The position numbers and the translations under genes were made by a program. From NCBI RefSeq assembly GCF_020096995.1, contig NZ_CP083692.1, positions 992,001-1,056,000 on the forward strand: a stretch of 64,000 nt of DNA. The letters run 5' to 3'. The notes under the pieces were generated by a model. It saw only the letters and a list, made by a program, of their open reading frames with translations, searched no databases and was not told where the DNA came from. Shown one piece after another: positions 1 through 64,000 of the stretch. The stretch is from Leucobacter sp. Psy1. GTDB lineage: Bacteria > Actinomycetota > Actinomycetes > Actinomycetales > Microbacteriaceae. How positions within the stretch are numbered: the stretch's first letter is position 1; every line of letters starts with the position of its first letter.

Positions 1-159
1 GAGCGGCTCGCCCAGCTGATCCCTGGCGCGACTCTCTCCGTCGCCCACACGCCGGAAGATGTCTCGTCGTGGCCCCAGGTGTTGGCCGACGATGTGGCTC
101 GCGCCTCGACTCGGGGGGCGTCTTCCGGAACTCAGCCTCGTGTGACGTCAGTCTGTTGA
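1..159 (+). CDS. C-terminal end of a cut-off gene, possibly alpha/beta-hydrolase
   Basis: Frame 1 is open from the window edge to TGA at 157-159, giving 52 residues that begin ERLAQLIPGATLSV. A run of the form 'LAxLIPGAxL', then AHTPEDVSSWPQVLADDV, resembles the last strand and helix of alpha/beta-hydrolases, where a His sits near the end; here AHTPED would carry it. The match is short and rests on pattern only. The stop overlaps the convergent monooxygenase gene by 12 bases. The upstream part lies outside the window. Confidence 0.45.
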   Translation, partial: ERLAQLIPGATLSVAHTPEDVSSWPQVLADDVARASTRGASSGTQPRVTSVC

Positions 160-1584
160 TTCACGAGCGCTGTCGTCGATGGTCGACAGCGGCGCACCGA
201 CCCGGTACTGGGCGCCACGATGATCCTCGGGAAGTCGGTCGCCCGCGCCGAAGAGCTTCTGCCGGAGCGTGCCCTCGGCGTACTCGGTGGGGTAGACGCC
301 GCGTCGCTGGAGTTCGGGCACGACGTACTCGACGACATCCTCGAATGTGCCAGGCGTCACCGCGTATGCGAGGTTGAATCCGTCGACTCCCGTCTCGGCA
401 ACGATCCGTTCGAGCTCATCCGCGACGGTCGAAGCCGAGCCCACCACGGTTGCTCCAAGACCGGCGATGCCGTTCCGCTCCACCATGTCCCGGATCGTCC
501 AGGCACGACCCTCTGGGTTGTCCGCCTGGAATGCCGCGACGGTCGACTGGATCGCGTTGCTCCGCACGTTTCCGAGCGGCTCGTCGAGGTCGTACTGGGA
601 GAGGTCGATCCCCATCCATCCCGAGAGGAACGTCAACGCACCCTCGGGGCTGACGTACGACAGGTAGTCCTGGTGCTTCGCCCGAGCGAGCTCGTCGGTC
701 TCGTCGACGATGATCGTGAGGAGGAGGTAGATTTTCGCGGCTTCAGGGGAGCGACCCGCGTCGGCCAGTGCTGATCTGATTGCGTCGACGCTCGCTCGGG
801 CGACCGCGTTCGTCGGGGAGGCGATGAAGATCGCCTCCGCATTCTGAGCGGCGAATCGAATCCCGCGGCTCGAGGCGCCCGCCTGGAAGACCAGCGGCGT
901 GCGTTGCGGCGATGGTTCGGAGAGATGGATTCCCGGCACGGCGAAGTGCGTGCCCCGGTGGCCGATGTGGTGCACCTTGTCGGGATCGGCGAAGATGCCG
1001 CGCTCGCGATCGCGAAGCACTGCACCGTCCTCCCAAGACCCCTCGAGCAGTTTGTAGACGACCTCGAGATACTCGTCTGCGTGCTCGTAGCGCTGATCGT
1101 GCTCCATCTGGTCGTGCTGACCGAGGTTGCGCGCTGCCGAGGGGAGATAGCCGGTCACGACGTTCCAGCCCACGCGGCCCTTCGTCAGGTGGTCGAGGGT
1201 GGAAAGCCGACGCGCGAAGGGGACGGGGTGCTCGTAGGCGGTTCCCGCCGTGATCCCGAAGCCCACATGCTCCGTCACCGCGGCCATCACCGCAGCGAGC
1301 TGGACTGGATCGTTGACCGGGACCTGTGCACCGTTCCGAATCGCCGCGACGTCGTTCCCTCCGAAGACATCGTAGGTGCCGAGTACGTCGGCGATGAAGA
1401 TGCTATCGAACAGTCCACGCTCGGCCACCCGGGCCAGGTGGGTCCAGTACTCGATGTCCTTGTACTGCCACGCACGGTCGTCTGGATGGCGCCAGAGGCC
1501 TGAACTCTGGTGGGCCACGCAGTTCATGTCGAAGGCGTTGAGCCTGATGTGCTGGCGGGACGGTGCCGTTGAGGATGCTGGCAT
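148..1584 (-). CDS. LLM-class flavin-dependent monooxygenase, NtaA/SnaA/DszA family
   Basis: A 478-residue bacterial-luciferase-like monooxygenase expected to use FMNH2 from a separate reductase plus O2. The N-terminal IRLNAFDMNCVAHQSSGLWRHP block, the GRVGWNVVTGY segment and the PLVFQAGAS strand are typical of the NtaA/SnaA/DszA branch, which acts on aminopolycarboxylates, sulfones and similar compounds. Length fits the family (about 450). The start has AAGGAGC nine bases upstream. It is a paralogue of the enzyme at 17852-19243: both share the opening LNAFDM...HQS.GLWRHP and the closing DHRGA.YR. It is the gene downstream of the E2 gene on the same strand, so it may belong to that regulon. 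Substrate cannot be read from sequence. Confidence 0.85.
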   Translation of the reverse strand: MPASSTAPSRQHIRLNAFDMNCVAHQSSGLWRHPDDRAWQYKDIEYWTHLARVAERGLFDSIFIADVLGTYDVFGGNDVAAIRNGAQVPVNDPVQLAAVMAAVTEHVGFGITAGTAYEHPVPFARRLSTLDHLTKGRVGWNVVTGYLPSAARNLGQHDQMEHDQRYEHADEYLEVVYKLLEGSWEDGAVLRDRERGIFADPDKVHHIGHRGTHFAVPGIHLSEPSPQRTPLVFQAGASSRGIRFAAQNAEAIFIASPTNAVARASVDAIRSALADAGRSPEAAKIYLLLTIIVDETDELARAKHQDYLSYVSPEGALTFLSGWMGIDLSQYDLDEPLGNVRSNAIQSTVAAFQADNPEGRAWTIRDMVERNGIAGLGATVVGSASTVADELERIVAETGVDGFNLAYAVTPGTFEDVVEYVVPELQRRGVYPTEYAEGTLRQKLFGAGDRLPEDHRGAQYRVGAPLSTIDDSARESTD

Positions 1585-1715
1585 GAACGGAGCTCCTTCG
1601 GAGTGGGACAGCGCCGTTCACCACGGCCCGTGCATCCGAACCTACTCATCCTTCGCGCGAAGGGCATTCTCCTGCGATCAGTGTTGCGTCGTGTGACGGA
1701 CAGGCGTCGAGCCCG

Positions 1716-2486
1716 CTAGATAGTCATGGTTCCTGATTCGAGGCGTTGCTTCACTCCTGAGAGGAATCGTCCGGCGTCCGCGCCATCGATGATGCGGTGG
1801 TCGTAGCTCAGCGAGAGGAACATCAGATCGCGGGGCTCGATGCGCTCGTTCCCGTCGGAACCGATGACGACCGCGGGTCGGCGCGCGAGCGATCCGATGC
1901 CGAGGATGGCGGACTGCGGCTGGTTGATGATCGGGGTGTCGAGGAGCGTGCCGACGGACCCGTAGTTGGTGACGGTGAAGGTGCCACCCGACAGCTCCTC
2001 CGCGCCGATCTTGCCCAGGCGACAGCGCGCGGCCAAGTCGGCAGTGCGGTGCGCGATCTCAGTGACGGAGAGGGCGCCGGCGTCTGCGATTACGGGGACG
2101 AGAAGCCCGCGGGGGGTGTCTACGGCGACACCGATGTGTTGGGCCCCAGGATGACGGATGAGGCGAGCTTCACTGTCGAACCTCGCGTTGATCCTCGGAA
2201 ACTCCTGCAGGCATTCGATCGCCGCGCGGATGATGAAGGGCAGCGGGCTCAGGCCGATGCCCTCGCGGTCGCGGAACCCCTCCTTCTCCGCCGCTCGGTA
2301 GACCTGTAGCTCGGTGAGATCGACTTCTACGGTCGCGGTGAGCTGCGCGGATTCATGCAGCGAACTCATCATGCGTTCAGCGATCGTGGCGCGCATCCGC
2401 GAGATCTTCTCGGTGGTCTCGTGCGATTCACCGGGCTCCGCTCCGGTAGCGGTGACGGGTGGCTGAGCGCTTGTGGTGGACGTCAT
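1716..2486 (-). CDS. 2-oxoacid dehydrogenase E2, catalytic domain only (no lipoyl domain)
   Basis: A 256-residue dihydrolipoamide acyltransferase consisting of only the catalytic core: a short Pro/Thr-rich lead (about 1-25), the RMRATIAERM helix that opens the core, and the active-site motif HRIIDG (His230, Asp234). Full-length E2 proteins carry one or more N-terminal lipoyl domains and a peripheral subunit-binding domain; both are absent here. The ATG at 2486 has GGAG upstream. A longer reading to 3089 runs antisense through the AEC gene and has no domain content. A free lipoyl protein and E1 alpha/beta lie 6 kb away (8889-11091), and I infer that they form one complex. E2 is divergent from the AEC gene, with a FadR-type dyad in the shared promoter. 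Confidence 0.88.
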   Translation of the reverse strand: MTSTTSAQPPVTATGAEPGESHETTEKISRMRATIAERMMSSLHESAQLTATVEVDLTELQVYRAAEKEGFRDREGIGLSPLPFIIRAAIECLQEFPRINARFDSEARLIRHPGAQHIGVAVDTPRGLLVPVIADAGALSVTEIAHRTADLAARCRLGKIGAEELSGGTFTVTNYGSVGTLLDTPIINQPQSAILGIGSLARRPAVVIGSDGNERIEPRDLMFLSLSYDHRIIDGADAGRFLSGVKQRLESGTMTI

Positions 2487-2516
2487 TGTGGCACGATCTC
2501 CAGTGATCCAGGGCTG

Positions 2517-2537
2517 CAGAGCGCGCCGCGCGCTCTG
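2517..2537. repeat. 21-bp GC-rich palindrome in the E2/AEC promoter
   Basis: A perfect inverted repeat with 10-base arms (CAGAGCGCGC and its complement) around a single central C. It abuts and slightly overlaps the TGGTAGAACCA dyad. On the E2 side it would lie in the 5' leader and could form a stem; it may instead be a protein site. Confidence 0.6.
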
Positions 2538-2547
2538 GTAGAACCAA
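2535..2547. promoter_or_regulatory. FadR/GntR-type operator (TGGTnnnACCA) between E2 and AEC genes
   Basis: CTGGTAGAACCAA contains TGGT-AGA-ACCA, the half-site spacing typical of FadR/FCD-type GntR regulators. The 11-base core is the exact reverse complement of the core at 3730-3740 in front of the TRAP operon, which supports a shared regulator. The candidate regulator in the window is at 11998-12744. No binding has been shown. Confidence 0.6.
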
Positions 2548-2594
2548 GGTAGCATCCTCGGTGACCCCTTCATCACCCTCGCGAAAGGCCGAAG

Positions 2595-3611
2595 ATGCTC
2601 GAGATCGCACTCCTCGTTGCTCCGCTGTTCGTACTGCTCGGGATCGGCATGGCTGCCGGCTTCGCGCAGCGCTTCCGGAGTGCGCAGGCGGGACTCAATG
2701 CCTTCGTGTTCAACTTCGCGCTTCCGGCGTTCATTCTTATGGCTCTCGCCGAAGCCCCAGTCTCGGACGGTGTGCCATTCGTCTTCGTGGTGGCGTCGTT
2801 CGTCGTCCCTGGCTTGCTGGCGTTCGCGGTCGGAGGGGCTACCCGGCTCAGATCCAGGGTGCGGGGGCGGAGGGTGGACGCGCGAGGTCGGGATGCCCAG
2901 GAGACGGCTGTGGCGCCAGGGCCTGTGGCGATCGCTTCGACATACGGCAACGTCGGATACCTCGGCGTCCCCATCGTCCTGAGCGTGGTCGGCCCGCAGG
3001 CGGCGCTCGCGGCGGCGCTCGGGCAACTGCTGCACAACGTGCTGTTCATGGTCGGCTACCCGCTGCTCAAAGCGCTCCAGCAGCGACATCGGGGAGCCGG
3101 GAGCGAGTCCAGGACCGGGCTGGTGGCACTGGTCTGGCGGGTCTTCACGCGGGCAGTGCTCGTGAATCCCGTCATGATCTCCGTCGTGCTCGGTCTGATC
3201 CTGGGGGCGCTCCCGGTGACGATGCCTGAGGTGTTCAGGCAGAGCCTCGGTATGCTCGGCCAGGCGGCGGTGCCCGCGGCGATGTTCGCGGTCGGGCTGT
3301 CGATCAAACCGGCGTTTGAAGGGATGCGCTCCGGCGCTGTGCCCGTGCCCGCTGTGCTGCTAGCGTCCTCGGTCAAGCTCGTGGTGCTCCCGGCCGTGAC
3401 GATTCTCGTGCTGCTGGTGTTCGGTGCGAATCTCGGTCCGTCGTGGATCGCCGCGGCTGTGATCATGGCAGCGATGCCGGTGTCTTCGACCGCGAGCATT
3501 CTCGTGTTCGAGTATGACGGCGACGCGCGAGTGACGAGCGCGACGACACTCGTGACGAGTGTCGTCGCAGTGATTACGATTCCCCTCGCCATTCTCGCTA
3601 CCCCTGCATAA
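2595..3611 (+). CDS. AEC family transporter (auxin efflux carrier type)
   Basis: A 338-residue membrane protein of about ten hydrophobic segments in two five-helix repeats. MLEIALLVAPLFVLLGIGMAAG opens the first, FNFALPAFI is the conserved helix-2 motif with its Pro, and TYGNVGYLGVPI is the crossover segment seen in malonate/malate and auxin carriers. Bacterial AEC proteins usually carry organic acids. GAAAGG precedes the start. It is divergent from E2 and upstream of the TRAP operon, so it may move the same acid or its product. A loop at about 80-110 is Arg-rich, as in the family. Confidence 0.85.
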   Translation: MLEIALLVAPLFVLLGIGMAAGFAQRFRSAQAGLNAFVFNFALPAFILMALAEAPVSDGVPFVFVVASFVVPGLLAFAVGGATRLRSRVRGRRVDARGRDAQETAVAPGPVAIASTYGNVGYLGVPIVLSVVGPQAALAAALGQLLHNVLFMVGYPLLKALQQRHRGAGSESRTGLVALVWRVFTRAVLVNPVMISVVLGLILGALPVTMPEVFRQSLGMLGQAAVPAAMFAVGLSIKPAFEGMRSGAVPVPAVLLASSVKLVVLPAVTILVLLVFGANLGPSWIAAAVIMAAMPVSSTASILVFEYDGDARVTSATTLVTSVVAVITIPLAILATPA

Positions 3612-3684
3612 AGATCACAGTTAGGTAACGAAATATCTCACAGAAAAGCCTGATCAGGGGCGCTAAGCCCTCACCTTTGCACCC

Positions 3685-3697
3685 CTGGTCCAACCAG
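3685..3697. promoter_or_regulatory. FadR/GntR-type operator 1 upstream of TRAP operon
   Basis: CTGGTCCAACCAG is a perfect CTGGT-nnn-ACCAG dyad. Its centre is 44 bases from the second dyad at 3729-3741, about four helical turns, which would suit looping or cooperative binding. Position upstream of the -35 box. Confidence 0.65.
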
Positions 3698-3724
3698 TAA
3701 GCGGGGATGCGCTGGTGGGCGAGG

Positions 3725-3753
3725 TTGTCTGGTTCTACCAGAGTGTGCATACT
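3725..3753 (+). promoter_or_regulatory. TRAP operon promoter with operator 2 in the spacer
   Basis: Candidate -35 TTGTCT (3725-3730) and -10 CATACT (3748-3753), 17 bases apart, each 4 of 6 to the sigma-70 consensus. The perfect dyad CTGGTTCTACCAG (3729-3741) overlaps the -35 end and the spacer, which is the position expected for a repressor site. The rest of 3612-3876 is non-coding leader. Confidence 0.55.
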
Positions 3754-3882
3754 GATCCGAGGCGTTCGCTCTGAAACGCGGCGGAAACATGAATCGGGAC
3801 CGTATCGGGACCCGGATCACCGCTTCACCTGGCCGTACACAACCCGTTCGACCAGTTCACACGTCTCAAGGAGGAGATGGAC

Positions 3883-4899
3883 TTGAAGAAGAAGATGACT
3901 CTCGTCGCAGCAGCGTTCGCCGCATCGGCTCTGACGCTCACCGCGTGCGGTGGGGGAGCCGGAGACGGGGCCAGCGCGGAGGGTGAAACCTACAGCTGGG
4001 ACATGACGATTACGGTGTCCGAGACCTCGACCTGGTGGGCGGGCGCTGAGAAATTCGCCGAACTTCTCGATGAGAAGTCGGACGGTCGCATGACGGTGAA
4101 CCTCTTCGCGAACGAGCAGCTCTCCGGTGGGGACCCTGCAGCGGGCGTCGAGATGCTGGCGAACGGCGATAAGGCCTTCTCGTACAACTCGCCGATCATC
4201 TACTCGGGCATCGACTCGCGCTTCTCCGCAATCACCGCACCGTTCCTCTACGCCGATTACGAGGAGGCTGACGCAGCCATCGCCGATGGCGGTGCCGAGG
4301 CATACATGGGCCTCACCGAGGACATGGGCATCAAGATGCTCGGCTTCGGCGAGTCCGGCTTCCGCCAGATCACCAACAGCAAGAAGGAGATCACCGAGCC
4401 GGGCGACATTCCCGGACTGAAGGTGCGCGTCGCCGGCTCCGACCTGTTCCTCGACATCTATCAGGAACTCGGCGCCGACCCCGTCTCGATGAACTTCGCC
4501 GAGGTCTTCACCTCGCTCCAGAACGGCACCATCGACGGTCAGGAGAACCCGTTCGACGTCATCTATTCGAACGGTCTCATGGAGGTGCAGGACTACCTGA
4601 CGGTGTGGAACTACGTCTACGATCCGCTGATCCTCGGCATGAACCTCGAAATGTACGAGGCGCTGAGCGATGAGGATCAGGCGATCGTCGACGAGGCAGC
4701 CGCCGAGGCCAACGAGTACCAGATCAATCTCAGCCGCGAGAACGAGGCGACGCAGCTCGCCGAGATGGAGGAGGAGATGACGGTGACGACCCTCGACGCC
4801 GACCAGCTCCAGGCCTTCCGCGAAGCGATGCAGCCGGTCTACGACAGCTACGAGAGCAAGTGGACCGCCGAGATCGCCGACGCGGTCAAGGCTCCCTAA
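3883..4899 (+). CDS. dctP: TRAP transporter substrate-binding lipoprotein, DctP type
   Basis: A 338-residue solute receptor. The signal peptide ends in a lipobox LTAC near residue 22, so the mature protein is probably lipid-anchored outside the membrane. FTSLQNGTIDGQENP is the DctP family hallmark in the hinge region. I choose TTG at 3883: AGGAGG (3869-3874) is eight bases before it, but only two bases before the in-frame ATG at 3877. TRAP receptors bind organic acids such as C4-dicarboxylates, sulfonates and sugar acids; which one cannot be told here. It is first in dctP-dctQ-dctM. Confidence 0.9.
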   Translation: MKKKMTLVAAAFAASALTLTACGGGAGDGASAEGETYSWDMTITVSETSTWWAGAEKFAELLDEKSDGRMTVNLFANEQLSGGDPAAGVEMLANGDKAFSYNSPIIYSGIDSRFSAITAPFLYADYEEADAAIADGGAEAYMGLTEDMGIKMLGFGESGFRQITNSKKEITEPGDIPGLKVRVAGSDLFLDIYQELGADPVSMNFAEVFTSLQNGTIDGQENPFDVIYSNGLMEVQDYLTVWNYVYDPLILGMNLEMYEALSDEDQAIVDEAAAEANEYQINLSRENEATQLAEMEEEMTVTTLDADQLQAFREAMQPVYDSYESKWTAEIADAVKAP

Positions 4900-4913
4900 C
4901 AGTCCATGACGAT

Positions 4914-4939
4914 GGGGCGGACCGGTCCCGGTCCGCCCC
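4914..4939 (+). terminator. Intercistronic hairpin between dctP and dctQ
   Basis: Stem of 11 pairs (GGGGCGGACCG with CGGTCCGCCCC) and a GTCC loop, with no T-tract. It probably acts as an attenuator or 3'-end stabiliser that gives more receptor than permease mRNA, a common arrangement in receptor-permease operons. Confidence 0.65.
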
Positions 4940-4959
4940 GTTGAAAGGCTCGACTCCTC

Positions 4960-5535
4960 ATGCTTGATCTCATCCTGCGCCGCCTGGAAAACACGATCAT
5001 CGCGCTCACCTTCCTCTTCATCACGCTCTTGGCCTTCGCCAACGTGGTGGCGCGCTATGTGTTCCACGCCTCGTTCTCCTTCACCACAGAACTCGTTATC
5101 AACCTCGCAGTGCTGCTGACGATGGTCGGCGCCTCCGCGGCGACGCGACTCGGCACGCACCCCAGCTTCAGTCTGCTCAGAGACTCGACACGTGGCGTCC
5201 TCCACAAGTTCGTCATCGTCATCGTCTGCGCGGCGATGCTCACGTTCTACGCCGTCTTCCTCTGGCTCGGGTGGGACACCGCCATGAACCAGCTGCAGTC
5301 CGGCCGGCTCACCCCCGCACTGCAGATCCCGCAGTGGATCCTCACGATGGGGCTCCCGGTCGGGGCACTTCTCGGCACCATTCGCACCATCCAGGTCGCG
5401 GTGATCGAACTCCGCGGCGGAGAGGGCTTCCAGGGCGAGGAGGCCGAGGCGCTCGCCGCGGCCGCAGCGCTGGAGGCCGATGCCCGAGCTGCCGACACCG
5501 CAGCCGCGACCCCGAAGGGAGCAGACCGCTCATGA
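4960..5535 (+). CDS. dctQ: TRAP transporter small permease, DctQ type
   Basis: A 191-residue four-helix membrane protein: hydrophobic segments near 13-33, 42-62, 82-104 and 122-142, with the family-like FANVVARYVFHASFSFTTEL region. The C-terminal 45 residues are an Ala/Glu-rich cytoplasmic tail, a little longer than usual. GAAAGG lies upstream. Its TGA overlaps the ATG of dctM in ATGA, indicating translational coupling. Confidence 0.88.
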   Translation: MLDLILRRLENTIIALTFLFITLLAFANVVARYVFHASFSFTTELVINLAVLLTMVGASAATRLGTHPSFSLLRDSTRGVLHKFVIVIVCAAMLTFYAVFLWLGWDTAMNQLQSGRLTPALQIPQWILTMGLPVGALLGTIRTIQVAVIELRGGEGFQGEEAEALAAAAALEADARAADTAAATPKGADRS

Positions 5536-7010
5536 TTGAACTCGTGCTCTTCGGTACGTTCGCCGTCTGCCTGTTCATCGGCGTTCCGATCGCGATGTCG
5601 ATGGGACTCGCGGCGTTCGCGACAATCACATTCACCGGTGGCGTGAAAGCGCTCGCCCCCGCCTCGGCGATTCTGTACGCCGGCATGTCCTCGGAGACCT
5701 TGCTCGCCATCCCCTTCTTCATTCTGGCCGGCGTCATCATGGAGCTCACGGGCATTTCTCGACGCCTGGTCGAGTTCGCCGATGCCTGCTTCGGCCACAT
5801 GCGCAACGGCATCGCGCTCACCGCGATCCTGACCGCACTGCTCTTCTCTTCGATCTCCGGTTCCGGTCCGGCGACGGTCGCGGCGATCGGCGGCATCCTG
5901 ATCCCGGCGCTCGTCAAGCACGGCTACAGCAAGCGTCATGCTGCGTCGCTCGTGGCGACATCCGGCGAGCTGGGTATCATCCTTCCCCCGAGCATCGCGT
6001 ACATCGTGTTCGCCGTCGTCGCAGCGGACTATGCGGGGCCAGGGGTCGACCGCGTCACCATCGGCCGGCTCTTCATGGCGGGCGTCGTTCCCGGCCTGAT
6101 CCTGGTCGTCGTTCTCTACTTCGTCGCACGGTTCCTGCCGCGCGATATGGAGATCGCCAAGGCGAACGCGACCGCGCATCTGAGTCAAGCGATGGGCAAG
6201 AACCGTCGCGTTCCCGAGGCGACGGTCACCGCGACCGGCGCCGTCGCCCGAACGGGTGACAACACGGGACTCCTGACACTCGAAGAGGTCACACCCGAGA
6301 ACGCCGTGTCGGGTGGCGGCATTGGCATGCGCTCCACACGCGCACCCGCCTCCGTCGTTGCCAAGGCGTTCGGGCGAGCGGTACCCGGCCTGCTGGTGCC
6401 GGTCATCATTCTCGGTGGCATCTACGGCGGCATCTTCACCCCAACGGAGTCGGCTGCGGTCGCGTCAGTGTACGCACTCGTCTTCGGCCTGGTGACGCGC
6501 GACCTCAAGCTTGGCGCGATGTTCAAAATCTTCACCACCGCGGGAGTCATGTCGGGCAGGATCATGCTGATCATCGCGTCGGCAACGCTGTTCGCCTACG
6601 TGATCACCAGGAATCAGATCGCCGGCGATATCGCCGACTGGATGCTGAGCCTCACGGGCAGCATGGTGGCACTCGTTCTCATCATCAACCTGGCGCTGCT
6701 CATCGCAGGTATGTTCATGGATGCGATCTCCGCGTTCTACCTCTTCATCCCGCTCTTCGTCCCGGTGCTGCTCGAACTCGGTATGGATCTGTCGACGATC
6801 GGCGTCATGATGACGATGAACCTCGCGATCGGCCTCATCACACCACCGGTCGGCATCGACCTCTTCGTGGCGGCGAGCATTGCGAAGATCTCGTTCTTCG
6901 AAGCGGTGAAGGGAATTCTGCCCTTCCTCGCAACCGGCATCGGCGTGCTCATGCTCGTCACGTTCATCCCGGCACTCAGCAACTGGCTGCCCGACCTGCT
7001 CGGCCTGTGA
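5532..7010 (+). CDS. dctM: TRAP transporter large permease, DctM type, with enlarged loop
   Basis: A 492-residue transport subunit with some twelve hydrophobic segments. Recognisable DctM features are GVPIAMSMGL at the N-terminus, SSISGSGPATVAAIG, and the C-terminal LITPPVGIDLFVAASIA. DctM proteins are usually about 425-440 residues; the excess is a polar loop at roughly 200-280 between the two halves, rich in Thr, Ala and charged residues and low in hydrophobics. The ATG at 5532 overlaps the dctQ stop; an upstream frame extension to 5271 overlaps dctQ and is rejected. It energises uptake with an ion gradient. Confidence 0.9.
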   Translation: MIELVLFGTFAVCLFIGVPIAMSMGLAAFATITFTGGVKALAPASAILYAGMSSETLLAIPFFILAGVIMELTGISRRLVEFADACFGHMRNGIALTAILTALLFSSISGSGPATVAAIGGILIPALVKHGYSKRHAASLVATSGELGIILPPSIAYIVFAVVAADYAGPGVDRVTIGRLFMAGVVPGLILVVVLYFVARFLPRDMEIAKANATAHLSQAMGKNRRVPEATVTATGAVARTGDNTGLLTLEEVTPENAVSGGGIGMRSTRAPASVVAKAFGRAVPGLLVPVIILGGIYGGIFTPTESAAVASVYALVFGLVTRDLKLGAMFKIFTTAGVMSGRIMLIIASATLFAYVITRNQIAGDIADWMLSLTGSMVALVLIINLALLIAGMFMDAISAFYLFIPLFVPVLLELGMDLSTIGVMMTMNLAIGLITPPVGIDLFVAASIAKISFFEAVKGILPFLATGIGVLMLVTFIPALSNWLPDLLGL

Positions 7011-7031
7011 GCCGAAGAGAAGGAATCACTC

Positions 7032-7802
7032 ATGTCACAGGAGCTCACCGGCAAGGTCAGCGTAGTCACCGGGGCATCCGGTGGAATTGGCGCGGCGATT
7101 GCACATGAACTCGCCTCCCGAGGGTCCGATGTGCTCATCATTGATGTCGCAAATGGTGCACAGGCGGTGCACGACATTACCGAGGCGACCGGAGGCGCGG
7201 TTCGTGTGCGGAGCGCGCAAGTCGACATCCGCGACCGCGCGGCGGTTCGCGCGTGCATCGATGAAGTTGTTGCCGACTGGGGCTCACTGGATGTGCTGGT
7301 CAACAACGCCGGTACCGCCGGGCGCCTGAGTCTCGAGGAGATGACGGACGAGATCTGGGAGCGGGACATCCAGACCAACCTGACTGGCACCTTTTTGATG
7401 ACGCAGGCAGCGGTCTATCCGCACATGAGCCGCGCCGGATCCGGTGCGATCATCAACGTGAGCTCGATCTCGGGCATCATTGGCGGCGCCAATTCCGGCG
7501 GGGAGGGCGCCGCTGCCCGAACCGGTCCCGCGTATGCAGCGTCGAAAGGCGGGGTGATCGCCTTCACCCGCTGGGTCGCGAAGGAGGTCGGCCCCCTCGG
7601 CATCACCTGCAACACTGTGGCGCCCGGACCGGTGGAGACGCCGATGACCCGGGGGGTTCCGTACCCCGTCGACGCCCAGCCCATCAAGCGGATCGGTCAG
7701 CCCGAGGACATCGCCTCGGCGGTCGCGTTCCTGGCGTCGTCCGGCGCCACCTACATCACCGGAGAAACCCTCAAGGTCTGCGGAGGTACGGCGATCGGCT
7801 GA
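7032..7802 (+). CDS. SDR-family NAD(P)-dependent oxidoreductase
   Basis: A 256-residue classical short-chain dehydrogenase: cofactor motif TGASGGIG (residues 14-21), NNAG near 92, Ser in NVSSISG near 142, catalytic YAASK near 168. Asp after the second strand (LIIDVAN) points to NAD over NADP. It follows dctM by 21 bases with AGAAGGA upstream, so it is part of the TRAP operon. I infer that it oxidises the imported hydroxy compound or an intermediate to the keto form used by the E1/E2 complex. Substrate unknown. Confidence 0.88.
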   Translation: MSQELTGKVSVVTGASGGIGAAIAHELASRGSDVLIIDVANGAQAVHDITEATGGAVRVRSAQVDIRDRAAVRACIDEVVADWGSLDVLVNNAGTAGRLSLEEMTDEIWERDIQTNLTGTFLMTQAAVYPHMSRAGSGAIINVSSISGIIGGANSGGEGAAARTGPAYAASKGGVIAFTRWVAKEVGPLGITCNTVAPGPVETPMTRGVPYPVDAQPIKRIGQPEDIASAVAFLASSGATYITGETLKVCGGTAIG

Positions 7803-7917
7803 GCACACTACACCTGATTCCTCCCTGCCGCGCTCCATACCCGGAGCCATCCGGCACGAGACCCACCACCGTCTCGGGGAGTCCACCTCTCACGTCACAA
7901 GCTGAATGGAGGACCCG

Positions 7918-8808
7918 ATGCAACCACTCGTTCACCCGGGACCCAGAACCGAACATCGCATCATTTCGGTGCCGGTGCGCACGCGCAGCGTCGTGTGCGA
8001 GCTCGAGCCAGGCACCCCGCTCGTCGACCAGCTCCACGGGGCGCTCGCCGACCTCGGCGCCGACAGCGGGTATGCCGAGCTGAGCGGTGGCGACTACGCG
8101 CCGCTGAGATACTGCGTGCCAGACGTTGCGACGGCCGAGAAGGCGCTGAGCTTCTCGGAGACCCGCGGGCGGGCGGTCGCGCATCTCGTGTACGGCTCCG
8201 TCACCCTGGGGCTCCGTGACGGCGAACGCTTTATGCACAGCCACTGCTGCTGGCAAGAGCCCGGAGGCGCGCTCGAGGGTGGCCACCTCTGGCTCGAGAC
8301 CGAGACCGGTGCGCCGCCGTTCGCACTCGTGACGGCGGTCTACGGGGCGCAGTGGACGAGTGCAACGGACCCGGAGACCCTCATGCCGGTATTTACCCCC
8401 ACCGAACGGAGCGCACTCATGGGCGAGCAGCAGAATCACGACCAACAGACCCTCGACGCACCCGACACCGTCGTCGCGCGAGTACTGCCGAATGAGGACA
8501 TCACCAACGCGGTGCTGGCCGTGTGCCGAGAATACGGCTTCACCCGTGCGGCAGTGCGGGCGGGCCTCGGCAGCTTCGCGGGTGCCACCTTCGTCGACCG
8601 CGCGTCGGGTGAGTCCCGGTTCGTCGACGGTCCGGCGACCGAAGTCATCGCGCTCATCGGCGATGTTCGTACCGTCGACGGTGAACTCACGGTGCGCCTC
8701 AGCAGCACGCTCGTCGACCGGCACGGCGTGATCCACGCCGGCGAGCTTGTCGCCGGTGAGAATCTCGTCGCCGCGACCTTCGAACTTACGGTGCAGCGCC
8801 TGGATTGA
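7918..8808 (+). CDS. Tandem PPC/DUF296-domain protein
   Basis: A 296-residue protein with two copies of the PPC (plants and prokaryotes conserved, DUF296) fold. Copy 1, about 20-150, has the HSH metal-type pair and GGHL; copy 2, about 175-296, ends in IHAGELVAGENLVAATFEL, the family's terminal strand set. Prokaryotic members are usually single-domain trimers of about 140 residues; a fused pair is less common. The ATG at 7918 has GGAGG five bases upstream, better than the ATG at 7906, which lies within that Shine-Dalgarno region. It sits between the SDR and lipoyl genes, suggesting a metabolic rather than DNA-binding role, but the reaction is unknown. Confidence 0.78.
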   Translation: MQPLVHPGPRTEHRIISVPVRTRSVVCELEPGTPLVDQLHGALADLGADSGYAELSGGDYAPLRYCVPDVATAEKALSFSETRGRAVAHLVYGSVTLGLRDGERFMHSHCCWQEPGGALEGGHLWLETETGAPPFALVTAVYGAQWTSATDPETLMPVFTPTERSALMGEQQNHDQQTLDAPDTVVARVLPNEDITNAVLAVCREYGFTRAAVRAGLGSFAGATFVDRASGESRFVDGPATEVIALIGDVRTVDGELTVRLSSTLVDRHGVIHAGELVAGENLVAATFELTVQRLD

Positions 8809-8888
8809 GCACGCGCCCCACCCCTTTCCGCCCCGTCAGGGGATCACCACCCACCGACATCACCATCCACATCACAAGGAGTACCAAC

Positions 8889-9116
8889 ATGGACGTCACC
8901 CTCAGCCAGGACCTCATCGGCGAAGAGACCGAAGCCGACATGGGGGAGTGGCTCGTCGAAGACGGCGCCACGGTCACCGAAGGCCAGGTCATCGGCTCGA
9001 TCGAGACCTCGAAGCTGGTCAACGAGCTCGTGGCCCCCGCCGCGGGTGTCATCGCGCTGAAGAAGGAGCCGGGCGACCTCGTCGAGCTCGACGAGACGCT
9101 CGCGACGATTGCATAG
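8889..9116 (+). CDS. Free-standing lipoyl/biotinyl carrier domain
   Basis: A 75-residue protein that is a single lipoyl domain: paired half-hairpins around IETSKLVNELVAP, with Lys42 in ETSK as the attachment site. The flanking ETSK is typical of 2-oxoacid dehydrogenase lipoyl domains rather than biotin carriers (AMKM). AAGGAG lies upstream. It is nine bases before the E1 alpha gene. Since the window's E2 core lacks any lipoyl domain, this protein probably carries the acyl group between E1 and E2 as a separate, mobile subunit, much like GcvH does in glycine cleavage. Confidence 0.88.
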   Translation: MDVTLSQDLIGEETEADMGEWLVEDGATVTEGQVIGSIETSKLVNELVAPAAGVIALKKEPGDLVELDETLATIA

Positions 9117-9124
9117 GAGGCGAC

Positions 9125-10105
9125 ATGACTGACTATCAGGCAACCGAGCACGGCCTCACCGGACTGCGCTTGATGGCGAAGATCCGGGAGTTCGAACGGC
9201 GAATGCCGCTGCTCTCCGAGGAAGGGCTCATCCGCGGATCCACGCACCCCTCACTCGGTATGGAAGCGATCGCGGTCGGGGTGTCGCTTGCGCTGACCGA
9301 CGCTGACGCAATCGCGAGTACCCACCGCGGACACGCGCATACCCTCGCCAAGGGTGCCGACTTCGGCCGGACTATGGCTGAGATCCTGGGTCGTGCCACC
9401 GGCTACTGCGGCGGGAAGGGCGGATCGATGCACATCGGCGCGAAGGAGATCGGCGTGCTCGGCACGAACGGGATCGTCGGCGCCGGCATCGGACTTGCCA
9501 CCGGAGCGGCGCTCGCGTCGAAGCAGCTCGGTGACGGTACCGTCGCTGTCTCGTACTTCGGCGACGGGGCGTCGAACCAGGGCGTGCTCGCCGAGGCCTT
9601 CAACCTCGCCGCTATCTGGAAGCTGCCCGTCATCTTCGTTCTGGAGAACAACCACTACGCGCAGTCGGCGTCGATCGACGACATGGTGGCGCAGCCCGAT
9701 TTGAGCCGACGCGGCGAGGCCTACGGCGTGCCGTCGGTGAACGCGAACGGCATGGATCTCGAGGAAGTGTACCGTGTGGCGAGCGAGGCCGTGGCGCGGG
9801 CCCGCGCGGGCGAAGGCCCCTCGTTCCTCGTGCTCGACACGTACCGGTACCTCGGACACATGGCTGGAGACACAGAGATCTATCGCAGTGCCGATGAAGT
9901 CGAGGAGGCGCGGGGCAACGACCCCATCGCGAAGCTGCTCGCGCGACTCATCGAGCAGGGAGTGCTCACCGAAGAGGAGTGGGAGCGCACCGCGGCAACG
10001 GTCGTCGAAGAGGTCGAAGCGGCCGAGCAGTTCGCTCGCGAGTCGCCCTATCCGGAGGTCGCGGAGGCCTTCACCGATGTGTACGCGAAGGGAGCCGTCG
10101 CATGA
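9125..10105 (+). CDS. TPP-dependent 2-oxoacid/acetoin-type dehydrogenase E1, alpha subunit
   Basis: A 326-residue E1 alpha. The thiamine diphosphate motif GDGASNQG followed by the closing LENNHYA lies at about 145-180, and STHRGHAHTLAKG, GRATGYCGGKGGSMH and GTNGIVGAGI are the usual substrate-channel and subunit-contact blocks of acetoin/pyruvate-type E1. It catalyses decarboxylation or C-C cleavage and reductive acylation of the lipoyl arm. AGGAGG precedes the ATG. Its TGA overlaps the E1 beta start (ATGA). I call it acetoin-like by shape, but the true substrate is open, since TRAP and SDR genes share the operon region. Confidence 0.9.
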   Translation: MTDYQATEHGLTGLRLMAKIREFERRMPLLSEEGLIRGSTHPSLGMEAIAVGVSLALTDADAIASTHRGHAHTLAKGADFGRTMAEILGRATGYCGGKGGSMHIGAKEIGVLGTNGIVGAGIGLATGAALASKQLGDGTVAVSYFGDGASNQGVLAEAFNLAAIWKLPVIFVLENNHYAQSASIDDMVAQPDLSRRGEAYGVPSVNANGMDLEEVYRVASEAVARARAGEGPSFLVLDTYRYLGHMAGDTEIYRSADEVEEARGNDPIAKLLARLIEQGVLTEEEWERTAATVVEEVEAAEQFARESPYPEVAEAFTDVYAKGAVA

Positions 10106-11091
10106 ATGCGCAGACGAAGGACATGGTGACGTGGCGCGCACTGAACGCCGCCATGCACGAGATCATGGAATCGACGCCCGAAGCTTTCGTGCTGGGTGAG
10201 GACATCACCACTTGGGGCACGGGCGGCGGCACCTACGGTGTGACCCGCGGACTGCTCAAGAAGTTCGGTCGCGAGCGCGTCATGGACACGCCGATCAGCG
10301 AGGAAGTACTGCTGTCCGCCGTGTCGGCTGCCGCTGCGCGAGGGACCCGGCCGATTCTCGAGATCATGTATTCCGACTTCGCCTTCCTCGGGTTCGATGG
10401 CATCATCAACCAGGCGGCGAAGGCCCGGTACATGTTCGGTGGGCAGTTCGACACCCCGCTCGTGATTCGCAGCAATGGTGGTTCGGGCATCGGCAAGGCG
10501 GCTCAGCACTCGCAGTCGCTTGAGACCTTGTTCGCGCACATTCCCGGGCTCGAGGTCGTCGTGCCAGGCACACCGGGCGATGCCTACGGTCTGCTGCGAA
10601 CAGCTGCGGCGTCTGACAACCCGACGATCTTCCTGGAACACAAGAATCAGTACTACGACCGGGGGCCGGTCTCGTTCGAGCCGATCCCGTTCGGGCAGGC
10701 GCGCATCGCGCGCGAGGGTACCCATGCGACGATCGTCGCGACGCAGCAGATCCTCGCATACGCTCTGCAGGCGGCCGACGAACTGGCTGCAGAAGGGATC
10801 GAAGTCGAGATCGTCGATCCGCGCACCCTGTACCCGTTCGACATGGAGTCGGTCTACGCGTCGGTGGGGAAGACTCGCCACCTCGTGGTCGGTCACGAGG
10901 CCGTGCGCGACTACGGCTGGGGTGCCGAGTTCGTCGCCCAGACGGTCGAGGCCGCGTGGGACAAACTCGATGCCGCACCGGTGCGCGTGGGCGGTGCGCG
11001 CACGCCGATCCCATACGCGCAGGTGCTCGAAGAGGCGGTCATCCCATCGCCTGCGGACCTCGTCGCCGCGGTGAAGCGGACGCTCGCGTAA
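10102..11091 (+). CDS. TPP-dependent 2-oxoacid/acetoin-type dehydrogenase E1, beta subunit
   Basis: A 329-residue E1 beta subunit, with LGEDI near the N-terminus (the Glu that activates the TPP aminopyrimidine), DTPISEE, IMYSDFAFLGFDGIINQAAKARYM and the C-terminal transketolase domain with VVGHEAV. Length fits the family. The ATG at 10102 overlaps the alpha stop. No E3 (lipoamide dehydrogenase) lies in the window, so the complex must borrow one from elsewhere. A strong hairpin follows, marking the end of this transcription unit. Confidence 0.9.
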   Translation: MNAQTKDMVTWRALNAAMHEIMESTPEAFVLGEDITTWGTGGGTYGVTRGLLKKFGRERVMDTPISEEVLLSAVSAAAARGTRPILEIMYSDFAFLGFDGIINQAAKARYMFGGQFDTPLVIRSNGGSGIGKAAQHSQSLETLFAHIPGLEVVVPGTPGDAYGLLRTAAASDNPTIFLEHKNQYYDRGPVSFEPIPFGQARIAREGTHATIVATQQILAYALQAADELAAEGIEVEIVDPRTLYPFDMESVYASVGKTRHLVVGHEAVRDYGWGAEFVAQTVEAAWDKLDAAPVRVGGARTPIPYAQVLEEAVIPSPADLVAAVKRTLA

Positions 11092-11098
11092 CTGATTC

Positions 11099-11133
11099 GA
11101 GAGGGAGGGGCGTCGTGGACGCCCCTCCCTCTC
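11099..11133 (+). terminator. Hairpin terminator after E1 beta
   Basis: A perfect 16-pair stem (GAGAGGGAGGGGCGTC with its complement) and GTG loop. There is no T-tract, as is usual in high-GC actinobacteria. It separates the E1 genes from the SDR at 11156. Confidence 0.8.
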
Positions 11134-11155
11134 TGCTTGATAGACAGGATGGGAA

Positions 11156-11980
11156 ATGAGAAGACTCGAGAACAAGACGTGCCTCATTATCGGCGGTGGT
11201 TCGATCGGCGGGGAGATCACCAACGGGTTGGCCGCCGCGATCACCTATGCGCGCGAGGGTGCCGACGTGGTCATCGTAGATTTGACCGATGAGGCCGTGA
11301 CCGATGCGCTGGTGCGCGTCCGCCTCGAGTGCGCAGAACACGATGCTTCTCCGCAGCTGCTCGGGATCGTGGGGGATGCCACCGACGAAGCCTCGATGCG
11401 GGACGCGGTCGCTCAGACGATCGAGCGCTTCGGAAAGATCGACGTACTGCACAATAATGTCGGCATCGCCCGGATGGGCGGGCCGATCGAACAATCGCTC
11501 GAAGAGTGGCGGCAGGTGTTGAACGTTAACCTCACCAGCATGTTCATCACGTGTAAGCATGTGCTGCCCCACATGCTCGAACGCCGAAGCGGCAGCATCG
11601 TGAACATCGGTTCGGTTGGAGGCATGCGCTACATCGGATACAACTATCCGAGCTACTCGGCGACGAAGGGTGCCGTCGCGCAGTTCACGCAGAATCTTGC
11701 GATCGAATACGCCGCTCAGGGAATTCGCGCCAACACTGTTGCGCCGGGGTACATTGATTCCCCCATGATCTACCGTCAGATCAGCGATGCGTACGACACC
11801 GTAGAAGAGATGGTAGCGGCGCGTGATGCACTGTCACCGACGGGGAAGATGGGAGACTCGTTCGACGTGGCGAATGCCGCGCTCTTCCTGGCATCTGATG
11901 AGGCCCGGTACATCAACGGGGTCTGCCTGCCCGTCGATGGCGGGCTCGTGCAGAGTGTCGTCACCGCACCGATGAAGTGA
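11156..11980 (+). CDS. SDR-family oxidoreductase with atypical cofactor loop
   Basis: A 274-residue short-chain dehydrogenase. Catalytic YSATK, NIGSVGG and the C-terminal GVCLPVDGG are standard. The cofactor loop reads GGGSIGGEITNG followed by a longer stretch before EGADVVIVD, so the usual TGxxxGIG is altered and about six residues are inserted. It keeps Asp after the second strand, which favours NAD. It may oxidise or reduce a second intermediate of the pathway. GGGAAATG overlaps its start region, so the Shine-Dalgarno is weak. It runs convergent to the GntR gene 17 bases away. Confidence 0.85.
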   Translation: MRRLENKTCLIIGGGSIGGEITNGLAAAITYAREGADVVIVDLTDEAVTDALVRVRLECAEHDASPQLLGIVGDATDEASMRDAVAQTIERFGKIDVLHNNVGIARMGGPIEQSLEEWRQVLNVNLTSMFITCKHVLPHMLERRSGSIVNIGSVGGMRYIGYNYPSYSATKGAVAQFTQNLAIEYAAQGIRANTVAPGYIDSPMIYRQISDAYDTVEEMVAARDALSPTGKMGDSFDVANAALFLASDEARYINGVCLPVDGGLVQSVVTAPMK

Positions 11981-11997
11981 GCGCACGGTTTCCCTGC

Positions 11998-12744
11998 TCA
12001 GGTCGACGTATCTGAAGCGGCGAGTCGTTCGCGCTCGCGCAACTCGTGGAGCCATGCGAAGTGAGCGTCGATTGCCCGAGTCGCGCCGCCCTCGTCCCGC
12101 GCCTCGACGGCTGCGAGAACGGCGCCGTGCACCGTACGCATCGTCTCGAAATCTTGCTCCAGTGTGAGGTGGCGGAGAGTGCCGTGCAGCACGGCACTGA
12201 GCATCTGGGAAAAGAAGAGCAGCGCTGGGGAGTCTGAGGCAGCAAAGAGTGCCTGATGGAACATCATGTCGGCGGCGAGGAGTTCTCTTCCGTCCTCTGT
12301 TCGGTTCATCGCCTCGTTACTCTTGCGCAACTCGGCCAGATGCGCTTCTGTCGCGTTGGCGCACGCCTCGATGGCCGCTTGACGCTCGAGCGCGTGCCGC
12401 ATGGAGATGAGTGATTCGACTGTGATCTGCTCGAGCATGAGCCCGAGGACCAGGCCACTTCCGGCCTGCTCCGCCTGCATGCCCGAGTAGAAAGTTCCGA
12501 GCCGCTCCTTCCGCGTGAGAATCCCCATCGACTCGAGTTTTCCAATGCGGTCGCGTAGCGTGTTCCGGCTGATATTGAGTTGCTGCGTCAATTCCCGCTC
12601 GCTCGGGAGACGGTCGCCTGGTGACATTTCGCCGAGAAGACCGACCAACGCGACGAGTGCCGCGTCATCGAGCATGCTCGCGTAGAACTGATGGTTCTTC
12701 AACGAAACGCTCGGAGAGAATGGCGGAAGGCCGAGAGGCTTCAT
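11998..12744 (-). CDS. FadR/FCD-type GntR family regulator
   Basis: A 248-residue one-component regulator: winged helix at about 35-100 (GDRLPSERELTQQLNISRNTLRDRI is the GntR recognition segment) and an all-alpha FCD effector domain with the metal-binding His residues in FHQALF and VHGAVLAAV. Start chosen at 12744, with GGGAGGA seven bases upstream; an ATG at 12777 lacks one. FCD proteins usually sense small organic acids. It is the most likely reader of the TGGTnnnACCA sites at 2535, 3685 and 3729, so it would couple the pathway to its substrate. Confidence 0.88.
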   Translation of the reverse strand: MKPLGLPPFSPSVSLKNHQFYASMLDDAALVALVGLLGEMSPGDRLPSERELTQQLNISRNTLRDRIGKLESMGILTRKERLGTFYSGMQAEQAGSGLVLGLMLEQITVESLISMRHALERQAAIEACANATEAHLAELRKSNEAMNRTEDGRELLAADMMFHQALFAASDSPALLFFSQMLSAVLHGTLRHLTLEQDFETMRTVHGAVLAAVEARDEGGATRAIDAHFAWLHELRERERLAASDTST

Positions 12745-12814
12745 GCGGAGATCCTCCCGACTCAAAGCGAATTCCAACAGGTGCGGCGTCTAAAGCGATC
12801 ATATTCCACACCGA

Positions 12815-12840
12815 CAGAAATATTTCTGAACCCGGTTCAG
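12815..12840. promoter_or_regulatory. Two overlapping palindromes upstream of the GntR gene
   Basis: CAGAAATATTTCTG (12815-12828) is a perfect 14-base palindrome and CTGAACCCGGTTCAG (12826-12840) a perfect dyad with a one-base centre; they share CTG. They lie 70-96 bases upstream of the GntR start and about 45 bases from the msrB stop. They could be an autoregulatory site, but differ from the TGGTnnnACCA sites. Confidence 0.5.
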
Positions 12841-12884
12841 TTGTGACAGTGGCTCTCGCGTTGATCGGAACTCAGCGATTGCTC

Positions 12885-13286
12885 CTAGGACTCAGCCGTG
12901 AAGTTCAGCGACAGCGAGTTCATGCAGTAGCGGTTGCCCGTCGGGGTGCCGAAACCGTCGGGGAAGACGTGGCCCAGGTGACTGCCGCAGCGGGCGCAGC
13001 GCACCTCGGTCCGCTCCATGCCGAGCGAGTGGTCTTCGAGCAGTTCGACCGCTTCAGGGCGCACCGAGTCGTAAAAGCTCGGCCAGCCGCAGTGCGAATC
13101 GAACTTGGTGCCGCTCTCGAAGAGTTCGTTGCCGCACGCGGCGCAGGTGTAGAACCCCGCGCGATCCTCATCGAGCAGTTCACCGGTCCAGGCGCGCTCG
13201 GTGCCCGCCTCGCGCAGCACCGCGTACTGCTCGTCTCCGAGCTCTGCGCGCCACTCTTCTTCGGACTTCTCGACCTCGTATGCCAT
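12885..13286 (-). CDS. msrB: Peptide-methionine (R)-S-oxide reductase
   Basis: A 133-residue MsrB that reduces R-methionine sulfoxide in damaged proteins, using thioredoxin. Two CxxC pairs (Cys48/51 and Cys97/100) bind structural zinc. The nucleophile is Cys121 in RYCMNSLSL, and Cys66 in SHCGWPSF may act as the recycling Cys. The length is normal. TAGAAT lies seven bases before the ATG, so the mRNA is probably leaderless. It stands alone, divergent from comB. Confidence 0.95.
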   Translation of the reverse strand: MAYEVEKSEEEWRAELGDEQYAVLREAGTERAWTGELLDEDRAGFYTCAACGNELFESGTKFDSHCGWPSFYDSVRPEAVELLEDHSLGMERTEVRCARCGSHLGHVFPDGFGTPTGNRYCMNSLSLNFTAES

Positions 13287-13385
13287 GCCGACGATTCTAC
13301 GCCTTTCGGCCGAATCTCGATGTGGCGGCGGGCGGCTCCGTCGTCACGGGACGACACACTCCCGAGTTCTCGGCGACCCGCCTCA

Positions 13386-13391
13386 TAGGCT
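13386..13391 (+). promoter_or_regulatory. -10 box of leaderless comB
   Basis: TAGGCT fits the actinobacterial TANNNT -10 element. The ATG begins eight bases downstream, so transcription likely starts at or next to it. Confidence 0.45.
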
Positions 13392-13398
13392 GGAAGCC

Positions 13399-13920
13399 AT
13401 GACGGATCCTCGCGCTCAAGCCACGTATCAGGTGCGACTCGACTGGGGGACCGGGGCGCTGGAGCGCCTCGCTGCAGCTGAGATCGTCGTCGTGGTCGAC
13501 GCCATCGGTACGAACCAGGCGTTCATCGATCGCGTGTCGGAGCGATCCGCCGGTGCCACGGTGTTCGTCGGCTCACTGCGCAACGCCACGGCGACGGCGC
13601 AGGCTATTCTCGACGAGCAGGTGGCGCGCGGCGGTCGCACCGCGATCAACCTGGTGCTCGCCGGCGACGAGGGCCGGTTCGCGGTCGAGGACTACCTGGC
13701 TGCCGGTGCGATCGGCGATGCGCTCTCGGCGCGCGGCATCGACCACACGGCGCCGGATGTCGCCGTCGCCACCGAGGGGTTCCGTCCGCTCGGTCGTGCG
13801 GTGAAGCATCTGCTCTCCGCAAGCGCTGCCGGTCTGGAGCTGTCGGCCTCGGGCCGCCGCGACGAGGTCATCGCCGCAGCGCAGGTCGACGCCGAGGCCG
13901 AGGCCACTCGCTGGAAGTGA
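13399..13920 (+). CDS. ComB-like 2-phosphosulfolactate phosphatase family protein
   Basis: A 173-residue protein of the ComB family. Family features are the early VVVVDAIGTN strand-loop, the central GSLRNAT region, and LVLAGDEGRFAVEDYLAAGAI, where the Asp and Glu residues are proposed to bind Mg2+. ComB hydrolyses 2-phosphosulfolactate in methanogens. Homologues are widespread in bacteria without coenzyme M, and the true substrate there is often unknown. It is shorter than the archaeal protein (about 230), so a subset of loops is missing. It converges on the organosulfur operon, which may be coincidence. Confidence 0.75.
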   Translation: MTDPRAQATYQVRLDWGTGALERLAAAEIVVVVDAIGTNQAFIDRVSERSAGATVFVGSLRNATATAQAILDEQVARGGRTAINLVLAGDEGRFAVEDYLAAGAIGDALSARGIDHTAPDVAVATEGFRPLGRAVKHLLSASAAGLELSASGRRDEVIAAAQVDAEAEATRWK

Positions 13921-13956
13921 ACCCCGGCCGCGGCAACGTTCGTACCGAGCAGAACG

Positions 13957-14517
13957 CTACCGAGCGACGACCTGCCGCTTCGACGAGATCACACCGGTGT
14001 CGAAGCCGGCGAGGTGCAGCCCGCCGTGGAAGCGGGCGTGCTCGATCTTGATGCACCGGTCCATGACGACGTCGAGTCCCGCTGACTCCGCGATCTGCGC
14101 GGCCTCCTCGTTCCAGGAGCCGAGCTGCAGCCACAGCGCCTGCGCACCCACATCGACGGCTTCCTGAGCGACGCCGGGCAGGTCATCGTGCTTCCGGAAT
14201 ACGTCGACGATGTCGGGCACCACCGGCAGGTCGGCGAGCGAGTCGTACGCCGGATGGCCCAGGATCTCGTCGGCGCGCGGGTTCACGAAGTACACGTCGT
14301 ACGGTGAGCTCGAGAGCAGGTAGGTCGCCACGAAGTAGCTCGCACGTGCCGGGTTGTTCGAGGCGCCGACGATCGCGACGGACTTCGCCCGGCGCAGGAT
14401 CCCCAGCCGCGACGCGGCGCCAGGGGCCTGCCAGGACCGGGCGTCCGAGGCAGCCGGCGCCGAAGCGGGAACCGCGCAGGCCGCGCCGGAGGATGCAGGG
14501 GTGGTGGCGTCGCTCAT
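13957..14517 (-). CDS. CoA-binding (YccU-like Rossmann) protein
   Basis: A 186-residue protein of the CoA-binding domain superfamily. After a 40-residue Ala-rich lead, SVAIVGASNNPARASYFVATYL forms the nucleotide-binding fold, followed by VYFVNPRADEILG and VVMDRCIKIEH, all characteristic of small YccU-like proteins. No enzyme activity is established for the family. The ATG at 14517 overlaps the metY stop (ATGA) and has AGGAG upstream. In my recollection, this gene commonly follows metY in actinobacteria, so the pairing is probably functional, perhaps in redox or CoA sensing. Confidence 0.85.
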   Translation of the reverse strand: MSDATTPASSGAACAVPASAPAASDARSWQAPGAASRLGILRRAKSVAIVGASNNPARASYFVATYLLSSSPYDVYFVNPRADEILGHPAYDSLADLPVVPDIVDVFRKHDDLPGVAQEAVDVGAQALWLQLGSWNEEAAQIAESAGLDVVMDRCIKIEHARFHGGLHLAGFDTGVISSKRQVVAR

Positions 14518-15848
14518 CGGTGTGCTCCTGTCGCGAGAGTGAGGGCCTGATCCAGATCCCACACGATATCTTCCGGATCCTCGATGCCGACCGAGATCCG
14601 GATGAGGTCGGCGGGCACGCCGGCCGCTTCCAGCTGCTCGGGGGTGAGCTGCTGGTGCGTCGTCGAACCCGGGTGGATGACGAGCGTGCGCGCGTCGCCG
14701 ATGTTCGCGAGGTGGCTCGCGAGCTGCAGCGACTCGATGAGTTTCTCACCGGTTTCGCGGGCGGCCTGCAGGCGCTCGCCCTCGGAGTCGAAGTCGCCGG
14801 AGGGGCGGACCCCGAATGCGAACACGGACCCGGGGCCGAGCGGGAAGTACTTCTGCGCGCGGTCCTGATGCGGGTGACCCTCGAGTCCCGCCCAGGTCAC
14901 GAACGAGACGCGCGGATCGCTCGCCAGCCACTCGGCGACGACACGCGCGTTGGCGACGTGGGCGTCGATGCGCTGGGGGAGCGTCTCGATGCCCTGCAGC
15001 AGGTTGAACGCCGACTGCGGGCTGAGCGCCGGCCCGATGTCGCGCAGCTGTTCGGTGCGCAGCTTGGTGAGAAACCCGTACTCTCCGAAGTTGTCCCACC
15101 AGCGGATGCCGCCGTACGATTCGACGGGCTCCGTCATCGAGGGGAACTTGCCGTTGCCCCAGTTGAACGTGCCAGCCTCCACGACGACGCCGCCGAGCGT
15201 CGTGCCGTGCCCGCCGAGGAATTTCGTGACCGAGTGGATCACGATGTCGGCGCCGTGCTCGATCGGACGCGAGAGGTAGGGGGTGGAGAGCGTTGCATCG
15301 ACGACGAGGGGGATGCCCGCCTCGTGCGCTACGGCGGAGAGCCCCGCGATATCGGAGATCTCACCGCCGGGGTTGCCGATCGCCTCGACGTAGAGCACCT
15401 TCGTGTTCGGGCGGATCGCCTTGCGGAACTCCTCAGGGTCCGAGCTGGCGACGAACGTCGTCTCGACGCCGAACCGCCGCAGCGTCACGTCGAGCTGCGT
15501 CACGGTGCCACCGTAGAGCTGGGACGAGGCGACGACGTGATCGCCCTGCCCGACGAGCGCGGCGAACGTGATGAACTCGGCCGACATGCCGCTCGCCGTC
15601 GCCACCGCGCCGATGCCGCCCTCGAGGGAGGCGATGCGCTCTTCGAGCGCCGCCACCGTCGGGTTGCCGATGCGCGAGTAGATGTTGCCGTACTTCTGCA
15701 GCGCGAACAGGTTCGCGGCGTCCTTCGCGTCGTCGAAGACGAACGATGTCGTCTGGTAGATCGGCACGGCCCTCGCGCCGGTCGCAGCGTCGGGCGTTCC
15801 GCCCGCGTGCAGTGCTCGGGTGCGGAACCCGAACTGGTGCTCACTCAT
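14514..15848 (-). CDS. metY: O-acetylhomoserine sulfhydrylase (MetY type)
   Basis: A 444-residue PLP enzyme of the Cys/Met metabolism family. It makes homocysteine from O-acetylhomoserine and sulfide. The Lys that binds PLP is in HSVTKFLGGHG; TSGMSAEF and YVEAIGNPGG are further cofactor contacts. The long form and the TTSFVF, KYGNIYSRIGNPT block mark MetY rather than MetB. It sits in an organosulfur operon, where it could directly capture released sulfite-derived sulfide. Overlaps by ATGA with both neighbours. Confidence 0.93.
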   Translation of the reverse strand: MSEHQFGFRTRALHAGGTPDAATGARAVPIYQTTSFVFDDAKDAANLFALQKYGNIYSRIGNPTVAALEERIASLEGGIGAVATASGMSAEFITFAALVGQGDHVVASSQLYGGTVTQLDVTLRRFGVETTFVASSDPEEFRKAIRPNTKVLYVEAIGNPGGEISDIAGLSAVAHEAGIPLVVDATLSTPYLSRPIEHGADIVIHSVTKFLGGHGTTLGGVVVEAGTFNWGNGKFPSMTEPVESYGGIRWWDNFGEYGFLTKLRTEQLRDIGPALSPQSAFNLLQGIETLPQRIDAHVANARVVAEWLASDPRVSFVTWAGLEGHPHQDRAQKYFPLGPGSVFAFGVRPSGDFDSEGERLQAARETGEKLIESLQLASHLANIGDARTLVIHPGSTTHQQLTPEQLEAAGVPADLIRISVGIEDPEDIVWDLDQALTLATGAHR

Positions 15849-17848
15849 CTGGTCTCCTTCGGTGCGGTGATGTCGTTCAGGCGTGCGAGGCGCACGGCTT
15901 CGCGCACCTCGTCGACGGCCCAGGGGTTCTGCAAGCTCGTGGTGTCTCCGAGCGTATCGCCCTGCCAGAGCTGCGCGAGCAGGCGGCGCAGGATCTTGCC
16001 CGAGCGGGTCTTCGGGAGTTCGGGTACGCGCACGATGATCCGGGGCTTCGCGATCGGCCCGATGTCACGGGTGACGCGGGCGCGCAGCTCCTCGTGCTCG
16101 GCACCGCCCGCTGCACCGTCGACCACGAACGCGGCGACGGCCTGACCGGTCAGCGGATCGGCGACACCGGTCACGCCCGCCTCTCCGACGGCGGGGTGCG
16201 AGACGAGGGACGACTCGATCTCGATGGTCGAGAGGCGGTGCCCCGAGACGTTCACGACGTCGTCCAGCCTGCCGAGGATCCACACGCAACCGTCGGCATC
16301 CACCGTCGCCCCGTCGCCGGCCACGTAGTAGGCGCCGTGCTCACCGCGGCCCGCGAACGGGGCCCAGTACGAGTCGCGGTATCGCTCGGGGTTGCCCCAC
16401 ACGGTGCGGGCCATGCCTGGCCAGGGGCGCCGGACCACGAGCGTACCCGAGCGGCCGGGCGCAACCGGTTCGCCATCATCGTCGACGACGGCGACATCGA
16501 TTCCCGGCAGCGCCACGGTGGCCGACCCCGGTTTCAGCGTGGTGACGCCCGGCAGCGGCGCGATCATGGCCGCCCCGGTCTCCGACTGCCACCAGGTATC
16601 GACCACCGGCGTCTCGTCCCGACCGAAGTTGCGGCGGAACCAGACCCACGCCTCGGGGTTGATCGCCTCGCCGACGGTGCCCAGCAGCCGGATCGACGAG
16701 AGATCGTGCCCGATCGGCAAGTCGTCGCCGAACCAGGTCATGAGGGTCCGGATCAGGGTGGGTGCCGTGTAGTAGACGGTCACCCCGTACCGCTCGATGA
16801 TCTCGAGGTGGCGCTCGCGATGCGGCGCGTCGGGGGTGCCCTCGTAGATGACCTGCGTGAGCCCGTTCGAGAGGGGGCCGTAGATCTCGTAGGTGTGCGC
16901 AGTCACCCACGCGAGGTCCGCCGTGCACCAGTGCACGTCATCCGGCTTCGCGTCGAAGTGGGCCCAGTGCGCCCAGCTGGCGTGCGTGAGGTAGCCGCCC
17001 GAGGTGTGCACGAGCCCCTTCGGCTTCCCGGTCGTGCCTGAGGTGTAGATGATGAAGAGCGGGTGCTCGGCGTCGAAGGCGACCGGTTCGTGGACGTCGG
17101 ACTGGGCGTCGACGAGTTCGTCCCACCAGACGTCGCGGCCTTCCACCCACGGGATGTCCTGTCCGGTACGGCGAACGACGAGCACGTGCTCGAGGTGCTC
17201 CAAGCGGTCCGCCGCCGCATCTGCGGTCGACTTCACCTCGACCCGCTTTCCGCGGCGGTGCTGACCGTCAGAGGTGACGAGGAGCTTCGCTCGCGTGTCC
17301 TGCAGGCGGAACCGCACGGCTTCGGCGGAGAAGCCGCCGAACACCAGCGAGTGCACGGCACCGATGCGTGCACAGGCGAGAGCGATGACCACCGTCTCGA
17401 TGAGGACGGGCAGGTAGACGACGACCCGGTCGCCAGACTCGATGCCGAGCGCCGTGAGTGCGTGGGCGGCGCGTGAGACCCGGCGCTGCAGGTCGGCGTA
17501 GGTCACCGACACGCGGTCTCCCGGTTCCCCTTCGAAGTGGAGGGCCACCTTCGAACCGAGTCCGGCGTCCACTTGCCGGTCGACGCAGTTCGCGGCGACG
17601 TTCAGCGTGCCTCCCGCGAACCAGGTCGCTTCTGGCACGGTGAGTCCGTCGGGCCCTTCGACCGGGGGCGACCAGGTGTGCGCCGTGTGCCACGGCTCCG
17701 CCCAGTCGAGGCGTGCGGCCGCGCGTTCCCAGAAGGCGACGGGGTCGGCGGATGCTTCGGCGTAGATCGAGGCATCGACATTCGCCTGGTCGGCGAAGTC
17801 GGCCGGAGCAGGGTAGCTCCGTGTCTCGTGGAGGCGTGCTTCGGTCAT
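15845..17848 (-). CDS. Acetyl-CoA synthetase-like AMP-forming ligase
   Basis: A 667-residue AMP-forming acyl-CoA ligase. Family signatures are the P-loop TSGTTGKPKG, WWQSETG, the adenylate-binding YYVAGDGA and the C-terminal Lys in PKTRSGKILRR, which is commonly acetylated for control. Length and the N-terminal domain match acetyl-CoA synthetase; propionate or another short acid is possible. It stands between a DszA-like monooxygenase (3 bases) and metY (ATGA overlap), so its substrate may be the organic acid left after desulfonation. The chromosome may hold another acs. Confidence 0.87.
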   Translation of the reverse strand: MTEARLHETRSYPAPADFADQANVDASIYAEASADPVAFWERAAARLDWAEPWHTAHTWSPPVEGPDGLTVPEATWFAGGTLNVAANCVDRQVDAGLGSKVALHFEGEPGDRVSVTYADLQRRVSRAAHALTALGIESGDRVVVYLPVLIETVVIALACARIGAVHSLVFGGFSAEAVRFRLQDTRAKLLVTSDGQHRRGKRVEVKSTADAAADRLEHLEHVLVVRRTGQDIPWVEGRDVWWDELVDAQSDVHEPVAFDAEHPLFIIYTSGTTGKPKGLVHTSGGYLTHASWAHWAHFDAKPDDVHWCTADLAWVTAHTYEIYGPLSNGLTQVIYEGTPDAPHRERHLEIIERYGVTVYYTAPTLIRTLMTWFGDDLPIGHDLSSIRLLGTVGEAINPEAWVWFRRNFGRDETPVVDTWWQSETGAAMIAPLPGVTTLKPGSATVALPGIDVAVVDDDGEPVAPGRSGTLVVRRPWPGMARTVWGNPERYRDSYWAPFAGRGEHGAYYVAGDGATVDADGCVWILGRLDDVVNVSGHRLSTIEIESSLVSHPAVGEAGVTGVADPLTGQAVAAFVVDGAAGGAEHEELRARVTRDIGPIAKPRIIVRVPELPKTRSGKILRRLLAQLWQGDTLGDTTSLQNPWAVDEVREAVRLARLNDITAPKETR

Positions 17849-17851
17849 GCG

Positions 17852-19243
17852 TCAGGCGTGCTCCGCCGTCGTGCCGGCGAATCGGTACGCCGCACCCCGG
17901 TGGTCATCCGCCAGGTGCGGGCCGTGGCCGCCGAGCCGCTCGCGGAGCGTTACGGGAGTCTCTGCCGGATCCTGCAGCAGCCCGCGGCTCCGGAGCTCGG
18001 GGGAGACGAGCCGTGCGAAACGTTCGAGATCAGCCGGCCGGACGGCGGCCGAGATGTTGAAGCCGTCGATGTCGGCCTCGTTCATCCACCGTTCCAGCTC
18101 GTCGACGACGGTGGTCGGGGAGCCGACGATCACGGGGCCGCGGCCGCCGATGGCGACGAACTCCGCGAGGTCCCGCACCGTCCACGTCTTGCCGCCGGCG
18201 AGCGTGGTGAATGAGGCGAGTGCCGACTGGTTCGCGTCGGTGACGATGTGCTCGAGTTCCTGCTCCGGTGTGACCCCGGCGAAATCGACGCCGGTCCAGC
18301 CGCTGAAGAGCGTCAGCGCGGCAGCGGTGTCGACGTACGCGCGGTACTCGTCGAGTCGCGCCTCCGCCTCCTCGTCGGTCTCTGCGACGACGATGGTGGC
18401 GAGCGAGAAGATCTTGATCGCGTCGCGCGGACGACCGGAGGCCTCGAGACCGTCGCGTACCCCGTCCACCCATTTCCGGACGAGCTGCGGGCTGCCGCCC
18501 GAGAAGAAGATCGCCTCGGCGTGCTCGACGGCGAACTGCTGCCCGCGCTTCGATGCCCCGGCCTGGAAGAGGAAGGGCGTCCGCTGCGGGCCAGGAGCCG
18601 CGAGCGCCTGACCCGGAACCTGGAAGTATTCGCCCTCGTGGCCGATCTCGCGCACCTGGGTCGGCTCCACGAACACGTTCCGCTCACGGTCGGCGACGAC
18701 GGCGCCGGGGGCGAACGAACCCTCGAAGAGCCGGTACATGACCTCGAGGTACTCGTCTGCCCGATCGTACCGCTCGTCGTGGGGGATCTGCGCCTCGCTG
18801 CCGACGATGTTCCGTGCAGCGGAGTCCTGGTAGCTCGTCACGATATTCCAGGCCACGCGCCCATCGGTGAAGTGGTCGAGGGTGGTGAGGGTGCGGGCGA
18901 GGAGGTAGGGCCGCTCGTACGAGACCGATGCGGTGACACCGAATCCGAGGTGCGAGGTGGCGGCCGCCATGGCCGGGACGGCGACCAGCGGGTCGAGCAG
19001 CGGGAACTGCACGCCTCCGCGCGCGGCTTCGTCGCCGTTGCCGCCGTAGACGTCGTACACACCGACCACGTCGGCGAGAAACAGCGACGCGAACCCCGCC
19101 TGCTCGAGGGTCTGCGCCAGCGAGGTCCAGTATCCGAGCCGGTGGTAGTCCTCGATGCTCGAGTCGGGGTGGCGCCAGAGCCCCGGTGACTGGTGCACCG
19201 GAGTGAGCATGTCGAACGCGTTGAGGAGGATGGCGCGGCTCAT
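17852..19243 (-). CDS. LLM-class flavin monooxygenase, NtaA/SnaA/DszA family
   Basis: A 463-residue FMNH2-dependent monooxygenase. LLNAFDMLTPVHQSPGLWRHP, GRVAWNIVTSYQDSAARN and RTPFLFQAGASKRG are family signatures. In the context of an aliphatic-sulfonate-type ABC transporter, a DszC-like enzyme and MetY, I infer oxidative C-S cleavage that releases sulfite. GAAGGA lies five bases before the ATG. It is paralogous to 148-1584. The reductase partner is not in this operon; a flavin reductase is at 52932-53435. Confidence 0.87.
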   Translation of the reverse strand: MSRAILLNAFDMLTPVHQSPGLWRHPDSSIEDYHRLGYWTSLAQTLEQAGFASLFLADVVGVYDVYGGNGDEAARGGVQFPLLDPLVAVPAMAAATSHLGFGVTASVSYERPYLLARTLTTLDHFTDGRVAWNIVTSYQDSAARNIVGSEAQIPHDERYDRADEYLEVMYRLFEGSFAPGAVVADRERNVFVEPTQVREIGHEGEYFQVPGQALAAPGPQRTPFLFQAGASKRGQQFAVEHAEAIFFSGGSPQLVRKWVDGVRDGLEASGRPRDAIKIFSLATIVVAETDEEAEARLDEYRAYVDTAAALTLFSGWTGVDFAGVTPEQELEHIVTDANQSALASFTTLAGGKTWTVRDLAEFVAIGGRGPVIVGSPTTVVDELERWMNEADIDGFNISAAVRPADLERFARLVSPELRSRGLLQDPAETPVTLRERLGGHGPHLADDHRGAAYRFAGTTAEHA

Positions 19244-19267
19244 GAATTCCTTCGGTCGGGTGAGGGG

Positions 19268-20605
19268 TTACTGACGGAGCGCTCGTTCGGCGCGCAGTTC
19301 GGCCTTGCGGGGGTCGCGGGCGAGGAGCGTCGCGGTGAGCGAGATGAGGGAGATGAACGTGACGTATGCGCAGATGAGCCAGGGCGTGCCGCCTCCGAGC
19401 TGGAAGAGGAGCGCCGCCACCATAGGCATGATCCCCCCGCCGATGACCGAGCCGATCTGGTATCCCATGCTCACGCCCGAGTAGCGCACCTCGACCGGGA
19501 ACTGCTCGGCGAACCAGGCCGCCTGGGGGCCGTACACGGCGTCGTGGGCGATGTTCATGCCAAGGATCACGAGCAGCGGGAGCAGGGCGAGCGAGTCCCC
19601 CGAGAGGTAGGCGAAGAAGATCCACACGAACGCCGCGATGGCGACGTAGCCGAAGACCGTGACGGGCTTGCGCCCGAAAGCGTCTGAGAGCCAGCCCCAG
19701 AACGGCGTGGTGAGGATCCCGACCGCGGAGGCGATCATGACGGCCTGCACGCCAGCTTGACTGTCGCCGTGGGTGTCGACGAGGTAGCTGAGTACGTACA
19801 CCGTGATGAGGAAGTAGATGCTGTTCTGCGCGATGCGCTGGGCGATCGTGATGAGCAGCGGCCGCCAGTGCTGCGTGATGATGACGGCGACCGGGGTGCG
19901 CTCGGTGCGGCCCGACTCCTTGAGCTCGCGGAATTCGGGGGCGTCGCGCACGCCGAGACGGATCCACAGGCCGATCACGACGAGCACCACCGAGAACAGG
20001 AAGGGGATGCGCCAGCCGAAGGCGGCGAACTGCTCATCGGTCGTCAACGACTGCACGACGACGAAGGCGCCGGTCGCGAGCAGCATGCCGGCCGCCGACC
20101 CGATCTGCGTGAACGAGCCGAACAGTCCGCGTCGATTCGCCGGAGCGTGCTCGACCGAAAGCAGGGCTGAACCGCCCCACTCGGCACCGGCAGCAAGACC
20201 CTGCACCAGTCGGAGGAAGACGAGCGCTGCAGCGGCCCACCAGCCGATCGCGGCGTAGTTCGGCACGAGGCCGATGAAGAACGAGGCGACCCCCATGAGG
20301 AGGAGCGAGGCGACGAGCAGCGACTTCCGACCGATCCGGTCGCCGAGGTGGCCTGCGATGATGCCGCCCAGGGGGCGGGCGAGGAATCCGACGCCGAGCG
20401 ATGCGTACGACGCGATCGTCGAGGCGAACGCGCTTTCCGAGGGGAAGAACTGCACGTTGAAGATGAGCGCGGCCGCAGTGCCGTAGAGGTAGAAGTCGTA
20501 CCACTCGATGGTGGTGCCCGAGAAAGCCGCGAGCAGGACGCGGCGCTTCTCTCGCGGGGTCGACTCGGTGACCGTCGGAGGTCGGTCCAGAAGTTCGGTG
20601 CTCAT
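19268..20605 (-). CDS. MFS transporter, metabolite:H+ symporter (MHS) family
   Basis: A 445-residue twelve-helix transporter. WYDFYLYGTAAALIF in helix 1, GGIIAGHLGDRIGRKSLL between helices 2 and 3, and GWLSDAFGRKPVTVFG in the second half are MHS signatures shared with ProP and ShiA. These take up osmolytes, dicarboxylates or aromatic acids with protons. Its ATG overlaps the DszC-like stop (ATGA) and the LLM gene follows, so it probably imports a sulfur-containing acid or exports the product. Confidence 0.88.
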   Translation of the reverse strand: MSTELLDRPPTVTESTPREKRRVLLAAFSGTTIEWYDFYLYGTAAALIFNVQFFPSESAFASTIASYASLGVGFLARPLGGIIAGHLGDRIGRKSLLVASLLLMGVASFFIGLVPNYAAIGWWAAAALVFLRLVQGLAAGAEWGGSALLSVEHAPANRRGLFGSFTQIGSAAGMLLATGAFVVVQSLTTDEQFAAFGWRIPFLFSVVLVVIGLWIRLGVRDAPEFRELKESGRTERTPVAVIITQHWRPLLITIAQRIAQNSIYFLITVYVLSYLVDTHGDSQAGVQAVMIASAVGILTTPFWGWLSDAFGRKPVTVFGYVAIAAFVWIFFAYLSGDSLALLPLLVILGMNIAHDAVYGPQAAWFAEQFPVEVRYSGVSMGYQIGSVIGGGIMPMVAALLFQLGGGTPWLICAYVTFISLISLTATLLARDPRKAELRAERALRQ

Positions 20606-21867
20606 GACGATGCTCCGTTCCGCGCGGCATCGCCGATCGCATTCAGCCCCTCGGGGAGGACTCCGTTGATCCAGTAGTCGCCGAGCGCCCGGGCTCGGAA
20701 CGAGATGGGGTTGTGGGTGGCGACCGTCTGCGCATTGCGCCAGTGCCGGTCGAGCGCTTTGCCTGTGGAGGTCGCCGAAGCGCCGACGGTGAGGAACAGG
20801 TCCTGCGCGGCCCCGAGCGCGAGCTCGGGTACCGTCACCTGCGCGTGCTCGACGGCGACCTCCGAGTACTGCACGGCGTCGGGAGCGGGGGTGTTGCCCG
20901 CGGTCACTGCCACACCGTCGTCCAGTACGCGAGCGGTCTGCAGCACGATCGCCTCGGCGGCATAGGCCTTCGCCGCGATGCGCCCGACCGCCTCCTGGAT
21001 CAGCGGATCGTCGCGGAACGGCAATCCGCTGCCCGTGTTGAACGTGCGAGCCCGCCCGGCGACGAGCGCCGCCGCGTCACGGCGTGCGGCGTGGGCGATA
21101 CCCGAGAGCACCGCCAGCAGGATCAGCTGGAAGAAGGCGGCCTCGTGGACGGCGTCACTGGAACCGAGAATCCGGTCGAGCAGGCTGCCAGGCTCGATCT
21201 CGACGCCGTCGAAGATGGCGGTTCCGGTGCCGGTGAGTTTCTGACCGAAGCCGTCCCAGTCGTCGAGCACCGTGACACCGGGGGCGGTAGTGGAGACCAC
21301 GGCGAATCGCCGGCCGTCCCTGCCATCGACCGCGGCCGAGACGCGGGTGTAGTCGGCGAAGATCGTACCGGTCGTATAGAACTTGCGGCCGTTGAGCACG
21401 GCGCCCTGTTCGGTCTCGGTGATCACGGTGTTGAGACGACCGAGCGCGTTGCCGCCCTTCTCAGTCGAAGCGTTGCCGACCGTCGCACCGGCGAGGATCC
21501 GCGGGTACCACAGCTGCTGCACCTCCTCCGGCTGGAAGCGCAGTGAATCGAGGAAGCCGAAGTGCGAACGGTACTGGTGCGCGACGTTCGAGTCGGCCTG
21601 CGCGAGATCGATCAGAAGGTGGGTGAAGGTCTCGATCGTCACCCCAGGACCTCCGTGCTCGGCCGGGACCCGCAGGGTGCCGAAGCCCTCGGCGTTCAGA
21701 CGCGCGATCTCGTCGAACGGCAGGCGGCGCTCCTGCTCGCGGGCAACGGCGCCCGCGGCGATACCGTCGAAGATCGGCTGGAAGCGGGCGCTCAGCGACG
21801 CGTAGTCCGCAGGCAGTGCCTCTCCCTGGTCGCGCGTGACCGCGTCGGAGGGGGTGGGATGCGTCAT
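20602..21867 (-). CDS. Acyl-CoA dehydrogenase-fold flavin monooxygenase, SfnB/DszC type
   Basis: A 421-residue protein of the acyl-CoA dehydrogenase fold. FGTLRVPAEHGGPGV, ADSNVAHQYRSHFGF, NGRKFYTTGTIFADYTRVSA and the C-terminal HRHWRNAQT-like DRHWRNAQTVATHNP match the SfnB/DszC group, which hydroxylates sulfur compounds with FMNH2 and lacks the acyl-CoA dehydrogenase catalytic Glu. The His/Arg pair in DRHWRN is the group's hallmark. Start at 21867 with GGAAAGG upstream. It begins a sub-operon after a 135-base gap, in which TACCCT is a possible -10. Confidence 0.86.
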   Translation of the reverse strand: MTHPTPSDAVTRDQGEALPADYASLSARFQPIFDGIAAGAVAREQERRLPFDEIARLNAEGFGTLRVPAEHGGPGVTIETFTHLLIDLAQADSNVAHQYRSHFGFLDSLRFQPEEVQQLWYPRILAGATVGNASTEKGGNALGRLNTVITETEQGAVLNGRKFYTTGTIFADYTRVSAAVDGRDGRRFAVVSTTAPGVTVLDDWDGFGQKLTGTGTAIFDGVEIEPGSLLDRILGSSDAVHEAAFFQLILLAVLSGIAHAARRDAAALVAGRARTFNTGSGLPFRDDPLIQEAVGRIAAKAYAAEAIVLQTARVLDDGVAVTAGNTPAPDAVQYSEVAVEHAQVTVPELALGAAQDLFLTVGASATSTGKALDRHWRNAQTVATHNPISFRARALGDYWINGVLPEGLNAIGDAARNGASS

Positions 21868-22002
21868 CGATCGCCTTTCCGTTCGAGACCGAGTGGGGTG
21901 GAGCCCGCAAGTATCGGGCTGTACGGCGATTCTGACGCCGAGAGGGTACGGGTCGCACCCCGGCCCGTCACGATCCGTCACACTCCCGGACCGCGGGGGT
22001 CG

Positions 22003-22824
22003 TCACATCCACCGTTTCAGCACGGCCTTCTCGAGGAGCACCAGGATCGCGTTCGTAATGGTGCCGAGCAGGGCGAGCAGCACGATGGCGAGCAGAATGC
22101 GGTCCACGCGCCCGGTGTACTGCGAGTCGCTCAGCATCCACCCGAGTCCCATCGAGGCGCCGAGCAGCTCGGCCGCCACGAGGAACAGCCAGGCCTGCGC
22201 GAGTCCGAGGCGGAGCCCGGACACCACTGACGGCACGACCGCCGGCAGCTGCACGGTGCGGAACAGGGACCAGCCCCTTAAGCCGAACGTGCGACCCGCC
22301 TCGACCAGTTGGGGGTTCACGTGGCGGAGCGCGTCTGCGACGGTCGTGTAGACCGGGAAGAACGCGCCGATCGCGACCAGCGTCACCTTCGACTCCTCAC
22401 CGATCTGCATCCACAGGATGAGGAGGGGGACCCAGGCGAGCGAGGGCACTGCGCGCAGTGCGACGAGCGTGGGAGCGAACAGCACGCCGCCCACACGTGA
22501 CAGGCCGACGATCGCCGAGAACGCGAGCGCGATCGCCGATCCGATGGCGAAACCGATGAGGACGCGCTGCACCGAGATCGCGATGTGCAGCCAGAGTTCA
22601 CCGCGTTCGGCGAGATCGATTCCGGCCTCGACGACCGACCAGGGCCCTGGCAGCCGATACGGCGGCACTAGTCCCGTCGAGGTGACGAACTGCCAGCTCG
22701 CGATGATGAGGATCGGCAGGAGGAAGCCTCCGGCGATTCTCGCCCAGGTGCGCGACCAGATCGGGGTACTGGGTCGCGTCGACCGGGGCTGCGCCGCGGC
22801 TGTCCGCGTCGCGGTCTCCGTCAT
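22003..22824 (-). CDS. ssuC: ABC transporter permease, SsuC/TauC type
   Basis: A 273-residue inner-membrane permease with six hydrophobic segments and the ABC-contact loop near EAGRTFGLRGWSLFRTVQLPAVVPSVVSGLRLG. It belongs to the nitrate/sulfonate/taurine permease family. The ATG overlaps the binding-protein stop. Proposed with its two neighbours to import aliphatic sulfonates or sulfonate-like compounds. The symbol follows operon context. Confidence 0.87.
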   Translation of the reverse strand: MTETATRTAAAQPRSTRPSTPIWSRTWARIAGGFLLPILIIASWQFVTSTGLVPPYRLPGPWSVVEAGIDLAERGELWLHIAISVQRVLIGFAIGSAIALAFSAIVGLSRVGGVLFAPTLVALRAVPSLAWVPLLILWMQIGEESKVTLVAIGAFFPVYTTVADALRHVNPQLVEAGRTFGLRGWSLFRTVQLPAVVPSVVSGLRLGLAQAWLFLVAAELLGASMGLGWMLSDSQYTGRVDRILLAIVLLALLGTITNAILVLLEKAVLKRWM

Positions 22825-23846
22825 TCGGCCGCTTTCTGCGCGAACTCGTCGTGGACGATCGAGTCGATGGCCTGGTCGATGGCATCCCGGCCACCGGCGA
22901 CGTCACCCGACTCTGCGATGATGGGCGCGATCTTCTCGAGCACCTCGATCTGCGCGTCGCCAGGCACGGGGTCCACGTCGAGGTTCGAACGCTCATCGAT
23001 GACTGTCTTCGCGACCTCGAGGTCGATGCCGGCCTCGTCCGCGAGCAGCTGCGCCATCTCGTCGGGGTTGTCGATGGCCCAGGCGCGCGCTTGCTCGTAG
23101 GCATCGACGACGACCTGCGCGACGTCCGGGTGCTCGGTGATGAACTCCTCCGTCGCGTTGAGGAACCCGTAGGTGTTGAAGTCGACGTTCCGGTAGATGA
23201 GCTGGTCGTCCGACTCCACCTCCGCGGCGGCCATAATCGGATCGAGACCACTCCAGGCGTCGACCGAGCCGCCGTCCAGCAAGGAGCGGCCGTCCGCGTG
23301 CTGCACGTTCTGCACCTCGACGTCCGAGGGCTCGAGTCCCGCCTCCTCCAGTGCCTGGAGCAGGAAGAAGTAGGGATCGGTGCCCTTCGTCGCCGCGACG
23401 GACTTCCCCTCGAGCTGCGCCACTTCGGTGATATCGCTGTCGGGGCCCACCACGATCGCGGACCACTCGGGCTGCGAGTAGACGTCGATGACCTGGATGG
23501 GGGAGCCGTTGGCCCGGGCGAAGAGCGCTGCGGATCCCGCGGTCGAGCCGACGTCGATCGAACCGGATCGCAGCAGCTCGTTCGCCTTGTTGCTGCCGGC
23601 CGACTGCTGCCACTCGACCTCGACGGAGTCCCCGAGGGCCTCCTCGAGCAGGCCCTGATCCTTCACGACCAAGCTCAGCGGGTTGTAGGTCGCCCAGTCG
23701 ATGGCGAGGGAATCGGTCGACCACTCGCCCCCTTCCGCGGAGGCGGAGTCGTTGCTGTTCTCACCCTGCACGCATCCCGCGAGGGCGAAGGAGAGCAGTC
23801 CGGCGACGGCAGTGGCGGGCAGAATGCGACGGGTAAGGGTGCTCAT
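22821..23846 (-). CDS. ssuA: ABC transporter substrate-binding lipoprotein, SsuA/TauA type
   Basis: A 341-residue receptor with a lipoprotein signal (SFALAGC, Cys near 25) and the NMT1/SsuA-like periplasmic-binding fold: WATYNPLSLVVKDQGLLEEALG opens domain 1, RSGSIDVGSTAGSAALFARANG carries the ligand-facing loop, and KGTDPYFFLLQALEEAGL domain 2. Members bind sulfonates, nitrate or related oxyanions. Overlaps both neighbours by four bases. Confidence 0.86.
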   Translation of the reverse strand: MSTLTRRILPATAVAGLLSFALAGCVQGENSNDSASAEGGEWSTDSLAIDWATYNPLSLVVKDQGLLEEALGDSVEVEWQQSAGSNKANELLRSGSIDVGSTAGSAALFARANGSPIQVIDVYSQPEWSAIVVGPDSDITEVAQLEGKSVAATKGTDPYFFLLQALEEAGLEPSDVEVQNVQHADGRSLLDGGSVDAWSGLDPIMAAAEVESDDQLIYRNVDFNTYGFLNATEEFITEHPDVAQVVVDAYEQARAWAIDNPDEMAQLLADEAGIDLEVAKTVIDERSNLDVDPVPGDAQIEVLEKIAPIIAESGDVAGGRDAIDQAIDSIVHDEFAQKAAE

Positions 23847-24775
23847 TCGTTCTCCTTGATGGTGAGCTTGTGGACACCGAGCCCTTCCAGGAGGCTGGTG
23901 CGGAGGTCGGTGAACGAGCGGGCGCCGCGGTCGCGCGGCCTGGCTCCGGGGACCGGGACGAGGCGGGCGATCGAACCGGTCGAGGGGCGGTCCGTCGCCG
24001 GCGTCTCGGCGGCGCGCTCGTGAGTGCTCGCCGATCCCAGCGCGCCCATGCCTGAGGAAGAGCCGAGCGCGACCACTTTCGCGCGAGGACGATCGGTCTG
24101 AGCTCCCACCGCGTGCAGATTGCGGAGCATGAGCACGCGGTCGGCGAGGTACAGCGCTTCCTCGACATCGTGCGTGACGAGCACGATCGTGCTCGGTTCG
24201 GCGCGGTGGATGTCGAGCAGGAGATCGTGCATCTGCAATCGCGTCAGCGCGTCGAGGGCGCCGAAGGGCTCGTCGAGCAGCAGGACACGGGGGCTGCGCG
24301 CCAGCGCTCGCGCCAGAGACGCCCGCTGCGCCATGCCGCCGGAGACCTCTCGCGGACGCTGGTCAGCCGCGTGCGTGAGCCCGACCAGGTCGAGGAGCTC
24401 GGCGACGCGCGCCTTCGCCGTGCGCGCCCGAGTGCCGCGGGGGAGTCCGAGCGCGACATTCTGCGCGATCGTGCGCCACGGGAGAAGTCGGGGCTCCTGA
24501 AAGGCCATGGCGGTCGAGTCGTCGTGCGCCTGCACGCTCTCGTCGTCGAGCGTGATGCCGCCATTCGTCGGAGCATCGAGGCCGCCGATCAGGCGCAGAA
24601 GCGTCGACTTGCCGCATCCAGACGGGCCGACGACGGCGATGATCTCTCCCGCCGATACATCCAGCGTGACGTCCCGCAGCACGGTCCGCGAGGACTCCTT
24701 CGTCGCGAACGTCCGTTCGACATCGACGATCTGCACCCGCCCTGCGGGCGCGCGCGACTCGACAAGTGTGGACAT
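23843..24775 (-). CDS. ssuB: ABC transporter ATP-binding protein, SsuB/TauB type
   Basis: An ATPase of about 310 residues: Walker A GPSGCGKST, signature VSGGMAQR, Walker B VLLLDEPFGALD and the H-loop in VTHDVEEA. It drives SsuC. A tail of about 70 residues, rich in Ser, Gly and Arg, follows the core and ends in GVHKLTIKENE. Start taken at 24775, though ATG 24787 is possible; neither has a strong Shine-Dalgarno. It opens the transport unit, so a sulfur-responsive promoter should lie in 24776-24898. Confidence 0.87.
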   Translation of the reverse strand: MSTLVESRAPAGRVQIVDVERTFATKESSRTVLRDVTLDVSAGEIIAVVGPSGCGKSTLLRLIGGLDAPTNGGITLDDESVQAHDDSTAMAFQEPRLLPWRTIAQNVALGLPRGTRARTAKARVAELLDLVGLTHAADQRPREVSGGMAQRASLARALARSPRVLLLDEPFGALDALTRLQMHDLLLDIHRAEPSTIVLVTHDVEEALYLADRVLMLRNLHAVGAQTDRPRAKVVALGSSSGMGALGSASTHERAAETPATDRPSTGSIARLVPVPGARPRDRGARSFTDLRTSLLEGLGVHKLTIKENE

Positions 24776-24818
24776 AGGTACATACATTGCCTGGCTGCAG
24801 GCCGATCGCGAAGCCACG

Positions 24819-24827
24819 GTGTAACAC
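24819..24827. promoter_or_regulatory. Small palindrome upstream of ssuB
   Basis: GTGTAACAC, four-base arms about a single A, 44 bases upstream of the chosen ssuB start. It could be a regulator half-pair, but a nine-base palindrome may occur by chance. Confidence 0.25.
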
Positions 24828-24898
24828 AGTGACGCAATCGGGTGCCGCCGACTTCGAGCGGGCCTCGTGCCGTGGGGCGGGTGGAAGCCGGTCGGGCG

Positions 24899-25582
24899 CT
24901 ACGCCTGCGCGAACCGCCTGAGGGCTTCGGAGTACTCGGCAGGGCTCCGCCGCGTCGACTCGGTCAGCAGCAGCGATGCGTCGCCGATGATCCTCGTGCC
25001 CGCTCCGCGGCAGGGGATGGTCACGACGCGGGTGAGTCCCGCTTCCCATGCGATGACGAGCGCGTCGAGGGCGAGACGCTCGGGAGAAGCCGAAACACCC
25101 TGAGGTGCCGCGGCGAGTGCCAGACGTTGTTCGCGTTCTGCACGATTCCACTCGTCGAACGCCTTGCCGAGCGATGCCGGCCCGAAATGGTCGGGCCAGG
25201 TCGGACCGGTGTACGCGCGGACCAGCGCGGCACGCTCGTCTGAGCCGACCTGATCCGAGCCGACCTGATCCGAGCCGACCTGATCCGAGCCGACCTGATC
25301 CGAGGCGAGCGCCGCGAAGAGCGCCGGGTCGGGTGGGGCGGCGGCGTGCTGGACCGCGCCCTCCCAGAGAGCCGGCCAGGCCGTCTCCCACTCTGCCCGA
25401 TCCTCGGGCTCGCCGATGCGGGCGGGAGTTCTCGTGAGTCGGGGCGGGCCGCCGGGAGGCGGGTGCAGGCCCCAGGCTTCGCGAACCCACAGCAGCTCGA
25501 TGAGCGGGAACGCGTCATCCTCGATCGTGATGACCATGTCGTGAGGCCAGGGGTTGCCGGGGTCCGGAACGATCCCTCTCAT
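24899..25582 (-). CDS. Hypothetical protein with SDQVG tandem repeat
   Basis: A 227-residue soluble protein without a recognised family. The ends look structured: MVITIEDDAFPLIELLWVREAWGL near the N-terminus and LALDALVIAWEAGLTRVVTIPCRG toward the C-terminus. In the middle, residues about 94-113 are four tandem SDQVG units encoded by a 15-base DNA repeat. No signal peptide or membrane segment is seen. It stands alone between ssuB and the ANTAR gene. Codon bias outside the repeat fits its neighbours, so I believe it is a real gene. Confidence 0.75.
   Translation of the reverse strand: MRGIVPDPGNPWPHDMVITIEDDAFPLIELLWVREAWGLHPPPGGPPRLTRTPARIGEPEDRAEWETAWPALWEGAVQHAAAPPDPALFAALASDQVGSDQVGSDQVGSDQVGSDERAALVRAYTGPTWPDHFGPASLGKAFDEWNRAEREQRLALAAAPQGVSASPERLALDALVIAWEAGLTRVVTIPCRGAGTRIIGDASLLLTESTRRSPAEYSEALRRFAQA
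25251..25310. repeat. 15-bp tandem repeat (about four units) inside a gene
   Basis: TGATCCGAGCCGACC is repeated exactly three times (25251-25295), with a degenerate fourth unit (25296-25310) and a partial unit upstream (25241-25250). The unit is a multiple of three, so copy-number changes keep the reading frame of the gene on the minus strand, where each unit encodes SDQVG. Confidence 0.95.
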
Positions 25583-25755
25583 CTCCCCTCCATTCGCGCT
25601 GCGACCGATCCCAGTATGGCGCAGCTTGCCCGTCCTGTTGCGAAACGTGAACCTTCAGGTAACCGGCATGTTTCGGCTGTTACGTGTCGGTTGCCAGGTG
25701 CTCGGAAAGTGCCGAAGAGCGCGGAAAACCGCCGGATCAGGCCGCTGAGCCTCCC

Positions 25756-25761
25756 TAGGCT
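25756..25761 (+). promoter_or_regulatory. -10 box of leaderless ANTAR regulator gene
   Basis: TAGGCT, six bases before the ATG at 25768, matches the actinobacterial -10 of leaderless genes. It lies in an imperfect dyad (AGCCT-ccct-AGGCT). Confidence 0.5.
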
Positions 25762-25767
25762 GAGCGC

Positions 25768-26412
25768 ATGTCAGCACTCACCCAGCAGCAGCGCACCGCC
25801 TCCGACTCCGCTTCCCGTCCACCCCGTCGCGTCGTCGTCGCCGAGGATGAATCACTGGTTCTCGTCGATGTCGTCGAGTTCTTGAGCGAGAACGGCTTCG
25901 ATGTGGTCGGCCGCGCCTACGACGGCGAATCGGCCGTACGACTCGCGACCGACCTCACCCCCGATCTCGTGCTCATGGACGTCAGCATGCCGCTTCGCGA
26001 CGGTATCAGCGCCACCGAGATCCTCAGCAGGCAGGGCATCGGCCCGGTCGTGCTCATGACGGCGGACGGTCGTCGCGAGTCATATCAGCGAGCGACGACG
26101 GCGGGAGCGCTCGGGTACCTCACGAAGCCGGTGCGACCCGAGGGGCTTCTTCCGGCCATCGAGATCGCGCTCGCGAGGCACCGCCAGATTCGGGGGCTGC
26201 GCTCACAGGCCGCCGAAATGCTCGACCAGCTCGAGTCCCAGGGACTGGTGAACCGGGCGAAGGACGTGCTCATCGAACGCTTCAGCCTCTCGGCGATCGA
26301 GGCGTCGGCGTGGCTCGAGCAGACCGCGGCGGAGCGCGGACTCACCGAGCGTGAGGTCGCTCGCACCATCGTCGACGGGATGAAGCGCAAGTCACGGGGT
26401 CGCAAGCGCTGA
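25768..26412 (+). CDS. ANTAR-domain response regulator
   Basis: A 214-residue two-domain protein: receiver at about 20-140 with acidic pocket EDE, phospho-Asp in LVLMDVSMP, Thr in VLMTADG and Lys in YLTKPVRP, then a coiled segment and an ANTAR RNA-binding domain (about 150-208, NRAKDVLIERFSLSAIEASAWLEQTA). ANTAR proteins bind paired hexaloop hairpins to prevent termination. No kinase is adjacent. Its 3' end overlaps the convergent EamA gene by 21 bases. Confidence 0.92.
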   Translation: MSALTQQQRTASDSASRPPRRVVVAEDESLVLVDVVEFLSENGFDVVGRAYDGESAVRLATDLTPDLVLMDVSMPLRDGISATEILSRQGIGPVVLMTADGRRESYQRATTAGALGYLTKPVRPEGLLPAIEIALARHRQIRGLRSQAAEMLDQLESQGLVNRAKDVLIERFSLSAIEASAWLEQTAAERGLTEREVARTIVDGMKRKSRGRKR

Positions 26413-27294
26413 CACCGCCCGCTTGCGTCGGCCGGGAGCCAGTTGCCCCGCGACCATCGCGGTGAGCGCGACCGCGAATCCGACGAGCTGAATCGCAGTG
26501 AGCGACTCGCCGGCGATGAGCGAGCCGAGAAACGCGGCCGTGAGCGGGGAAAGGATCCCGAGGAGTGCGGTCGCGGTGACGGGAAGCGCACGGATTGCCG
26601 CGAACCAGACGGAGTACGTCAGCAGACCTCCGAGGAGCCCGAGCCAGAGGTAGCCCACCACGGCCCGTGCATCGATCGCGGCGGGAACGCCGTCGATGGC
26701 GAGTGCGGGAACGAGGAGGACGAGGCCGGCTGCGGTGAGCTGCCATCCGGCGAAGCCGAGAGCTGAGACGTGTGCGGGTCGCCCCCATCGCTTCGTGAGT
26801 ACCACTCCGAGCCCCATGGAGAGTGCGCCGCAGAGGCCGGCGGCGATGCCGAGGGGATCCGCGGCGGCGTTCGGTCCGAGGGCAACGAGTGCCACCCCGG
26901 TGACGCCCGCGATGCCCCACGAGATGCGCCAGAGCGAGAGCCGCTCGTGCAGGATCGCGACGGCGAGGATTGCGACGATCAGGGGTTGGGCAGCACCGAG
27001 TGTGGCGGCAATGCCGCCAGGAAGGTGCTGTGCGGCGATGAACAGGAGCGGGAAGAACGCAGCCATGTTCAGGGTGCCCAGCACGAGGCTCTTCCACCAC
27101 CACGAGCCTCGCGGGAGTTGACGAGCGAGCAGGATCGCCAGCAGCCCCGCGGGCAATGCGCGGAGGAGTGCTGAGAAGAGTGGGTGTCCAGGGGGGAGGA
27201 GCTGTGTCGTCACGATGAAGGTCGTGCCCCAGATCATGGGAGCGGTCGCCGCTGCCGCGGTCCAGCCCATTCGGTGAGTAATGGCGGGGGTCAT
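26392..27294 (-). CDS. EamA/RhaT family drug/metabolite transporter
   Basis: A 300-residue membrane protein with ten predicted helices in two EamA halves. MIWGTTFIVTTQLLPPGHPLF and AAQPLIVAILAVAILHERLSLWR end the first half; LLGILSPLTAAFLGSLIAGESL is the matching block in the second. Members export amino acids or metabolites. The start is ATG 27294; a further ATG at 27366 would overlap the LysR promoter. It is divergent from a LysR gene, which probably controls it. Confidence 0.87.
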   Translation of the reverse strand: MTPAITHRMGWTAAAATAPMIWGTTFIVTTQLLPPGHPLFSALLRALPAGLLAILLARQLPRGSWWWKSLVLGTLNMAAFFPLLFIAAQHLPGGIAATLGAAQPLIVAILAVAILHERLSLWRISWGIAGVTGVALVALGPNAAADPLGIAAGLCGALSMGLGVVLTKRWGRPAHVSALGFAGWQLTAAGLVLLVPALAIDGVPAAIDARAVVGYLWLGLLGGLLTYSVWFAAIRALPVTATALLGILSPLTAAFLGSLIAGESLTAIQLVGFAVALTAMVAGQLAPGRRKRAVSALATP

Positions 27295-27339
27295 GGGCCC
27301 AGTCTCGATGCGTCGCAGACATGAATCCAACACATAGTT

Positions 27340-27356
27340 GTCATGGGTTATATGAC
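27340..27356. promoter_or_regulatory. Inverted repeat between EamA and LysR genes
   Basis: GTCAT-GGGTTAT-ATGAC, five-base arms seven apart in the 78-base intergenic region, which is AT-rich for this genome. This is a plausible LysR operator. Confidence 0.45.
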
Positions 27357-27372
27357 GTGTGATCATGCAAGT

Positions 27373-28239
27373 GTGGAACTACAGCAGATGCGGTACGCCG
27401 TGGCCATCGCCGACGAGCGGAGCTTCACTCGTGCGGCCGCCCGATGCCACGTCGTGCAGTCGGCACTGAGTCACCAGATCGCCGCTCTCGAACGCGAGCT
27501 GGGGGTGGCGCTCTTCGCACGGTCGAGTCGACGCGTGGAGGTCACCAGTGCTGGGGAGGCGTTCGTCGCGGCGGCTCGCGAGAGCCTCGAAGCTGCGGAA
27601 CGGGCGAGCGTGGAAGCCGCGGCCGCAGTCGGGTTCGTGCGCGGAGTACTGACGATCGGCATGATTCCGACCGTGACCACGCTCGACCTGGCCGGCGCGC
27701 TCGCCGAGTTCCGTGAGGCGTACCCGCAGGTCAGGGTGCGGGTCAGGGAGGGGAGCAGCGACGAGTTCATGGCGTCGATCGCAGCGGGTGAGATGGACGC
27801 CGCGGTGCTCGGGCTTGCCGAGGCGACCCCGCCGCGCGGTGTCGCCTGGCGAGAGTTGCACCGCGAGCAGCTGGTCGCGGTGCTGAGCGAAGACCACTGT
27901 TCGGCCTCGCGGAGTCGGATGGCGCTCGCGGACCTGACGGACGAGACTTTCGTCGACTTTCCAGCGGGTGCTCCCGGCCGTGCCCAGTCCGATATCGCGT
28001 TCAGCGCAGCGGGTCTGCGTCGTGACGTGGCGTTCGAAGTCATGAGTATCGAGCTCATGCTGGAAATCGTGCGGCGGAATCTCGCCGTGGCCCTGCTCTC
28101 GCCCGCCGTCGTGCCAGGCGACTCCGGTCTCCGCACCGTGTCGTTGGACGACGGGCCCCGCCGTATCGAGTACCTCGCGTGGAGTGATTTCAACCCCTCG
28201 CCGGCCGCACGAGCCTTCCTCGACGGGCTGCGTCAGTGA
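27373..28239 (+). CDS. LysR-family transcriptional regulator
   Basis: A 288-residue LysR protein: winged helix at about 1-60 (AIADERSFTRAAARCHVVQSALSHQIAALE region), linker helix, and a two-lobed effector domain opening with LTIGMIPTVT. I chose GTG 27373 because VELQQMRYAVAIADE is the usual LysR start; ATGs at 27343 and 27352 would place the operator inside the gene. It probably regulates the divergent EamA transporter. It overlaps the next gene, on the other strand, by 7 bases. Confidence 0.88.
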   Translation: MELQQMRYAVAIADERSFTRAAARCHVVQSALSHQIAALERELGVALFARSSRRVEVTSAGEAFVAAARESLEAAERASVEAAAAVGFVRGVLTIGMIPTVTTLDLAGALAEFREAYPQVRVRVREGSSDEFMASIAAGEMDAAVLGLAEATPPRGVAWRELHREQLVAVLSEDHCSASRSRMALADLTDETFVDFPAGAPGRAQSDIAFSAAGLRRDVAFEVMSIELMLEIVRRNLAVALLSPAVVPGDSGLRTVSLDDGPRRIEYLAWSDFNPSPAARAFLDGLRQ

Positions 28240-28814
28240 TCGCTCGGGCGCGCCCACTCGGCATTGTCGAGTGAAATCTCTTCGGTCATGTCGGTGAGGA
28301 AGCGTGTCACCACATCGCGTTCGCTGCTGGTGAGTCGAGCCGCAGCATGAAATCGCCTGGCCTGGTGGCGCCCCACCGACTCCCGTGCGGAGGCCTCGGT
28401 TTCCGGAGTGATCTCGATCATGAACGCGCGCCGGTCTTGCGGGTGCAGGCGGCGCACGATGTGATTGCCGCGTTCGAGCCGATTGAGCAGCTTCGTCGTC
28501 GATGCCGCTGAGATGCGCAGGTGCGCGGCGAGAACGCTGGGGGTCACGATCTGCCCCTGACGTTTCGCGACGATGAGGTAATGCAGGGCTCTCATGTCTT
28601 GGTCGCTGAGGTTCATGTATTTGCGCGACGCCTCCGAGAGGAGGAGTTCGGCTTCTCGCAGACGAGCCAGCGTGTTCATCAGTTGGGAGATCCCTGCGAG
28701 ATCGTTCTCGTCGAGTTCGGGGTGCTCGCTCTCGATGCCGGTTCCGGTGGCGTCGAGTCGATAGAGGTTTCGCGTCACGCCGTTGTCACCGCGTCGCGCC
28801 TCAGTCGAATCCAT
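28233..28814 (-). CDS. MarR-family regulator of the carotenoid operon (CrtR-like)
   Basis: A 193-residue MarR protein: winged helix near 85-150 (SVLAAHLRISAASTTKLLNRLERGNHIVRRLHPQDRR region), dimer helices on both sides, and a longer N-terminal lead than most. In Corynebacterium glutamicum, a MarR protein (CrtR) divergent from crtE represses the operon and responds to geranylgeranyl diphosphate; the layout here is the same, so I infer the same role. TACAAT (28821-28826) lies six bases before ATG 28814, indicating a leaderless mRNA and ruling out ATG 28829. Confidence 0.85.
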   Translation of the reverse strand: MDSTEARRGDNGVTRNLYRLDATGTGIESEHPELDENDLAGISQLMNTLARLREAELLLSEASRKYMNLSDQDMRALHYLIVAKRQGQIVTPSVLAAHLRISAASTTKLLNRLERGNHIVRRLHPQDRRAFMIEITPETEASARESVGRHQARRFHAAARLTSSERDVVTRFLTDMTEEISLDNAEWARPSDH

Positions 28815-28820
28815 GGGCCG

Positions 28821-28826
28821 ATTGTA
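28821..28826 (-). promoter_or_regulatory. -10 box of the MarR (CrtR-like) gene
   Basis: TACAAT on the minus strand, 5 of 6 to consensus, six bases before ATG 28814. Confidence 0.5.
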
Positions 28827-28861
28827 CATTTTTCTACACCAAATAGGAATATAGTATCCAA

Positions 28862-28878
28862 AAGTAAACTGTCTACTT
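28862..28878. promoter_or_regulatory. Candidate operator in the MarR/idi intergenic region
   Basis: AAGTA-AACTGTC-TACTT, five-base arms seven apart. An imperfect dyad GGAATAT/AGTATCC lies about 10 bases to its left. This 112-base divergent region is strongly AT-rich for the genome. Confidence 0.45.
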
Positions 28879-28926
28879 CACGCTATATTAGAGTGGATTG
28901 ACCACCCTGAAGACGAAGGAGCCCTC

Positions 28927-29478
28927 ATGGCGAGATCCCCCGAGCTGTTGGTGCTCCTCGACTCAGACGGCACGCCGATCGGTCGCCGAGAGAAGCACGA
29001 GGTGCACGGCTTCGATACGCCGCTGCATCTCGCGTTCTCCTGCTACCTGCTCGACGACGACGGTAAGGTGCTGGTCACGCGACGTGCACTCGAGAAGCAG
29101 GCATGGCCCGGAGTGTGGACGAACAGCTTCTGCGGTCACCCCGCGCCAGGCGAGCCTATGGAGGCCGCGATCCGACGACGAGCTCAGCAGGAGCTCGGCG
29201 CTGAGATCGATGAGGTCCGGGAGCGCCTGCCCGACTTCCGCTATCGGGCGGTCGACGCGAGCGGCATCGTTGAAAACGAGATCTGCCCCGTGTACACCGC
29301 GGTGGTCAGCGGCAGCGTGAACCCTGAGCCGAACGAGGTCGTCGAATGGGAGTGGGTGGACCCCGAAGTGCTCCTGCGCTCGGTCACCGGCACCCCTTTC
29401 GCTTTCAGCCCCTGGCTGCGCGAGCAGCTCCCGAGTCTGATCGAGCGGTCGGCCTTTACCGGGGCGGGAGTCGTATGA
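28927..29478 (+). CDS. idi: Isopentenyl-diphosphate delta-isomerase, type 1
   Basis: A 183-residue Nudix-fold isomerase that interconverts IPP and DMAPP. Catalytic Cys69 lies in NSFCGHP and the acid-base Glu116 in ENEICPV. Metal ligands include the His residues of REKHEVHGFDTPLHLAF. AAGGAG precedes the ATG. First gene of the idi-crtE-crtB-crtI-crtEb operon, joined to crtE by an ATGA overlap. It balances the C5 pool for C40 and C50 synthesis. Confidence 0.95.
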   Translation: MARSPELLVLLDSDGTPIGRREKHEVHGFDTPLHLAFSCYLLDDDGKVLVTRRALEKQAWPGVWTNSFCGHPAPGEPMEAAIRRRAQQELGAEIDEVRERLPDFRYRAVDASGIVENEICPVYTAVVSGSVNPEPNEVVEWEWVDPEVLLRSVTGTPFAFSPWLREQLPSLIERSAFTGAGVV

Positions 29479-30611
29479 GTACGGTGACGGACCACGACGA
29501 AAGCGCGACGATCGAGCAGGAGATCCACGAGCAGATCCGGGAACTCCTGGATCCGCCGAACGCCGGTCCGATGTCAGGACTGCTCTCGCCGGCACCCCAA
29601 GTGGCTCAGGCGCTCAGACTCGCGACGCACTGCATCGCGGGAGGGAAAATGCTCCGCCCGCGCCTGCTCCTGGGCGCCTTCGACAGCCTCGGACGCGACC
29701 ATGTCTCCACAGGACAGGAGTCTTCTGGCGTTCGCCCGCCGTCAGTGCTGCGCCTGGCGGCCGCCATCGAACTGCTGCACTTCTCCTTCCTCTTGCACGA
29801 CGACGTGATCGATGAAGATCTCTTCAGAAGAGGTCAGCGGAACCTCGTCGGCCGCATCCTGGACCAGGCCGGCGGAAGCGACGCCGACACCGGACATCCT
29901 TCACGGGATCGCCCGCTGCACTGGGCCAGAACGAACGGAATCCTCATCGGTAACCTGATGCTCACGTCGGCGCACCAGGTGTTCGCACGACAGTCACTGC
30001 GTCTCGACGACGCCGAGCGATTGCTCGACCTGTTCGACATTGCCGTCTCGGAATCGGTCGTCGGGGAACTCTGCGATGTCGGACTCAGCGATGGCGTGAT
30101 CGCCTCGGACCTGAGTACCGTGCTCGAGATGACCCGGATGAAGACGGCGACCTACACCTTCGAACTCCCGTTGCGGACGGCGGCTGTCCTGGCCGGGGCG
30201 AGCATCCAGGTCGAGGAGGCCCTCGGCCAAGTCGGCCGGCATCTCGGCGTGGCATTTCAGCTGCAGGACGACCTGCTCTCCGCGTTCGGCAGTGCCAGCG
30301 AGCACGGGAAGGATTCGTTCTCCGACTTCCGTGAGGGCAAAGAGACTGCGCTCATCGCTTACGCCCGGATGACCTCGTTCTGGCCGTCCATCGAACCTCT
30401 CCTCGGCGCACCCGGTTTTACCGACGTAGACGGGATCGCGATCCGTCGTATGCTCGTCGACTGCGGTGCAGAGGCATTCATCCGGTCGATGGTCGAGGAT
30501 CAGGTCCGTACCGCACTGGATGGGCTCTCGCGAGAGGATGGTGTCGTACCGACCGCGACCGCGCAGTGGGTCGCACGTATGGTGGATACGCTCGAGGGGA
30601 GGACGGCGTGA
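29475..30611 (+). CDS. crtE: Geranylgeranyl diphosphate synthase
   Basis: A 378-residue all-alpha trans-prenyltransferase. First aspartate-rich motif DDVIDED in LLHDDVIDEDLFRRG; the second reads DDLLS in FQLQDDLLSAFG, with Ser where DDxxD has its last Asp, a variant I believe other actinobacterial CrtE proteins share. GGKMLRPRLLL is the substrate-binding block. Start at 29475 in ATGA overlap with idi. It supplies C20 diphosphate to crtB. Confidence 0.92.
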   Translation: MSTVTDHDESATIEQEIHEQIRELLDPPNAGPMSGLLSPAPQVAQALRLATHCIAGGKMLRPRLLLGAFDSLGRDHVSTGQESSGVRPPSVLRLAAAIELLHFSFLLHDDVIDEDLFRRGQRNLVGRILDQAGGSDADTGHPSRDRPLHWARTNGILIGNLMLTSAHQVFARQSLRLDDAERLLDLFDIAVSESVVGELCDVGLSDGVIASDLSTVLEMTRMKTATYTFELPLRTAAVLAGASIQVEEALGQVGRHLGVAFQLQDDLLSAFGSASEHGKDSFSDFREGKETALIAYARMTSFWPSIEPLLGAPGFTDVDGIAIRRMLVDCGAEAFIRSMVEDQVRTALDGLSREDGVVPTATAQWVARMVDTLEGRTA

Positions 30612-31546
30612 GACGGACGCTCGCAAAGCTCGACCCGCTCGAGCGGTACTCCGCCGCGTCCGAGCGCGCGGCCGGACGCATCATCGCCGCGTACTCGACC
30701 TCGTTCGGACTGGCGACGCGGCTGCTCGGCCCGCGGCATCGGACCCACGTGCGCAACATCTACGCGCTCGTGCGGGTCGCCGACGAGCTCGTGGATGGGG
30801 TGGCCGCAGAGGCAATGGTCGATGCGGAGGTGCAGCGGACCATGCTCGATGAGCTCGAGGCCGACGTGGAGCAAGCGCTCCGAACCGGCTACAGCAGCAA
30901 CCCGATCGTGCACGCGTTTGGCAGGACCGCTCGTGCGGCCGGAATCGACGCTTCGCTCACCGGCCCGTTCTTCGCCTCCATGCGCACGGACCTCCGCGTC
31001 GCTGGTTCGCCCGGGCGAGACGTGACAACGGAAGGCGGCGCTCCGGCCCCGAAGGAGTTCGACGCCGGAGCGCACGCCGAATACGTCTACGGTTCGGCCG
31101 AGGTGGTCGGTCTGATGTGCCTGAGGGTCTTCCTGCGAGACGAGCAGATCTCGAGCGCCCAGTCGGCCCGGCTCGAATACGGGGCTCGACGGCTCGGCGC
31201 CGCCTTCCAGAACGTCAACTTCCTCCGCGATCTCGCCGACGACACGGACCGACTGGGGCGCAGTTACCTCACCGCAGGAGAAGAGATGACACCCGAGCGG
31301 CAGGCCGAGTGGATCACGACGATCCGTGCGCAGCTCGGTGATGCCGAAGCTGTCCTCCCCGAATTGCCCCGCGACGCGCGCGTCGCCGTCGGGTGCGCAT
31401 ACCGACTGTTCGCGAAGCTGACGGATAGGCTCGCCGAGACCCCCGCCGAGCAGTTGCGCACCCGTCGGGTGCGCGTCGCCGACCCCGTGAAGGCGGTTCT
31501 GGTGCTGCGATCGGCTCTCGACGCGCGGAAGTCGGCCAACGCATGA
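30608..31546 (+). CDS. crtB: Phytoene synthase
   Basis: A 312-residue squalene/phytoene synthase-fold enzyme that condenses two GGPP to phytoene. STSFGLATRLLGP opens the active site; the Asp-rich motifs are DELVD (near residue 60) and RDLADDTDRLGRSYL. GTG start at 30608 overlaps the crtE stop (GTGA). Joined to crtI by ATGA. Confidence 0.93.
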   Translation: MRRTLAKLDPLERYSAASERAAGRIIAAYSTSFGLATRLLGPRHRTHVRNIYALVRVADELVDGVAAEAMVDAEVQRTMLDELEADVEQALRTGYSSNPIVHAFGRTARAAGIDASLTGPFFASMRTDLRVAGSPGRDVTTEGGAPAPKEFDAGAHAEYVYGSAEVVGLMCLRVFLRDEQISSAQSARLEYGARRLGAAFQNVNFLRDLADDTDRLGRSYLTAGEEMTPERQAEWITTIRAQLGDAEAVLPELPRDARVAVGCAYRLFAKLTDRLAETPAEQLRTRRVRVADPVKAVLVLRSALDARKSANA

Positions 31547-33162
31547 CGCGCACCGTGGTCATCGGGGGCGGGATCGCCGGTCTGGCGACCGCAGCGCTGC
31601 TCGCGCGCGAGGGGCACCAGGTCCGACTGCTCGAGCAGAACGAACGGGTCGGCGGGCGGGCGGGCACGCTGGAACGGGACGGGTTCCGGTTCGACACCGG
31701 ACCATCGTGGTATCTGATGCCGAGCGTCTTCGAGCACTTCTTCGCGCTGCTCGGCACAACGGCCGAGGAGCAGCTCGACCTGCGCATGCTGGATCCCGGC
31801 TATCGGGTCTATGGGGAACCCGACCCTTCCGGTGGCGCGCGCGGGATCACCGTGCCGCACGGGATCGACCGTGTCGTCGACCTCTTCGAGCGGGTGGAGC
31901 CGGGCAGCGGCCCTGTGCTCCGCGAGTATCTGCAGTCCGCGGCCCACGCCTCGGACATGGCAGAGCGCTACTTCCTGTACAACCCGTTCACCCGCCTCGG
32001 GGCCGTCGCGATTCCCGAGGTGCTTCGAGCTGCCCCGCAACTGATCCGTCTGCTCGGTTCCTCGCTCGAGCGCTTCGTCGCGCGGCGGTTCCGCAATCCG
32101 TTGCTCCGGCAGATTCTCGGGTATCCCGCGGTGTTCCTCGGTACAGATCCGCGCCGCGCTCCCGCGATGTATCACCTCATGAGCGGCCTCGATCTCGACG
32201 AGGGCGTGCAGTATCCGATGGGCGGGTTCTGGGGGATCGTCGAGCGGCTCGAGGCGCTCGCCCGCGAGGCAGGCGTCGAGATCGTGACCGGGGCGCGCGT
32301 CACGGAGATACTCACACGACGCAGCGGATCAGGGCTCACCGTCAGCGGAGTGCGTTGGCAGGATCAGCACGGTGGCACCGCTGGCGGGCCCGGGGCGCTG
32401 CACATCGAGCACGCGAATCTCGTGGTGTCCGGAGCAGACCTGCACCACACCGAGACGGAACTGCTCCCGCCGGCCGCGCGGAGTACTCCGGAGCGCGTCT
32501 GGCAGAGGACCGAGAGCGGGCCCGGGGCCGTGCTCGTGCTCCTCGGAGTGCGGGGGGAGATCCCGCAGCTCGAGCACCACTCGCTGTTCTTCACGCGGGA
32601 TTGGAACGCGAACTTCGACGCCATCTTCGGGGACGACGCTCACGTGCCCGATCCGGCGTCGCTCTACGTCTGCCGGCCGAGCGCGACCGATCCGCACGTC
32701 GCGCCCGCCGGGCACGAGAACCTCTTCGTGCTGATCCCGGTGCCGGCTGACACGACGATCGGCAGTGGCGGACCGGACGGTGCCGGTGATGACGCGGTCG
32801 AACGCGCGGCCGATGCCGCGATCCAGCAGATCGCCTCGTGGGCGGGAATCCCGGATCTCGCCGAGCGGATCGTCGTGCGGCACACCATCGGTCCCGAGGA
32901 TTTCGCACGAGACTACGCGTCCTGGCGAGGTGGCATGCTCGGGCCGGCGCACGTGCTCAGGCAGAGTGCGATGTTCCGTGCGCAGAACGCGTCGAAGCGG
33001 GTCGACGGACTCTTCTACGCGGGTGCGACGACGGCCCCGGGAGTCGGAGTGCCGATGTGCCTCATCAGCGCCGAACTCGTGCTCAAACGCATTCGCGGCG
33101 ATCACTCGCCAGGGCCCACGGCGCCGCGGGAAGCGCGCAGTGCAGCCGAGGCGTCGCAATGA
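31543..33162 (+). CDS. crtI: Phytoene desaturase
   Basis: A 539-residue FAD enzyme that desaturates phytoene to lycopene. Dinucleotide fold VVIGGGIAGLATAALLAREG at the N-terminus and the C-terminal FYAGATTAPGVGVPMCL block fit CrtI; CrtI proteins run about 490-550 residues. GGRAGTLERDGFRFDTGPSW is a family signature. Overlaps both neighbours by four bases. The operon has one desaturase, so lycopene is the likely C40 endpoint. Confidence 0.94.
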   Translation: MTRTVVIGGGIAGLATAALLAREGHQVRLLEQNERVGGRAGTLERDGFRFDTGPSWYLMPSVFEHFFALLGTTAEEQLDLRMLDPGYRVYGEPDPSGGARGITVPHGIDRVVDLFERVEPGSGPVLREYLQSAAHASDMAERYFLYNPFTRLGAVAIPEVLRAAPQLIRLLGSSLERFVARRFRNPLLRQILGYPAVFLGTDPRRAPAMYHLMSGLDLDEGVQYPMGGFWGIVERLEALAREAGVEIVTGARVTEILTRRSGSGLTVSGVRWQDQHGGTAGGPGALHIEHANLVVSGADLHHTETELLPPAARSTPERVWQRTESGPGAVLVLLGVRGEIPQLEHHSLFFTRDWNANFDAIFGDDAHVPDPASLYVCRPSATDPHVAPAGHENLFVLIPVPADTTIGSGGPDGAGDDAVERAADAAIQQIASWAGIPDLAERIVVRHTIGPEDFARDYASWRGGMLGPAHVLRQSAMFRAQNASKRVDGLFYAGATTAPGVGVPMCLISAELVLKRIRGDHSPGPTAPREARSAAEASQ

Positions 33163-34058
33163 GGAGCCGTATGGTTCCGACGGTGCGCCCGGCGGCGCTC
33201 CTGCGCTTCGCATTCACGGCATCGCGGCCGGTGAGCTGGGTGAACACCGCCTTCCCGTTCGCGGCCGCCATGCTGCTGGCGACGGGAGAGGTGAACGCGA
33301 TCCTCGTCGTCGGAACGCTCTACTACCTGATTCCCTACAACCTCGCGATGTACGGCATCAACGACGTCTTCGACTACGCCTCGGACATCAACAACCCGCG
33401 GAAGGGCGGTATCGAGGGCGGCCTCATGCCTCCCGAGTACCACCGGCCGCTGCTCTGGCTGGTCGCGGCGACGAACCTGCCGTTCGTGGCCTGGATGATC
33501 GCCATCGGCAGTCCCGCGGCGGTCGCTGCGATCCTCGTGAGCACGTTCGCCGTCATCGCCTACTCGGCACCGGTACTCAGGTTCAAAGAGCGGCCCGTGC
33601 TCGACTCGCTCACCTCGAGCACCCACTTCGTGAGTCCGGCCGTGGTCGGCCTCACCCTCGCGGGAGCCACGTTCGACGGTGCGCTCGTGCTGCTGCTGGC
33701 GGCCTTCTTCGCGTGGGGCGTCGCTGCCCACGCGTTCGGGGCAGTCCAAGACATCGTGCCCGACCGGGCCGCCGGCATCGGTTCGATCGCGACGGTCTTC
33801 GGTGCGCGGTGGACGGTGCGGTTCTCGCTGGTGCTCTGGAGCATCGCGGGTCTCCTCATGCTCGCGACCCCGTGGCCCGGTCCGCTCGCCGCGGTGGTCG
33901 CGGTGCCCTACCTCGTGAACTGTGCCCCGTATGCGCGGGTGACGGACGCCGAATCCGGGCGCACGAACCGTGCCTGGCGGCGTTTCATCTGGCTCAACTA
34001 CGCGTCAGGATTCCTCGTGACGATGATCCTCATCCTCCACTGGTCGCTCGTGTCATAG
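33159..34058 (+). CDS. crtEb: UbiA-family lycopene elongase (C50 carotenoid prenyltransferase)
   Basis: A 299-residue membrane prenyltransferase with eight to nine hydrophobic segments. Motif 1 NDVFDYASD (68-76) and motif 2 DIVPDRAAGIGS bind the Mg-diphosphate. In the crt operon of actinobacteria, this family adds two DMAPP units to lycopene, giving flavuxanthin. ATG 33159 overlaps the crtI stop; ATG 33171 (with AGGAG four bases upstream) is also possible. The operon ends here; the stop overlaps the convergent ABC gene by 6 bases. Confidence 0.9.
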   Translation: MRSRMVPTVRPAALLRFAFTASRPVSWVNTAFPFAAAMLLATGEVNAILVVGTLYYLIPYNLAMYGINDVFDYASDINNPRKGGIEGGLMPPEYHRPLLWLVAATNLPFVAWMIAIGSPAAVAAILVSTFAVIAYSAPVLRFKERPVLDSLTSSTHFVSPAVVGLTLAGATFDGALVLLLAAFFAWGVAAHAFGAVQDIVPDRAAGIGSIATVFGARWTVRFSLVLWSIAGLLMLATPWPGPLAAVVAVPYLVNCAPYARVTDAESGRTNRAWRRFIWLNYASGFLVTMILILHWSLVS

Positions 34059-34868
34059 TCGATCGGCCCGCGCACCGCGCGGGTCGAGGGGGACGACGGT
34101 GGGCGTTCCGGTCACGGGGTCGGGCACCACGAGCGCGCGGAGCCCGAAGACCTCCTCGATCAGGGGCGGGGTGATGACCTCGCCCGGTGCGCCGGCGGTG
34201 ACCACTCGCCCGTCTTTCATCACGATGAGGTGCCGGGCGTAGCGGGCTGCCTGGTTGAGGTCGTGCAGTACGGTGACGACCGTCTTGCCCTGCTCGTTGA
34301 GGTCGCGCAGCAGCTCCAGCAGATCGAACTGGTGCGAGATGTCGAGGAAGGTGGTCGGTTCGTCGAGCAGCATGACGGGGGTCTGCTGAGCGAGCAGCAT
34401 CGCCACCCAGACGCGCTGCCGCTGCCCGCCGGAGAGCTCGTCGACGAGTGCGCCGGAGAGGCCGGTGAGCCGGGTCGCTTGCAGCGCCATAGCGACGGCA
34501 TCCTCGTCCTCGCGTCGCCACTGCTGTATGAGGTTCTGGTACGGCGCCCGGCCGCGGGCGACGAGGTCGGCGACGCGGATCCCGTCGGGCGCGAGGGAGC
34601 TCTGGGGGAGGAGGCCGAGTCTGCGCGCGACCTCTTTCGGTTTCAGTGAGGCGAGATCTTCGCCGCTCAGCAGGATTCGTCCCTCGGATGGTTTCAGCAC
34701 TCGGGCGAATGCGCGCAGCAGCGTGGACTTGCCGCACCCGTTCGGGCCGATGATGGCGGTGAATGACTGCTCCTCCACAGCGACGTCGATGTTCTTGGCG
34801 ATGATCGTGCGTTCGTAGCCGATGGTGGCGCGCTCTGCGTGCAGTACCGGGTGCGCGGGTGTCGTCAT
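34053..34868 (-). CDS. Iron-siderophore ABC transporter ATP-binding protein
   Basis: A 271-residue FecE/FepC-type ATPase: Walker A GPNGCGKST, signature LSGGQRQR, Walker B VMLLDEPTTFLD, H-loop VLHDLNQAARYA. The ARGRAPYQ segment is typical of iron-chelate importers. Start at 34868, overlapping the permease stop by four bases. Last gene of the receptor-permease-permease-ATPase operon, under the IdeR-type box at 38145. Confidence 0.93.
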   Translation of the reverse strand: MTTPAHPVLHAERATIGYERTIIAKNIDVAVEEQSFTAIIGPNGCGKSTLLRAFARVLKPSEGRILLSGEDLASLKPKEVARRLGLLPQSSLAPDGIRVADLVARGRAPYQNLIQQWRREDEDAVAMALQATRLTGLSGALVDELSGGQRQRVWVAMLLAQQTPVMLLDEPTTFLDISHQFDLLELLRDLNEQGKTVVTVLHDLNQAARYARHLIVMKDGRVVTAGAPGEVITPPLIEEVFGLRALVVPDPVTGTPTVVPLDPRGARADRL

Positions 34869-35932
34869 GATGTGGTTCCGTACTGTGTGCGGGTTTCGCG
34901 AATCAGCAGCCAGATGAGGTAGACCCCTCCCAGGCTGATGGTGATGAGGCCGACCGGCACCGGTCGCATGAGCTGGGCGAACAGCAGAGAAAGCAGCTGG
35001 GCGGCCGTGAGGAGGAGGCACCCCATCGCCGCTGAGGCAAGGAGGCTCACGCCGGCGGTGCCGGTGAGTCTTCGGGCGATCTGCGGGGCGACGAGCGCGA
35101 TGAATCCGATGGGACCGGCGGCTGCGGTCACCATGGCGGTGGTGGAGACGCCGACGACGATGAGGAGCAGACGCGCCCGACCGATACGGGTGCCGAGCGT
35201 GACGGCGGCGTCGTCACCCATCTCGAGTCGTCTGAGATCTCCGGCGAGCAGGCTCGCGGCGATGAAGATGACGGCGGCGACGATGAGGGAGGGGATCATG
35301 CTCGACCAGGAGACTCTGCCGAGCGAGCCGGCGCCCCAGAAACCGACGGCGACGGCATCGCGCAGGTCGGCGCGAGTAATGAGGTAGGAGTTCACGGAGC
35401 CGAGCATGGCTGTCACGCCGATGCCGACGATGATGAGACGGAATCCCTGAATGCCGCGCCGGTAGGCGAGCACGTAGACGGCGAACGCGGTGAGGAGGCC
35501 GCCGCAGATCGCAGCACCTGCGATGGGCCAGTACGAGGTGTTGCCCGCGACGAGCATGAGGGCGACAACGGCGGTGTACGAACCGGCGTCGAACCCGATG
35601 ACGTCTGGTGATCCGAGCGGATTGCGCGTCAAGGACTGGAAGATGGCTCCGCCGACGCCGAGGAGCGCGCCGAAGACGAGTGCCGCGAGCAGGACCGGCA
35701 GTCGCCACTCGATGACGATGGTGCGGTGGAACTCCTCACCGCTGCCGATGAGCGTGCGAACCATTTCGTCGAAGCGCAGCGGGTAGTCGCCGAGCGTGAT
35801 GGCGAAGATTGCGAGCACCATCGCGAGGATGAACAGCGTCGCGGTGACCGTCGCGAGGCGCACGGCGAGACGACCCGATATCCAGCGGGTCCGCACGCTG
35901 AGGCTCGGATAGCCGAAGTCGATTCGGGTCAC
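34865..35932 (-). CDS. Iron-siderophore ABC transporter permease (FecD/FepG type)
   Basis: A 355-residue FecCD permease with about ten transmembrane helices; RLPVLLAALVFGALLGVGGAIFQSLTRNPLGSPDVIG is its first signature block, and AAAGPIGFIALVAPQIARRLTG contacts the ATPase. Starts at GTG 35932, which overlaps the stop of the other permease (GTGA). An upstream reading that continues to 36925 is antiframe to the first permease and not real. Confidence 0.92.
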   Translation of the reverse strand: MTRIDFGYPSLSVRTRWISGRLAVRLATVTATLFILAMVLAIFAITLGDYPLRFDEMVRTLIGSGEEFHRTIVIEWRLPVLLAALVFGALLGVGGAIFQSLTRNPLGSPDVIGFDAGSYTAVVALMLVAGNTSYWPIAGAAICGGLLTAFAVYVLAYRRGIQGFRLIIVGIGVTAMLGSVNSYLITRADLRDAVAVGFWGAGSLGRVSWSSMIPSLIVAAVIFIAASLLAGDLRRLEMGDDAAVTLGTRIGRARLLLIVVGVSTTAMVTAAAGPIGFIALVAPQIARRLTGTAGVSLLASAAMGCLLLTAAQLLSLLFAQLMRPVPVGLITISLGGVYLIWLLIRETRTQYGTTS

Positions 35933-36972
35933 AGTCCACTCGCCTTTCTGCGGCGAACGAGTGCGATCAGGACTGGGGCGCCGACGATCGCGGTCAGCAC
36001 GCCGACCTCGATCTCTCCCGGGCGCGCGATCACGCGTCCGATGGCGTCGGCCGCGAGCACGAGCACCGGCGCGGCGAGCGCCGAGTAGGCGATGATCCAG
36101 CGCTGGTCTGGGCCCACGAACCAGCGCACGATGTGCGGGATCATCAGCCCGATGAATGCGATGCCTCCGGTGAGAGCGGTCGCAGCTCCGGCGAGCAGCG
36201 TCACCGAGATGAGGCCGAGCACGCGCGTGAGGACCACCCGGGTGCCCAGCGATGCGGCGAGGTCGTCGCCGAGCGCGATCGAGTTCAACGACCCCGAGAT
36301 CACGACGGCGAGCAGGAGCCCGACGGCGATGAACGGGAGCACCAGTGCGGTGTCGCCGGGATCGGTGCGCGCGATGGATCCGAGCCCCCATCGCAGGACG
36401 GCCCGGAACGTCTCGGGGTCGAGCAGCCTGACGAACTGCGTCACGCCGGAGAGCACTGCGGCGAGCGCGACGCCGGCGAGCACGAGCGTGATCGGCGAGG
36501 CCGCTCCGCGCCCCGTTGAGCCGATGAGATACACGAGGATCGTGGCTCCCGCAGCGCCGGCGAAGGCGAACCAGACGTAACCCGTGATCCCGGTCAAGCC
36601 GAGGTAGCCGACCCCCAGTGTGACGGCGAAACTGGCTCCAGCATTGACGCCCAGGATTCCGGGATCCGCGAGCGGGTTCCGTGTGAGCGCTTGGATGACG
36701 GCGCCCGCGACGCCGAAGGCCGCGCCGACGACGATGCCGACGATGGTGCGCGGGATCCGCATCGTCCAGACGATCGCCGAGGCTTCGGAGCCGTCGGGCT
36801 GGCTGAGGACGTCGAAGACCTCGGTCAGCGGGAGGGGTTTCGAGCCGAACGCGAGGCTCGCGAGCACCGACACCGCAAGGGTGGCGATGATCGCGAACAG
36901 ACCCAGCGTCCGGCGGTTTCTCCACCCGCCGATCGCCGCTTTCTGCGGCTCACGTGTCTGGAGTGCGGTCAC
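35929..36972 (-). CDS. Iron-siderophore ABC transporter permease (FecC/FepD type)
   Basis: A 347-residue FecCD permease paralogous to the next gene. RIPRTIVGIVVGAAFGVAGAVIQALTRNPLADPGILG is the family signature and ALTGGIAFIGLMIPHIVRWFVG the cytoplasmic loop that meets the ATPase. It pairs with the second permease to form the channel. Begins ten bases after the receptor gene. Confidence 0.92.
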   Translation of the reverse strand: MTALQTREPQKAAIGGWRNRRTLGLFAIIATLAVSVLASLAFGSKPLPLTEVFDVLSQPDGSEASAIVWTMRIPRTIVGIVVGAAFGVAGAVIQALTRNPLADPGILGVNAGASFAVTLGVGYLGLTGITGYVWFAFAGAAGATILVYLIGSTGRGAASPITLVLAGVALAAVLSGVTQFVRLLDPETFRAVLRWGLGSIARTDPGDTALVLPFIAVGLLLAVVISGSLNSIALGDDLAASLGTRVVLTRVLGLISVTLLAGAATALTGGIAFIGLMIPHIVRWFVGPDQRWIIAYSALAAPVLVLAADAIGRVIARPGEIEVGVLTAIVGAPVLIALVRRRKASGL

Positions 36973-36982
36973 GGGTCTCGGT

Positions 36983-38062
36983 TCAGCTCGTGAGCTTCGC
37001 GCCCAGGGGAGCCGCGAGCTGCTCGGCGGCCCAGGCCTTGCCGAGCAGGCTGGTGCGCGCGAACGCCCATGGCAGGTTGCCCTGGTGCGTCTCTCCGTCG
37101 ATCGCGTAGTCGGTGAAGTTGTTGGTGATGATCAGGTCGTGACCGCTCGTGACTGCCCCGAGGCTCTGGTAGAGCGAGTTCCCGGTGATGTCGGTGATGC
37201 TTCCCTCGGAGTTGTCGGACATGATGAGCACATCCGCGTCGATTTCGGAGAGCTGCTCCTCGCTCACGGTCGAGGCCGACTTGTCGTTGACGGCGCCGCC
37301 GGAGAACTGCTCGGCCTTCGGGTTCCGCTCGAATCCGAGCTCCTGGAGGAGGTGCGAGGGGTCCGCCCCATCGGTCGACTCGTAGTTCATGCCATATTCC
37401 TTGCCGAAGTACACGACGTAGGTGGCGGTCTTCCCGGTGAATTCGGGGTGCTCCTGGCGCACTCCGGCGATGGTCTCGTCGTACGCGGCCATGGCGTCGG
37501 CCGCGGTCTGCTGAAGGTCGAGTGCCTCGCCGAGCGCCGGTATCGTCGTCTCCCACCGGTTCTCGCCCTCGGGGACACTGTTGCGGTCGACGCTGAGAAC
37601 GGGGGCGATCTCGCTGAGCTGCTCGTAATGATCGGTGAGATCGTCGTTGATGACGATCAGATCGGGATCGGCTGCGGCGATCGTCTCGAGGGGGTAGGGA
37701 TCGGCCTGCGGGTCCGCAGGCACTTGCGTCTCGATTCGCTCGACGAGTTCGGCGTCGAGCCACACGAAGGTGTCCTCGATCGCCGTCGAGGCTGCGGGTA
37801 CTCCGCCGAGCGCGAGCAGCTCTTCGGTCGAGGTGCCGTCAGCGGTGAGTGTCACGATCCGCTCGGGTCGTTCCTCGAGCGTGGTCTCGCCCCACGCGGT
37901 GTCGAGCGTCAACGGGTACTCGGTCGCCCCCTCCGCGGCGGGGAGGAGGCTGTCAGCTGCTGCAGCGGTTCCATTCCCCTCGGTCTGGCCCGCGCAACCG
38001 GTGAGGGTCAGCGCGGCGGCGATGCCGACGACGGCGAAGCGCGATGTGCGATTCATCTGCAC
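36983..38062 (-). CDS. Iron-siderophore ABC transporter binding lipoprotein
   Basis: A 359-residue receptor with lipobox LTGC (Cys about 23) and the FecB/FepB fold: ERPERIVTLTADGTSTEELLALG, then DPDLIVINDDL, and a C-terminal lobe with QLAAPLGAKL. The ligand is a ferric siderophore, likely hydroxamate or catecholate, which cannot be specified. First gene of the operon; regulator and IdeR-type box are upstream. Confidence 0.92.
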   Translation of the reverse strand: MQMNRTSRFAVVGIAAALTLTGCAGQTEGNGTAAAADSLLPAAEGATEYPLTLDTAWGETTLEERPERIVTLTADGTSTEELLALGGVPAASTAIEDTFVWLDAELVERIETQVPADPQADPYPLETIAAADPDLIVINDDLTDHYEQLSEIAPVLSVDRNSVPEGENRWETTIPALGEALDLQQTAADAMAAYDETIAGVRQEHPEFTGKTATYVVYFGKEYGMNYESTDGADPSHLLQELGFERNPKAEQFSGGAVNDKSASTVSEEQLSEIDADVLIMSDNSEGSITDITGNSLYQSLGAVTSGHDLIITNNFTDYAIDGETHQGNLPWAFARTSLLGKAWAAEQLAAPLGAKLTS

Positions 38063-38144
38063 GGTACTCCTGGATCATTCTCAGAGCCACTGACGGAGCG
38101 CTATTTGGCTGCTCCCAGGATGCCTCCCAGACGGGGCACCAGAA

Positions 38145-38163
38145 TAAGGGTAGGCTACGCTGA
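38145..38163. promoter_or_regulatory. DtxR/IdeR-type iron box
   Basis: TAAGGGTAGGCTACGCTGA matches the DtxR consensus (TTAGGTTAGGCTAACCTAA) at 14 of 19 positions by eye. It lies between the receptor gene (start 38062) and the AraC gene (start 38229), where it could repress both in iron-replete cells. Confidence 0.75.
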
Positions 38164-38228
38164 GTAACATCTGATGTGCGAGATGCGACACGCGATAGAC
38201 CGAACACGACAGTCGAAAGGGCGCTCGA

Positions 38229-39026
38229 ATGGATGCACTCTCGATGGACGCTGACCGTGTCGATCCGAACGTGCATCTGCTGTTCTGGCAGCAGCGCGGT
38301 GCGGGGGAGTGCCGGATCGCAGGCCTCGCCCACCGGTTGACCGTCGACGAGGCGCTCTGGGTGCCGGCCGGTGTCGCCTACGCGATCTCGGTCGGGCCGG
38401 ACTCGGTGCTCTGCCCACTCGGCTTCGACGTCGACACGCGTCCGACTGAAGCTCACGGGCCTGGCATCGTCGAGGTGACCGACGAGATGCGCAGACTCTG
38501 CCTGCTCCTGGCGCAGATGCGCTCGATGTTCGTGCGCTCGGACTCGAATCTCGAGTACGAACTGCTCCGCATCATCGAGGTGGCGCTCGCCGATCCGGCG
38601 CTCACGGTACCGGGGAGTCCGGCGGCTCGGCACGCCGCCCTGGCGCTGCGGCGGGACCCCGGAGACCGCCGTTCAGCGCGCGAGTGGGCCGCCGCGGGAC
38701 ACGTCTCAGTGCGGACGCTCGAGCGGAGTTTTCGGGATGAGACGGGACTCAGTTTTCGGGAGTGGCGTGCCAGATGCCGGATGCGCGCCGCGCGGGGCCT
38801 TCTCGCGCAGGGTGAGGCGCCCGGCTCGGTCGCGCAGCTCGTGGGCTACGCCGATCCGAGTGCATTCGGTCGCGCGTTTCGCGTCGAGACCGGCCTGACC
38901 CCCGGCGCGTACCTGCGGGATCGCGCCCCGCTCGGTGCATCGGGCCTCCGTGGGGGTGCTGGCCCTCAGATCTCGCCGATGGGTTCGCGCTTCTCGGCCT
39001 GGAACGTGTCCTCGATGCGCCCGTAG
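38229..39026 (+). CDS. AraC-family regulator
   Basis: A 265-residue regulator: N-terminal cupin-like sensor (about 15-80, WVPAGVAYAI is the conserved strand) and a C-terminal double helix-turn-helix (about 165-240, with SVAQLVGYADPSAFGRAFRVETGLTPGAYLR as second HTH). It lies between iron uptake and SIP genes and probably activates siderophore use. GAAAGGG precedes the ATG. Its last 61 bases overlap the SIP gene, tail to tail. Confidence 0.87.
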   Translation: MDALSMDADRVDPNVHLLFWQQRGAGECRIAGLAHRLTVDEALWVPAGVAYAISVGPDSVLCPLGFDVDTRPTEAHGPGIVEVTDEMRRLCLLLAQMRSMFVRSDSNLEYELLRIIEVALADPALTVPGSPAARHAALALRRDPGDRRSAREWAAAGHVSVRTLERSFRDETGLSFREWRARCRMRAARGLLAQGEAPGSVAQLVGYADPSAFGRAFRVETGLTPGAYLRDRAPLGASGLRGGAGPQISPMGSRFSAWNVSSMRP

Positions 39027-39823
39027 GCCCAGTACGCCGACAGGGAGAGCTGGGACCGTTCGAGTCCGCGTTCATCGGTGAAATACGGTCGCAGCGACTT
39101 CATGGCACCTCGCTCGCCGTGCGCGAAGACCTGCACTCGCCCGTCGCGCCACGGGGACTCTCTGACCGCGTCGACGAGCAGTGTCGTGGTGCCCGGTTCG
39201 CGCTCGCCGCGGTGCAGCCAGTGCACGTCGATACCCGCTGGAGCGTCGAGCTCGAGGTGGTCCCGCTCGTCGCTCACCTCGATGAACGCGACGCCTTCCG
39301 CCTCGCGCGGCATGGCTTCGAGAGCGGATGCGATCGCCGGAAGTGCTGCGTCGTCGCCGGCGAGGAGGTGCCAGTCGGCGTCGGGGTCTGGCGCGTAGAG
39401 GCCCCCGATGCCCATGAGTACCACAGGGTCGCCCGGCTCCGCGCGATCCGCCCAGGGGCCGGCCACCCCGTTGTCGCCGTGGGTCACGAAGTCGATCCAG
39501 ATGCGATCGTTCTCGAGGTCGAATCGGCGCACCGTGTACGTGCGGATCGATGGCATGAGCTCGACCGGGAACTCGGCCCTGAGTGCTTCCAGGTCGTACG
39601 GGGGAGTGAGCGACGTCTCGGGGTGCGGGAACAGCATCTTGCTGTACGCGTCAGTCTTGCCGTTGTCCTCGACGGCCGAGATGCCTGGCCCACCCGCGTG
39701 AATGCGCACGAGATGCGGGCTCAGCTGCTCCCGTTCGAGCACCTCCAGTACGATCTGCGGTCGTCGCTGGCGTCGGGCGGGTGCGGCTGCGTTCCCAGTG
39801 GTGGTCATGCGTCTCCCATTCAT
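38966..39823 (-). CDS. Siderophore-interacting protein (FAD ferric reductase)
   Basis: A 285-residue SIP-family flavoprotein. N-terminal FAD barrel with SIRTYTVRRFD (flavin-binding RTYTVR motif) and PWADRAEPGDPVVLMG; C-terminal NAD(P) part with DWHLLAGDDAALPAI and VFAHGERGAMKSLRPYF. It reduces ferric siderophore in the cytosol to release Fe2+. ATG 39823 has GGGAGGA seven bases upstream. It complements the FecBCDE-type importer. Confidence 0.92.
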   Translation of the reverse strand: MNGRRMTTTGNAAAPARRQRRPQIVLEVLEREQLSPHLVRIHAGGPGISAVEDNGKTDAYSKMLFPHPETSLTPPYDLEALRAEFPVELMPSIRTYTVRRFDLENDRIWIDFVTHGDNGVAGPWADRAEPGDPVVLMGIGGLYAPDPDADWHLLAGDDAALPAIASALEAMPREAEGVAFIEVSDERDHLELDAPAGIDVHWLHRGEREPGTTTLLVDAVRESPWRDGRVQVFAHGERGAMKSLRPYFTDERGLERSQLSLSAYWAYGRIEDTFQAEKREPIGEI

Positions 39824-39864
39824 CGGATGATCCTCCCAGGCTATCCGCTCGGGAGGTCGCGATG

Positions 39865-40341
39865 TCAGGGGGTAGGCGTTCCGTCTGCGGCGAGGTGATC
39901 TCGCAGTGCTTCGGCCGCTTCGCCCATCACTGCGAGCTGGTCGGCGGAGAGCGCGTCGACGAAGACGCTGCGAATCGCGGCGAGGTGAGGGATCGTGCTG
40001 TCCCGGAACGCCCGTGCCCCCGCCTCGGTGAGGACGGCGAGCGACCCACGCGCGTCTTCCGGGCAGGGCGCCCGGTGGATGAGTCCGCGCTTCTCCATGC
40101 GACCGAGGTGCGCGGAGAGGCGGCTGCGCTCCCAGTGGATGTGCGCCGCCAGCTCGGAGGAGCGCATCTCGTGCGGATCGGCTTCGGATAGCGCCAGCAG
40201 GATCTTGTAGTCGCCACTCGAAAGATCGGAATCCCGGTGCAGTTGCGCTTCGATGCGCGCGCGCACGGCCTCGAAGGATTCGAGATAGACGCGCCACACG
40301 GCAAGTTCTCGGCTGGTGGGCAAGCGGTGCTGCGGGCTCAT
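39865..40341 (-). CDS. MarR-family regulator
   Basis: A 158-residue MarR protein with the winged helix at about 55-110 (SSELAAHIHWERSRLSAHLGRMEKRGLI region). GAGG lies nine bases before ATG 40341. It is divergent from an LLM-type monooxygenase, and two TTGACATGTCAA-like dyads lie between them, so it probably represses both. The ligand may be a quinone or an aromatic compound, by family habit. Confidence 0.87.
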   Translation of the reverse strand: MSPQHRLPTSRELAVWRVYLESFEAVRARIEAQLHRDSDLSSGDYKILLALSEADPHEMRSSELAAHIHWERSRLSAHLGRMEKRGLIHRAPCPEDARGSLAVLTEAGARAFRDSTIPHLAAIRSVFVDALSADQLAVMGEAAEALRDHLAADGTPTP

Positions 40342-40359
40342 GATCGGCATCCTCAGTAG

Positions 40360-40371
40360 TTGACATGTCAA
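40360..40371. promoter_or_regulatory. MarR-type operator 1 (perfect)
   Basis: TTGACATGTCAA, a perfect 12-base palindrome, 19 bases upstream of the MarR start. Confidence 0.65.
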
Positions 40372-40387
40372 TCATATGGAGGGATAA

Positions 40388-40399
40388 TTCACATGTCAA
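40388..40399. promoter_or_regulatory. MarR-type operator 2 (one mismatch)
   Basis: TTCACATGTCAA, one base off the first site, centre 28 bases away. It lies on the monooxygenase side of the intergenic region. Confidence 0.6.
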
Positions 40400-40465
40400 T
40401 TACATGGCGGTCGGGTGCTGGGAGCGGTTCCACATCGGCCCGCGCAGAGCGGAAGGGAACGACTC

Positions 40466-41536
40466 ATGGACGCCTCGCGCATCGAGTTTGGCATCGACAG
40501 TTTCGGGGAGCGACCGCGCAATGCGCGCGGCGAGGTGGTGTCGCAGGCAGAGGCGATCCGGATCGCCGTCTCGGAGGCCATCCTTGCCGACGAGATCGGC
40601 ATCGATGTCATCGCGCTGGGCGAGCACCATCGTCCCGAGTACGCGATCTCGAGCCCCGAGACCGTGCTCGCGGGAATCGCGACCGCCACCCGCAGGATTC
40701 GGCTCGCCTCAGGCGTCACAGTCCTCTCCTCGGACGACCCCGTGCGGGTCTTCCAGCGCTTCGCCACTGTCGACGCGCTCTCCCATGGACGCGCGGAGGT
40801 GATCCTCGGACGCGGCTCGTTCACGGAGTCGTTCCCGTTGTTCGGCTACGACCTGAAGGACTACGACCTGCTCTTCGACGAGAAGATCGAGCTCTTCCAC
40901 CGGCTCCTCGACGAACAGCCGGTCACCTGGGAGGGCACCACGCGGCCCGCCCTGCACCAGGCCGACGTCTACCCGAAGACCGAGTCGGGTCGCCTCTCCA
41001 CCTGGGTCGGCGTCGGGGGCACGCCCCAGTCCGTGATCCGAACGGCGAAGTACGGCTTCCGGCTCATGCTCGCGATCATCGGCGGGTCGCCCGAGCGCTT
41101 CACCCCCTATGTGGATCTCTACCGGCGCGCGCACCAGCAGCTCGGCACGACGGCCGAGCCGATCGGCATGCACTCGCCAGGGTTCGTCGCCGAAACGGAC
41201 GAGGAGGCGAAGCAGCACTTTTACCCCGGGTACCGCGAGATCCACGACCGCATCGGCGCGCAGCGCGGGTGGCCACCCTTGCAGCGGGGGCAGTTCGAGG
41301 CCGAGGTCGCGAGCGGATCGCTCTATGTCGGATCCGTCGAGACGGTCGCTCAGAAGATGGCGCACGCGATTCGCGCTCTCGACGCGGGCAGATTCGACAT
41401 GATCTACTCGGCCGCCGGCACGGTGTCGGCCGACGCGCGGCGCCGATCCGTCGAGCTCTACGGTACTCAGGTCATTCCCCGGGTGCGCGAACTCCTCGCC
41501 GACGACGGTGCCCGAACGCGAGGAGAGCGCTCGTGA
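40466..41536 (+). CDS. LLM-class flavin-dependent oxidoreductase
   Basis: A 356-residue luciferase-like protein: [20 protein letters not shown] and the C-terminal [21 protein letters not shown] are typical of the 'Atu2307' type group; [26 protein letters not shown] is the core barrel block. The GGAAGGGAA upstream is a good Shine-Dalgarno. Gene continues to a GTGA overlap with a reductase, implying a two-component electron relay. Substrate unknown. Confidence 0.86.
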
Positions 41537-42222
41537 CCGCGCCGCCCTTCGGTGCGTCGCCCCTCACCATCGGTATCGTCGGAGCGGGAAAGCTCGGGAC
41601 GGTGCTCGCGAGGCTCGCGCTCGCAGCAGGGCACCGGGTGCTCATCGCCGGCTCCGGCGACCCCGAGCGCATCGCCCTGACCGTCGAAGTGCTGACCCCG
41701 GGTGCGACGGCGGTGCGCGGCATCGAGGCGATCACGGGGTCCGACGCCGTGATCCTCGCCCTCCCGCTCGGCCGCCTCGGCGACCTGGACCCCACCGCCT
41801 TCGACGGCGCGCTCGTTCTGGACGCGATGAACCACTGGTGGGAGATCGACGGTCCGCGCGAGGACACCCTGCCGTCATGGCTCTCCACGAGTGCGTTCGT
41901 GCAGCGGCAGTTGCCTGGGGCGCGCGTCGTCAAAGCGCTGAACCATATGGGGTATCACGATCTCGAGGGAGGTGCGCGTGCCGCCGGCGATCCCGAGCGT
42001 CGGGCCATCGCGGTGGCCGGCGGGTCGGAGGCCGATCGTGAGCGAGTGATGCGGGTCGTCGACTCGCTCGGATTCGACCCGCTCGACCTCGGTGTTCTCG
42101 AGGCCGGTGCCGCGCTCGAACCCGGAGCACCGGCATTCGGCGCGAACGTGGATCTCACTGCATTGCGGGCACTGGTGGCTGCGCATGCACCGGCACCGGA
42201 ATCCGCGGCGGCGGAGGCGTAG
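41533..42222 (+). CDS. NADP-dependent oxidoreductase, F420-reductase/coenzyme-binding type
   Basis: A 229-residue NAD(P)-binding protein: Rossmann motif [22 protein letters not shown], then [14 protein letters not shown] and [13 protein letters not shown], the order seen in NADPH-dependent F420 reductase-like proteins (Npd/FNO). GTG start at 41533 overlaps the LLM stop by GTGA. It may reduce the LLM enzyme's cofactor or act as an independent reductase. Confidence 0.83.
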
Positions 42223-42267
42223 AGTGTCCGCGAGGCCGGGCATCGACCGGCAGTGGGAGGTACTGAC

Positions 42268-42657
42268 ATGACCGAGAACCTGACCGATCGCACCGGCGCC
42301 CCGGTGTCGGTGGAGCTGCGGCACGGCAATCCGATCAGCGCCTTCACGGTGAGCCTCGGCACCGGAGAGCCTGTCGGCAAGGCCCAGTTCATCGACGGTG
42401 CCGGCTCGGAGCCGGAGCGCGTCTTCTTCCACACCGAGGTCGACGAGGCGTACGGCGGGCGTGGACTCGGCGGTCTGCTCGTGCGCGAGTCCCTCCGTGC
42501 GAGCCGGGAGGCGGGGATCACGGTGGTCCCGGTCTGCCCGCTGTTCGCGCGGCACCTCGAGACGCACGGCGAGGCCTACATCGCTGCAGGCGGCACGTTC
42601 CGCCGGCCGAAGCCCGCGGACCTCGCACGCGTGCGCGCGGCGGTCACCGGCGGTTGA
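42268..42657 (+). CDS. GNAT-like N-acetyltransferase (NATD1/COG2388 type)
   Basis: A 129-residue single-domain acetyltransferase. FHTEVDEAYGGRGLGGLLVRESL holds the acetyl-CoA pyrophosphate loop (Q/RxxGxG/A form: GGRGLG), and VVPVCPLFARHLETH the terminal block of the short COG2388 type. GGGAGG lies seven bases before ATG 42268. Protein target unknown. Confidence 0.85.
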   Translation: MTENLTDRTGAPVSVELRHGNPISAFTVSLGTGEPVGKAQFIDGAGSEPERVFFHTEVDEAYGGRGLGGLLVRESLRASREAGITVVPVCPLFARHLETHGEAYIAAGGTFRRPKPADLARVRAAVTGG

Positions 42658-42720
42658 GGATCTGCCGCTGTCATGGGCCGTTGTCGTCGACCTCTGGTCA
42701 TCGGCGTCTGCGCCGCGCGC

Positions 42721-44211
42721 TCAGTACGAGGAGTCGACGGTCATGAACACCGGATCGCCGTCGACGATGGTCGCCGCCACCCGCACGTGACGCGGGCGCG
42801 TGGCGAAGGGGTCGTTGTCGAGCAGTACCAGGTCACCGCGCGACCCGACTTTGACGGGGCCTGCCCCGTTCGTTGATGCGAACAGGGCCCGAGTCGTATC
42901 GATGCGCTCGTCGGGGTACCAGGGCGCATCGCCCTCGTCTGCGCGCCAAACGGCGGCATCGATGGCGAGCCAGGGGTCCAGGGCCGAGACGGGAGCGTCG
43001 GAGCCCAGCGCCAGCGGCACTCCCGCGTCGCTCAGGCTGCGCAGCATGAACGCTCGGTCGGCGCGATCCGCCCACACGTGATCCGTCACGGTGCGGTCGT
43101 CGAGCAGGTGGGCGGGCTGGACGCTCGCCCGGAGGGGCAGTGCGGCCATGCGCCCGACGTCCGAGCGGCGCATGAGTTGCGCGTGCTCGATGCTGCCCCT
43201 CGCGCCGGTCTGCTCGAAGGCCGAGAGCGCATCCGACACCGCTCGGTCGCCGATCGCGTGGAGTGCGACGTCGAGGCCGGCCGCGCTCGCCGTGGCGAGG
43301 AGCTCCACCAGGTGATCCTGCGAGATGTTCCGCTTGCCCCGCGGGTGCGGGCTCCCCGCGACGTAGGGGTCGCAGCAGTTCGCGGTCAGTGTGCCGAGCG
43401 ATCCGTCCGAGATGATCTTGAGCGGACCGAGCGTCACGAGGTCGGCGAGGGGGTCACCGGTGCGCAATCCGGAGTCGAGTACCTCGGTGAGCGCGTCCTC
43501 GTAGAATCCGGTGCGCACTCGGAGGCCGCCGAGCCCGGCGGCGACCCGGTCCGGCCAGGTGCGGTGGCTCGACTCGAACTCGAAGTCGGTGATGCCGACG
43601 ATGCCTCGCGAGGCGGCACCGTGCAGCGCGCTCTGCAACTGCTCGTGCTCGCTGCGCACCCCCTCGCCGAGCTCGGCGAGCCTCGCCATGACGGGGAACC
43701 AGTCGTTCTCATCGAGAATTCCTGCCCGGACGGGGAGGCCCAGTGCCCGGAGCGCCGCGGAGTTCACCCAGCCGTTGTGCGCGTCGCCGCCGATGAGGAC
43801 CACGGGTCGCGCTCCGGTCACGTCGTCGAGTGCAGCCACCGTCGCCGGTTCCTGCCACAGCGATGCCCGGTACCCCATTCCGATGAGCGCGCGGTCCTTA
43901 CCGACCCCTGACGCGTCGAGCGCGGCGACCGCGGGGCCGACGCGCCCGAGGAGGTCAGCAGGCGACGTCGTTCCGGTCAGATCCAGACGGTCGGAGAAAG
44001 CGGCCCAGGTCGTCATGTGGACGTGCTGGTCCCACAGGCCGGGGATCAGCCATCGGCCATCGGCGTCGAGCACGCCTCCGGACGGCGCCGGGGCGAGCGC
44101 ACCGGCCGGTGCGATCTCGTTGACGACGCCGCCGGTCACGCGGAGATCGACGAGGGGCCCGCCGCCCTCGGGGCGCACGACCCGCGCTCGAGTGATGACG
44201 AGGTCGGTCAT
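42721..44211 (-). CDS. YtcJ-like metal-dependent amidohydrolase
   Basis: A 496-residue amidohydrolase of the YtcJ type. Metal ligands are HVH in WDQHVHM, later His in ALHAIGDRAV and IEHAQLM, and Asp in LALGSDAPV. The TIM barrel sits between small beta-sandwich ends. Members hydrolyse formamide, exoenzyme or unknown amides. No operon partner on this strand. Confidence 0.88.
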   Translation of the reverse strand: MTDLVITRARVVRPEGGGPLVDLRVTGGVVNEIAPAGALAPAPSGGVLDADGRWLIPGLWDQHVHMTTWAAFSDRLDLTGTTSPADLLGRVGPAVAALDASGVGKDRALIGMGYRASLWQEPATVAALDDVTGARPVVLIGGDAHNGWVNSAALRALGLPVRAGILDENDWFPVMARLAELGEGVRSEHEQLQSALHGAASRGIVGITDFEFESSHRTWPDRVAAGLGGLRVRTGFYEDALTEVLDSGLRTGDPLADLVTLGPLKIISDGSLGTLTANCCDPYVAGSPHPRGKRNISQDHLVELLATASAAGLDVALHAIGDRAVSDALSAFEQTGARGSIEHAQLMRRSDVGRMAALPLRASVQPAHLLDDRTVTDHVWADRADRAFMLRSLSDAGVPLALGSDAPVSALDPWLAIDAAVWRADEGDAPWYPDERIDTTRALFASTNGAGPVKVGSRGDLVLLDNDPFATRPRHVRVAATIVDGDPVFMTVDSSY

Positions 44212-44257
44212 AGGAGAAGTGTAGCGACGCTCCGCCCGCCCCGATCCGACCCCGCGC

Positions 44258-44872
44258 CTACCCCGTGAAGAACTCGTGCACCAGCCTCCCGGCGATGATG
44301 AGCATGACGATGGCGACTCCGGCGTCGAGGATCCTCCAGGCGCGCGGGTTCGCGAACAGGGGCGTCAGCGCGCGCGCCCCGTAGCCGAGGGCGAAGAACC
44401 ACGCGAGGCTGGCGGCGGCGCCTCCGGCGACGAACCACCACCGCCCTGGGTCTCCCTGGGCATTGCCGATGGAGCCCATGAGCACCATGGTGTCGAGGTA
44501 CACGTGCGGGTTGAGGTACGTGATCGCGAGGCAGGCGAGCACGGTGCGCCGTAAAGAACGCGACTCGCCGGCGCCTGTGACCATTGCTGCGGGGCGCATG
44601 GCTCGTCGCGCCGCGGTCACGGCGTATCCGAGCAGAAAGAGCACGCCGCCCCACAGGACGACATCGAGTACGAGGGGAGCGCGTGCGACCACAAAACCGA
44701 TCCCGGCGACGCCGACGAACTCGAGCAGAGCATCGGTGAGGCCGCAGATGAGCACGACCGGGAGAACGTGGCGGCGCTGGATGCCCTGCCTGAGGACGAA
44801 CGCGTTCTGGGCGCCGATCGCGACGATCAGCGAGAGTCCGCTGCCGGCGCCGAGGAGAAATGGGGTGAACAC
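44258..44872 (-). CDS. lysE: LysE/ArgO-type amino-acid exporter
   Basis: A 204-residue exporter with five to six hydrophobic segments. IVAIGAQNAFVLRQGI near the start, and ITYLNPHVYLDTMVLMGSIG with the family Asn-Pro, are LysE hallmarks. It exports Lys and Arg, preventing their toxic build-up. Divergent from a LysR of the LysG/ArgP type. The divergent region 44873-44963 is the probable control site. Confidence 0.92.
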   Translation of the reverse strand: MFTPFLLGAGSGLSLIVAIGAQNAFVLRQGIQRRHVLPVVLICGLTDALLEFVGVAGIGFVVARAPLVLDVVLWGGVLFLLGYAVTAARRAMRPAAMVTGAGESRSLRRTVLACLAITYLNPHVYLDTMVLMGSIGNAQGDPGRWWFVAGGAAASLAWFFALGYGARALTPLFANPRAWRILDAGVAIVMLIIAGRLVHEFFTG

Positions 44873-44963
44873 GGAGACGACGTTACGGTCCGAGGCCCGT
44901 GTCTCGCATCTGCAGCATACCTAAACTTTCTACAGTTGCATGAATTCTGCTTCACTAGGACGC

Positions 44964-45848
44964 ATGCAGCTCCCGATCGAGTATCTGAGTACGTTTGCGA
45001 CCATCGTGCGAGAGGGGAGCTTCGAGGGTGCCGCCCGCGCACTCCGCGTGACCCCTTCTGCGATCAGTCAGCGCGTCCGCCTCATGGAGGAGCGAGTGGG
45101 ATCGGTCCTGCTGCAGCGCAGCCGGCCCGTCGCGGTGACGGAAGCCGGAGCGACACTCCTGCGCGCCGCCCGGCAGATCGACCGCGTCGTCGACGACGTC
45201 GCCCGTGAGCTCGGCGACGGTTCAGTGCGCGGCGCCGTGGTACCGATCGTGGTGAACGCCGATTCGCTGGCGACCTGGTTCATGCCGGCGCTGGCGCGAG
45301 CGGCACGCGAGACTGACGCGCGCTTCGAGGTGCTCCGCGCCGATGAGACCGTCTCGACCGAGCAGTTGCGCCGCGGCGCCGCCATGGCGGCGGTGACCGC
45401 CACACGAGCGGCCGTGCCAGGGTGCGTCTCGCATCGCCTGGGACGGATGCGCTATCGGGCCGTGGCGAGCCCAGCCTTCGCCGCAGCGCACTTCGGTGAG
45501 GGCGTGACGCCGAGCGCGCTGGCCACCGCGCCCATGCTCGAGTTCGACCGGCACGATGTCTTCCAGCAGCGGTTCGTCAGGCGCATCACCCGGGCCGCGA
45601 TCGATCCTCCCAGGCATTTCGTGCCCTCTTCGTCCGAGTTCGCGCGAGCCATCGAGCTGGACATGGGGTGGGGCATGCTCCCGGCGGCGCAGTGCGACGC
45701 GCAGCTGGCGCAGGGCAGTCTCGTCGAGCTCGGCGCTGATTCCTCGATCGCGCTCGCCCTCTACTGGCAGCGGTGGAACCTCGAATCGCCGATGCTCGAC
45801 GCGCTCACTCGGGTGATCACCGAGGCGGCCGCCGAGTCCCTCGAGTGA
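44964..45848 (+). CDS. lysG: LysG/ArgP-type LysR regulator
   Basis: A 294-residue LysR regulator: HTH from LSTFATIVREGSFEGAARALRVTPSAISQRVRLMEE, effector domain with VNADSLATWFMPAL, the block shared by ArgP/LysG proteins. It activates lysE when Lys, Arg or His builds up. AGGA lies before ATG 44964; an ATG 44940 has none. Confidence 0.9.
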   Translation: MQLPIEYLSTFATIVREGSFEGAARALRVTPSAISQRVRLMEERVGSVLLQRSRPVAVTEAGATLLRAARQIDRVVDDVARELGDGSVRGAVVPIVVNADSLATWFMPALARAARETDARFEVLRADETVSTEQLRRGAAMAAVTATRAAVPGCVSHRLGRMRYRAVASPAFAAAHFGEGVTPSALATAPMLEFDRHDVFQQRFVRRITRAAIDPPRHFVPSSSEFARAIELDMGWGMLPAAQCDAQLAQGSLVELGADSSIALALYWQRWNLESPMLDALTRVITEAAAESLE

Positions 45849-45876
45849 TACCTCGGGTCGGTGACGATCTCCCGGC

Positions 45877-47628
45877 TCAGGTGCGGGGGAGCCTGATCCG
45901 GAACTCCGTTCCCTCGCCCTCAGTGCTCGAGACGTCCATCTGACCGCCGTGCGCGAGGACGATCGCGCGCGTGATGGTGAGTCCGAGCCCCACGCCCTGC
46001 ACGGCGTTTCGCGTGGCGGTCGACGCCCGGAAGAACCGGGTGAAGAGCTGGCCCTGCTCGTCGGCGGGGATCCCGATGCCCGTGTCGCGGACGGAGATCT
46101 CCGAGGTCCGCGATTCGTCGGTCACGGTGACGCGCACCTCGCCGCCGGCCGGAGTGAACTTGATGGCATTGGATAGCAGATTGTCGATCGCCTGCCCGAG
46201 TCTGCCCGGGTCTGCCTGGAGCTGCACGGGGTGGTCGGGGACAGTGAGCACGAGTGCGACGCCCTGCCGGTCCGCGTGGGGTGCGGCCGAGGTGACGGCC
46301 GTCGAGGCGAGCGCAGCGACGTCGGTGTCCACGGGGTCGAGGGGGAAACGACCCGATTCGACCTGGGCGGTGAAGAGGAGATCGCCGACGAGCGCGAGGA
46401 GGCGGCCGGCATTTCGCTCGATGATATCGACGAAGCTCAGCTGCTCGGCGGTGAGCGGTGCGCCGGGGTTGTCGCGCAGGAGATCGAGGAAGCCGATGAT
46501 CGAGCTGAGCGGGGTGCGGAGCTCGTGAGAGATCATGCCCACGAACTCGTCCTTCATTCTGACCACCTCGACGGTCCTCGTCTCGTCGGTCACGACGAGG
46601 AGGTAGCCGTGCTGGTGGCCGTCGCCCCCGGTGCGACGGGTGACGGTGAGGCGCGCGGGAACCTCTGAGCCGCTCGATGTGAGAATCGGAATGTCGAGCT
46701 CGACGTGCTCGCCGGCCTCAACCCGTTCGAAGAGGACCTGCGCACCGGTCTTGGGTGACGAACCTGGCACAGACTCCGATGACGCATTGCACTCGCGATC
46801 GTCGACGAGTGCGCGGAGCGAACGGTCGGGGAACAGGTCAGTGATTGTTCCTCCGGCGAGCGCTTCGGCGGCAGCGCGGCCGAACAGGTGCTCGGCGCCA
46901 GGGTTCCATGCCGTGATCCGGCCATCGGCGTCGACCGCGATGACCGCCTGCGCGGTGATGGAGTCCCACAGGCTTTCGAAGGACGCGAGGAGCGCCTGGT
47001 ACTCGGCCTGACTTTCGCGCAGGCGCTGCACCATCGCCTGGTTCTCGGTGAGCGCCTGTGCCCGCTCATTCGCGAGCGCTTCGGCCTGTCGCGTGCGAGC
47101 GCGTTGCTGACGAGAGAGCTCATTCACCACGCCAGCCACCGTCGCGAAGACCAGAGGCGACACCACCCCGCGGAACCAGTCCGCCGCGCTCTCTGGAGGG
47201 TTTGCGATGTAGGGGAGCAGGATCATGAACGAGGTCAACCCGACGATCACGAAGACGTATCTGATGCCGGGGGCGGCGGCGAGCCACACCACCGGAATCA
47301 AGACGAGTGCGCCGTACAGCGACTGCGCACCCCCGGTCCCCGCGCGGAACAACCCGAACGCGATGATGTCGACCATCGGGATGATGTACACCCATTTGCC
47401 CGGAACCACTCCACGTGCGCTGATGACCGCGGCGACTACGGTGACCGCGACGATCAAGCCGATCCCGGCAAAGGCCACCGGCTCCGACGAGAAGTCGATG
47501 TCGGGGACGAACGAGGTGAGGATCACCGCGAGCAGCAGCGCCAGGAACGACGGCATCTGCTTGAGGAGCGGCGTCGGTTGATCGAGGAAGCGGTGCCAGC
47601 GGCTTTCGGGCGGAGCCGTGCGGGTCAC
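45877..47628 (-). CDS. PAS-containing sensor histidine kinase
   Basis: A 583-residue kinase. N-terminal membrane part with five to six helices (about 25-165, no recognised ligand domain), a short coiled coil, PAS domain (about 210-330, opening with AVIAVDADGRITAWNPGAE), DHp helices with phospho-His near residue 367 in MISHELRTPL, and an ATPase with N box NLLSNAIKFTP, G1 DTGIGIP and G2 GVGLGLT. GTG start at 47628 overlaps the stop of the 55-residue gene (GTGA). No dedicated response regulator adjoins it; the receiver in the operon is at 50978-52021, fused to a deacetylase. Confidence 0.9.
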   Translation of the reverse strand: MTRTAPPESRWHRFLDQPTPLLKQMPSFLALLLAVILTSFVPDIDFSSEPVAFAGIGLIVAVTVVAAVISARGVVPGKWVYIIPMVDIIAFGLFRAGTGGAQSLYGALVLIPVVWLAAAPGIRYVFVIVGLTSFMILLPYIANPPESAADWFRGVVSPLVFATVAGVVNELSRQQRARTRQAEALANERAQALTENQAMVQRLRESQAEYQALLASFESLWDSITAQAVIAVDADGRITAWNPGAEHLFGRAAAEALAGGTITDLFPDRSLRALVDDRECNASSESVPGSSPKTGAQVLFERVEAGEHVELDIPILTSSGSEVPARLTVTRRTGGDGHQHGYLLVVTDETRTVEVVRMKDEFVGMISHELRTPLSSIIGFLDLLRDNPGAPLTAEQLSFVDIIERNAGRLLALVGDLLFTAQVESGRFPLDPVDTDVAALASTAVTSAAPHADRQGVALVLTVPDHPVQLQADPGRLGQAIDNLLSNAIKFTPAGGEVRVTVTDESRTSEISVRDTGIGIPADEQGQLFTRFFRASTATRNAVQGVGLGLTITRAIVLAHGGQMDVSSTEGEGTEFRIRLPRT

Positions 47629-47792
47629 AGGAAGCACCCTCTGAGCACGACGATGCCCGCGACCACCACGAGCGCGATGAGGGCCTGGGGAATGAGGCGC
47701 CACTCGCTCCGGCGATCAGCGTCGATCTCGATCGACTCGTCGATCCCCGCGACCGATTCCGGCTCGGGAGCCCGGTGCCTGCCATCGCTCAT
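47625..47792 (-). CDS. 55-residue single-pass membrane protein
   Basis: A 55-residue gene joined by four-base overlaps to both the GT2 and kinase genes, which supports its reality. The first 31 residues are polar and acidic; one hydrophobic helix (about 33-51, PQALIALVVVAGIVVLRGC) ends at the C-terminus. No homologue is recognised. It could be a small regulator linking sensor and synthase, or a polymer-assembly subunit. Confidence 0.72.
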   Translation of the reverse strand: MSDGRHRAPEPESVAGIDESIEIDADRRSEWRLIPQALIALVVVAGIVVLRGCFL

Positions 47793-49276
47793 GAGACCAC
47801 TCTCCCGACTTTCTCCGTCTTCACCCACGACGCATCGGCCCGGCGCCACTCCTTGATGTACGAGTCCACCGTGATCGCGCAGAGCAGTGAGCCGTACCCG
47901 AACACGTAGATGCAGAGCCCTGCCAGGAACCTGCCTCCCGGGAGGCGCTCGAGCCACCGCGCGGCCCAGGCTCCCAGCAGCGAGAGCGGGCCCCAGAGAT
48001 AGAGGATCGCACTCACCACGAACCGGTCGCGCGGAGTGAGTGCGCCGATCCAGTCCACGAGCAGCGTCTCGAAGACGCTCGGGAAGATCGCGATCGCCAT
48101 GAGGATCATCGCGCCGAGTCCGGGGAAGAGCAGCGCTTCACGCCACGAGCTCCGTCCCGTGCGTCCATCCAGCTGCACGGCGAAGATGATCGAGTAGAGA
48201 TACGTGCACGCTGCGAGGATCCACATGAAGCGGAAGACGGGCTCCGCGATGTCGCTGTGCAGCACGAGCAGCGTCATCAGCCCGGCAGCTGCGAGCAGCA
48301 TGAACACGGGCAGTAGGAGGATGCTGAACCAGCTGATCCCGAACGAGAGGCTGCCGAGCCGGTGCGCACGGCTCGGCCTGAACCACAGCCTGCGGTAGAT
48401 CGACGTGAGCTGCACGTTGCCGCGCGCCCACCTCAGGCGCTGCTTCCATAGCGCGTCGACGGTGCGCGGTTCCTCGGCGAGGACGACGGCGTGCGGCTCG
48501 AACACCATGCGCCGCCCGTGCAGTTGCCCCTCGAACGTCGTCATGGTGTCCTCGGCGAGGGTGCCCGTCGGAATGCGCCCGCCGATCGCCTCGAGATTCG
48601 CACGCGAGTGCAACTGGGCACCGCCCGCGAGGCATGCCACGGCACCGAGCACGTTCTGCGTGCGTCGCGATCCGAGCTGCGCCAGCACGTACTCCATACC
48701 GATGAACCGCGTGAGATAGTTGCGATCCTGACTGCCTTCGGCGATGTAGGCGGTGACCGCCCCAACCCGTTCGTCGGCGAGGTGCCGCGTCATCTTCCGC
48801 AGCGAGTCGCGCGCGAAGATGACATCGGCGTCCATGATGAGCACCGCCTCGGCCCAGTCCTCCGCAAGGACTCGCGAGATCCCGTGATTGAGCGTGTGCG
48901 CTTTCCCCTCGCCGCCGACGTCGCGCCGCAGGTGGAAGACCCGGCCGGGGTGTGCTGCGGCGCGCCGCAGCACCTCATCGGGCGTGTGGTCGGTGGACGC
49001 GTCATCGACGACGTAGATCCGCAACCGATCGTCCGGGTACTCGAGGCTCAGCATGCGTTCGATCGAAGCGCCGATGACGAGCCCCTCGTTCCACGCCGGC
49101 ACGATCACGGCGACGCGCGGGGCATACGGTGCCGCGCGACGGTAGTGATTCTTCAACGCGTGGAGCGGGAGCACCAGGAACTGGTAGAGCGTGTTGAAGA
49201 CCGGAGTGGTACCGACGAGCACGCACGCCAGCAGGAAGACGACGTACGCGATCTCGAAACCGGTCAGTTCGCTCAT
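47789..49276 (-). CDS. Processive family-2 glycosyltransferase (HAS/PgaC-like)
   Basis: A 495-residue membrane glycosyltransferase of the hyaluronan synthase/PgaC/BcsA group. Catalytic features: VVDDAST (Asp91-92), DAD (149-151), AEDT (Asp253), and Q279RLRW as the QxxRW acceptor motif that marks a processive enzyme. About six hydrophobic segments: one or two N-terminal (11-40), the rest after residue 300. Polymerises a UDP-sugar, probably N-acetylglucosamine or a relative, and moves it through the membrane. ATGA overlap with the PHP gene. Confidence 0.9.
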   Translation of the reverse strand: MSELTGFEIAYVVFLLACVLVGTTPVFNTLYQFLVLPLHALKNHYRRAAPYAPRVAVIVPAWNEGLVIGASIERMLSLEYPDDRLRIYVVDDASTDHTPDEVLRRAAAHPGRVFHLRRDVGGEGKAHTLNHGISRVLAEDWAEAVLIMDADVIFARDSLRKMTRHLADERVGAVTAYIAEGSQDRNYLTRFIGMEYVLAQLGSRRTQNVLGAVACLAGGAQLHSRANLEAIGGRIPTGTLAEDTMTTFEGQLHGRRMVFEPHAVVLAEEPRTVDALWKQRLRWARGNVQLTSIYRRLWFRPSRAHRLGSLSFGISWFSILLLPVFMLLAAAGLMTLLVLHSDIAEPVFRFMWILAACTYLYSIIFAVQLDGRTGRSSWREALLFPGLGAMILMAIAIFPSVFETLLVDWIGALTPRDRFVVSAILYLWGPLSLLGAWAARWLERLPGGRFLAGLCIYVFGYGSLLCAITVDSYIKEWRRADASWVKTEKVGRVVS

Positions 49277-49992
49277 GCCTGCCCACCAGGATCATCCAGC
49301 AGGGTGCGCACGCGGTCGTAGCGCCCCACATCCGCCGCGACATGACTGTCGGTCGAGGCGACGAGCGCGGCGCCGGCCTGACGGAGCGCTCGGAGCGAAT
49401 CCGGAGTCGGGCAGCCCCACTTCTCATTCACCTCGACGAGCGTGTCCGTGCGCGCCGCAGTGCTCGCCCAGGCGGCGATGCGCTCGCCGCCGAGCTGAGC
49501 TTCGGAGAGCCCCACCTTCGGCAGGATCGAGAAGCAGTGGGCGAGCTGATTCCCCGGGTATCGCTCCATGGCCGTGATCAGGGCCTCGACCAGCGTGTCG
49601 AGGGCGTCCTCCGCTTGCCACCCGTCCGCGAGACGCTCGCGGACGGCACCGGGGCCGATCGGACCAGCGGACGTCGGGAACTGATGATCGGCGATGAGGA
49701 TCCGGTCGATGCCTGCGGGAAGCGCGGGGGCGTCGAGTCCGCCGGTCGTGTCGAGGAGCTTCGCTTCGACGCCGGTGACGACCGTGAGGCCCTCCGGCAC
49801 CGTGAGGGCGCCGACCGCGGCGACGAACTCGGGCACCCAGGTGGTGCTCACGCGCACGTGATCGACAAGGCGGAGCGTATCGAGTCCGGCGTCATGCGCC
49901 GCGCTGACGTTCTCGGCGAGCGTGGAGACCGCGTCGTCGGAGAACGTCGAGTGGACGTGGTGATCGCCGCGGAGGAGGGCCGCCGTGCTCAC
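49273..49992 (-). CDS. PHP-domain phosphoesterase
   Basis: A 239-residue single-domain PHP protein: HVHSTFSDD motif I (metal site), LVDHVR and the later His/Asp in LVASTDSHVAADVG. Such domains include histidinol phosphatase and polymerase-associated phosphatases. No HisK-type sequence context is evident. In this operon it may clip a phosphate from a sugar intermediate or lipid carrier. Joined by ATGA to neighbours. Confidence 0.87.
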   Translation of the reverse strand: MSTAALLRGDHHVHSTFSDDAVSTLAENVSAAHDAGLDTLRLVDHVRVSTTWVPEFVAAVGALTVPEGLTVVTGVEAKLLDTTGGLDAPALPAGIDRILIADHQFPTSAGPIGPGAVRERLADGWQAEDALDTLVEALITAMERYPGNQLAHCFSILPKVGLSEAQLGGERIAAWASTAARTDTLVEVNEKWGCPTPDSLRALRQAGAALVASTDSHVAADVGRYDRVRTLLDDPGGQA

Positions 49993-50978
49993 GCGTCGTC
50001 CTGATGGCCGGCGTGAGGCGACTCGAGGACGTCGGCGACCTCGACGATGACGTCCTCGAGGAAGCGGACGGACGCGATCTCCCGGAAATCGACGCGAGCC
50101 GGGATCTCGCGGTCGAGGAACAGATCGACGACGAGCGACGGGATGTCGACACCAGCGGCGATCGTCAACGGAAGCGCGCCGGGGAAGCGGGGGTTCACCT
50201 CGAGCAGCATGGCACGGCCGGCGCGATCGCGCCGCAGCTGCACGTTGGCTACTCCGACCAGGCCGATGGCGCGCGCGACCGCGGCGGCCGTTTCTTCGAG
50301 TTCCGGATCCCGCACGGTGCGCCCGGCGATCGAGACGCCCGAGTCGACGCGCGCCCGGGTGCGCGGCACCGCGGCCACGACCGAACCCGAGGCGTCGGCG
50401 ATGACATCGACCGAGTACTCTTCACCGGGCAGGAGATCCTGAACGATGAGCCCCTCGTCGGTCGGCAAAGCTTCGAGCGCTGCGCGATCCTCGACGCGTC
50501 GGATGCCCCGGCTCCCTGCGCCCTGCCGGGGCTTCGCGAACACCGGGAACTCCCAGTCCACCGCGAGTGCATCGGGGCCGGCAAGTACGGTGCGCGGCGC
50601 CCGGCCAGTGCTCGCGCACCGTTCGGCGAGGGCGAGCTTGTCGAGCGAGACCTCCAAGGTGTCGGCGGAGGGTGCGGCGAGCACCGCGGGTTTCAGCTCT
50701 TCGCGTCGACCCGCAAGTGCGAGGAGTTCGACGTCGACCGTCGAGATCACGAGATCCAGGTCGTCCGCTGCGACCATGTCGGCTATCGCGGTCACGAATG
50801 TCGTGTCCTTGCCAGGGGGGAGGAGCCTACGGTGCGCGGGGGGCACGAGGTAGAGGCCGCTCGCCCAGCCGTCCATATCCGCGGCGAATACCGTCACATC
50901 GCTGCGATGCAGCAGGGATCGGATCACCGCCACCCCCGCAGGGCCACCGGCACCGGTCACGAGTACGCGTGCAGTCAT
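49989..50978 (-). CDS. ATP-grasp ligase, carbamoyl-phosphate-synthase-like
   Basis: A 329-residue ATP-grasp protein: Rossmann-like preatp-grasp VLVTGAGGPAGVAVIRSLL, SLDKLALAERC, FPVFAKPRQGAGSRGIRRV (ATP loop) and LLEVNPRFPGALPLT with the Mg ligands Glu and Asn. Such enzymes join a carboxylate to an amine or thiol through an acyl phosphate. In the operon it may add a residue to the amine freed by the deacetylase, but that is inference. It starts in TGATG (one-base) overlap with the deacetylase stop. Confidence 0.87.
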   Translation of the reverse strand: MTARVLVTGAGGPAGVAVIRSLLHRSDVTVFAADMDGWASGLYLVPPAHRRLLPPGKDTTFVTAIADMVAADDLDLVISTVDVELLALAGRREELKPAVLAAPSADTLEVSLDKLALAERCASTGRAPRTVLAGPDALAVDWEFPVFAKPRQGAGSRGIRRVEDRAALEALPTDEGLIVQDLLPGEEYSVDVIADASGSVVAAVPRTRARVDSGVSIAGRTVRDPELEETAAAVARAIGLVGVANVQLRRDRAGRAMLLEVNPRFPGALPLTIAAGVDIPSLVVDLFLDREIPARVDFREIASVRFLEDVIVEVADVLESPHAGHQDDA

Positions 50979-52021
50979 CAGGTCTCCAGTCGGTGGTGTT
51001 CGAACGCTCGCGCGGGCTCGGAGCTCTCACGGACGACCTCGAGGGGCTCGACCGCTGTTCCGCCCCCGAATCGCGTCCAGTAGCGGGCCGTCGCGCTCAC
51101 GAAGTCGGGGTCGAGATAGTCGCGGCTCGCGGTTTGGGAGTCGAAGCACCGCAGCAGTTCGAGTTTGCGTTCCAAGAACTGCTCCACCCGAACGAACTTC
51201 GTCGGCCGATAGTCGATGGTGGCGGAGGGACTCTGGTAGCAGGCGACCGTTGCGACCCTCCGCGTTGCGACGACGGTCGCCTCGCTCACGGCACGGTGGT
51301 CCTGGTGGCGGTCGTGGATCGAGTGCGTGTAGACGATCGTCGGCTCGACCTCGCGCACGACCTCCTCGATGAGGCGGACTGTCGGGCCGCCGCTCGGGAT
51401 CTCGGTGTCGACGAGGTCCTTCAGGAACAGGCGCGCGCCGAGCATCTCCGCGGCGGCGAGCGACTCGTCCTGCCGACTGTCGGCGTCACCGCCTCTGGCG
51501 CCCCGGGTGAGGGTGAGGATCGTGATCGCGTCACCCGCCGCGGCGTGCGCGGCGAGAGTGGCACCGGCGCCGAGCTCGACATCGTCGGGGTGCGCGCCGA
51601 TCGCGAGTACGACCTCGCGGTGCGGTCTGGCGTCTCTCCGTGCACGGTTCTCCGCGGCGAGACGCGTCACGGTTTCCACGAGTCGGGTCGCGTCGAGCGG
51701 CTTCGTCAGGAACTCGTCGGCCTGAGCCCTCAGCGCCGAGACCGCGTAGTCGACGGAGACGTGCGCCGTCATGACGACCACCGGCACATCGGGGACCCGG
51801 GCGCGGAGCTGCTCGATGAGCTCGAGTCCGCTGATGCCGGGCATTTCGATGTCGGTGACGACGACATCTGGAGTGCGAGCTGTCGCGTTCGCGAGCGCGG
51901 TCTCGCCGTCCTCCGCGACATCGACGGAGCAACCGCCTCGCCGTTCCAGCATCATCCGCACGAGCAGTGCGACATCGGGATCGTCATCGACGACCAGAAC
52001 GTGCGGTGCGACTTCCGACAT
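50978..52021 (-). CDS. Receiver domain fused to PIG-L/LmbE-type deacetylase
   Basis: A 347-residue fusion. Residues 1-120 are a response-regulator receiver, complete: acidic pocket Asp12-14, phospho-acceptor Asp57, Thr85 and Lys107. A 15-residue linker (RRDARPHRE) leads to a PIG-L domain (137-347): HPDD at 144-147 and the second zinc site HQDH (His238, His241), as in GlcNAc-PI and MshB-type de-N-acetylases. No DNA-binding or GGDEF domain is present, so phosphorylation presumably alters enzyme activity. First gene of a six-gene operon with a sensor kinase at its end. AGGAGG lies nine bases before the ATG. I do not recall this pair being described as a system. Confidence 0.93.
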   Translation of the reverse strand: MSEVAPHVLVVDDDPDVALLVRMMLERRGGCSVDVAEDGETALANATARTPDVVVTDIEMPGISGLELIEQLRARVPDVPVVVMTAHVSVDYAVSALRAQADEFLTKPLDATRLVETVTRLAAENRARRDARPHREVVLAIGAHPDDVELGAGATLAAHAAAGDAITILTLTRGARGGDADSRQDESLAAAEMLGARLFLKDLVDTEIPSGGPTVRLIEEVVREVEPTIVYTHSIHDRHQDHRAVSEATVVATRRVATVACYQSPSATIDYRPTKFVRVEQFLERKLELLRCFDSQTASRDYLDPDFVSATARYWTRFGGGTAVEPLEVVRESSEPARAFEHHRLET

Positions 52022-52040
52022 CTGTGGCGTCCTCCTCGAT

Positions 52041-52064
52041 GCCCGCTCGGATACGCGAGCGGGC
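52041..52064 (-). other. Hairpin in the leader of the receiver-deacetylase operon
   Basis: Nine-pair stem GCCCGCTCG with CGAGCGGGC, six-base loop. It ends five bases upstream of the AGGAGG of the first gene, so it may control translation or act as a leader element. Confidence 0.6.
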
Positions 52065-52068
52065 CAGC

Positions 52069-52098
52069 CTCATAGGCTTCCCCAAGCCCATGCATCAA
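52069..52098 (-). promoter_or_regulatory. Candidate promoter of the receiver-deacetylase operon
   Basis: On the minus strand, -35 TTGATG (52093-52098) and -10 TATGAG (52069-52074), 18 bases apart. The -10 is weak, and an AT-rich patch (CATACTTTT) nearby is an alternative. Confidence 0.35.
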
Positions 52099-52139
52099 AA
52101 GTATGTCATATGCGTTCCGCGATCCTCGGGTGTAGGTGA

Positions 52140-52167
52140 TTGCCCTTCGGGGGAGTGCGGGTAATGT
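52140..52167 (+). promoter_or_regulatory. Promoter of the small membrane protein gene
   Basis: -35 TTGCCC (52140-52145) and -10 TAATGT (52162-52167), 16 apart; the ATG at 52174 is six bases after the -10, so the mRNA is likely leaderless. Confidence 0.5.
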
Positions 52168-52173
52168 CGGAAT

Positions 52174-52434
52174 ATGAGCACATCATCTGAACTCACTTCA
52201 ACGTCGGGCTCGCTCTCCGCGATCATGCAGGATTGGCGAAAGGTGCTGGCGCTCGGGCTCCTCACGATCGTGACGCTCGGCATCGCTCTCGTCGCGCTGC
52301 GTTTCGCCGGTGTCCTGCTGCGGATGCTCGCAGGCCTGACCGTGACGGTCGGCGGACTGGCGGCGGCGATCCTCGCACTCCAACGCTTCGGCGGCCCCCT
52401 TCTCGGGCGTCGTGGGAGCGACCGGAACGGGTAG
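52174..52434 (+). CDS. Small membrane protein, unknown function
   Basis: An 86-residue protein with two hydrophobic segments (about 25-45 and 48-68) and polar ends. No family recognised. A leaderless promoter precedes it. It is followed within five bases by an SRPBCC gene, so both are probably co-transcribed. Confidence 0.7.
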   Translation: MSTSSELTSTSGSLSAIMQDWRKVLALGLLTIVTLGIALVALRFAGVLLRMLAGLTVTVGGLAAAILALQRFGGPLLGRRGSDRNG

Positions 52435-52438
52435 CGCC

Positions 52439-52927
52439 GTGCGCGTGCGAACGCAGTTCGCGGTTCCGTGCTCCGCAGAAACCGCGTGGGCGGCGGTGCA
52501 CGCGCCCGCTGTTGCGGCACGCCTGTACGCCCCGCTGATCGTCATGCGGCCTGAGAGCGACCTCCCGGATCGATTCGACTCGGGGGATCGGGTTCGCGTC
52601 CGTCTGCGGCTCTGGGGTCGGCTGCCGATCGGCGCGCAGTTGATCTCGATCGAGGATTCGGGGGCGGAGGACGGCTCGGCCGGCGGACGGACCATGCACG
52701 ATGTCGGTCGACCGCTCTCGGGTCCGCTCGCGTTGCTCTCGGGTTGGCACCATCGGATCACCATCCTGCCGGTGACGGCACGGGGGGCGATATGGCGCGA
52801 TGAGCTCAGCGTCTCGGGCACGGTCGCTCCGCTGTTCTGGCCCGTGCTCGCGGTGATGTGGCAGTGGCGCCGAATCAGACTGGAGCGGCTGGCGCGCTCC
52901 TGGGAGGCGCGCCAGCCGACTGCGTGA
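52439..52927 (+). CDS. SRPBCC-superfamily (START/Bet v1-like) protein
   Basis: A 162-residue protein whose VRVRTQFAVPCSAETAWAAV opening and closing helix with WRDELSV fit the SRPBCC ligand-binding fold. I chose GTG 52439; GTG 52412 would overlap the upstream gene by 23 bases. Hydrophobic stretch APLFWPVLAVMWQW near the end could be amphipathic. Ligand unknown. Confidence 0.7.
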   Translation: MRVRTQFAVPCSAETAWAAVHAPAVAARLYAPLIVMRPESDLPDRFDSGDRVRVRLRLWGRLPIGAQLISIEDSGAEDGSAGGRTMHDVGRPLSGPLALLSGWHHRITILPVTARGAIWRDELSVSGTVAPLFWPVLAVMWQWRRIRLERLARSWEARQPTA

Positions 52928-52931
52928 TCGG

Positions 52932-53435
52932 CTAGCCCAGTTCCACTGCCGTGCGGAATCCGCGGTTCCATCGGAGTAGCGGATCCCCCTCGTCGTGGAG
53001 GCTGCCTCGCGTCACCTCGCCCGCGAGGAGGACCTGGTCGTTCACTGGGGTGGTCGAGTGCACCGTGCACCAGAGGGTGACCAGGGCGTCGGGAAGCCAG
53101 AGGGGACCTTCCGGCGAGGTCTCGGCACCAGCCGCGCCGAGGGCCTCGAGACGCTCCTGGCGCGTGTTCCGCGCGGTCAAGGCGCGCACGAGCGGGAGGT
53201 GCTGGGTCGCGAGCACCGACACCGCCCACGGAGCCCCCGAGGTGATGGGGGTGAGGGCGTCTCGTCCCTGCCCGACCGATACGGCGAGCGCGAAGGGGTC
53301 CACCGATGCGGTCAGCACCGACCCGGCGACGAAGAAGCGATCGATGTCGTCATCGCGGACGCTGATCAGCGTGACCCCGCTGCCGTAGAGAGCGAAGCTG
53401 TCGATCAGCGAGGGAGCGGTCGTCGTCGCGCTCAT
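52932..53435 (-). CDS. Flavin reductase family protein
   Basis: A 167-residue split-barrel flavin reductase (HpaC/SsuE-like domain): [38 protein letters not shown] as FMN-binding core, and FRTAVELG close. It supplies FMNH2 to two-component monooxygenases. ATG 53435 overlaps the sodA stop (ATGA). This is the only free flavin reductase in the window, while at least three LLM/DszC-type monooxygenases need one. Its cotranscription with SOD, under SoxR control, ties it to redox stress. Confidence 0.85.
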
Positions 53436-54031
53436 GCGGTCGCCTCGGCGAACCGCCTGGCCACGTCCTCCCAGTTCGCGATCTCCCAGAACGCCTTGAC
53501 GTAGTCGGCGCGCACATTGAGATAGTCCAGGTAGTACGCGTGCTCCCACACGTCGAGCTGCAGGAGCGGGGTGACGCCGAGGGGAGCGTTGCTCTGCTGG
53601 TCGAAGAGCTGGAAGATCACGGGCTTCTTCCCGACACCGTCCCACGCGAGGACCGCCCAGCCCGAGCCCTGCACACCCAGGGCGGTCGCGGTGAAGTGCG
53701 CGCGGAACGCATCGAACGAGCCGAAGTGGTCGTCGATCGCTGCGGCGAGCTCGCCCTCGGGAGCGCCGCCGCCGTCGGGCGAGAGGTTCTGCCAGAACAC
53801 GCTGTGGTTGACGTGCCCGCCGAGATTGAACGCGAGATCTTTCTCGAGCTTGTTGATGGCGGAGAAGTTCCCCTCCGCCCGTGCGGCCTCGAGCTGCTCG
53901 AGGGCGGAGTTGGCGCCGGTGACGTAGGCCTGGTGGTGCTTGGAGTGGTGCAGTTCCATGATCCGGCCCGAGATGTGCGGCTCGAGCGCGGCGGGATCGT
54001 AGGGGAGGTCGGGAAGCGTGTAGGTGCTCAT
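53432..54031 (-). CDS. sodA: Superoxide dismutase, Mn/Fe type
   Basis: A 199-residue SOD. Metal ligands His28, His76, Asp160 and His164 (in [11 protein letters not shown]) are all present. Mn versus Fe cannot be settled, though GGHVNHS and the overall pattern lean to Mn. It converts superoxide to peroxide and O2 in the cytosol. A SoxR box lies 36 bases upstream of the ATG. Confidence 0.96.
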
Positions 54032-54066
54032 GGGGTTCCTTTCAACAGGTGCTCCCACCATAAAAG

Positions 54067-54082
54067 CTCAAGCTAACTTGAG
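54067..54082. promoter_or_regulatory. SoxR box upstream of sodA
   Basis: CTCAAGCTAACTTGAG, perfect six-base arms, four-base spacer, reads as CCTCAAGTTAGCTTGAG on the minus strand, only one to two bases from the E. coli SoxR box CCTCAAGTTAACTTGAGG. It overlaps the end of soxR by ten bases. Confidence 0.88.
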
Positions 54083-54561
54083 GTCAAGTCGTCGTCGTCA
54101 TCATTCGTCATGATGTCCAGCCGGCGTGGACCTGCACCGGTCTCCGCCAGTGCATCGTCGGGGTTCAGAAGGCGGCACGCCTTCATCGACAGGCACCCAC
54201 AGCCGATGCACCCGGTGAGCTCCGCCTCGAGCCGCTCGAGACCCCGGCGACGCTCGATGATCTGTCGCTTCCACTGGCGCGAAGCGCGCTGCCAGTCCTG
54301 GTGCGTTGGCGTGCGATCGAGCGGCACGTCCGCGAAGGCCTGCTGCACGTCGTGGAGCGGGATACCCAGGTTCTTGGCGACCGAGATGAGCGAGATGCGG
54401 CGCAGCATGTGCCGCGCGAACCTGCGCTGATTGCCCGCCGTGCGCTGCGAGGCGATGAGACCGAGCTCCTCGTAGTACCTGAGCGCCGAGAGCGCAACAC
54501 CGGTGCGCCGGCTCATCTCCCCGATCGAGAGCAGCTCTTCGGGTTCGTGCTTCGCGGACAA
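54073..54561 (-). CDS. soxR: Redox-sensing MerR-type activator SoxR
   Basis: A 162-residue MerR-family regulator with [2Fe-2S] ligands Cys118, 121, 123 and 129 (CIGCGCLSMKAC), the SoxR signature. DNA-binding SIGEMSRRTGVALSALRYYEELGLI at 11-36. Redox-cycling agents oxidise the cluster and switch on genes with a SoxR box; here the box is directly ahead of sodA. A degenerate box (12 of 18) lies upstream, so autoregulation is possible. The Asp-rich tail NDDDDDLTSS is unusual. Confidence 0.96.
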   Translation of the reverse strand: MSAKHEPEELLSIGEMSRRTGVALSALRYYEELGLIASQRTAGNQRRFARHMLRRISLISVAKNLGIPLHDVQQAFADVPLDRTPTHQDWQRASRQWKRQIIERRRGLERLEAELTGCIGCGCLSMKACRLLNPDDALAETGAGPRRLDIMTNDDDDDLTSS

Positions 54562-54581
54562 CGGGACCTCCTCGGCTCACA

Positions 54582-54599
54582 CCTGAACCTCGCTTGAGA
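54582..54599. promoter_or_regulatory. Degenerate SoxR-like box upstream of soxR
   Basis: CCTGAACCTCGCTTGAGA agrees with the consensus at 12 of 18 positions. Much weaker than the sodA box. Confidence 0.35.
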
Positions 54600-54601
54600 G
54601 T

Positions 54602-55267
54602 CTACCGATTGGCTCGCACCGCGGCCGCGACTCCGTCGATGTGCTGTCTGGCAGCGCGTTCGGCACCTTCCCGGTCGCCCGCCTCGATCGCGGCGAGGAT
54701 GTCGGCGTGCTCCGCGTCCGAGTCGTGCTGACGCGCCTGCGTGATGTTGAGGAACTCGGACTGCGGGTCGAGAGCCCGGCGCATCGAGGCGCTGATGCTC
54801 ATGAGAACCGAATTGCGGCTCGCCTCCGCCACGAGCGTGTGGAAGTCGTGGTCAAGTCGCACCCACTCGTGGATCACCGTGGTGCTGCGCATTCGCGCAA
54901 GCAGCGCGCGCATGCGTTCGAGTTCCTCGGGGGTGCGTCGATCCGCGGCGTGTCCTGCCGTCGGCACCTCGATGTGAATGCGCGCTTCCATGAGGTCGTC
55001 GGGGTCGTATCCGCCGAACTCGGCGGCGCCGGTGGGCGTCTTCGAGATGACGAACGTGCCGCTGCCGCTGCGGGTCTCGGTGAGGCCGAGCGTGGCGCAG
55101 GCGTGGAGCGCCTCGCGCACGACGGATCTACTGACGGCGAACCGGCTGGCGAGAGTGATCTCGCCGGGAAGGCGGTCACCCGGCGAGATCGACTCGTCCT
55201 CGATGAGGTCGCGGATGGCGCGGAAGGTAGCTTCGGTCGCGCTCACGCGGTGTACGGGGGAGTGCAT
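54602..55267 (-). CDS. FadR/FCD-type GntR regulator
   Basis: A 221-residue GntR protein: HTH LPGEITLASRFAVSRSVVREALHA, FCD domain with DHDFHTLVAEAS and the closing ADILAAIEAGDREGAERAARQH. ATG 55267 has AAAGG upstream. It is divergent from the asparaginase gene, with a CTGTCAGACAG dyad between them, so probably regulates it. Confidence 0.85.
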   Translation of the reverse strand: MHSPVHRVSATEATFRAIRDLIEDESISPGDRLPGEITLASRFAVSRSVVREALHACATLGLTETRSGSGTFVISKTPTGAAEFGGYDPDDLMEARIHIEVPTAGHAADRRTPEELERMRALLARMRSTTVIHEWVRLDHDFHTLVAEASRNSVLMSISASMRRALDPQSEFLNITQARQHDSDAEHADILAAIEAGDREGAERAARQHIDGVAAAVRANR

Positions 55268-55376
55268 CTGAGGCCTTTCTCGGGTGCGGTGCGAAGACGC
55301 GGGAGTGAGGGGATCGCTCACGCGACCAAAATACTCCGAGGAACAGACTATTGAGATTTTCCGACAATCCGGTAAC

Positions 55377-55387
55377 CTGTCAGACAG
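55377..55387. promoter_or_regulatory. GntR-type operator upstream of asparaginase
   Basis: CTGTC-A-GACAG, perfect five-base arms, 26 bases before ATG 55413 of the asparaginase gene. Likely operator for the adjacent GntR regulator. Confidence 0.6.
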
Positions 55388-55412
55388 CCGGACAGATAGT
55401 CGCGGGAGTCGG

Positions 55413-56483
55413 ATGGGAAGAACCGGGAGACAACGGTTGCACGAGACGAGCGCGCGGACGGATAGCCGGCTCCTCCTCGTCTACTGCGGCGGTACCTTCG
55501 GAATGCGCCCCTCGACCGCCGGGCTCGTCGCTCGAGACGACCTCGACGCCGAGCTGGCCGAGCTCATCAGCGCTGCGGGGGAGCGCAGGGACGCACCGTT
55601 CTCGTGCGTGCTCGCCAGGCCCGATCGGATCATCGACAGCGCCGCGGCGGACCACGGAACAGCGCTCGAGGTAGCCGACCTCATCCGCGAGCAGTGCCGC
55701 CGTGCAGACGATGCCGGCGCACCGTTCAGCGGCGTGACGGTCGTCCACGGCACCGACACGCTGGCCCACGGTGCCGCACAGGCGGCGTTCGCCCTGGCGG
55801 ATCTCGGGACGCCGATCGTCTTCACGGGTGCACAGTACCCGCTTGGAGTTGCGGGCGGAGACGCCGAGCGGAACTTCCAGGACGCCTGCGACGCCGCACT
55901 CGACAGCGGAAGCACCGGAGTCAGCATCGCTTTCGGGGGACGAGTGCTGCCCGCGGTGCGCGCTGTGAAGCGCTCGAGCGAGCACGCGGACGCCTTCATC
56001 GCGAGACGGCCACTCGAAGCGGGCTCAGCGGCGCTCCCCGGTGACGTGCCGGCCGCCCTTGTCGCGGCCTCCGGTGCCACCGCGCCTCGCGTGGGCATGC
56101 TCACCGCGGTGCCGGGGCTGCCGACGGCACTCGTTGACGCCGCGCTCGACGCCTTTTCGGACGGGCTCGTCCTCGAGTGCTACGGCGCAGGCACCGCCCC
56201 GTTCGCCACTCCGGAGACGCTCGCGGTGATCCGGGATGCCGGGGCCCGCGGGGTTCCGGTGCTCGCCATCTCGCGCTGCGAAGACGGTGCGATCGACCTC
56301 TCCCGCTACGCCGTGGGAGCCGCGCTGCGCGATGCGGGCGTGATCGGCGGTGCAGACCTCACCGCAGAGGCGGCGATCGCAAAGCTCCGGGCGCTGCGGC
56401 GCGCTGGGTACTCCGGAGAGCGGCTGCGTGCACTGCTCCAGCAGAACCTCATCGGCGAGCAGCGCGACGCCGCTCACTCGTGA
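55413..56483 (+). CDS. L-asparaginase-family amidohydrolase
   Basis: A 356-residue asparaginase fold. Nucleophile Thr in YCGGTFGM (TGGT-like, near the start) and the second Thr in VVHGTDTLAHGAAQAAFALADL. Large C-terminal domain from AALVAASGATAPRVG; ISRCEDGAIDL. GGGAG precedes ATG 55413. It hydrolyses Asn to Asp and ammonia; a related amide is possible. A GntR gene and a dyad stand upstream. Confidence 0.87.
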   Translation: MGRTGRQRLHETSARTDSRLLLVYCGGTFGMRPSTAGLVARDDLDAELAELISAAGERRDAPFSCVLARPDRIIDSAAADHGTALEVADLIREQCRRADDAGAPFSGVTVVHGTDTLAHGAAQAAFALADLGTPIVFTGAQYPLGVAGGDAERNFQDACDAALDSGSTGVSIAFGGRVLPAVRAVKRSSEHADAFIARRPLEAGSAALPGDVPAALVAASGATAPRVGMLTAVPGLPTALVDAALDAFSDGLVLECYGAGTAPFATPETLAVIRDAGARGVPVLAISRCEDGAIDLSRYAVGAALRDAGVIGGADLTAEAAIAKLRALRRAGYSGERLRALLQQNLIGEQRDAAHS

Positions 56484-56541
56484 TCGGGTGCTGAGGGGTC
56501 CGGATCGGGGTCCGCGGAGAGTCTGCGCTGACCGTGCGGGT

Positions 56542-57327
56542 TCACACGATGGTCGGCAACACGCCGCCCTCAGCGCGCAGTGCAGCGCCGTTGATGGCGG
56601 AGGACAGCGGGCTCGCCAGGAAGGCGACGAGATTCGCGATCTCATCGGGTGAGATGAACCGCTCGAGCAGTGAGGCGTCGCGCACGAGCGATTCGGCGAG
56701 CTCTTCCGGGGCGATCGACTGAGTTGCCGCGATCTGCTCCACCGCGCGTGCCACGCCGTCCGAGTACGTGGGGCCGCCGAGGACCGTGTTGACCGTGACG
56801 TCGGTGCCGCGAGTGAGTTTGGCGAGTCCGTTGGCGCAGGCCAGAGCCGCCGCCTTGCTGGCACCGTAGTGGATCATGTCGGCGGGAACATCGACAGACG
56901 ACTCCGTGCCGATGAAAATGATGCGCCCCCGACCGCGATCGAGCATTCCGGGGAGGAGGCCCCGCGCGAGCCGGACGCCGCTCAATGTGTTCACCTGGAA
57001 GTAGCGCACCCATTCGTCATCGGAGATTGTGGCAAACGGCGCGACGTCGAAGTGCCCGACGTTGTTCACCAGGATGTCGACCTCGCCGAGGCGGTCGAGT
57101 AGCTCGGCGACCTGATCCGAGTTCGAGCAGTCGGCCGCCGCCGCCGAGACTCGGCTCCCGGGTCGTGAGGCGAGGAGGCGCTGGGCAGCCGCTGCGGTCC
57201 GCTCCTGGTCTCGTCCGTTCAGAATGACCGTGGCTCCCTCCGCGGCACACCTTTCGGCCACCGCGTAGCCGATCCCCTGGGTGGAACCGCTGACGAATGC
57301 CGTGCTGCCGCTCAGTTTCAGGTCCAT
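56542..57327 (-). CDS. SDR-family oxidoreductase
   Basis: A 261-residue classical SDR: cofactor SGSTQGIG, NNVGHF, IGTESS with Ser, YGASK, and GPTYSDGVA substrate loop. Arg after the second strand (NGRDQ) suggests NADP. It is divergent from a MarR gene with two near-identical 23-base sites, so it is probably induced by that MarR protein's ligand. Confidence 0.87.
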   Translation of the reverse strand: MDLKLSGSTAFVSGSTQGIGYAVAERCAAEGATVILNGRDQERTAAAAQRLLASRPGSRVSAAAADCSNSDQVAELLDRLGEVDILVNNVGHFDVAPFATISDDEWVRYFQVNTLSGVRLARGLLPGMLDRGRGRIIFIGTESSVDVPADMIHYGASKAAALACANGLAKLTRGTDVTVNTVLGGPTYSDGVARAVEQIAATQSIAPEELAESLVRDASLLERFISPDEIANLVAFLASPLSSAINGAALRAEGGVLPTIV

Positions 57328-57363
57328 AGTCGGTCATCCTCTTCTGCGTGACGTCCGCACGCG

Positions 57364-57386
57364 CATTTACTTGCTTGGGCAAGTGA
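57364..57386. promoter_or_regulatory. MarR-type operator 1 between SDR and MarR
   Basis: ATTTACTTGCTTGGGCAAGTGAA (described here in two parts: ATTT, then palindromic ACTTGC-TTGG-GCAAGT at 57368-57383, then GAA). Perfect six-base arms. Confidence 0.65.
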
Positions 57387-57396
57387 ATGCTAGCGA

Positions 57397-57419
57397 CATT
57401 TACTTTCCTGGGCAACTGA
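57397..57419. promoter_or_regulatory. MarR-type operator 2 (near copy of operator 1)
   Basis: A 23-base copy of operator 1 with three to four changes (ACTTTCCTGGGCAACT core). Start-to-start spacing 33 bases, about three helical turns, which suggests cooperative binding of two dimers on one face. Confidence 0.6.
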
Positions 57420-57436
57420 AGTGATACGGTGGGGCC

Positions 57437-57925
57437 ATGAGCGAAGCACGTCCAGACGATCGATTCACGGCGGAGGAACTCGACACCTGGTCGTCGATCG
57501 CGACACTCCTCGAGTGGCTTCCCGCCGCCCTGGATGCTCAGATGCAGGAGGAATCGGGCATCAGCCACTTCGAGTACGGCATCCTCTTCGCACTGTCGCG
57601 GTCGGAGCAGGGCGTGCTGCGCATGAGCGAACTCGCTTCCTACGCGAACAGCACCCTGTCGCGTCTGTCGCGCGCGGTTGTCAGGCTCGAGCGCCGGGGG
57701 TGGGTGAAGCGCGATCCCGACCCTTCGGACGGGCGGGCGACCGTCGCGGCCATCACCGAGGCGGGCGCGCACGCCGCGCAGTCGGCGACGCCCGGACACG
57801 TCGCTCTCGTGCGCAGGCTCGTGTTCGCCTCGCTCTCACCGTCGCAGGCGCGTCAGCTGGGGGAGAGCAGCCGCAGGATTCTCGCGGCGATGGGCGACGA
57901 AGGGCGCTGGCGCTCGGCGAACTGA
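57437..57925 (+). CDS. MarR-family regulator
   Basis: A 162-residue MarR protein with a winged helix at about 62-115 (MSELASYANSTLSRLSRAVVRLERRGWVKRDPDPSDGR region). It is divergent from an SDR and faces ptsI across a bidirectional terminator. The ligand may be an aldehyde or aromatic, by analogy. Confidence 0.87.
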   Translation: MSEARPDDRFTAEELDTWSSIATLLEWLPAALDAQMQEESGISHFEYGILFALSRSEQGVLRMSELASYANSTLSRLSRAVVRLERRGWVKRDPDPSDGRATVAAITEAGAHAAQSATPGHVALVRRLVFASLSPSQARQLGESSRRILAAMGDEGRWRSAN

Positions 57926-57929
57926 CGCA

Positions 57930-57966
57930 CTGGTTCGGTCGCGAGGCGATCTCGCGACCGAACCAG
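57930..57966. terminator. Bidirectional terminator between MarR and ptsI
   Basis: Perfect 16-pair stem (CTGGTTCGGTCGCGAG with its complement), loop GCGAT. It lies two bases after the ptsI stop and four after the MarR stop, serving both convergent genes. Confidence 0.88.
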
Positions 57967-57968
57967 CC

Positions 57969-59690
57969 TCAGAGGAGCTCGGCGACTTCCGGTGCGGCCG
58001 CGGCGCGTACCGCCTGTCGGGCGCCCTCGGGGGACTCGGCCGCCAGAGCCTCACGGGCGAGCGCCTCGCACTGCTCCAGGGTGTGGCTGCGCAGCGCGAG
58101 TCGCACCGCTCGGACCTTGCCGGTCGCCATGGAGAGGCTCGTCACGCCGAGACCGACGAGAACGAGGGCGAGGAAGGGGTCGCCAGCCGATTCGCCGCAC
58201 ACGCCGAGCGGCTTGCCCGCCTCGCGTGCACCGTTCGCGGCCGCCGCGATCACGTCGAGCACCGCGGGCTGCCACGGATCAAGCAGGTCGGAGAGCTCAC
58301 CCTCCATGCGGTCTGCCGCCATGGTGTACTGCGCGAGGTCGTTGGTGCCGAGGCTGCCGAAATCGACGGCGGTGAGCACCTGCGAAGCGCGGAGGGCAGC
58401 GCCAGGTACCTCGATCATCACGCCGGACGACGGCAGATTGTTCGCGCGCACCTCCTCCGCGAACCAGCGCGCCTCCGATGCGGTCGCGACCATGGGGGCC
58501 ATGACGCGCACGTCGGCTCCCGTCGCCTCCGCTGCGGCCGAGAGCGCCTCGAGCTGCGTCGACAGGATGTCGGGCCGCGCCTGGGAGAGTCGCAGGCCGC
58601 GGCGCCCGAGCGCCGGGTTCTCCTCGGGCCCAAGATCGGCGAACGCGAGGGGCTTGTCTGCGCCGGCGTCGAGCGTGCGCACGACGACTCGCCGCTCACC
58701 GAACGGTGCGAAGACCTGTCGGTATATCTCGGTCTGCTCTTCGACGGTGGGTGCCTGATCGGCGGAGAGGAAGACGAATTCGGTGCGGAACAGGCCGACG
58801 CCCTCGACGTCTTCCGCCCCGGCGAGCTCGGCGTCCTGTACTCCGCCGATGTTGGCGAGGAGGGCGACGTGATGCCCGTCAGCGGTTTCGCCGGGACCCG
58901 TGACGTCGGCGAGGGCCTCGGCGAGCCGCTCGCGTCGTTCGCGCTGCGCGTCGACGAGAGCGGGATCGGGGTTCAGGATCACGGTGCCCGAGCCACCGTC
59001 GAGTGCGACGGGCGTGCCGCTCGGAATCGAGGTCGCCTCGGGTAACTGGACGACCGCGGGGATCCCCATCTGCGCTGCGAGAATCGCGGTGTGGCTGGTG
59101 AGCCCGCCGGCTCGGGTGATGATGCCGAGCACAAGCGAGCGATCGAGCGTGGCCGTTTCGGCGGGCGCGAGGTCTTCCGCGACGACGATGCTCGGTTCGC
59201 TGAAGTCGGGCACTCCTGGTGCCGGTTCGCCGAGTACGGCGGCGATCGCTCGGGAACCCACGTCGCGGAGGTCGGTGACGCGCTCGGCGAAGTAGCCGCC
59301 CAGCGCTGCGAACTGCTCCGCGAACTCATCGATCGCCTGCGCGATGGCGTTGGCCGGACCCAAACCTGCGGAGAGGTGCTTCGTGACGGCGCGGTGCAGC
59401 GATCGATCGCGAGCGATCATCGCCGTCGCCTTGAGGATGTCGCGGGCCGATGCGTCGGCCTGCGCGGCCTTGGCGTCGAGGGACTCGGCGACGTGCATGA
59501 AGCTCGCGATCGCCTGCTCGGCTGCGGCCGCGGGATCCGCCGCGGCGGGTTCGTCTTTCGGAGGGCCGACCGGCGACGCCACCTGCACCACGGGGCCGTA
59601 GGCGGAGCCGGGGCTCACCCCGATGCCGTGTCGCTCCTCGGCGGTCTGCCCGCCGCCGAGAGCTCCGGTGTCGTCGCCGGCCGCACTCAC
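57969..59690 (-). CDS. ptsI: PEP-protein phosphotransferase, enzyme I of the PTS
   Basis: A 573-residue enzyme I that passes phosphate from PEP to HPr. Phospho-His200 in GGLTSHTAILA, PEP-binding LFRTEFVFL and RTLDAGADKPLAF, catalytic Cys in GVCGESAGDPF. Joined to ptsH by ATGA. Length is standard. Its mRNA ends at the hairpin 57930-57966. Confidence 0.96.
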   Translation of the reverse strand: MSAAGDDTGALGGGQTAEERHGIGVSPGSAYGPVVQVASPVGPPKDEPAAADPAAAAEQAIASFMHVAESLDAKAAQADASARDILKATAMIARDRSLHRAVTKHLSAGLGPANAIAQAIDEFAEQFAALGGYFAERVTDLRDVGSRAIAAVLGEPAPGVPDFSEPSIVVAEDLAPAETATLDRSLVLGIITRAGGLTSHTAILAAQMGIPAVVQLPEATSIPSGTPVALDGGSGTVILNPDPALVDAQRERRERLAEALADVTGPGETADGHHVALLANIGGVQDAELAGAEDVEGVGLFRTEFVFLSADQAPTVEEQTEIYRQVFAPFGERRVVVRTLDAGADKPLAFADLGPEENPALGRRGLRLSQARPDILSTQLEALSAAAEATGADVRVMAPMVATASEARWFAEEVRANNLPSSGVMIEVPGAALRASQVLTAVDFGSLGTNDLAQYTMAADRMEGELSDLLDPWQPAVLDVIAAAANGAREAGKPLGVCGESAGDPFLALVLVGLGVTSLSMATGKVRAVRLALRSHTLEQCEALAREALAAESPEGARQAVRAAAAPEVAELL

Positions 59691-59956
59691 TGCGCGTCCA
59701 GATCTGTGGCGAGCAGTTCTGCGAGACGGTCGAGCACGGCGTCAGCGTCGTCGCCCTCCGCTGTCAGCACGACCTCTTCACCGTGCTTGGCTCCGAGCGC
59801 CATGACGCCGAGAATGCTGCCGGCGTCGACCGCGGCCTCACCCGGCCTCCCGATTTCCACATCCAGGCCCGAGTCGCCGACGGCTTCGACGAAGAGCGAA
59901 GCGGGTCGGGCGTGCAGGCCGACGGACGATGCGATGGTGACGGAACGAGTTGCCAT
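59687..59956 (-). CDS. ptsH: HPr, phosphocarrier protein of the PTS
   Basis: An 89-residue HPr. Phospho-His15 in GLHARPAS, and Ser47 in DAGSILGVMALG as the position of the regulatory serine. It passes phosphate from enzyme I to the fructose EIIA. Confidence 0.96.
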   Translation of the reverse strand: MATRSVTIASSVGLHARPASLFVEAVGDSGLDVEIGRPGEAAVDAGSILGVMALGAKHGEEVVLTAEGDDADAVLDRLAELLATDLDAQ

Positions 59957-60031
59957 AATGTCTCCTTGGTTGCTTGGGTCCAGCGTAGCTCGCCGGGTGA
60001 CGAACGTGCGAACGATTGATGAGTCGGGGTG

Positions 60032-62095
60032 TCAGGCGGCCGCAGGTGCGCCCGTCCGTACTTCAGCGGCGTCCTTCGCCGCCTTGCGGCGGGCACCCAT
60101 CGCTTTGAAGAGCACGACGAGCGCCGCCGTGATCACGACGCCGACCGCCAGGGCGACGACGAAGAGCAGCGGCTGTCCGATGAGGGGGAGGACCCAGATG
60201 CCGCCGTGCGGTGCGAGCAGCGTCGAACCGAACAGCATGACAAGGCCGCCGGTGGCCGCAGATCCGATGGTCGAGGCGATGATGATGCGGATGGGGTCGG
60301 CCGCGGCGAAGGGGATCGCTCCCTCGGAGATGAAGGAGGCGCCGAGCAGCCATGCGGCCTTGCCGTTCTCCCGCTCGGGAGCTGAGAACAGGCGAGGGGC
60401 GACCGCCGTGGCGAGTGCGAGTGCGAGTGGAGCCACCATGCCCGCCGCCATGACAGCGGCCATGATCTTCAGCTGCGGCGCGTCCATGGCGGTTCCTGCG
60501 GCGGAGAGTCCGGCGGTGGCGAAGCCGTAGGCGACCTTGTTCACGGGGCCGCCGAGGTCGAAGCCCATCATGGCGCCGAGGATGAGGCCGAGCACGAGCA
60601 CGCCGCCGCCGGTGAGGCTGTTGAGACCGTCGTTGAGGCTGTTCATGAGGGCGACGATCGGGCGGCCGAGTACCGTGATGAAGAGCCCGGCGGTCACGAG
60701 CGACGACAGCAGCGGGATCACGACGACGGGCATGACGCCGCGCACTCCCTTGTGCACCTTCCAGCTCGAGATCCAGCGTGCGACGGCACCCGCGAGAAGA
60801 CCCGTCACGATGCCGCCGAGGAAGCCGGCGTCCATGGTGATGGCGATCGATCCGCCGACGATGCCGGGCACGAGCCCTGGCCGGTCGGCAATGGCGAAGG
60901 CGATGTAGCCGGAGAGGATCGGCACGAGGAACCCGAACGAGGCCGACCCGATGACGTTGGCGAGCGCCGCCCACGAGGTGAGGCTCGCCGGGTTGAAGTT
61001 CTGCGCGATGTTGTACTGGTCATCGCCCATGAGGCTGTACTTGACGATCTCGATGGCGCCGTTCTCGCCGAGCGCGATCTGCGCGAGCATGAACGAGATG
61101 GCGATGAGGATTCCGCCTGCCGCGACGAAGGGGATCATGTACGAGACGCCCGTCATGAGCCACTGACGGAGCTTCGTGCCGAAACCGACGCGGGCGGACT
61201 GGTCGTCCTCGGAGCTGGAATCGACGGGATGCGCGTCGGTTCGCGCCCGGGAGGGGTCCGCTTCCCAGGCCGCAGCGAGTTCCGCCGCCTGCTCGATGAG
61301 TTGGGGGCCGTCCGAGATCGCCTTCTTCACGCCGACGTCGATGGTCGGCTTCCCGGCGAAGCGCCCGCGTTCCTTCACTTCGACATCGTGAGCGAAGATG
61401 ACGGCGTCGGCGTCGGCGATCTGTGCGGCGCTGAGCGGAGTGGATCCGGCGGATCCCTGCGTCTCGACAGTGATCTCGTGGCCGGCTTCCCGCGCCGCGT
61501 TCTCGAGCGCCTCGGCGGCCATGTACGTGTGCGCGATGCCGGTGGGGCACGAGGTCACGCCGACGAACCGCAGGGTGCGGCCGGCCGGAGCGCTCTCGGC
61601 CTCTGGCTGAGTCGCGGGGGAGTCGGCCTCTGACTGGACCGCAGGGGTGTCGAGCTGCACGTGCTGCTCGACGATTTCCACCACCTCGGCTGCCGTCGTC
61701 GCGGCGAGCAGGGCGGCGCGGAAGTCCTCACGCATGAGCGCACGCGCGAGCTGCGGCAGGACCTGCATGTGCGCATCCCCGCCGTCGGCTGGAGCGGCGA
61801 TGAGGAAGACGAGTCTGGCCGGACCGTCCTTGGCACCCCAGTCGATGCCGTCGGCGATTCTGCCGAACACGAGCGAGGGCTCCGTGATCGCGGCGCTCCT
61901 GGCGTGGGGGATGGCGATGCCCCCGGGAAGGCCGGTGGCGGTCTTCGACTCGCGCTCGCGGACGTCGGCGACGAACTGATCGAGGTCGGTGCACCGCCCG
62001 GTCGCGACCAGTCGTTCTGCGAGCGCACGCGTGGCCTCGTGGCGGTCGTCGCCGGTGAGGTCGAGCACCACCTGATCGTCATTGATGAGGGGCAT
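60032..62095 (-). CDS. fruA: PTS fructose transporter, EIIABC
   Basis: A 687-residue fructose permease. EIIA at about 1-150 with His64 in AIPHARS; Glu/Ser-rich linker (150-165); EIIB at about 165-270 with Cys183 in VTSCPTGIAHTYMAAE; EIIC at about 305-670, eight to nine helices with GMMGFDLGGPVNK. It imports and phosphorylates fructose to fructose 1-phosphate. Gene order fruR-fruK-fruA. Confidence 0.96.
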   Translation of the reverse strand: MPLINDDQVVLDLTGDDRHEATRALAERLVATGRCTDLDQFVADVRERESKTATGLPGGIAIPHARSAAITEPSLVFGRIADGIDWGAKDGPARLVFLIAAPADGGDAHMQVLPQLARALMREDFRAALLAATTAAEVVEIVEQHVQLDTPAVQSEADSPATQPEAESAPAGRTLRFVGVTSCPTGIAHTYMAAEALENAAREAGHEITVETQGSAGSTPLSAAQIADADAVIFAHDVEVKERGRFAGKPTIDVGVKKAISDGPQLIEQAAELAAAWEADPSRARTDAHPVDSSSEDDQSARVGFGTKLRQWLMTGVSYMIPFVAAGGILIAISFMLAQIALGENGAIEIVKYSLMGDDQYNIAQNFNPASLTSWAALANVIGSASFGFLVPILSGYIAFAIADRPGLVPGIVGGSIAITMDAGFLGGIVTGLLAGAVARWISSWKVHKGVRGVMPVVVIPLLSSLVTAGLFITVLGRPIVALMNSLNDGLNSLTGGGVLVLGLILGAMMGFDLGGPVNKVAYGFATAGLSAAGTAMDAPQLKIMAAVMAAGMVAPLALALATAVAPRLFSAPERENGKAAWLLGASFISEGAIPFAAADPIRIIIASTIGSAATGGLVMLFGSTLLAPHGGIWVLPLIGQPLLFVVALAVGVVITAALVVLFKAMGARRKAAKDAAEVRTGAPAAA

Positions 62096-62142
62096 GTCGA
62101 TTCCTTTCGTAGGGTGAATTCGGGGTTCGGCGCGGGGCCGGT

Positions 62143-63090
62143 TCAGTCGTCGAGGGGCATGTCGCGACCCGGGGACCGGGTGAATGCGACGTCGATGCCG
62201 TCGAGGTCGGCCGGGGTCGGCACTTCCGTTCCGGGAAGGCGCACGGCAGCGGCACCCCAGCTGACGCCCTGCTGGAGGGCCTCAGCCGGGTCCAGGCCGC
62301 TGTCGAGGCCGAAGAGCAGTCCAGCGAGCATGCAGTCGCCCGCGCCCACCGTCGAGACGGGCTCGGTGATGATCGCGCGCGCGTGGCTGACGTCCGATGC
62401 CGTCACGAGGACCGCTCCGTCGCGTCCCAGGCTGACGGCGACGTACGCGACGCCGCTGCGCACGAGCTCGCGCGCGGTGTCGATGACGGCACCCAGAGTG
62501 TCGAGAGTTCTGCCGGTGAGCTCGGCCAGTTCTTCGCGGTTCGGTTTGATGAGCGTGGGACGCGCGGCGACGGCTTCGGCCATCGGCGACCCGGAGGAGT
62601 CGATGGCGACCGAGGCGCCTCTGGCGACGGCTTCGCGCACGAGCTGGGCGTAGAGGTCGGAGGGGGCGCCCGGGGGGAGGCTGCCGCATCCGGCGACCCA
62701 CGATCCGGGTGTCGCGCGTTCGAGCGTCGCTTCCATGAGCGCGTTCACCTCCGCCTCGCTGAGATCGGGCCCCGGCTCGTTGAGTTTCGTCGTGGTTCCG
62801 TCTGGTTCGAGCACGCTGATGTTCATCCGCACGCTCCCGGCGACCTCGACGACGCTCGCGGTGACATCGGTCTGGGCGAGGAGCGCCTCGAAGAGCGCTC
62901 CTTCCGGGCCGCCGGAGGGCACCACGACCAGCGGATCCCCGCCCATCGCCGCGATTGCTCGGCCGACGTTGACACCTTTGCCGCCCGGGTCGACCCGAGA
63001 TGAGGTGGCGCGCAGCACCTGGCCGCGTTCCAGGTCGCCGACGGAGACGGCTCGATCGACGCTGGGATTCGGGGTGAGTGCTGTGATCAT
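62143..63090 (-). CDS. fruK: 1-phosphofructokinase
   Basis: A 315-residue PfkB-family kinase. MITALTPNPSVDRAV opens it, GGKGVNVGRAIAAMG is the sugar-phosphate site, and STVGAGDCMLAGLLFGL holds the catalytic Asp. It converts fructose 1-phosphate to the bisphosphate. ATG 63090 overlaps the fruR stop (ATGA). Confidence 0.95.
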   Translation of the reverse strand: MITALTPNPSVDRAVSVGDLERGQVLRATSSRVDPGGKGVNVGRAIAAMGGDPLVVVPSGGPEGALFEALLAQTDVTASVVEVAGSVRMNISVLEPDGTTTKLNEPGPDLSEAEVNALMEATLERATPGSWVAGCGSLPPGAPSDLYAQLVREAVARGASVAIDSSGSPMAEAVAARPTLIKPNREELAELTGRTLDTLGAVIDTARELVRSGVAYVAVSLGRDGAVLVTASDVSHARAIITEPVSTVGAGDCMLAGLLFGLDSGLDPAEALQQGVSWGAAAVRLPGTEVPTPADLDGIDVAFTRSPGRDMPLDD

Positions 63091-63848
63091 ACGGCAACTA
63101 CTTTCGGTCCGGCCGCGCGGATGGCATCCGCGGTGTCCTCGTCGAGACCGGTGTCCGTGATGACCAGGTCGATGTCGTCGAGATCGGCGAAGCGGTGGAG
63201 GTGGACGGAGGAGGCCTTGCTCGAGTCGGCGGCGACGACAGTGGTGCGGGAAGCCCGCACCATGGCGCGTTTGGTCGCCGCCTCGGCTTCGTCGGGTGTC
63301 GAGAGTCCTCGGATCGCGTCGAATCCATTGGTGCCGATGAATCCGACGTCGACGGTGAGCTCGTCGAGGGCGTCGCACGCCCACCTGCCCACCGCGGCCC
63401 CGGTCGTGGCTCGGACCCTCCCGCCGATCTGCAGCAGCGTCACCTCGGGCATCGCCGTCAGGATCGAGCAGATCGCCGGACTGTTCGCGACCACCGTGTA
63501 GGGGGTGTCCGCGGGGAGAGCCTGCGCGATGGCGAGCGTGCTCGTGCCTGCGTCGAGCAACAGGGTGCCGCCCTCGGGAAGTTCTTCGATTGCGCGCTGG
63601 GCGATGCGGCGCTTCTCTGCCGCGCGTCGACCGATGCGCTCGGCCATGCCGAGTTCGCGTGTGAATGCTTCGACCGGGATCGCGCCGCCGTGCACTCGCG
63701 TGAGCAGGCCGCGCGCCTCGAGTGCGGTGAGATCACGGCGAATCGTCTCGGAGGTGACCCCGAGTCGCTTGGCGAGCGACGCAACCTCGACGCGGCCATC
63801 GGCGCGCGCGGAACCGAGGATCGTCTGCTGGCGTTCGGCGGCGTACAC
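63087..63848 (-). CDS. fruR: DeoR-family regulator of fructose utilisation (FruR)
   Basis: A 253-residue DeoR protein: HTH from RVEVASLAKRLGVTSETIRRDLTALEARGLLTRVHGGAI, sugar-phosphate sensor domain with LDAGTSTLAIAQAL and GTNGFDAIRGLSTPDEAEAATKRAM. GTG 63848 (VYAAERQQTIL) gives the normal DeoR start; earlier ATG 63866 and GTG 63854 are possible, and no clear Shine-Dalgarno separates them. The ligand is presumably fructose 1-phosphate. Confidence 0.93.
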   Translation of the reverse strand: MYAAERQQTILGSARADGRVEVASLAKRLGVTSETIRRDLTALEARGLLTRVHGGAIPVEAFTRELGMAERIGRRAAEKRRIAQRAIEELPEGGTLLLDAGTSTLAIAQALPADTPYTVVANSPAICSILTAMPEVTLLQIGGRVRATTGAAVGRWACDALDELTVDVGFIGTNGFDAIRGLSTPDEAEAATKRAMVRASRTTVVAADSSKASSVHLHRFADLDDIDLVITDTGLDEDTADAIRAAGPKVVAV

Positions 63849-63866
63849 ACTCACATAATGCCACAT

Positions 63867-63895
63867 AAACAGAAACAAGCAAAGCAAAAACAACA
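63867..63895. promoter_or_regulatory. A-rich AAACA repeat upstream of fruR
   Basis: Three AAACA units (63867, 63873, 63888) and related CAA steps in a stretch without T, in a high-GC genome. The opposite strand reads as TGTTT repeats, like sites bound by DeoR-type sugar regulators. 63896-64000 shows no gene or motif I can support. Confidence 0.5.
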
Positions 63896-64000
63896 TTTCA
63901 CTCTGGGTGTCTTGCGCTGCAATGGGGCGTCACACTCGCGCGAAACCCATTCGTCTCATGAATGCTGGGTATCACCACACCTTTTCAATCACTGCGGGAG

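Follow-up and report, generated by a model that had tools for sequence, protein, structure and literature searches.

Response regulators with enzymatic outputs include the CheB, PleD/WspR, HD-GYP and PP2C types, and the receiver-PIG-L fusion described here (which we refer to as FUS) resembles them in joining a receiver to an enzyme next to a kinase, yet its output, as read from the sequence, would be a PIG-L zinc deacetylase, unlike any of theirs. No description of a receiver with a PIG-L output was found in the literature searched, the PIG-L search term having been used without a positive control. FUS shares the PIG-L fold and metal motifs of BshB and MshB (bacillithiol and mycothiol synthesis), but differs in its fused receiver, in its glycosyltransferase family 2 (GT2) partner and in its score against BshB1, the best NCBIfam model for the PIG-L half, which at 93.7 bits falls under the cut-off of 182.5; assignment as a BshB was rejected. 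The Pga/Ica systems (PgaABCD, IcaADBC) have a PgaC-like GT2 in common with our locus, and Pga also has a small membrane protein gene by the GT2, deacetylation and, in Gram-negatives, a TPR-barrel exporter. The PgaB/IcaB deacetylases belong to another family than PIG-L and act outside the cytosol, and to our knowledge Pga/Ica has neither an ATP-grasp ligase nor a fused receiver. The nearest locus in a model organism is yaiO-yaiX-yaiP-yaiS of E. coli K-12, annotated as an outer membrane protein, an acyltransferase pseudogene, a GT2 and a PIG-L protein; no functional study of yaiO-yaiP-yaiS was found in the literature searched. Like the FUS loci it has a PIG-L gene near a GT2 gene and an outer-membrane protein gene (YaiS shares 36% identity over 166 aa with the PIG-L half of FUS, YaiP 22% over 259 aa with our GT2), but unlike our operon it has no receiver, kinase, ATP-grasp or phosphatase annotated.

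The window (the whole 64,000-nucleotide stretch of Leucobacter sp. Psy1 that was analysed) contains six overlapping open-reading frames on the reverse strand, from 52021 to 45877, in the following order:

50978..52021, reverse strand, FUS, receiver-PIG-L fusion of 347 aa (Pfam, motifs, AlphaFold2 model)
49989..50978, reverse strand, ATP-grasp ligase (Pfam, ATPgrasp_Ter, motifs)
49273..49992, reverse strand, PHP-domain phosphoesterase (Pfam; motifs DHHVH at 10, TDSH at 214)
47789..49276, reverse strand, GT2 polymer-synthase-like glycosyltransferase (Pfam, NCBIfam, motifs)
47625..47792, reverse strand, one-helix protein (open-reading frame of 55 aa with one hydrophobic helix)
45877..47628, reverse strand, PAS-HisKA-HATPase membrane histidine kinase of 583 aa with a GTG start (Pfam)

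Successive genes overlap by 1, 4, 4, 4 and 4 bases, and all six frames of the operon put forward in the original prediction, with its 1-4 base overlaps, are present at the place given. Rfam had no match at gathering score between positions 45000 and 53000, and scans for promoters (with a sigma-70 consensus model only) and terminators gave nothing above chance. A mobile-element origin was rejected, FUS having no plasmid match at 1e-30 and the 24 viral-contig loci comprising 23 matches to the PIG-L part and one to the receiver part, with both parts in none.

Both domains of FUS score far above the Pfam cut-offs in the same protein (Response_reg 111 bits, PIG-L 87 bits), with the receiver at residues 8-118, a long helix as linker and the PIG-L core at 139-252. 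The phosphorelay residues that had been claimed for the receiver (D12-D14, D57, T85 and K107) are all exact, and the zinc motif HPDD lies at 144-147 as predicted, whilst HQDH, predicted at 238-241, is found one residue along at 239-242. Modelling of the fusion, as had been proposed, yielded a two-domain AlphaFold2 model, confident inside each domain (pLDDT 92.3, pTM 0.71), whose receiver half matched Spo0F, DctD and NtrX and whose PIG-L half matched diacetylchitobiose deacetylase, BshB and TT1542. FUS has the receiver fold, acid pair, phosphoacceptor Asp, Thr/Ser and Lys of a response regulator together with the fold and HPDD/HxDH metal motifs of the PIG-L/LmbE family. The kinase was also as anticipated, with PAS, HisKA and HATPase domains confirmed by Pfam and an H-box, HELRTPL, at 368 (H368).

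The ATP-grasp ligase matches ATPgrasp_Ter and is PRK12767-like (below cut-offs), with the motifs KPRQGAGSRG at 149 and EVNPR at 260, and a relative of the histidine phosphatases sits in the cluster at seven Gram-negative loci. The GT2 carries the expected DAD, ED and QxxRW motifs (DDA at 91, DAD at 149, AED at 241 and QRLRW at 279) and six hydrophobic segments, and so combines the D, DxD, ED and QxxRW residues and membrane segments of processive GT2 enzymes. It is closest to PgaC/NodC; its best NCBIfam model, PgaC_IcaA, gives 115 bits where 422.3 is required, and membership of Pga/Ica was rejected on this score. A one-helix-type frame directly follows the GT2 gene in 45 of 54 GT2-bearing loci, a count made without a shuffled control. 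In L103 the cluster is followed by a GlmS-like gene, and in L126 a UDP-GlcNAc 2-epimerase gene comes behind a cluster of stand-alone PIG-L, GT2 and ATP-grasp; both speak for a polymer.

We put about even chances on this being a synthase-dependent surface-polysaccharide operon in which a cytosolic tailoring enzyme is itself the response regulator. Assisted by the one-helix protein as a subunit in the membrane, the GT2 would make and extrude a GlcNAc-type chain; the PIG-L domain would deacetylate GlcNAc units, in the precursor or the nascent chain, to give free amines, and the ATP-grasp ligase would acylate the exposed amine, an amino acid or another carboxylate being the probable acyl donor. 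The phosphatase (PHP here, a histidine phosphatase in some Gram-negatives) would strip phosphate in the same pathway, and the adjacent membrane kinase would phosphorylate Asp57 of FUS and so turn the deacetylase up or down.

Relatives of FUS were found in Actinomycetota and Pseudomonadota, and, going by record titles, the fusion occurs in phyla other than that of the window. In a sample of 150 Microbacteriaceae genomes it is present in at least 24, this being a minimum because no more than 14 first-look candidates were scored per genome. Thirteen of the 150 have GT2, the same 13 have ATP-grasp, and all of them belong to the 24 that bear FUS (hypergeometric 1.4e-12). For the wider comparison we tabulated 84 loci: the window, L033-L057, and L058-L118 without the duplicates L067, L088 and L117, where L058-L137 are the best 80 loci of the genome scan. 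Dropping L105, cut by a contig end, and L118, which has no receiver region, left 82, whilst L118-L137 (n=20), whose BLAST matches fall in the PIG-L part, served as stand-alone PIG-L controls. The proposed survey of the gene set gave a divided answer, with fusion, ATP-grasp, GT2 and kinase kept together in 42 of the 82 loci and the full set lacking in the rest (29 have no GT2 next to FUS). The absence of a neighbour is uncertain at some loci because their contigs are short (e.g. L091, L095, L100, L110 and L112).

The two halves of FUS lose their residues in different company. PIG-L catalytic residues are lost in 10 of 82 relatives, being intact in 61/61 loci with an ATP-grasp neighbour vs 11/21 without (Fisher 1.6e-7; L080, with HLDD and Pro alone changed, was scored intact), and on the tree all six inferred losses fall on branches without ATP-grasp (p=5e-4). 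Similarly, receiver residues are intact in 62/62 loci where a histidine kinase lies no more than 6.5 kb away vs 9/20 without (1.2e-8), so that all 11 loci with receiver losses are without a kinase at this limit, which was chosen after the distances were known; at 10 kb the counts are 65/66 vs 6/16. As BLAST had overlooked divergent kinases close to FUS in L093 and L103, kinases were recounted with HMMs. Corrected for ancestry on the tree, with the BLAST count, the receiver-kinase link does not hold, resting on three losses and a single gain (p=0.098), whereas the link of PIG-L to ATP-grasp does. The acid pair was scored first at positions 13-14, which flagged L091, L092 and L104, then at 12-13, which we take to be the CheY-type pair, and this change fell between the independent-pairs tests, which were not significant (PIG-L p=0.25; receiver about 1, under the older rule), and the tree-based tests. 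Cross-tests of each domain against the other's partner were null at 6.5 kb across the 82 loci; at 4 kb PIG-L loss is associated with kinase presence (p=3.6e-4), because the module itself places the kinase farther than 4 kb away. This pattern of sequence conservation suggests that the switch relies on one set of partner genes and the enzyme on another, and conservation of both halves supports the kinase-switched deacetylase.

That reading stands in part, as an intact receiver persists with a kinase next to a broken PIG-L domain at nine loci, so deacetylation cannot be the sole selected role, and other receivers compete for the kinase. Of 25 family/phylum loci, 15 have stand-alone receivers of two families adjoining the fusion or the kinase, several of them encoded by genes that share 4 bases with that of the kinase, and at least 44 of 62 kinase-bearing loci have an extra receiver domain within 6.5 kb (stand-alone, or within a hybrid kinase or other regulator; an undercount at the 40-bit BLAST limit). 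These neighbouring domains may be the kinase's real target. The kinase could then signal mainly elsewhere, with the fused receiver a dimerisation or docking module or phosphate sink whose phosphorylation does not set deacetylase activity, a doubtful though credible explanation to which the nine loci also lend support, as do the long C-terminal helix of the receiver and its DctD match, presumably recalling dimerising receivers. It sits poorly with the confinement of receiver losses to kinase-less loci, and a search of the surrounding 6.5 kb found no other receiver in the window, in Leucobacter L058 and L059 or in L044, L046 and L048, where FUS and a kinase stand alone.

The identity of the product was approached through eight Gram-negative loci with an added TPR protein of similar, barrel-like C-terminus. 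One, modelled weakly (pLDDT 68.6), gave TPRs and twelve strands, with the cellulose exporter BcsC as a weak top PDB match (TM 0.31/0.25, rmsd 17.5); by sequence, among the PDB matches listed for the L093 protein, the TPR part alone aligned. The TPR proteins of the eight loci score far below the PgaA cut-off and have no match to YaiO. This exporter-like protein points to an exported polysaccharide and lends support to the surface polymer of the original prediction. Bacillithiol synthesis also combines a glycosyltransferase, a PIG-L enzyme and a ligase, and with BshB1 as best model and BshB among the fold matches the product might instead be a small lipid-linked or thiol-like amino-sugar conjugate resembling bacillithiol or mycothiol; this is unlikely, as the GT2 is a membrane enzyme that carries QRLRW and resembles PgaC/NodC most, and in view of the exporter-like protein itself.

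An ordinary operon, in which the deacetylase is constitutive and the co-transcribed kinase has nothing to do with it, is highly improbable, for although six genomes of the family sample carry the window-type kinase family without FUS, and the 11 of 82 loci with lost receiver residues imply that some loci can do without phosphorylation, this kinase family and FUS occur together in 22 of 24 FUS genomes (p=7e-19; 150-genome family sample), and differently built kinases (PAS arrays, a CHASE3 hybrid, Hpt-bearing hybrids) adjoin FUS in distant groups vs a kinase within 6.5 kb at 2 of 20 stand-alone PIG-L loci. The Leucobacter sp. Psy1 genome has 8 HisKA genes, and for a random gene the chance of having one of them within 6.5 kb would be about 3%.

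Returning to the kinase-switched deacetylase, we tentatively propose, at somewhat less than even chances, that FUS represents a new class of response-regulator output, a phosphorylation-switched sugar de-N-acetylase at the centre of an unnamed synthase-dependent polysaccharide machine that would acylate or aminoacylate the new glucosamine amines inside the cell. Its parts would be the receiver-PIG-L protein, ATP-grasp, phosphatase, GT2 and one-helix subunit, with a BcsC-like exporter in Gram-negatives, and some lineages would have lost the machine but kept the dead deacetylase, through which the same kinase would act by binding. If so, surface-polymer acetylation could be set directly by enzyme phosphorylation, beyond gene regulation or c-di-GMP; the E. 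coli yaiO-P-S genes would gain a context, the enzyme-dead receivers would form a natural series for the role of a response regulator after enzyme loss, and a candidate amide-modified polysaccharide could be sought in easily grown actinobacteria.

The operon of six genes proposed in the original prediction was borne out: it lies on the minus strand of the window, from 52021 to 45877, with successive genes overlapping by 1 or 4 bases, and Pfam and NCBIfam confirmed the receiver joined to PIG-L (347 aa, hereafter FUS), the ATP-grasp, the PHP phosphoesterase, the GT2 and the PAS histidine kinase. All signature residues sought were found, the second zinc motif standing at 239–242, one off the numbering first proposed. 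The ATP-grasp protein is related to PRK12767 models and PylC (Pfam/NCBIfam), and the top-scoring NCBIfam model for the GT2 is PgaC_IcaA, with a score below its cut-off. An AlphaFold2 model of FUS (pTM 0.71) has two well-formed domains linked by a receiver helix (residues 111 to 131), their relative orientation not being fixed by the model; in Foldseek the enzyme half matched diacetylchitobiose deacetylases, BshB and TT1542, and the receiver half Spo0F, DctD and NtrX. Adjoining the operon end is a divergent gene pair (44258–45848), by eye a putative regulator of LysR type and a putative exporter of LysE type. The genome itself (3.25 Mb, one contig) holds six PIG-L and eight HisKA matches.

FUS occurs in at least 24 of 150 Microbacteriaceae genomes (16 of 85 genera) and in at least 3 of 396 Actinomycetota genomes, source genome counted and up to five candidates per genome scored; it was not found in two further genomes of the window's own genus (E 1e-40). 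A scan of named genomes, from which the best 80 loci were taken (taxa as labelled), placed it in Leucobacter, Microbacterium, Leifsonia, Cellulomonas, Blastococcus and Promicromonospora, in bins of Solirubrobacterales, Thermoleophilia and Ilumatobacteraceae, and in Burkholderiales, Rhodospirillales, Acidiferrobacterales and Marinicella bins together with two Legionella species. The closest of these named relatives is the Leucobacter tardus protein (91% identical), and the last 20 of the 80 loci (L118–L137) were treated as stand-alone PIG-L loci.

Among the 150 family genomes, GT2 and ATP-grasp share an identical set of 13, every one among the 24 with FUS; in G055 and G125 the GT2 gene lies apart from FUS. 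The window-type kinase family is wider, with 28 genomes, 22 in common with FUS. Across 82 FUS loci, ATP-grasp lies within the examined stretch in 61, GT2 in 53, PHP in 49 and a kinase within 6.5 kb in 62. ATP-grasp, GT2 and kinase are jointly present near FUS in 42 of the 82 loci. Eight loci, all labelled Gram-negative, have GT2 and ATP-grasp without PHP. In 45 of 54 GT2-bearing loci a short ORF (43–105 codons, a single hydrophobic helix) begins where GT2 ends, a count uncalibrated by shuffling, with ORFs grouped by position, length and helix rather than set-wide homology; most overlap GT2 by 4 bases, and Pseudomonadota examples follow GT2 in L093, L109 and L111. Relatives of a Pfam histidine phosphatase of L111 occur in seven loci (L092, L101, L104, L109, L110, L111, L112). 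In Legionella drozanskii a glycosyl hydrolase family 81 gene (L101:1118–3268) lies immediately upstream of GT2. Two gene families, represented in L044 by a carbon-nitrogen hydrolase (7560–8396) and an aminotransferase (11319–12515), each have members close to the FUS gene or the kinase gene at 12 loci, 11 with both; these neighbours mostly reflect a common chromosomal site.

As a test of function, we looked for decay of either half of FUS where its presumed partner is absent. The PIG-L residues (H144, D146, D147, H239, D241, H242) were intact in 61/61 loci with ATP-grasp versus 11/21 without (Fisher 1.6e-7), and by parsimony all six losses fall on branches without ATP-grasp, although such branches account for 28% of the tree by length (binomial p = 5e-4); a stricter independent-pairs test gave p = 0.25. 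PIG-L intactness showed no association with a kinase within 6.5 kb (p = 0.44, 82 loci); at 4 kb, PIG-L loss and the presence of a kinase went together (p = 3.6e-4), an effect of the module, which pushes the kinase farther away. The receiver residues (12, 13, 57, 85, 107) were intact in 62/62 loci that have a kinase no farther than 6.5 kb away, a bound picked after the data were seen, versus 9/20 without (1.2e-8, HMM kinase count), and at 10 kb in 65/66 versus 6/16, with no association with ATP-grasp (p = 1.0, 82 loci). On the tree, three receiver losses and one gain gave p = 0.098 (BLAST kinase count), and independent pairs, under an older residue rule, p of about 1.

Nine of the ten PIG-L-dead loci have an intact receiver and a kinase within 2 kb; there the receiver outlasts the enzyme. 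Receiver and kinase are kept beside a PIG-L without metal or catalytic residues in L046, L047, L049, L050, L053, L054, L083, L087 and L099, where the output of the response regulator is, from its sequence, a predicted pseudoenzyme. L114, L115 and L116 (Occultella, Nocardioides, Serinicoccus) have an intact PIG-L, the phosphorylation residues being gone from the N-terminal receiver-like region.

The kinases adjoining FUS differ: those of the window and of Blastococcus are of PAS type, and other loci have PAS arrays (L084, L096), Hpt-bearing hybrids (L094, L099) or a CHASE3 hybrid (L056). Of the 20 stand-alone PIG-L loci, 2 have a kinase inside 6.5 kb; together with the variety of kinases, this argues that FUS has been paired with kinases repeatedly. 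In 15 of the 25 loci from the family and phylum samples, FUS or the kinase has a stand-alone receiver next to it; these receivers belong to two families, and some overlap the gene of the kinase. At least 44 of the 62 kinase-bearing loci have a further receiver domain of any kind within 6.5 kb; in such species the signal is possibly branched or relayed. None was detected within that distance in the window. In L051 (contig shared with L088) four window-family kinases and stand-alone receivers stand in a row after the fusion gene (7905–17392).

TPR proteins lie near GT2, ATP-grasp or FUS in eight Gram-negative loci (L092, L093, L098, L101, L103, L109, L110, L111), with matching fragments in L112. 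Their C-terminal parts form two BLAST groups, L093 with L103 and all others together. The L093 model, of modest confidence (pLDDT 68.6), has eleven helices and twelve strands, and against the PDB it gave E. coli BcsC on top at a low TM-score; it also matched the porin KdgM, for which the target TM-score was 0.79. The proteins of the second group may likewise end in a barrel. A GlmS-like gene lies immediately downstream in L103, and a UDP-GlcNAc 2-epimerase adjoins the stand-alone PIG-L/GT2/ATP-grasp cluster of L126. Together with the PgaC-like GT2 and the TPR proteins, these genes favour, as the best reading of the sequences, an exported amino-sugar polysaccharide as the likely product, in whose making PIG-L would bare amines that ATP-grasp would then acylate, an order suggested by the protein families.

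The module is comparable to the E. coli K-12 locus yaiO, yaiX (IS2-split), yaiP and yaiS, and we know of no nearer model locus. A partial literature search, its PIG-L term uncalibrated, found no description of the receiver–PIG-L fusion or of this gene set, which would be a variant of two known kinds, the enzymatic response regulators and the synthase-dependent polysaccharide systems.
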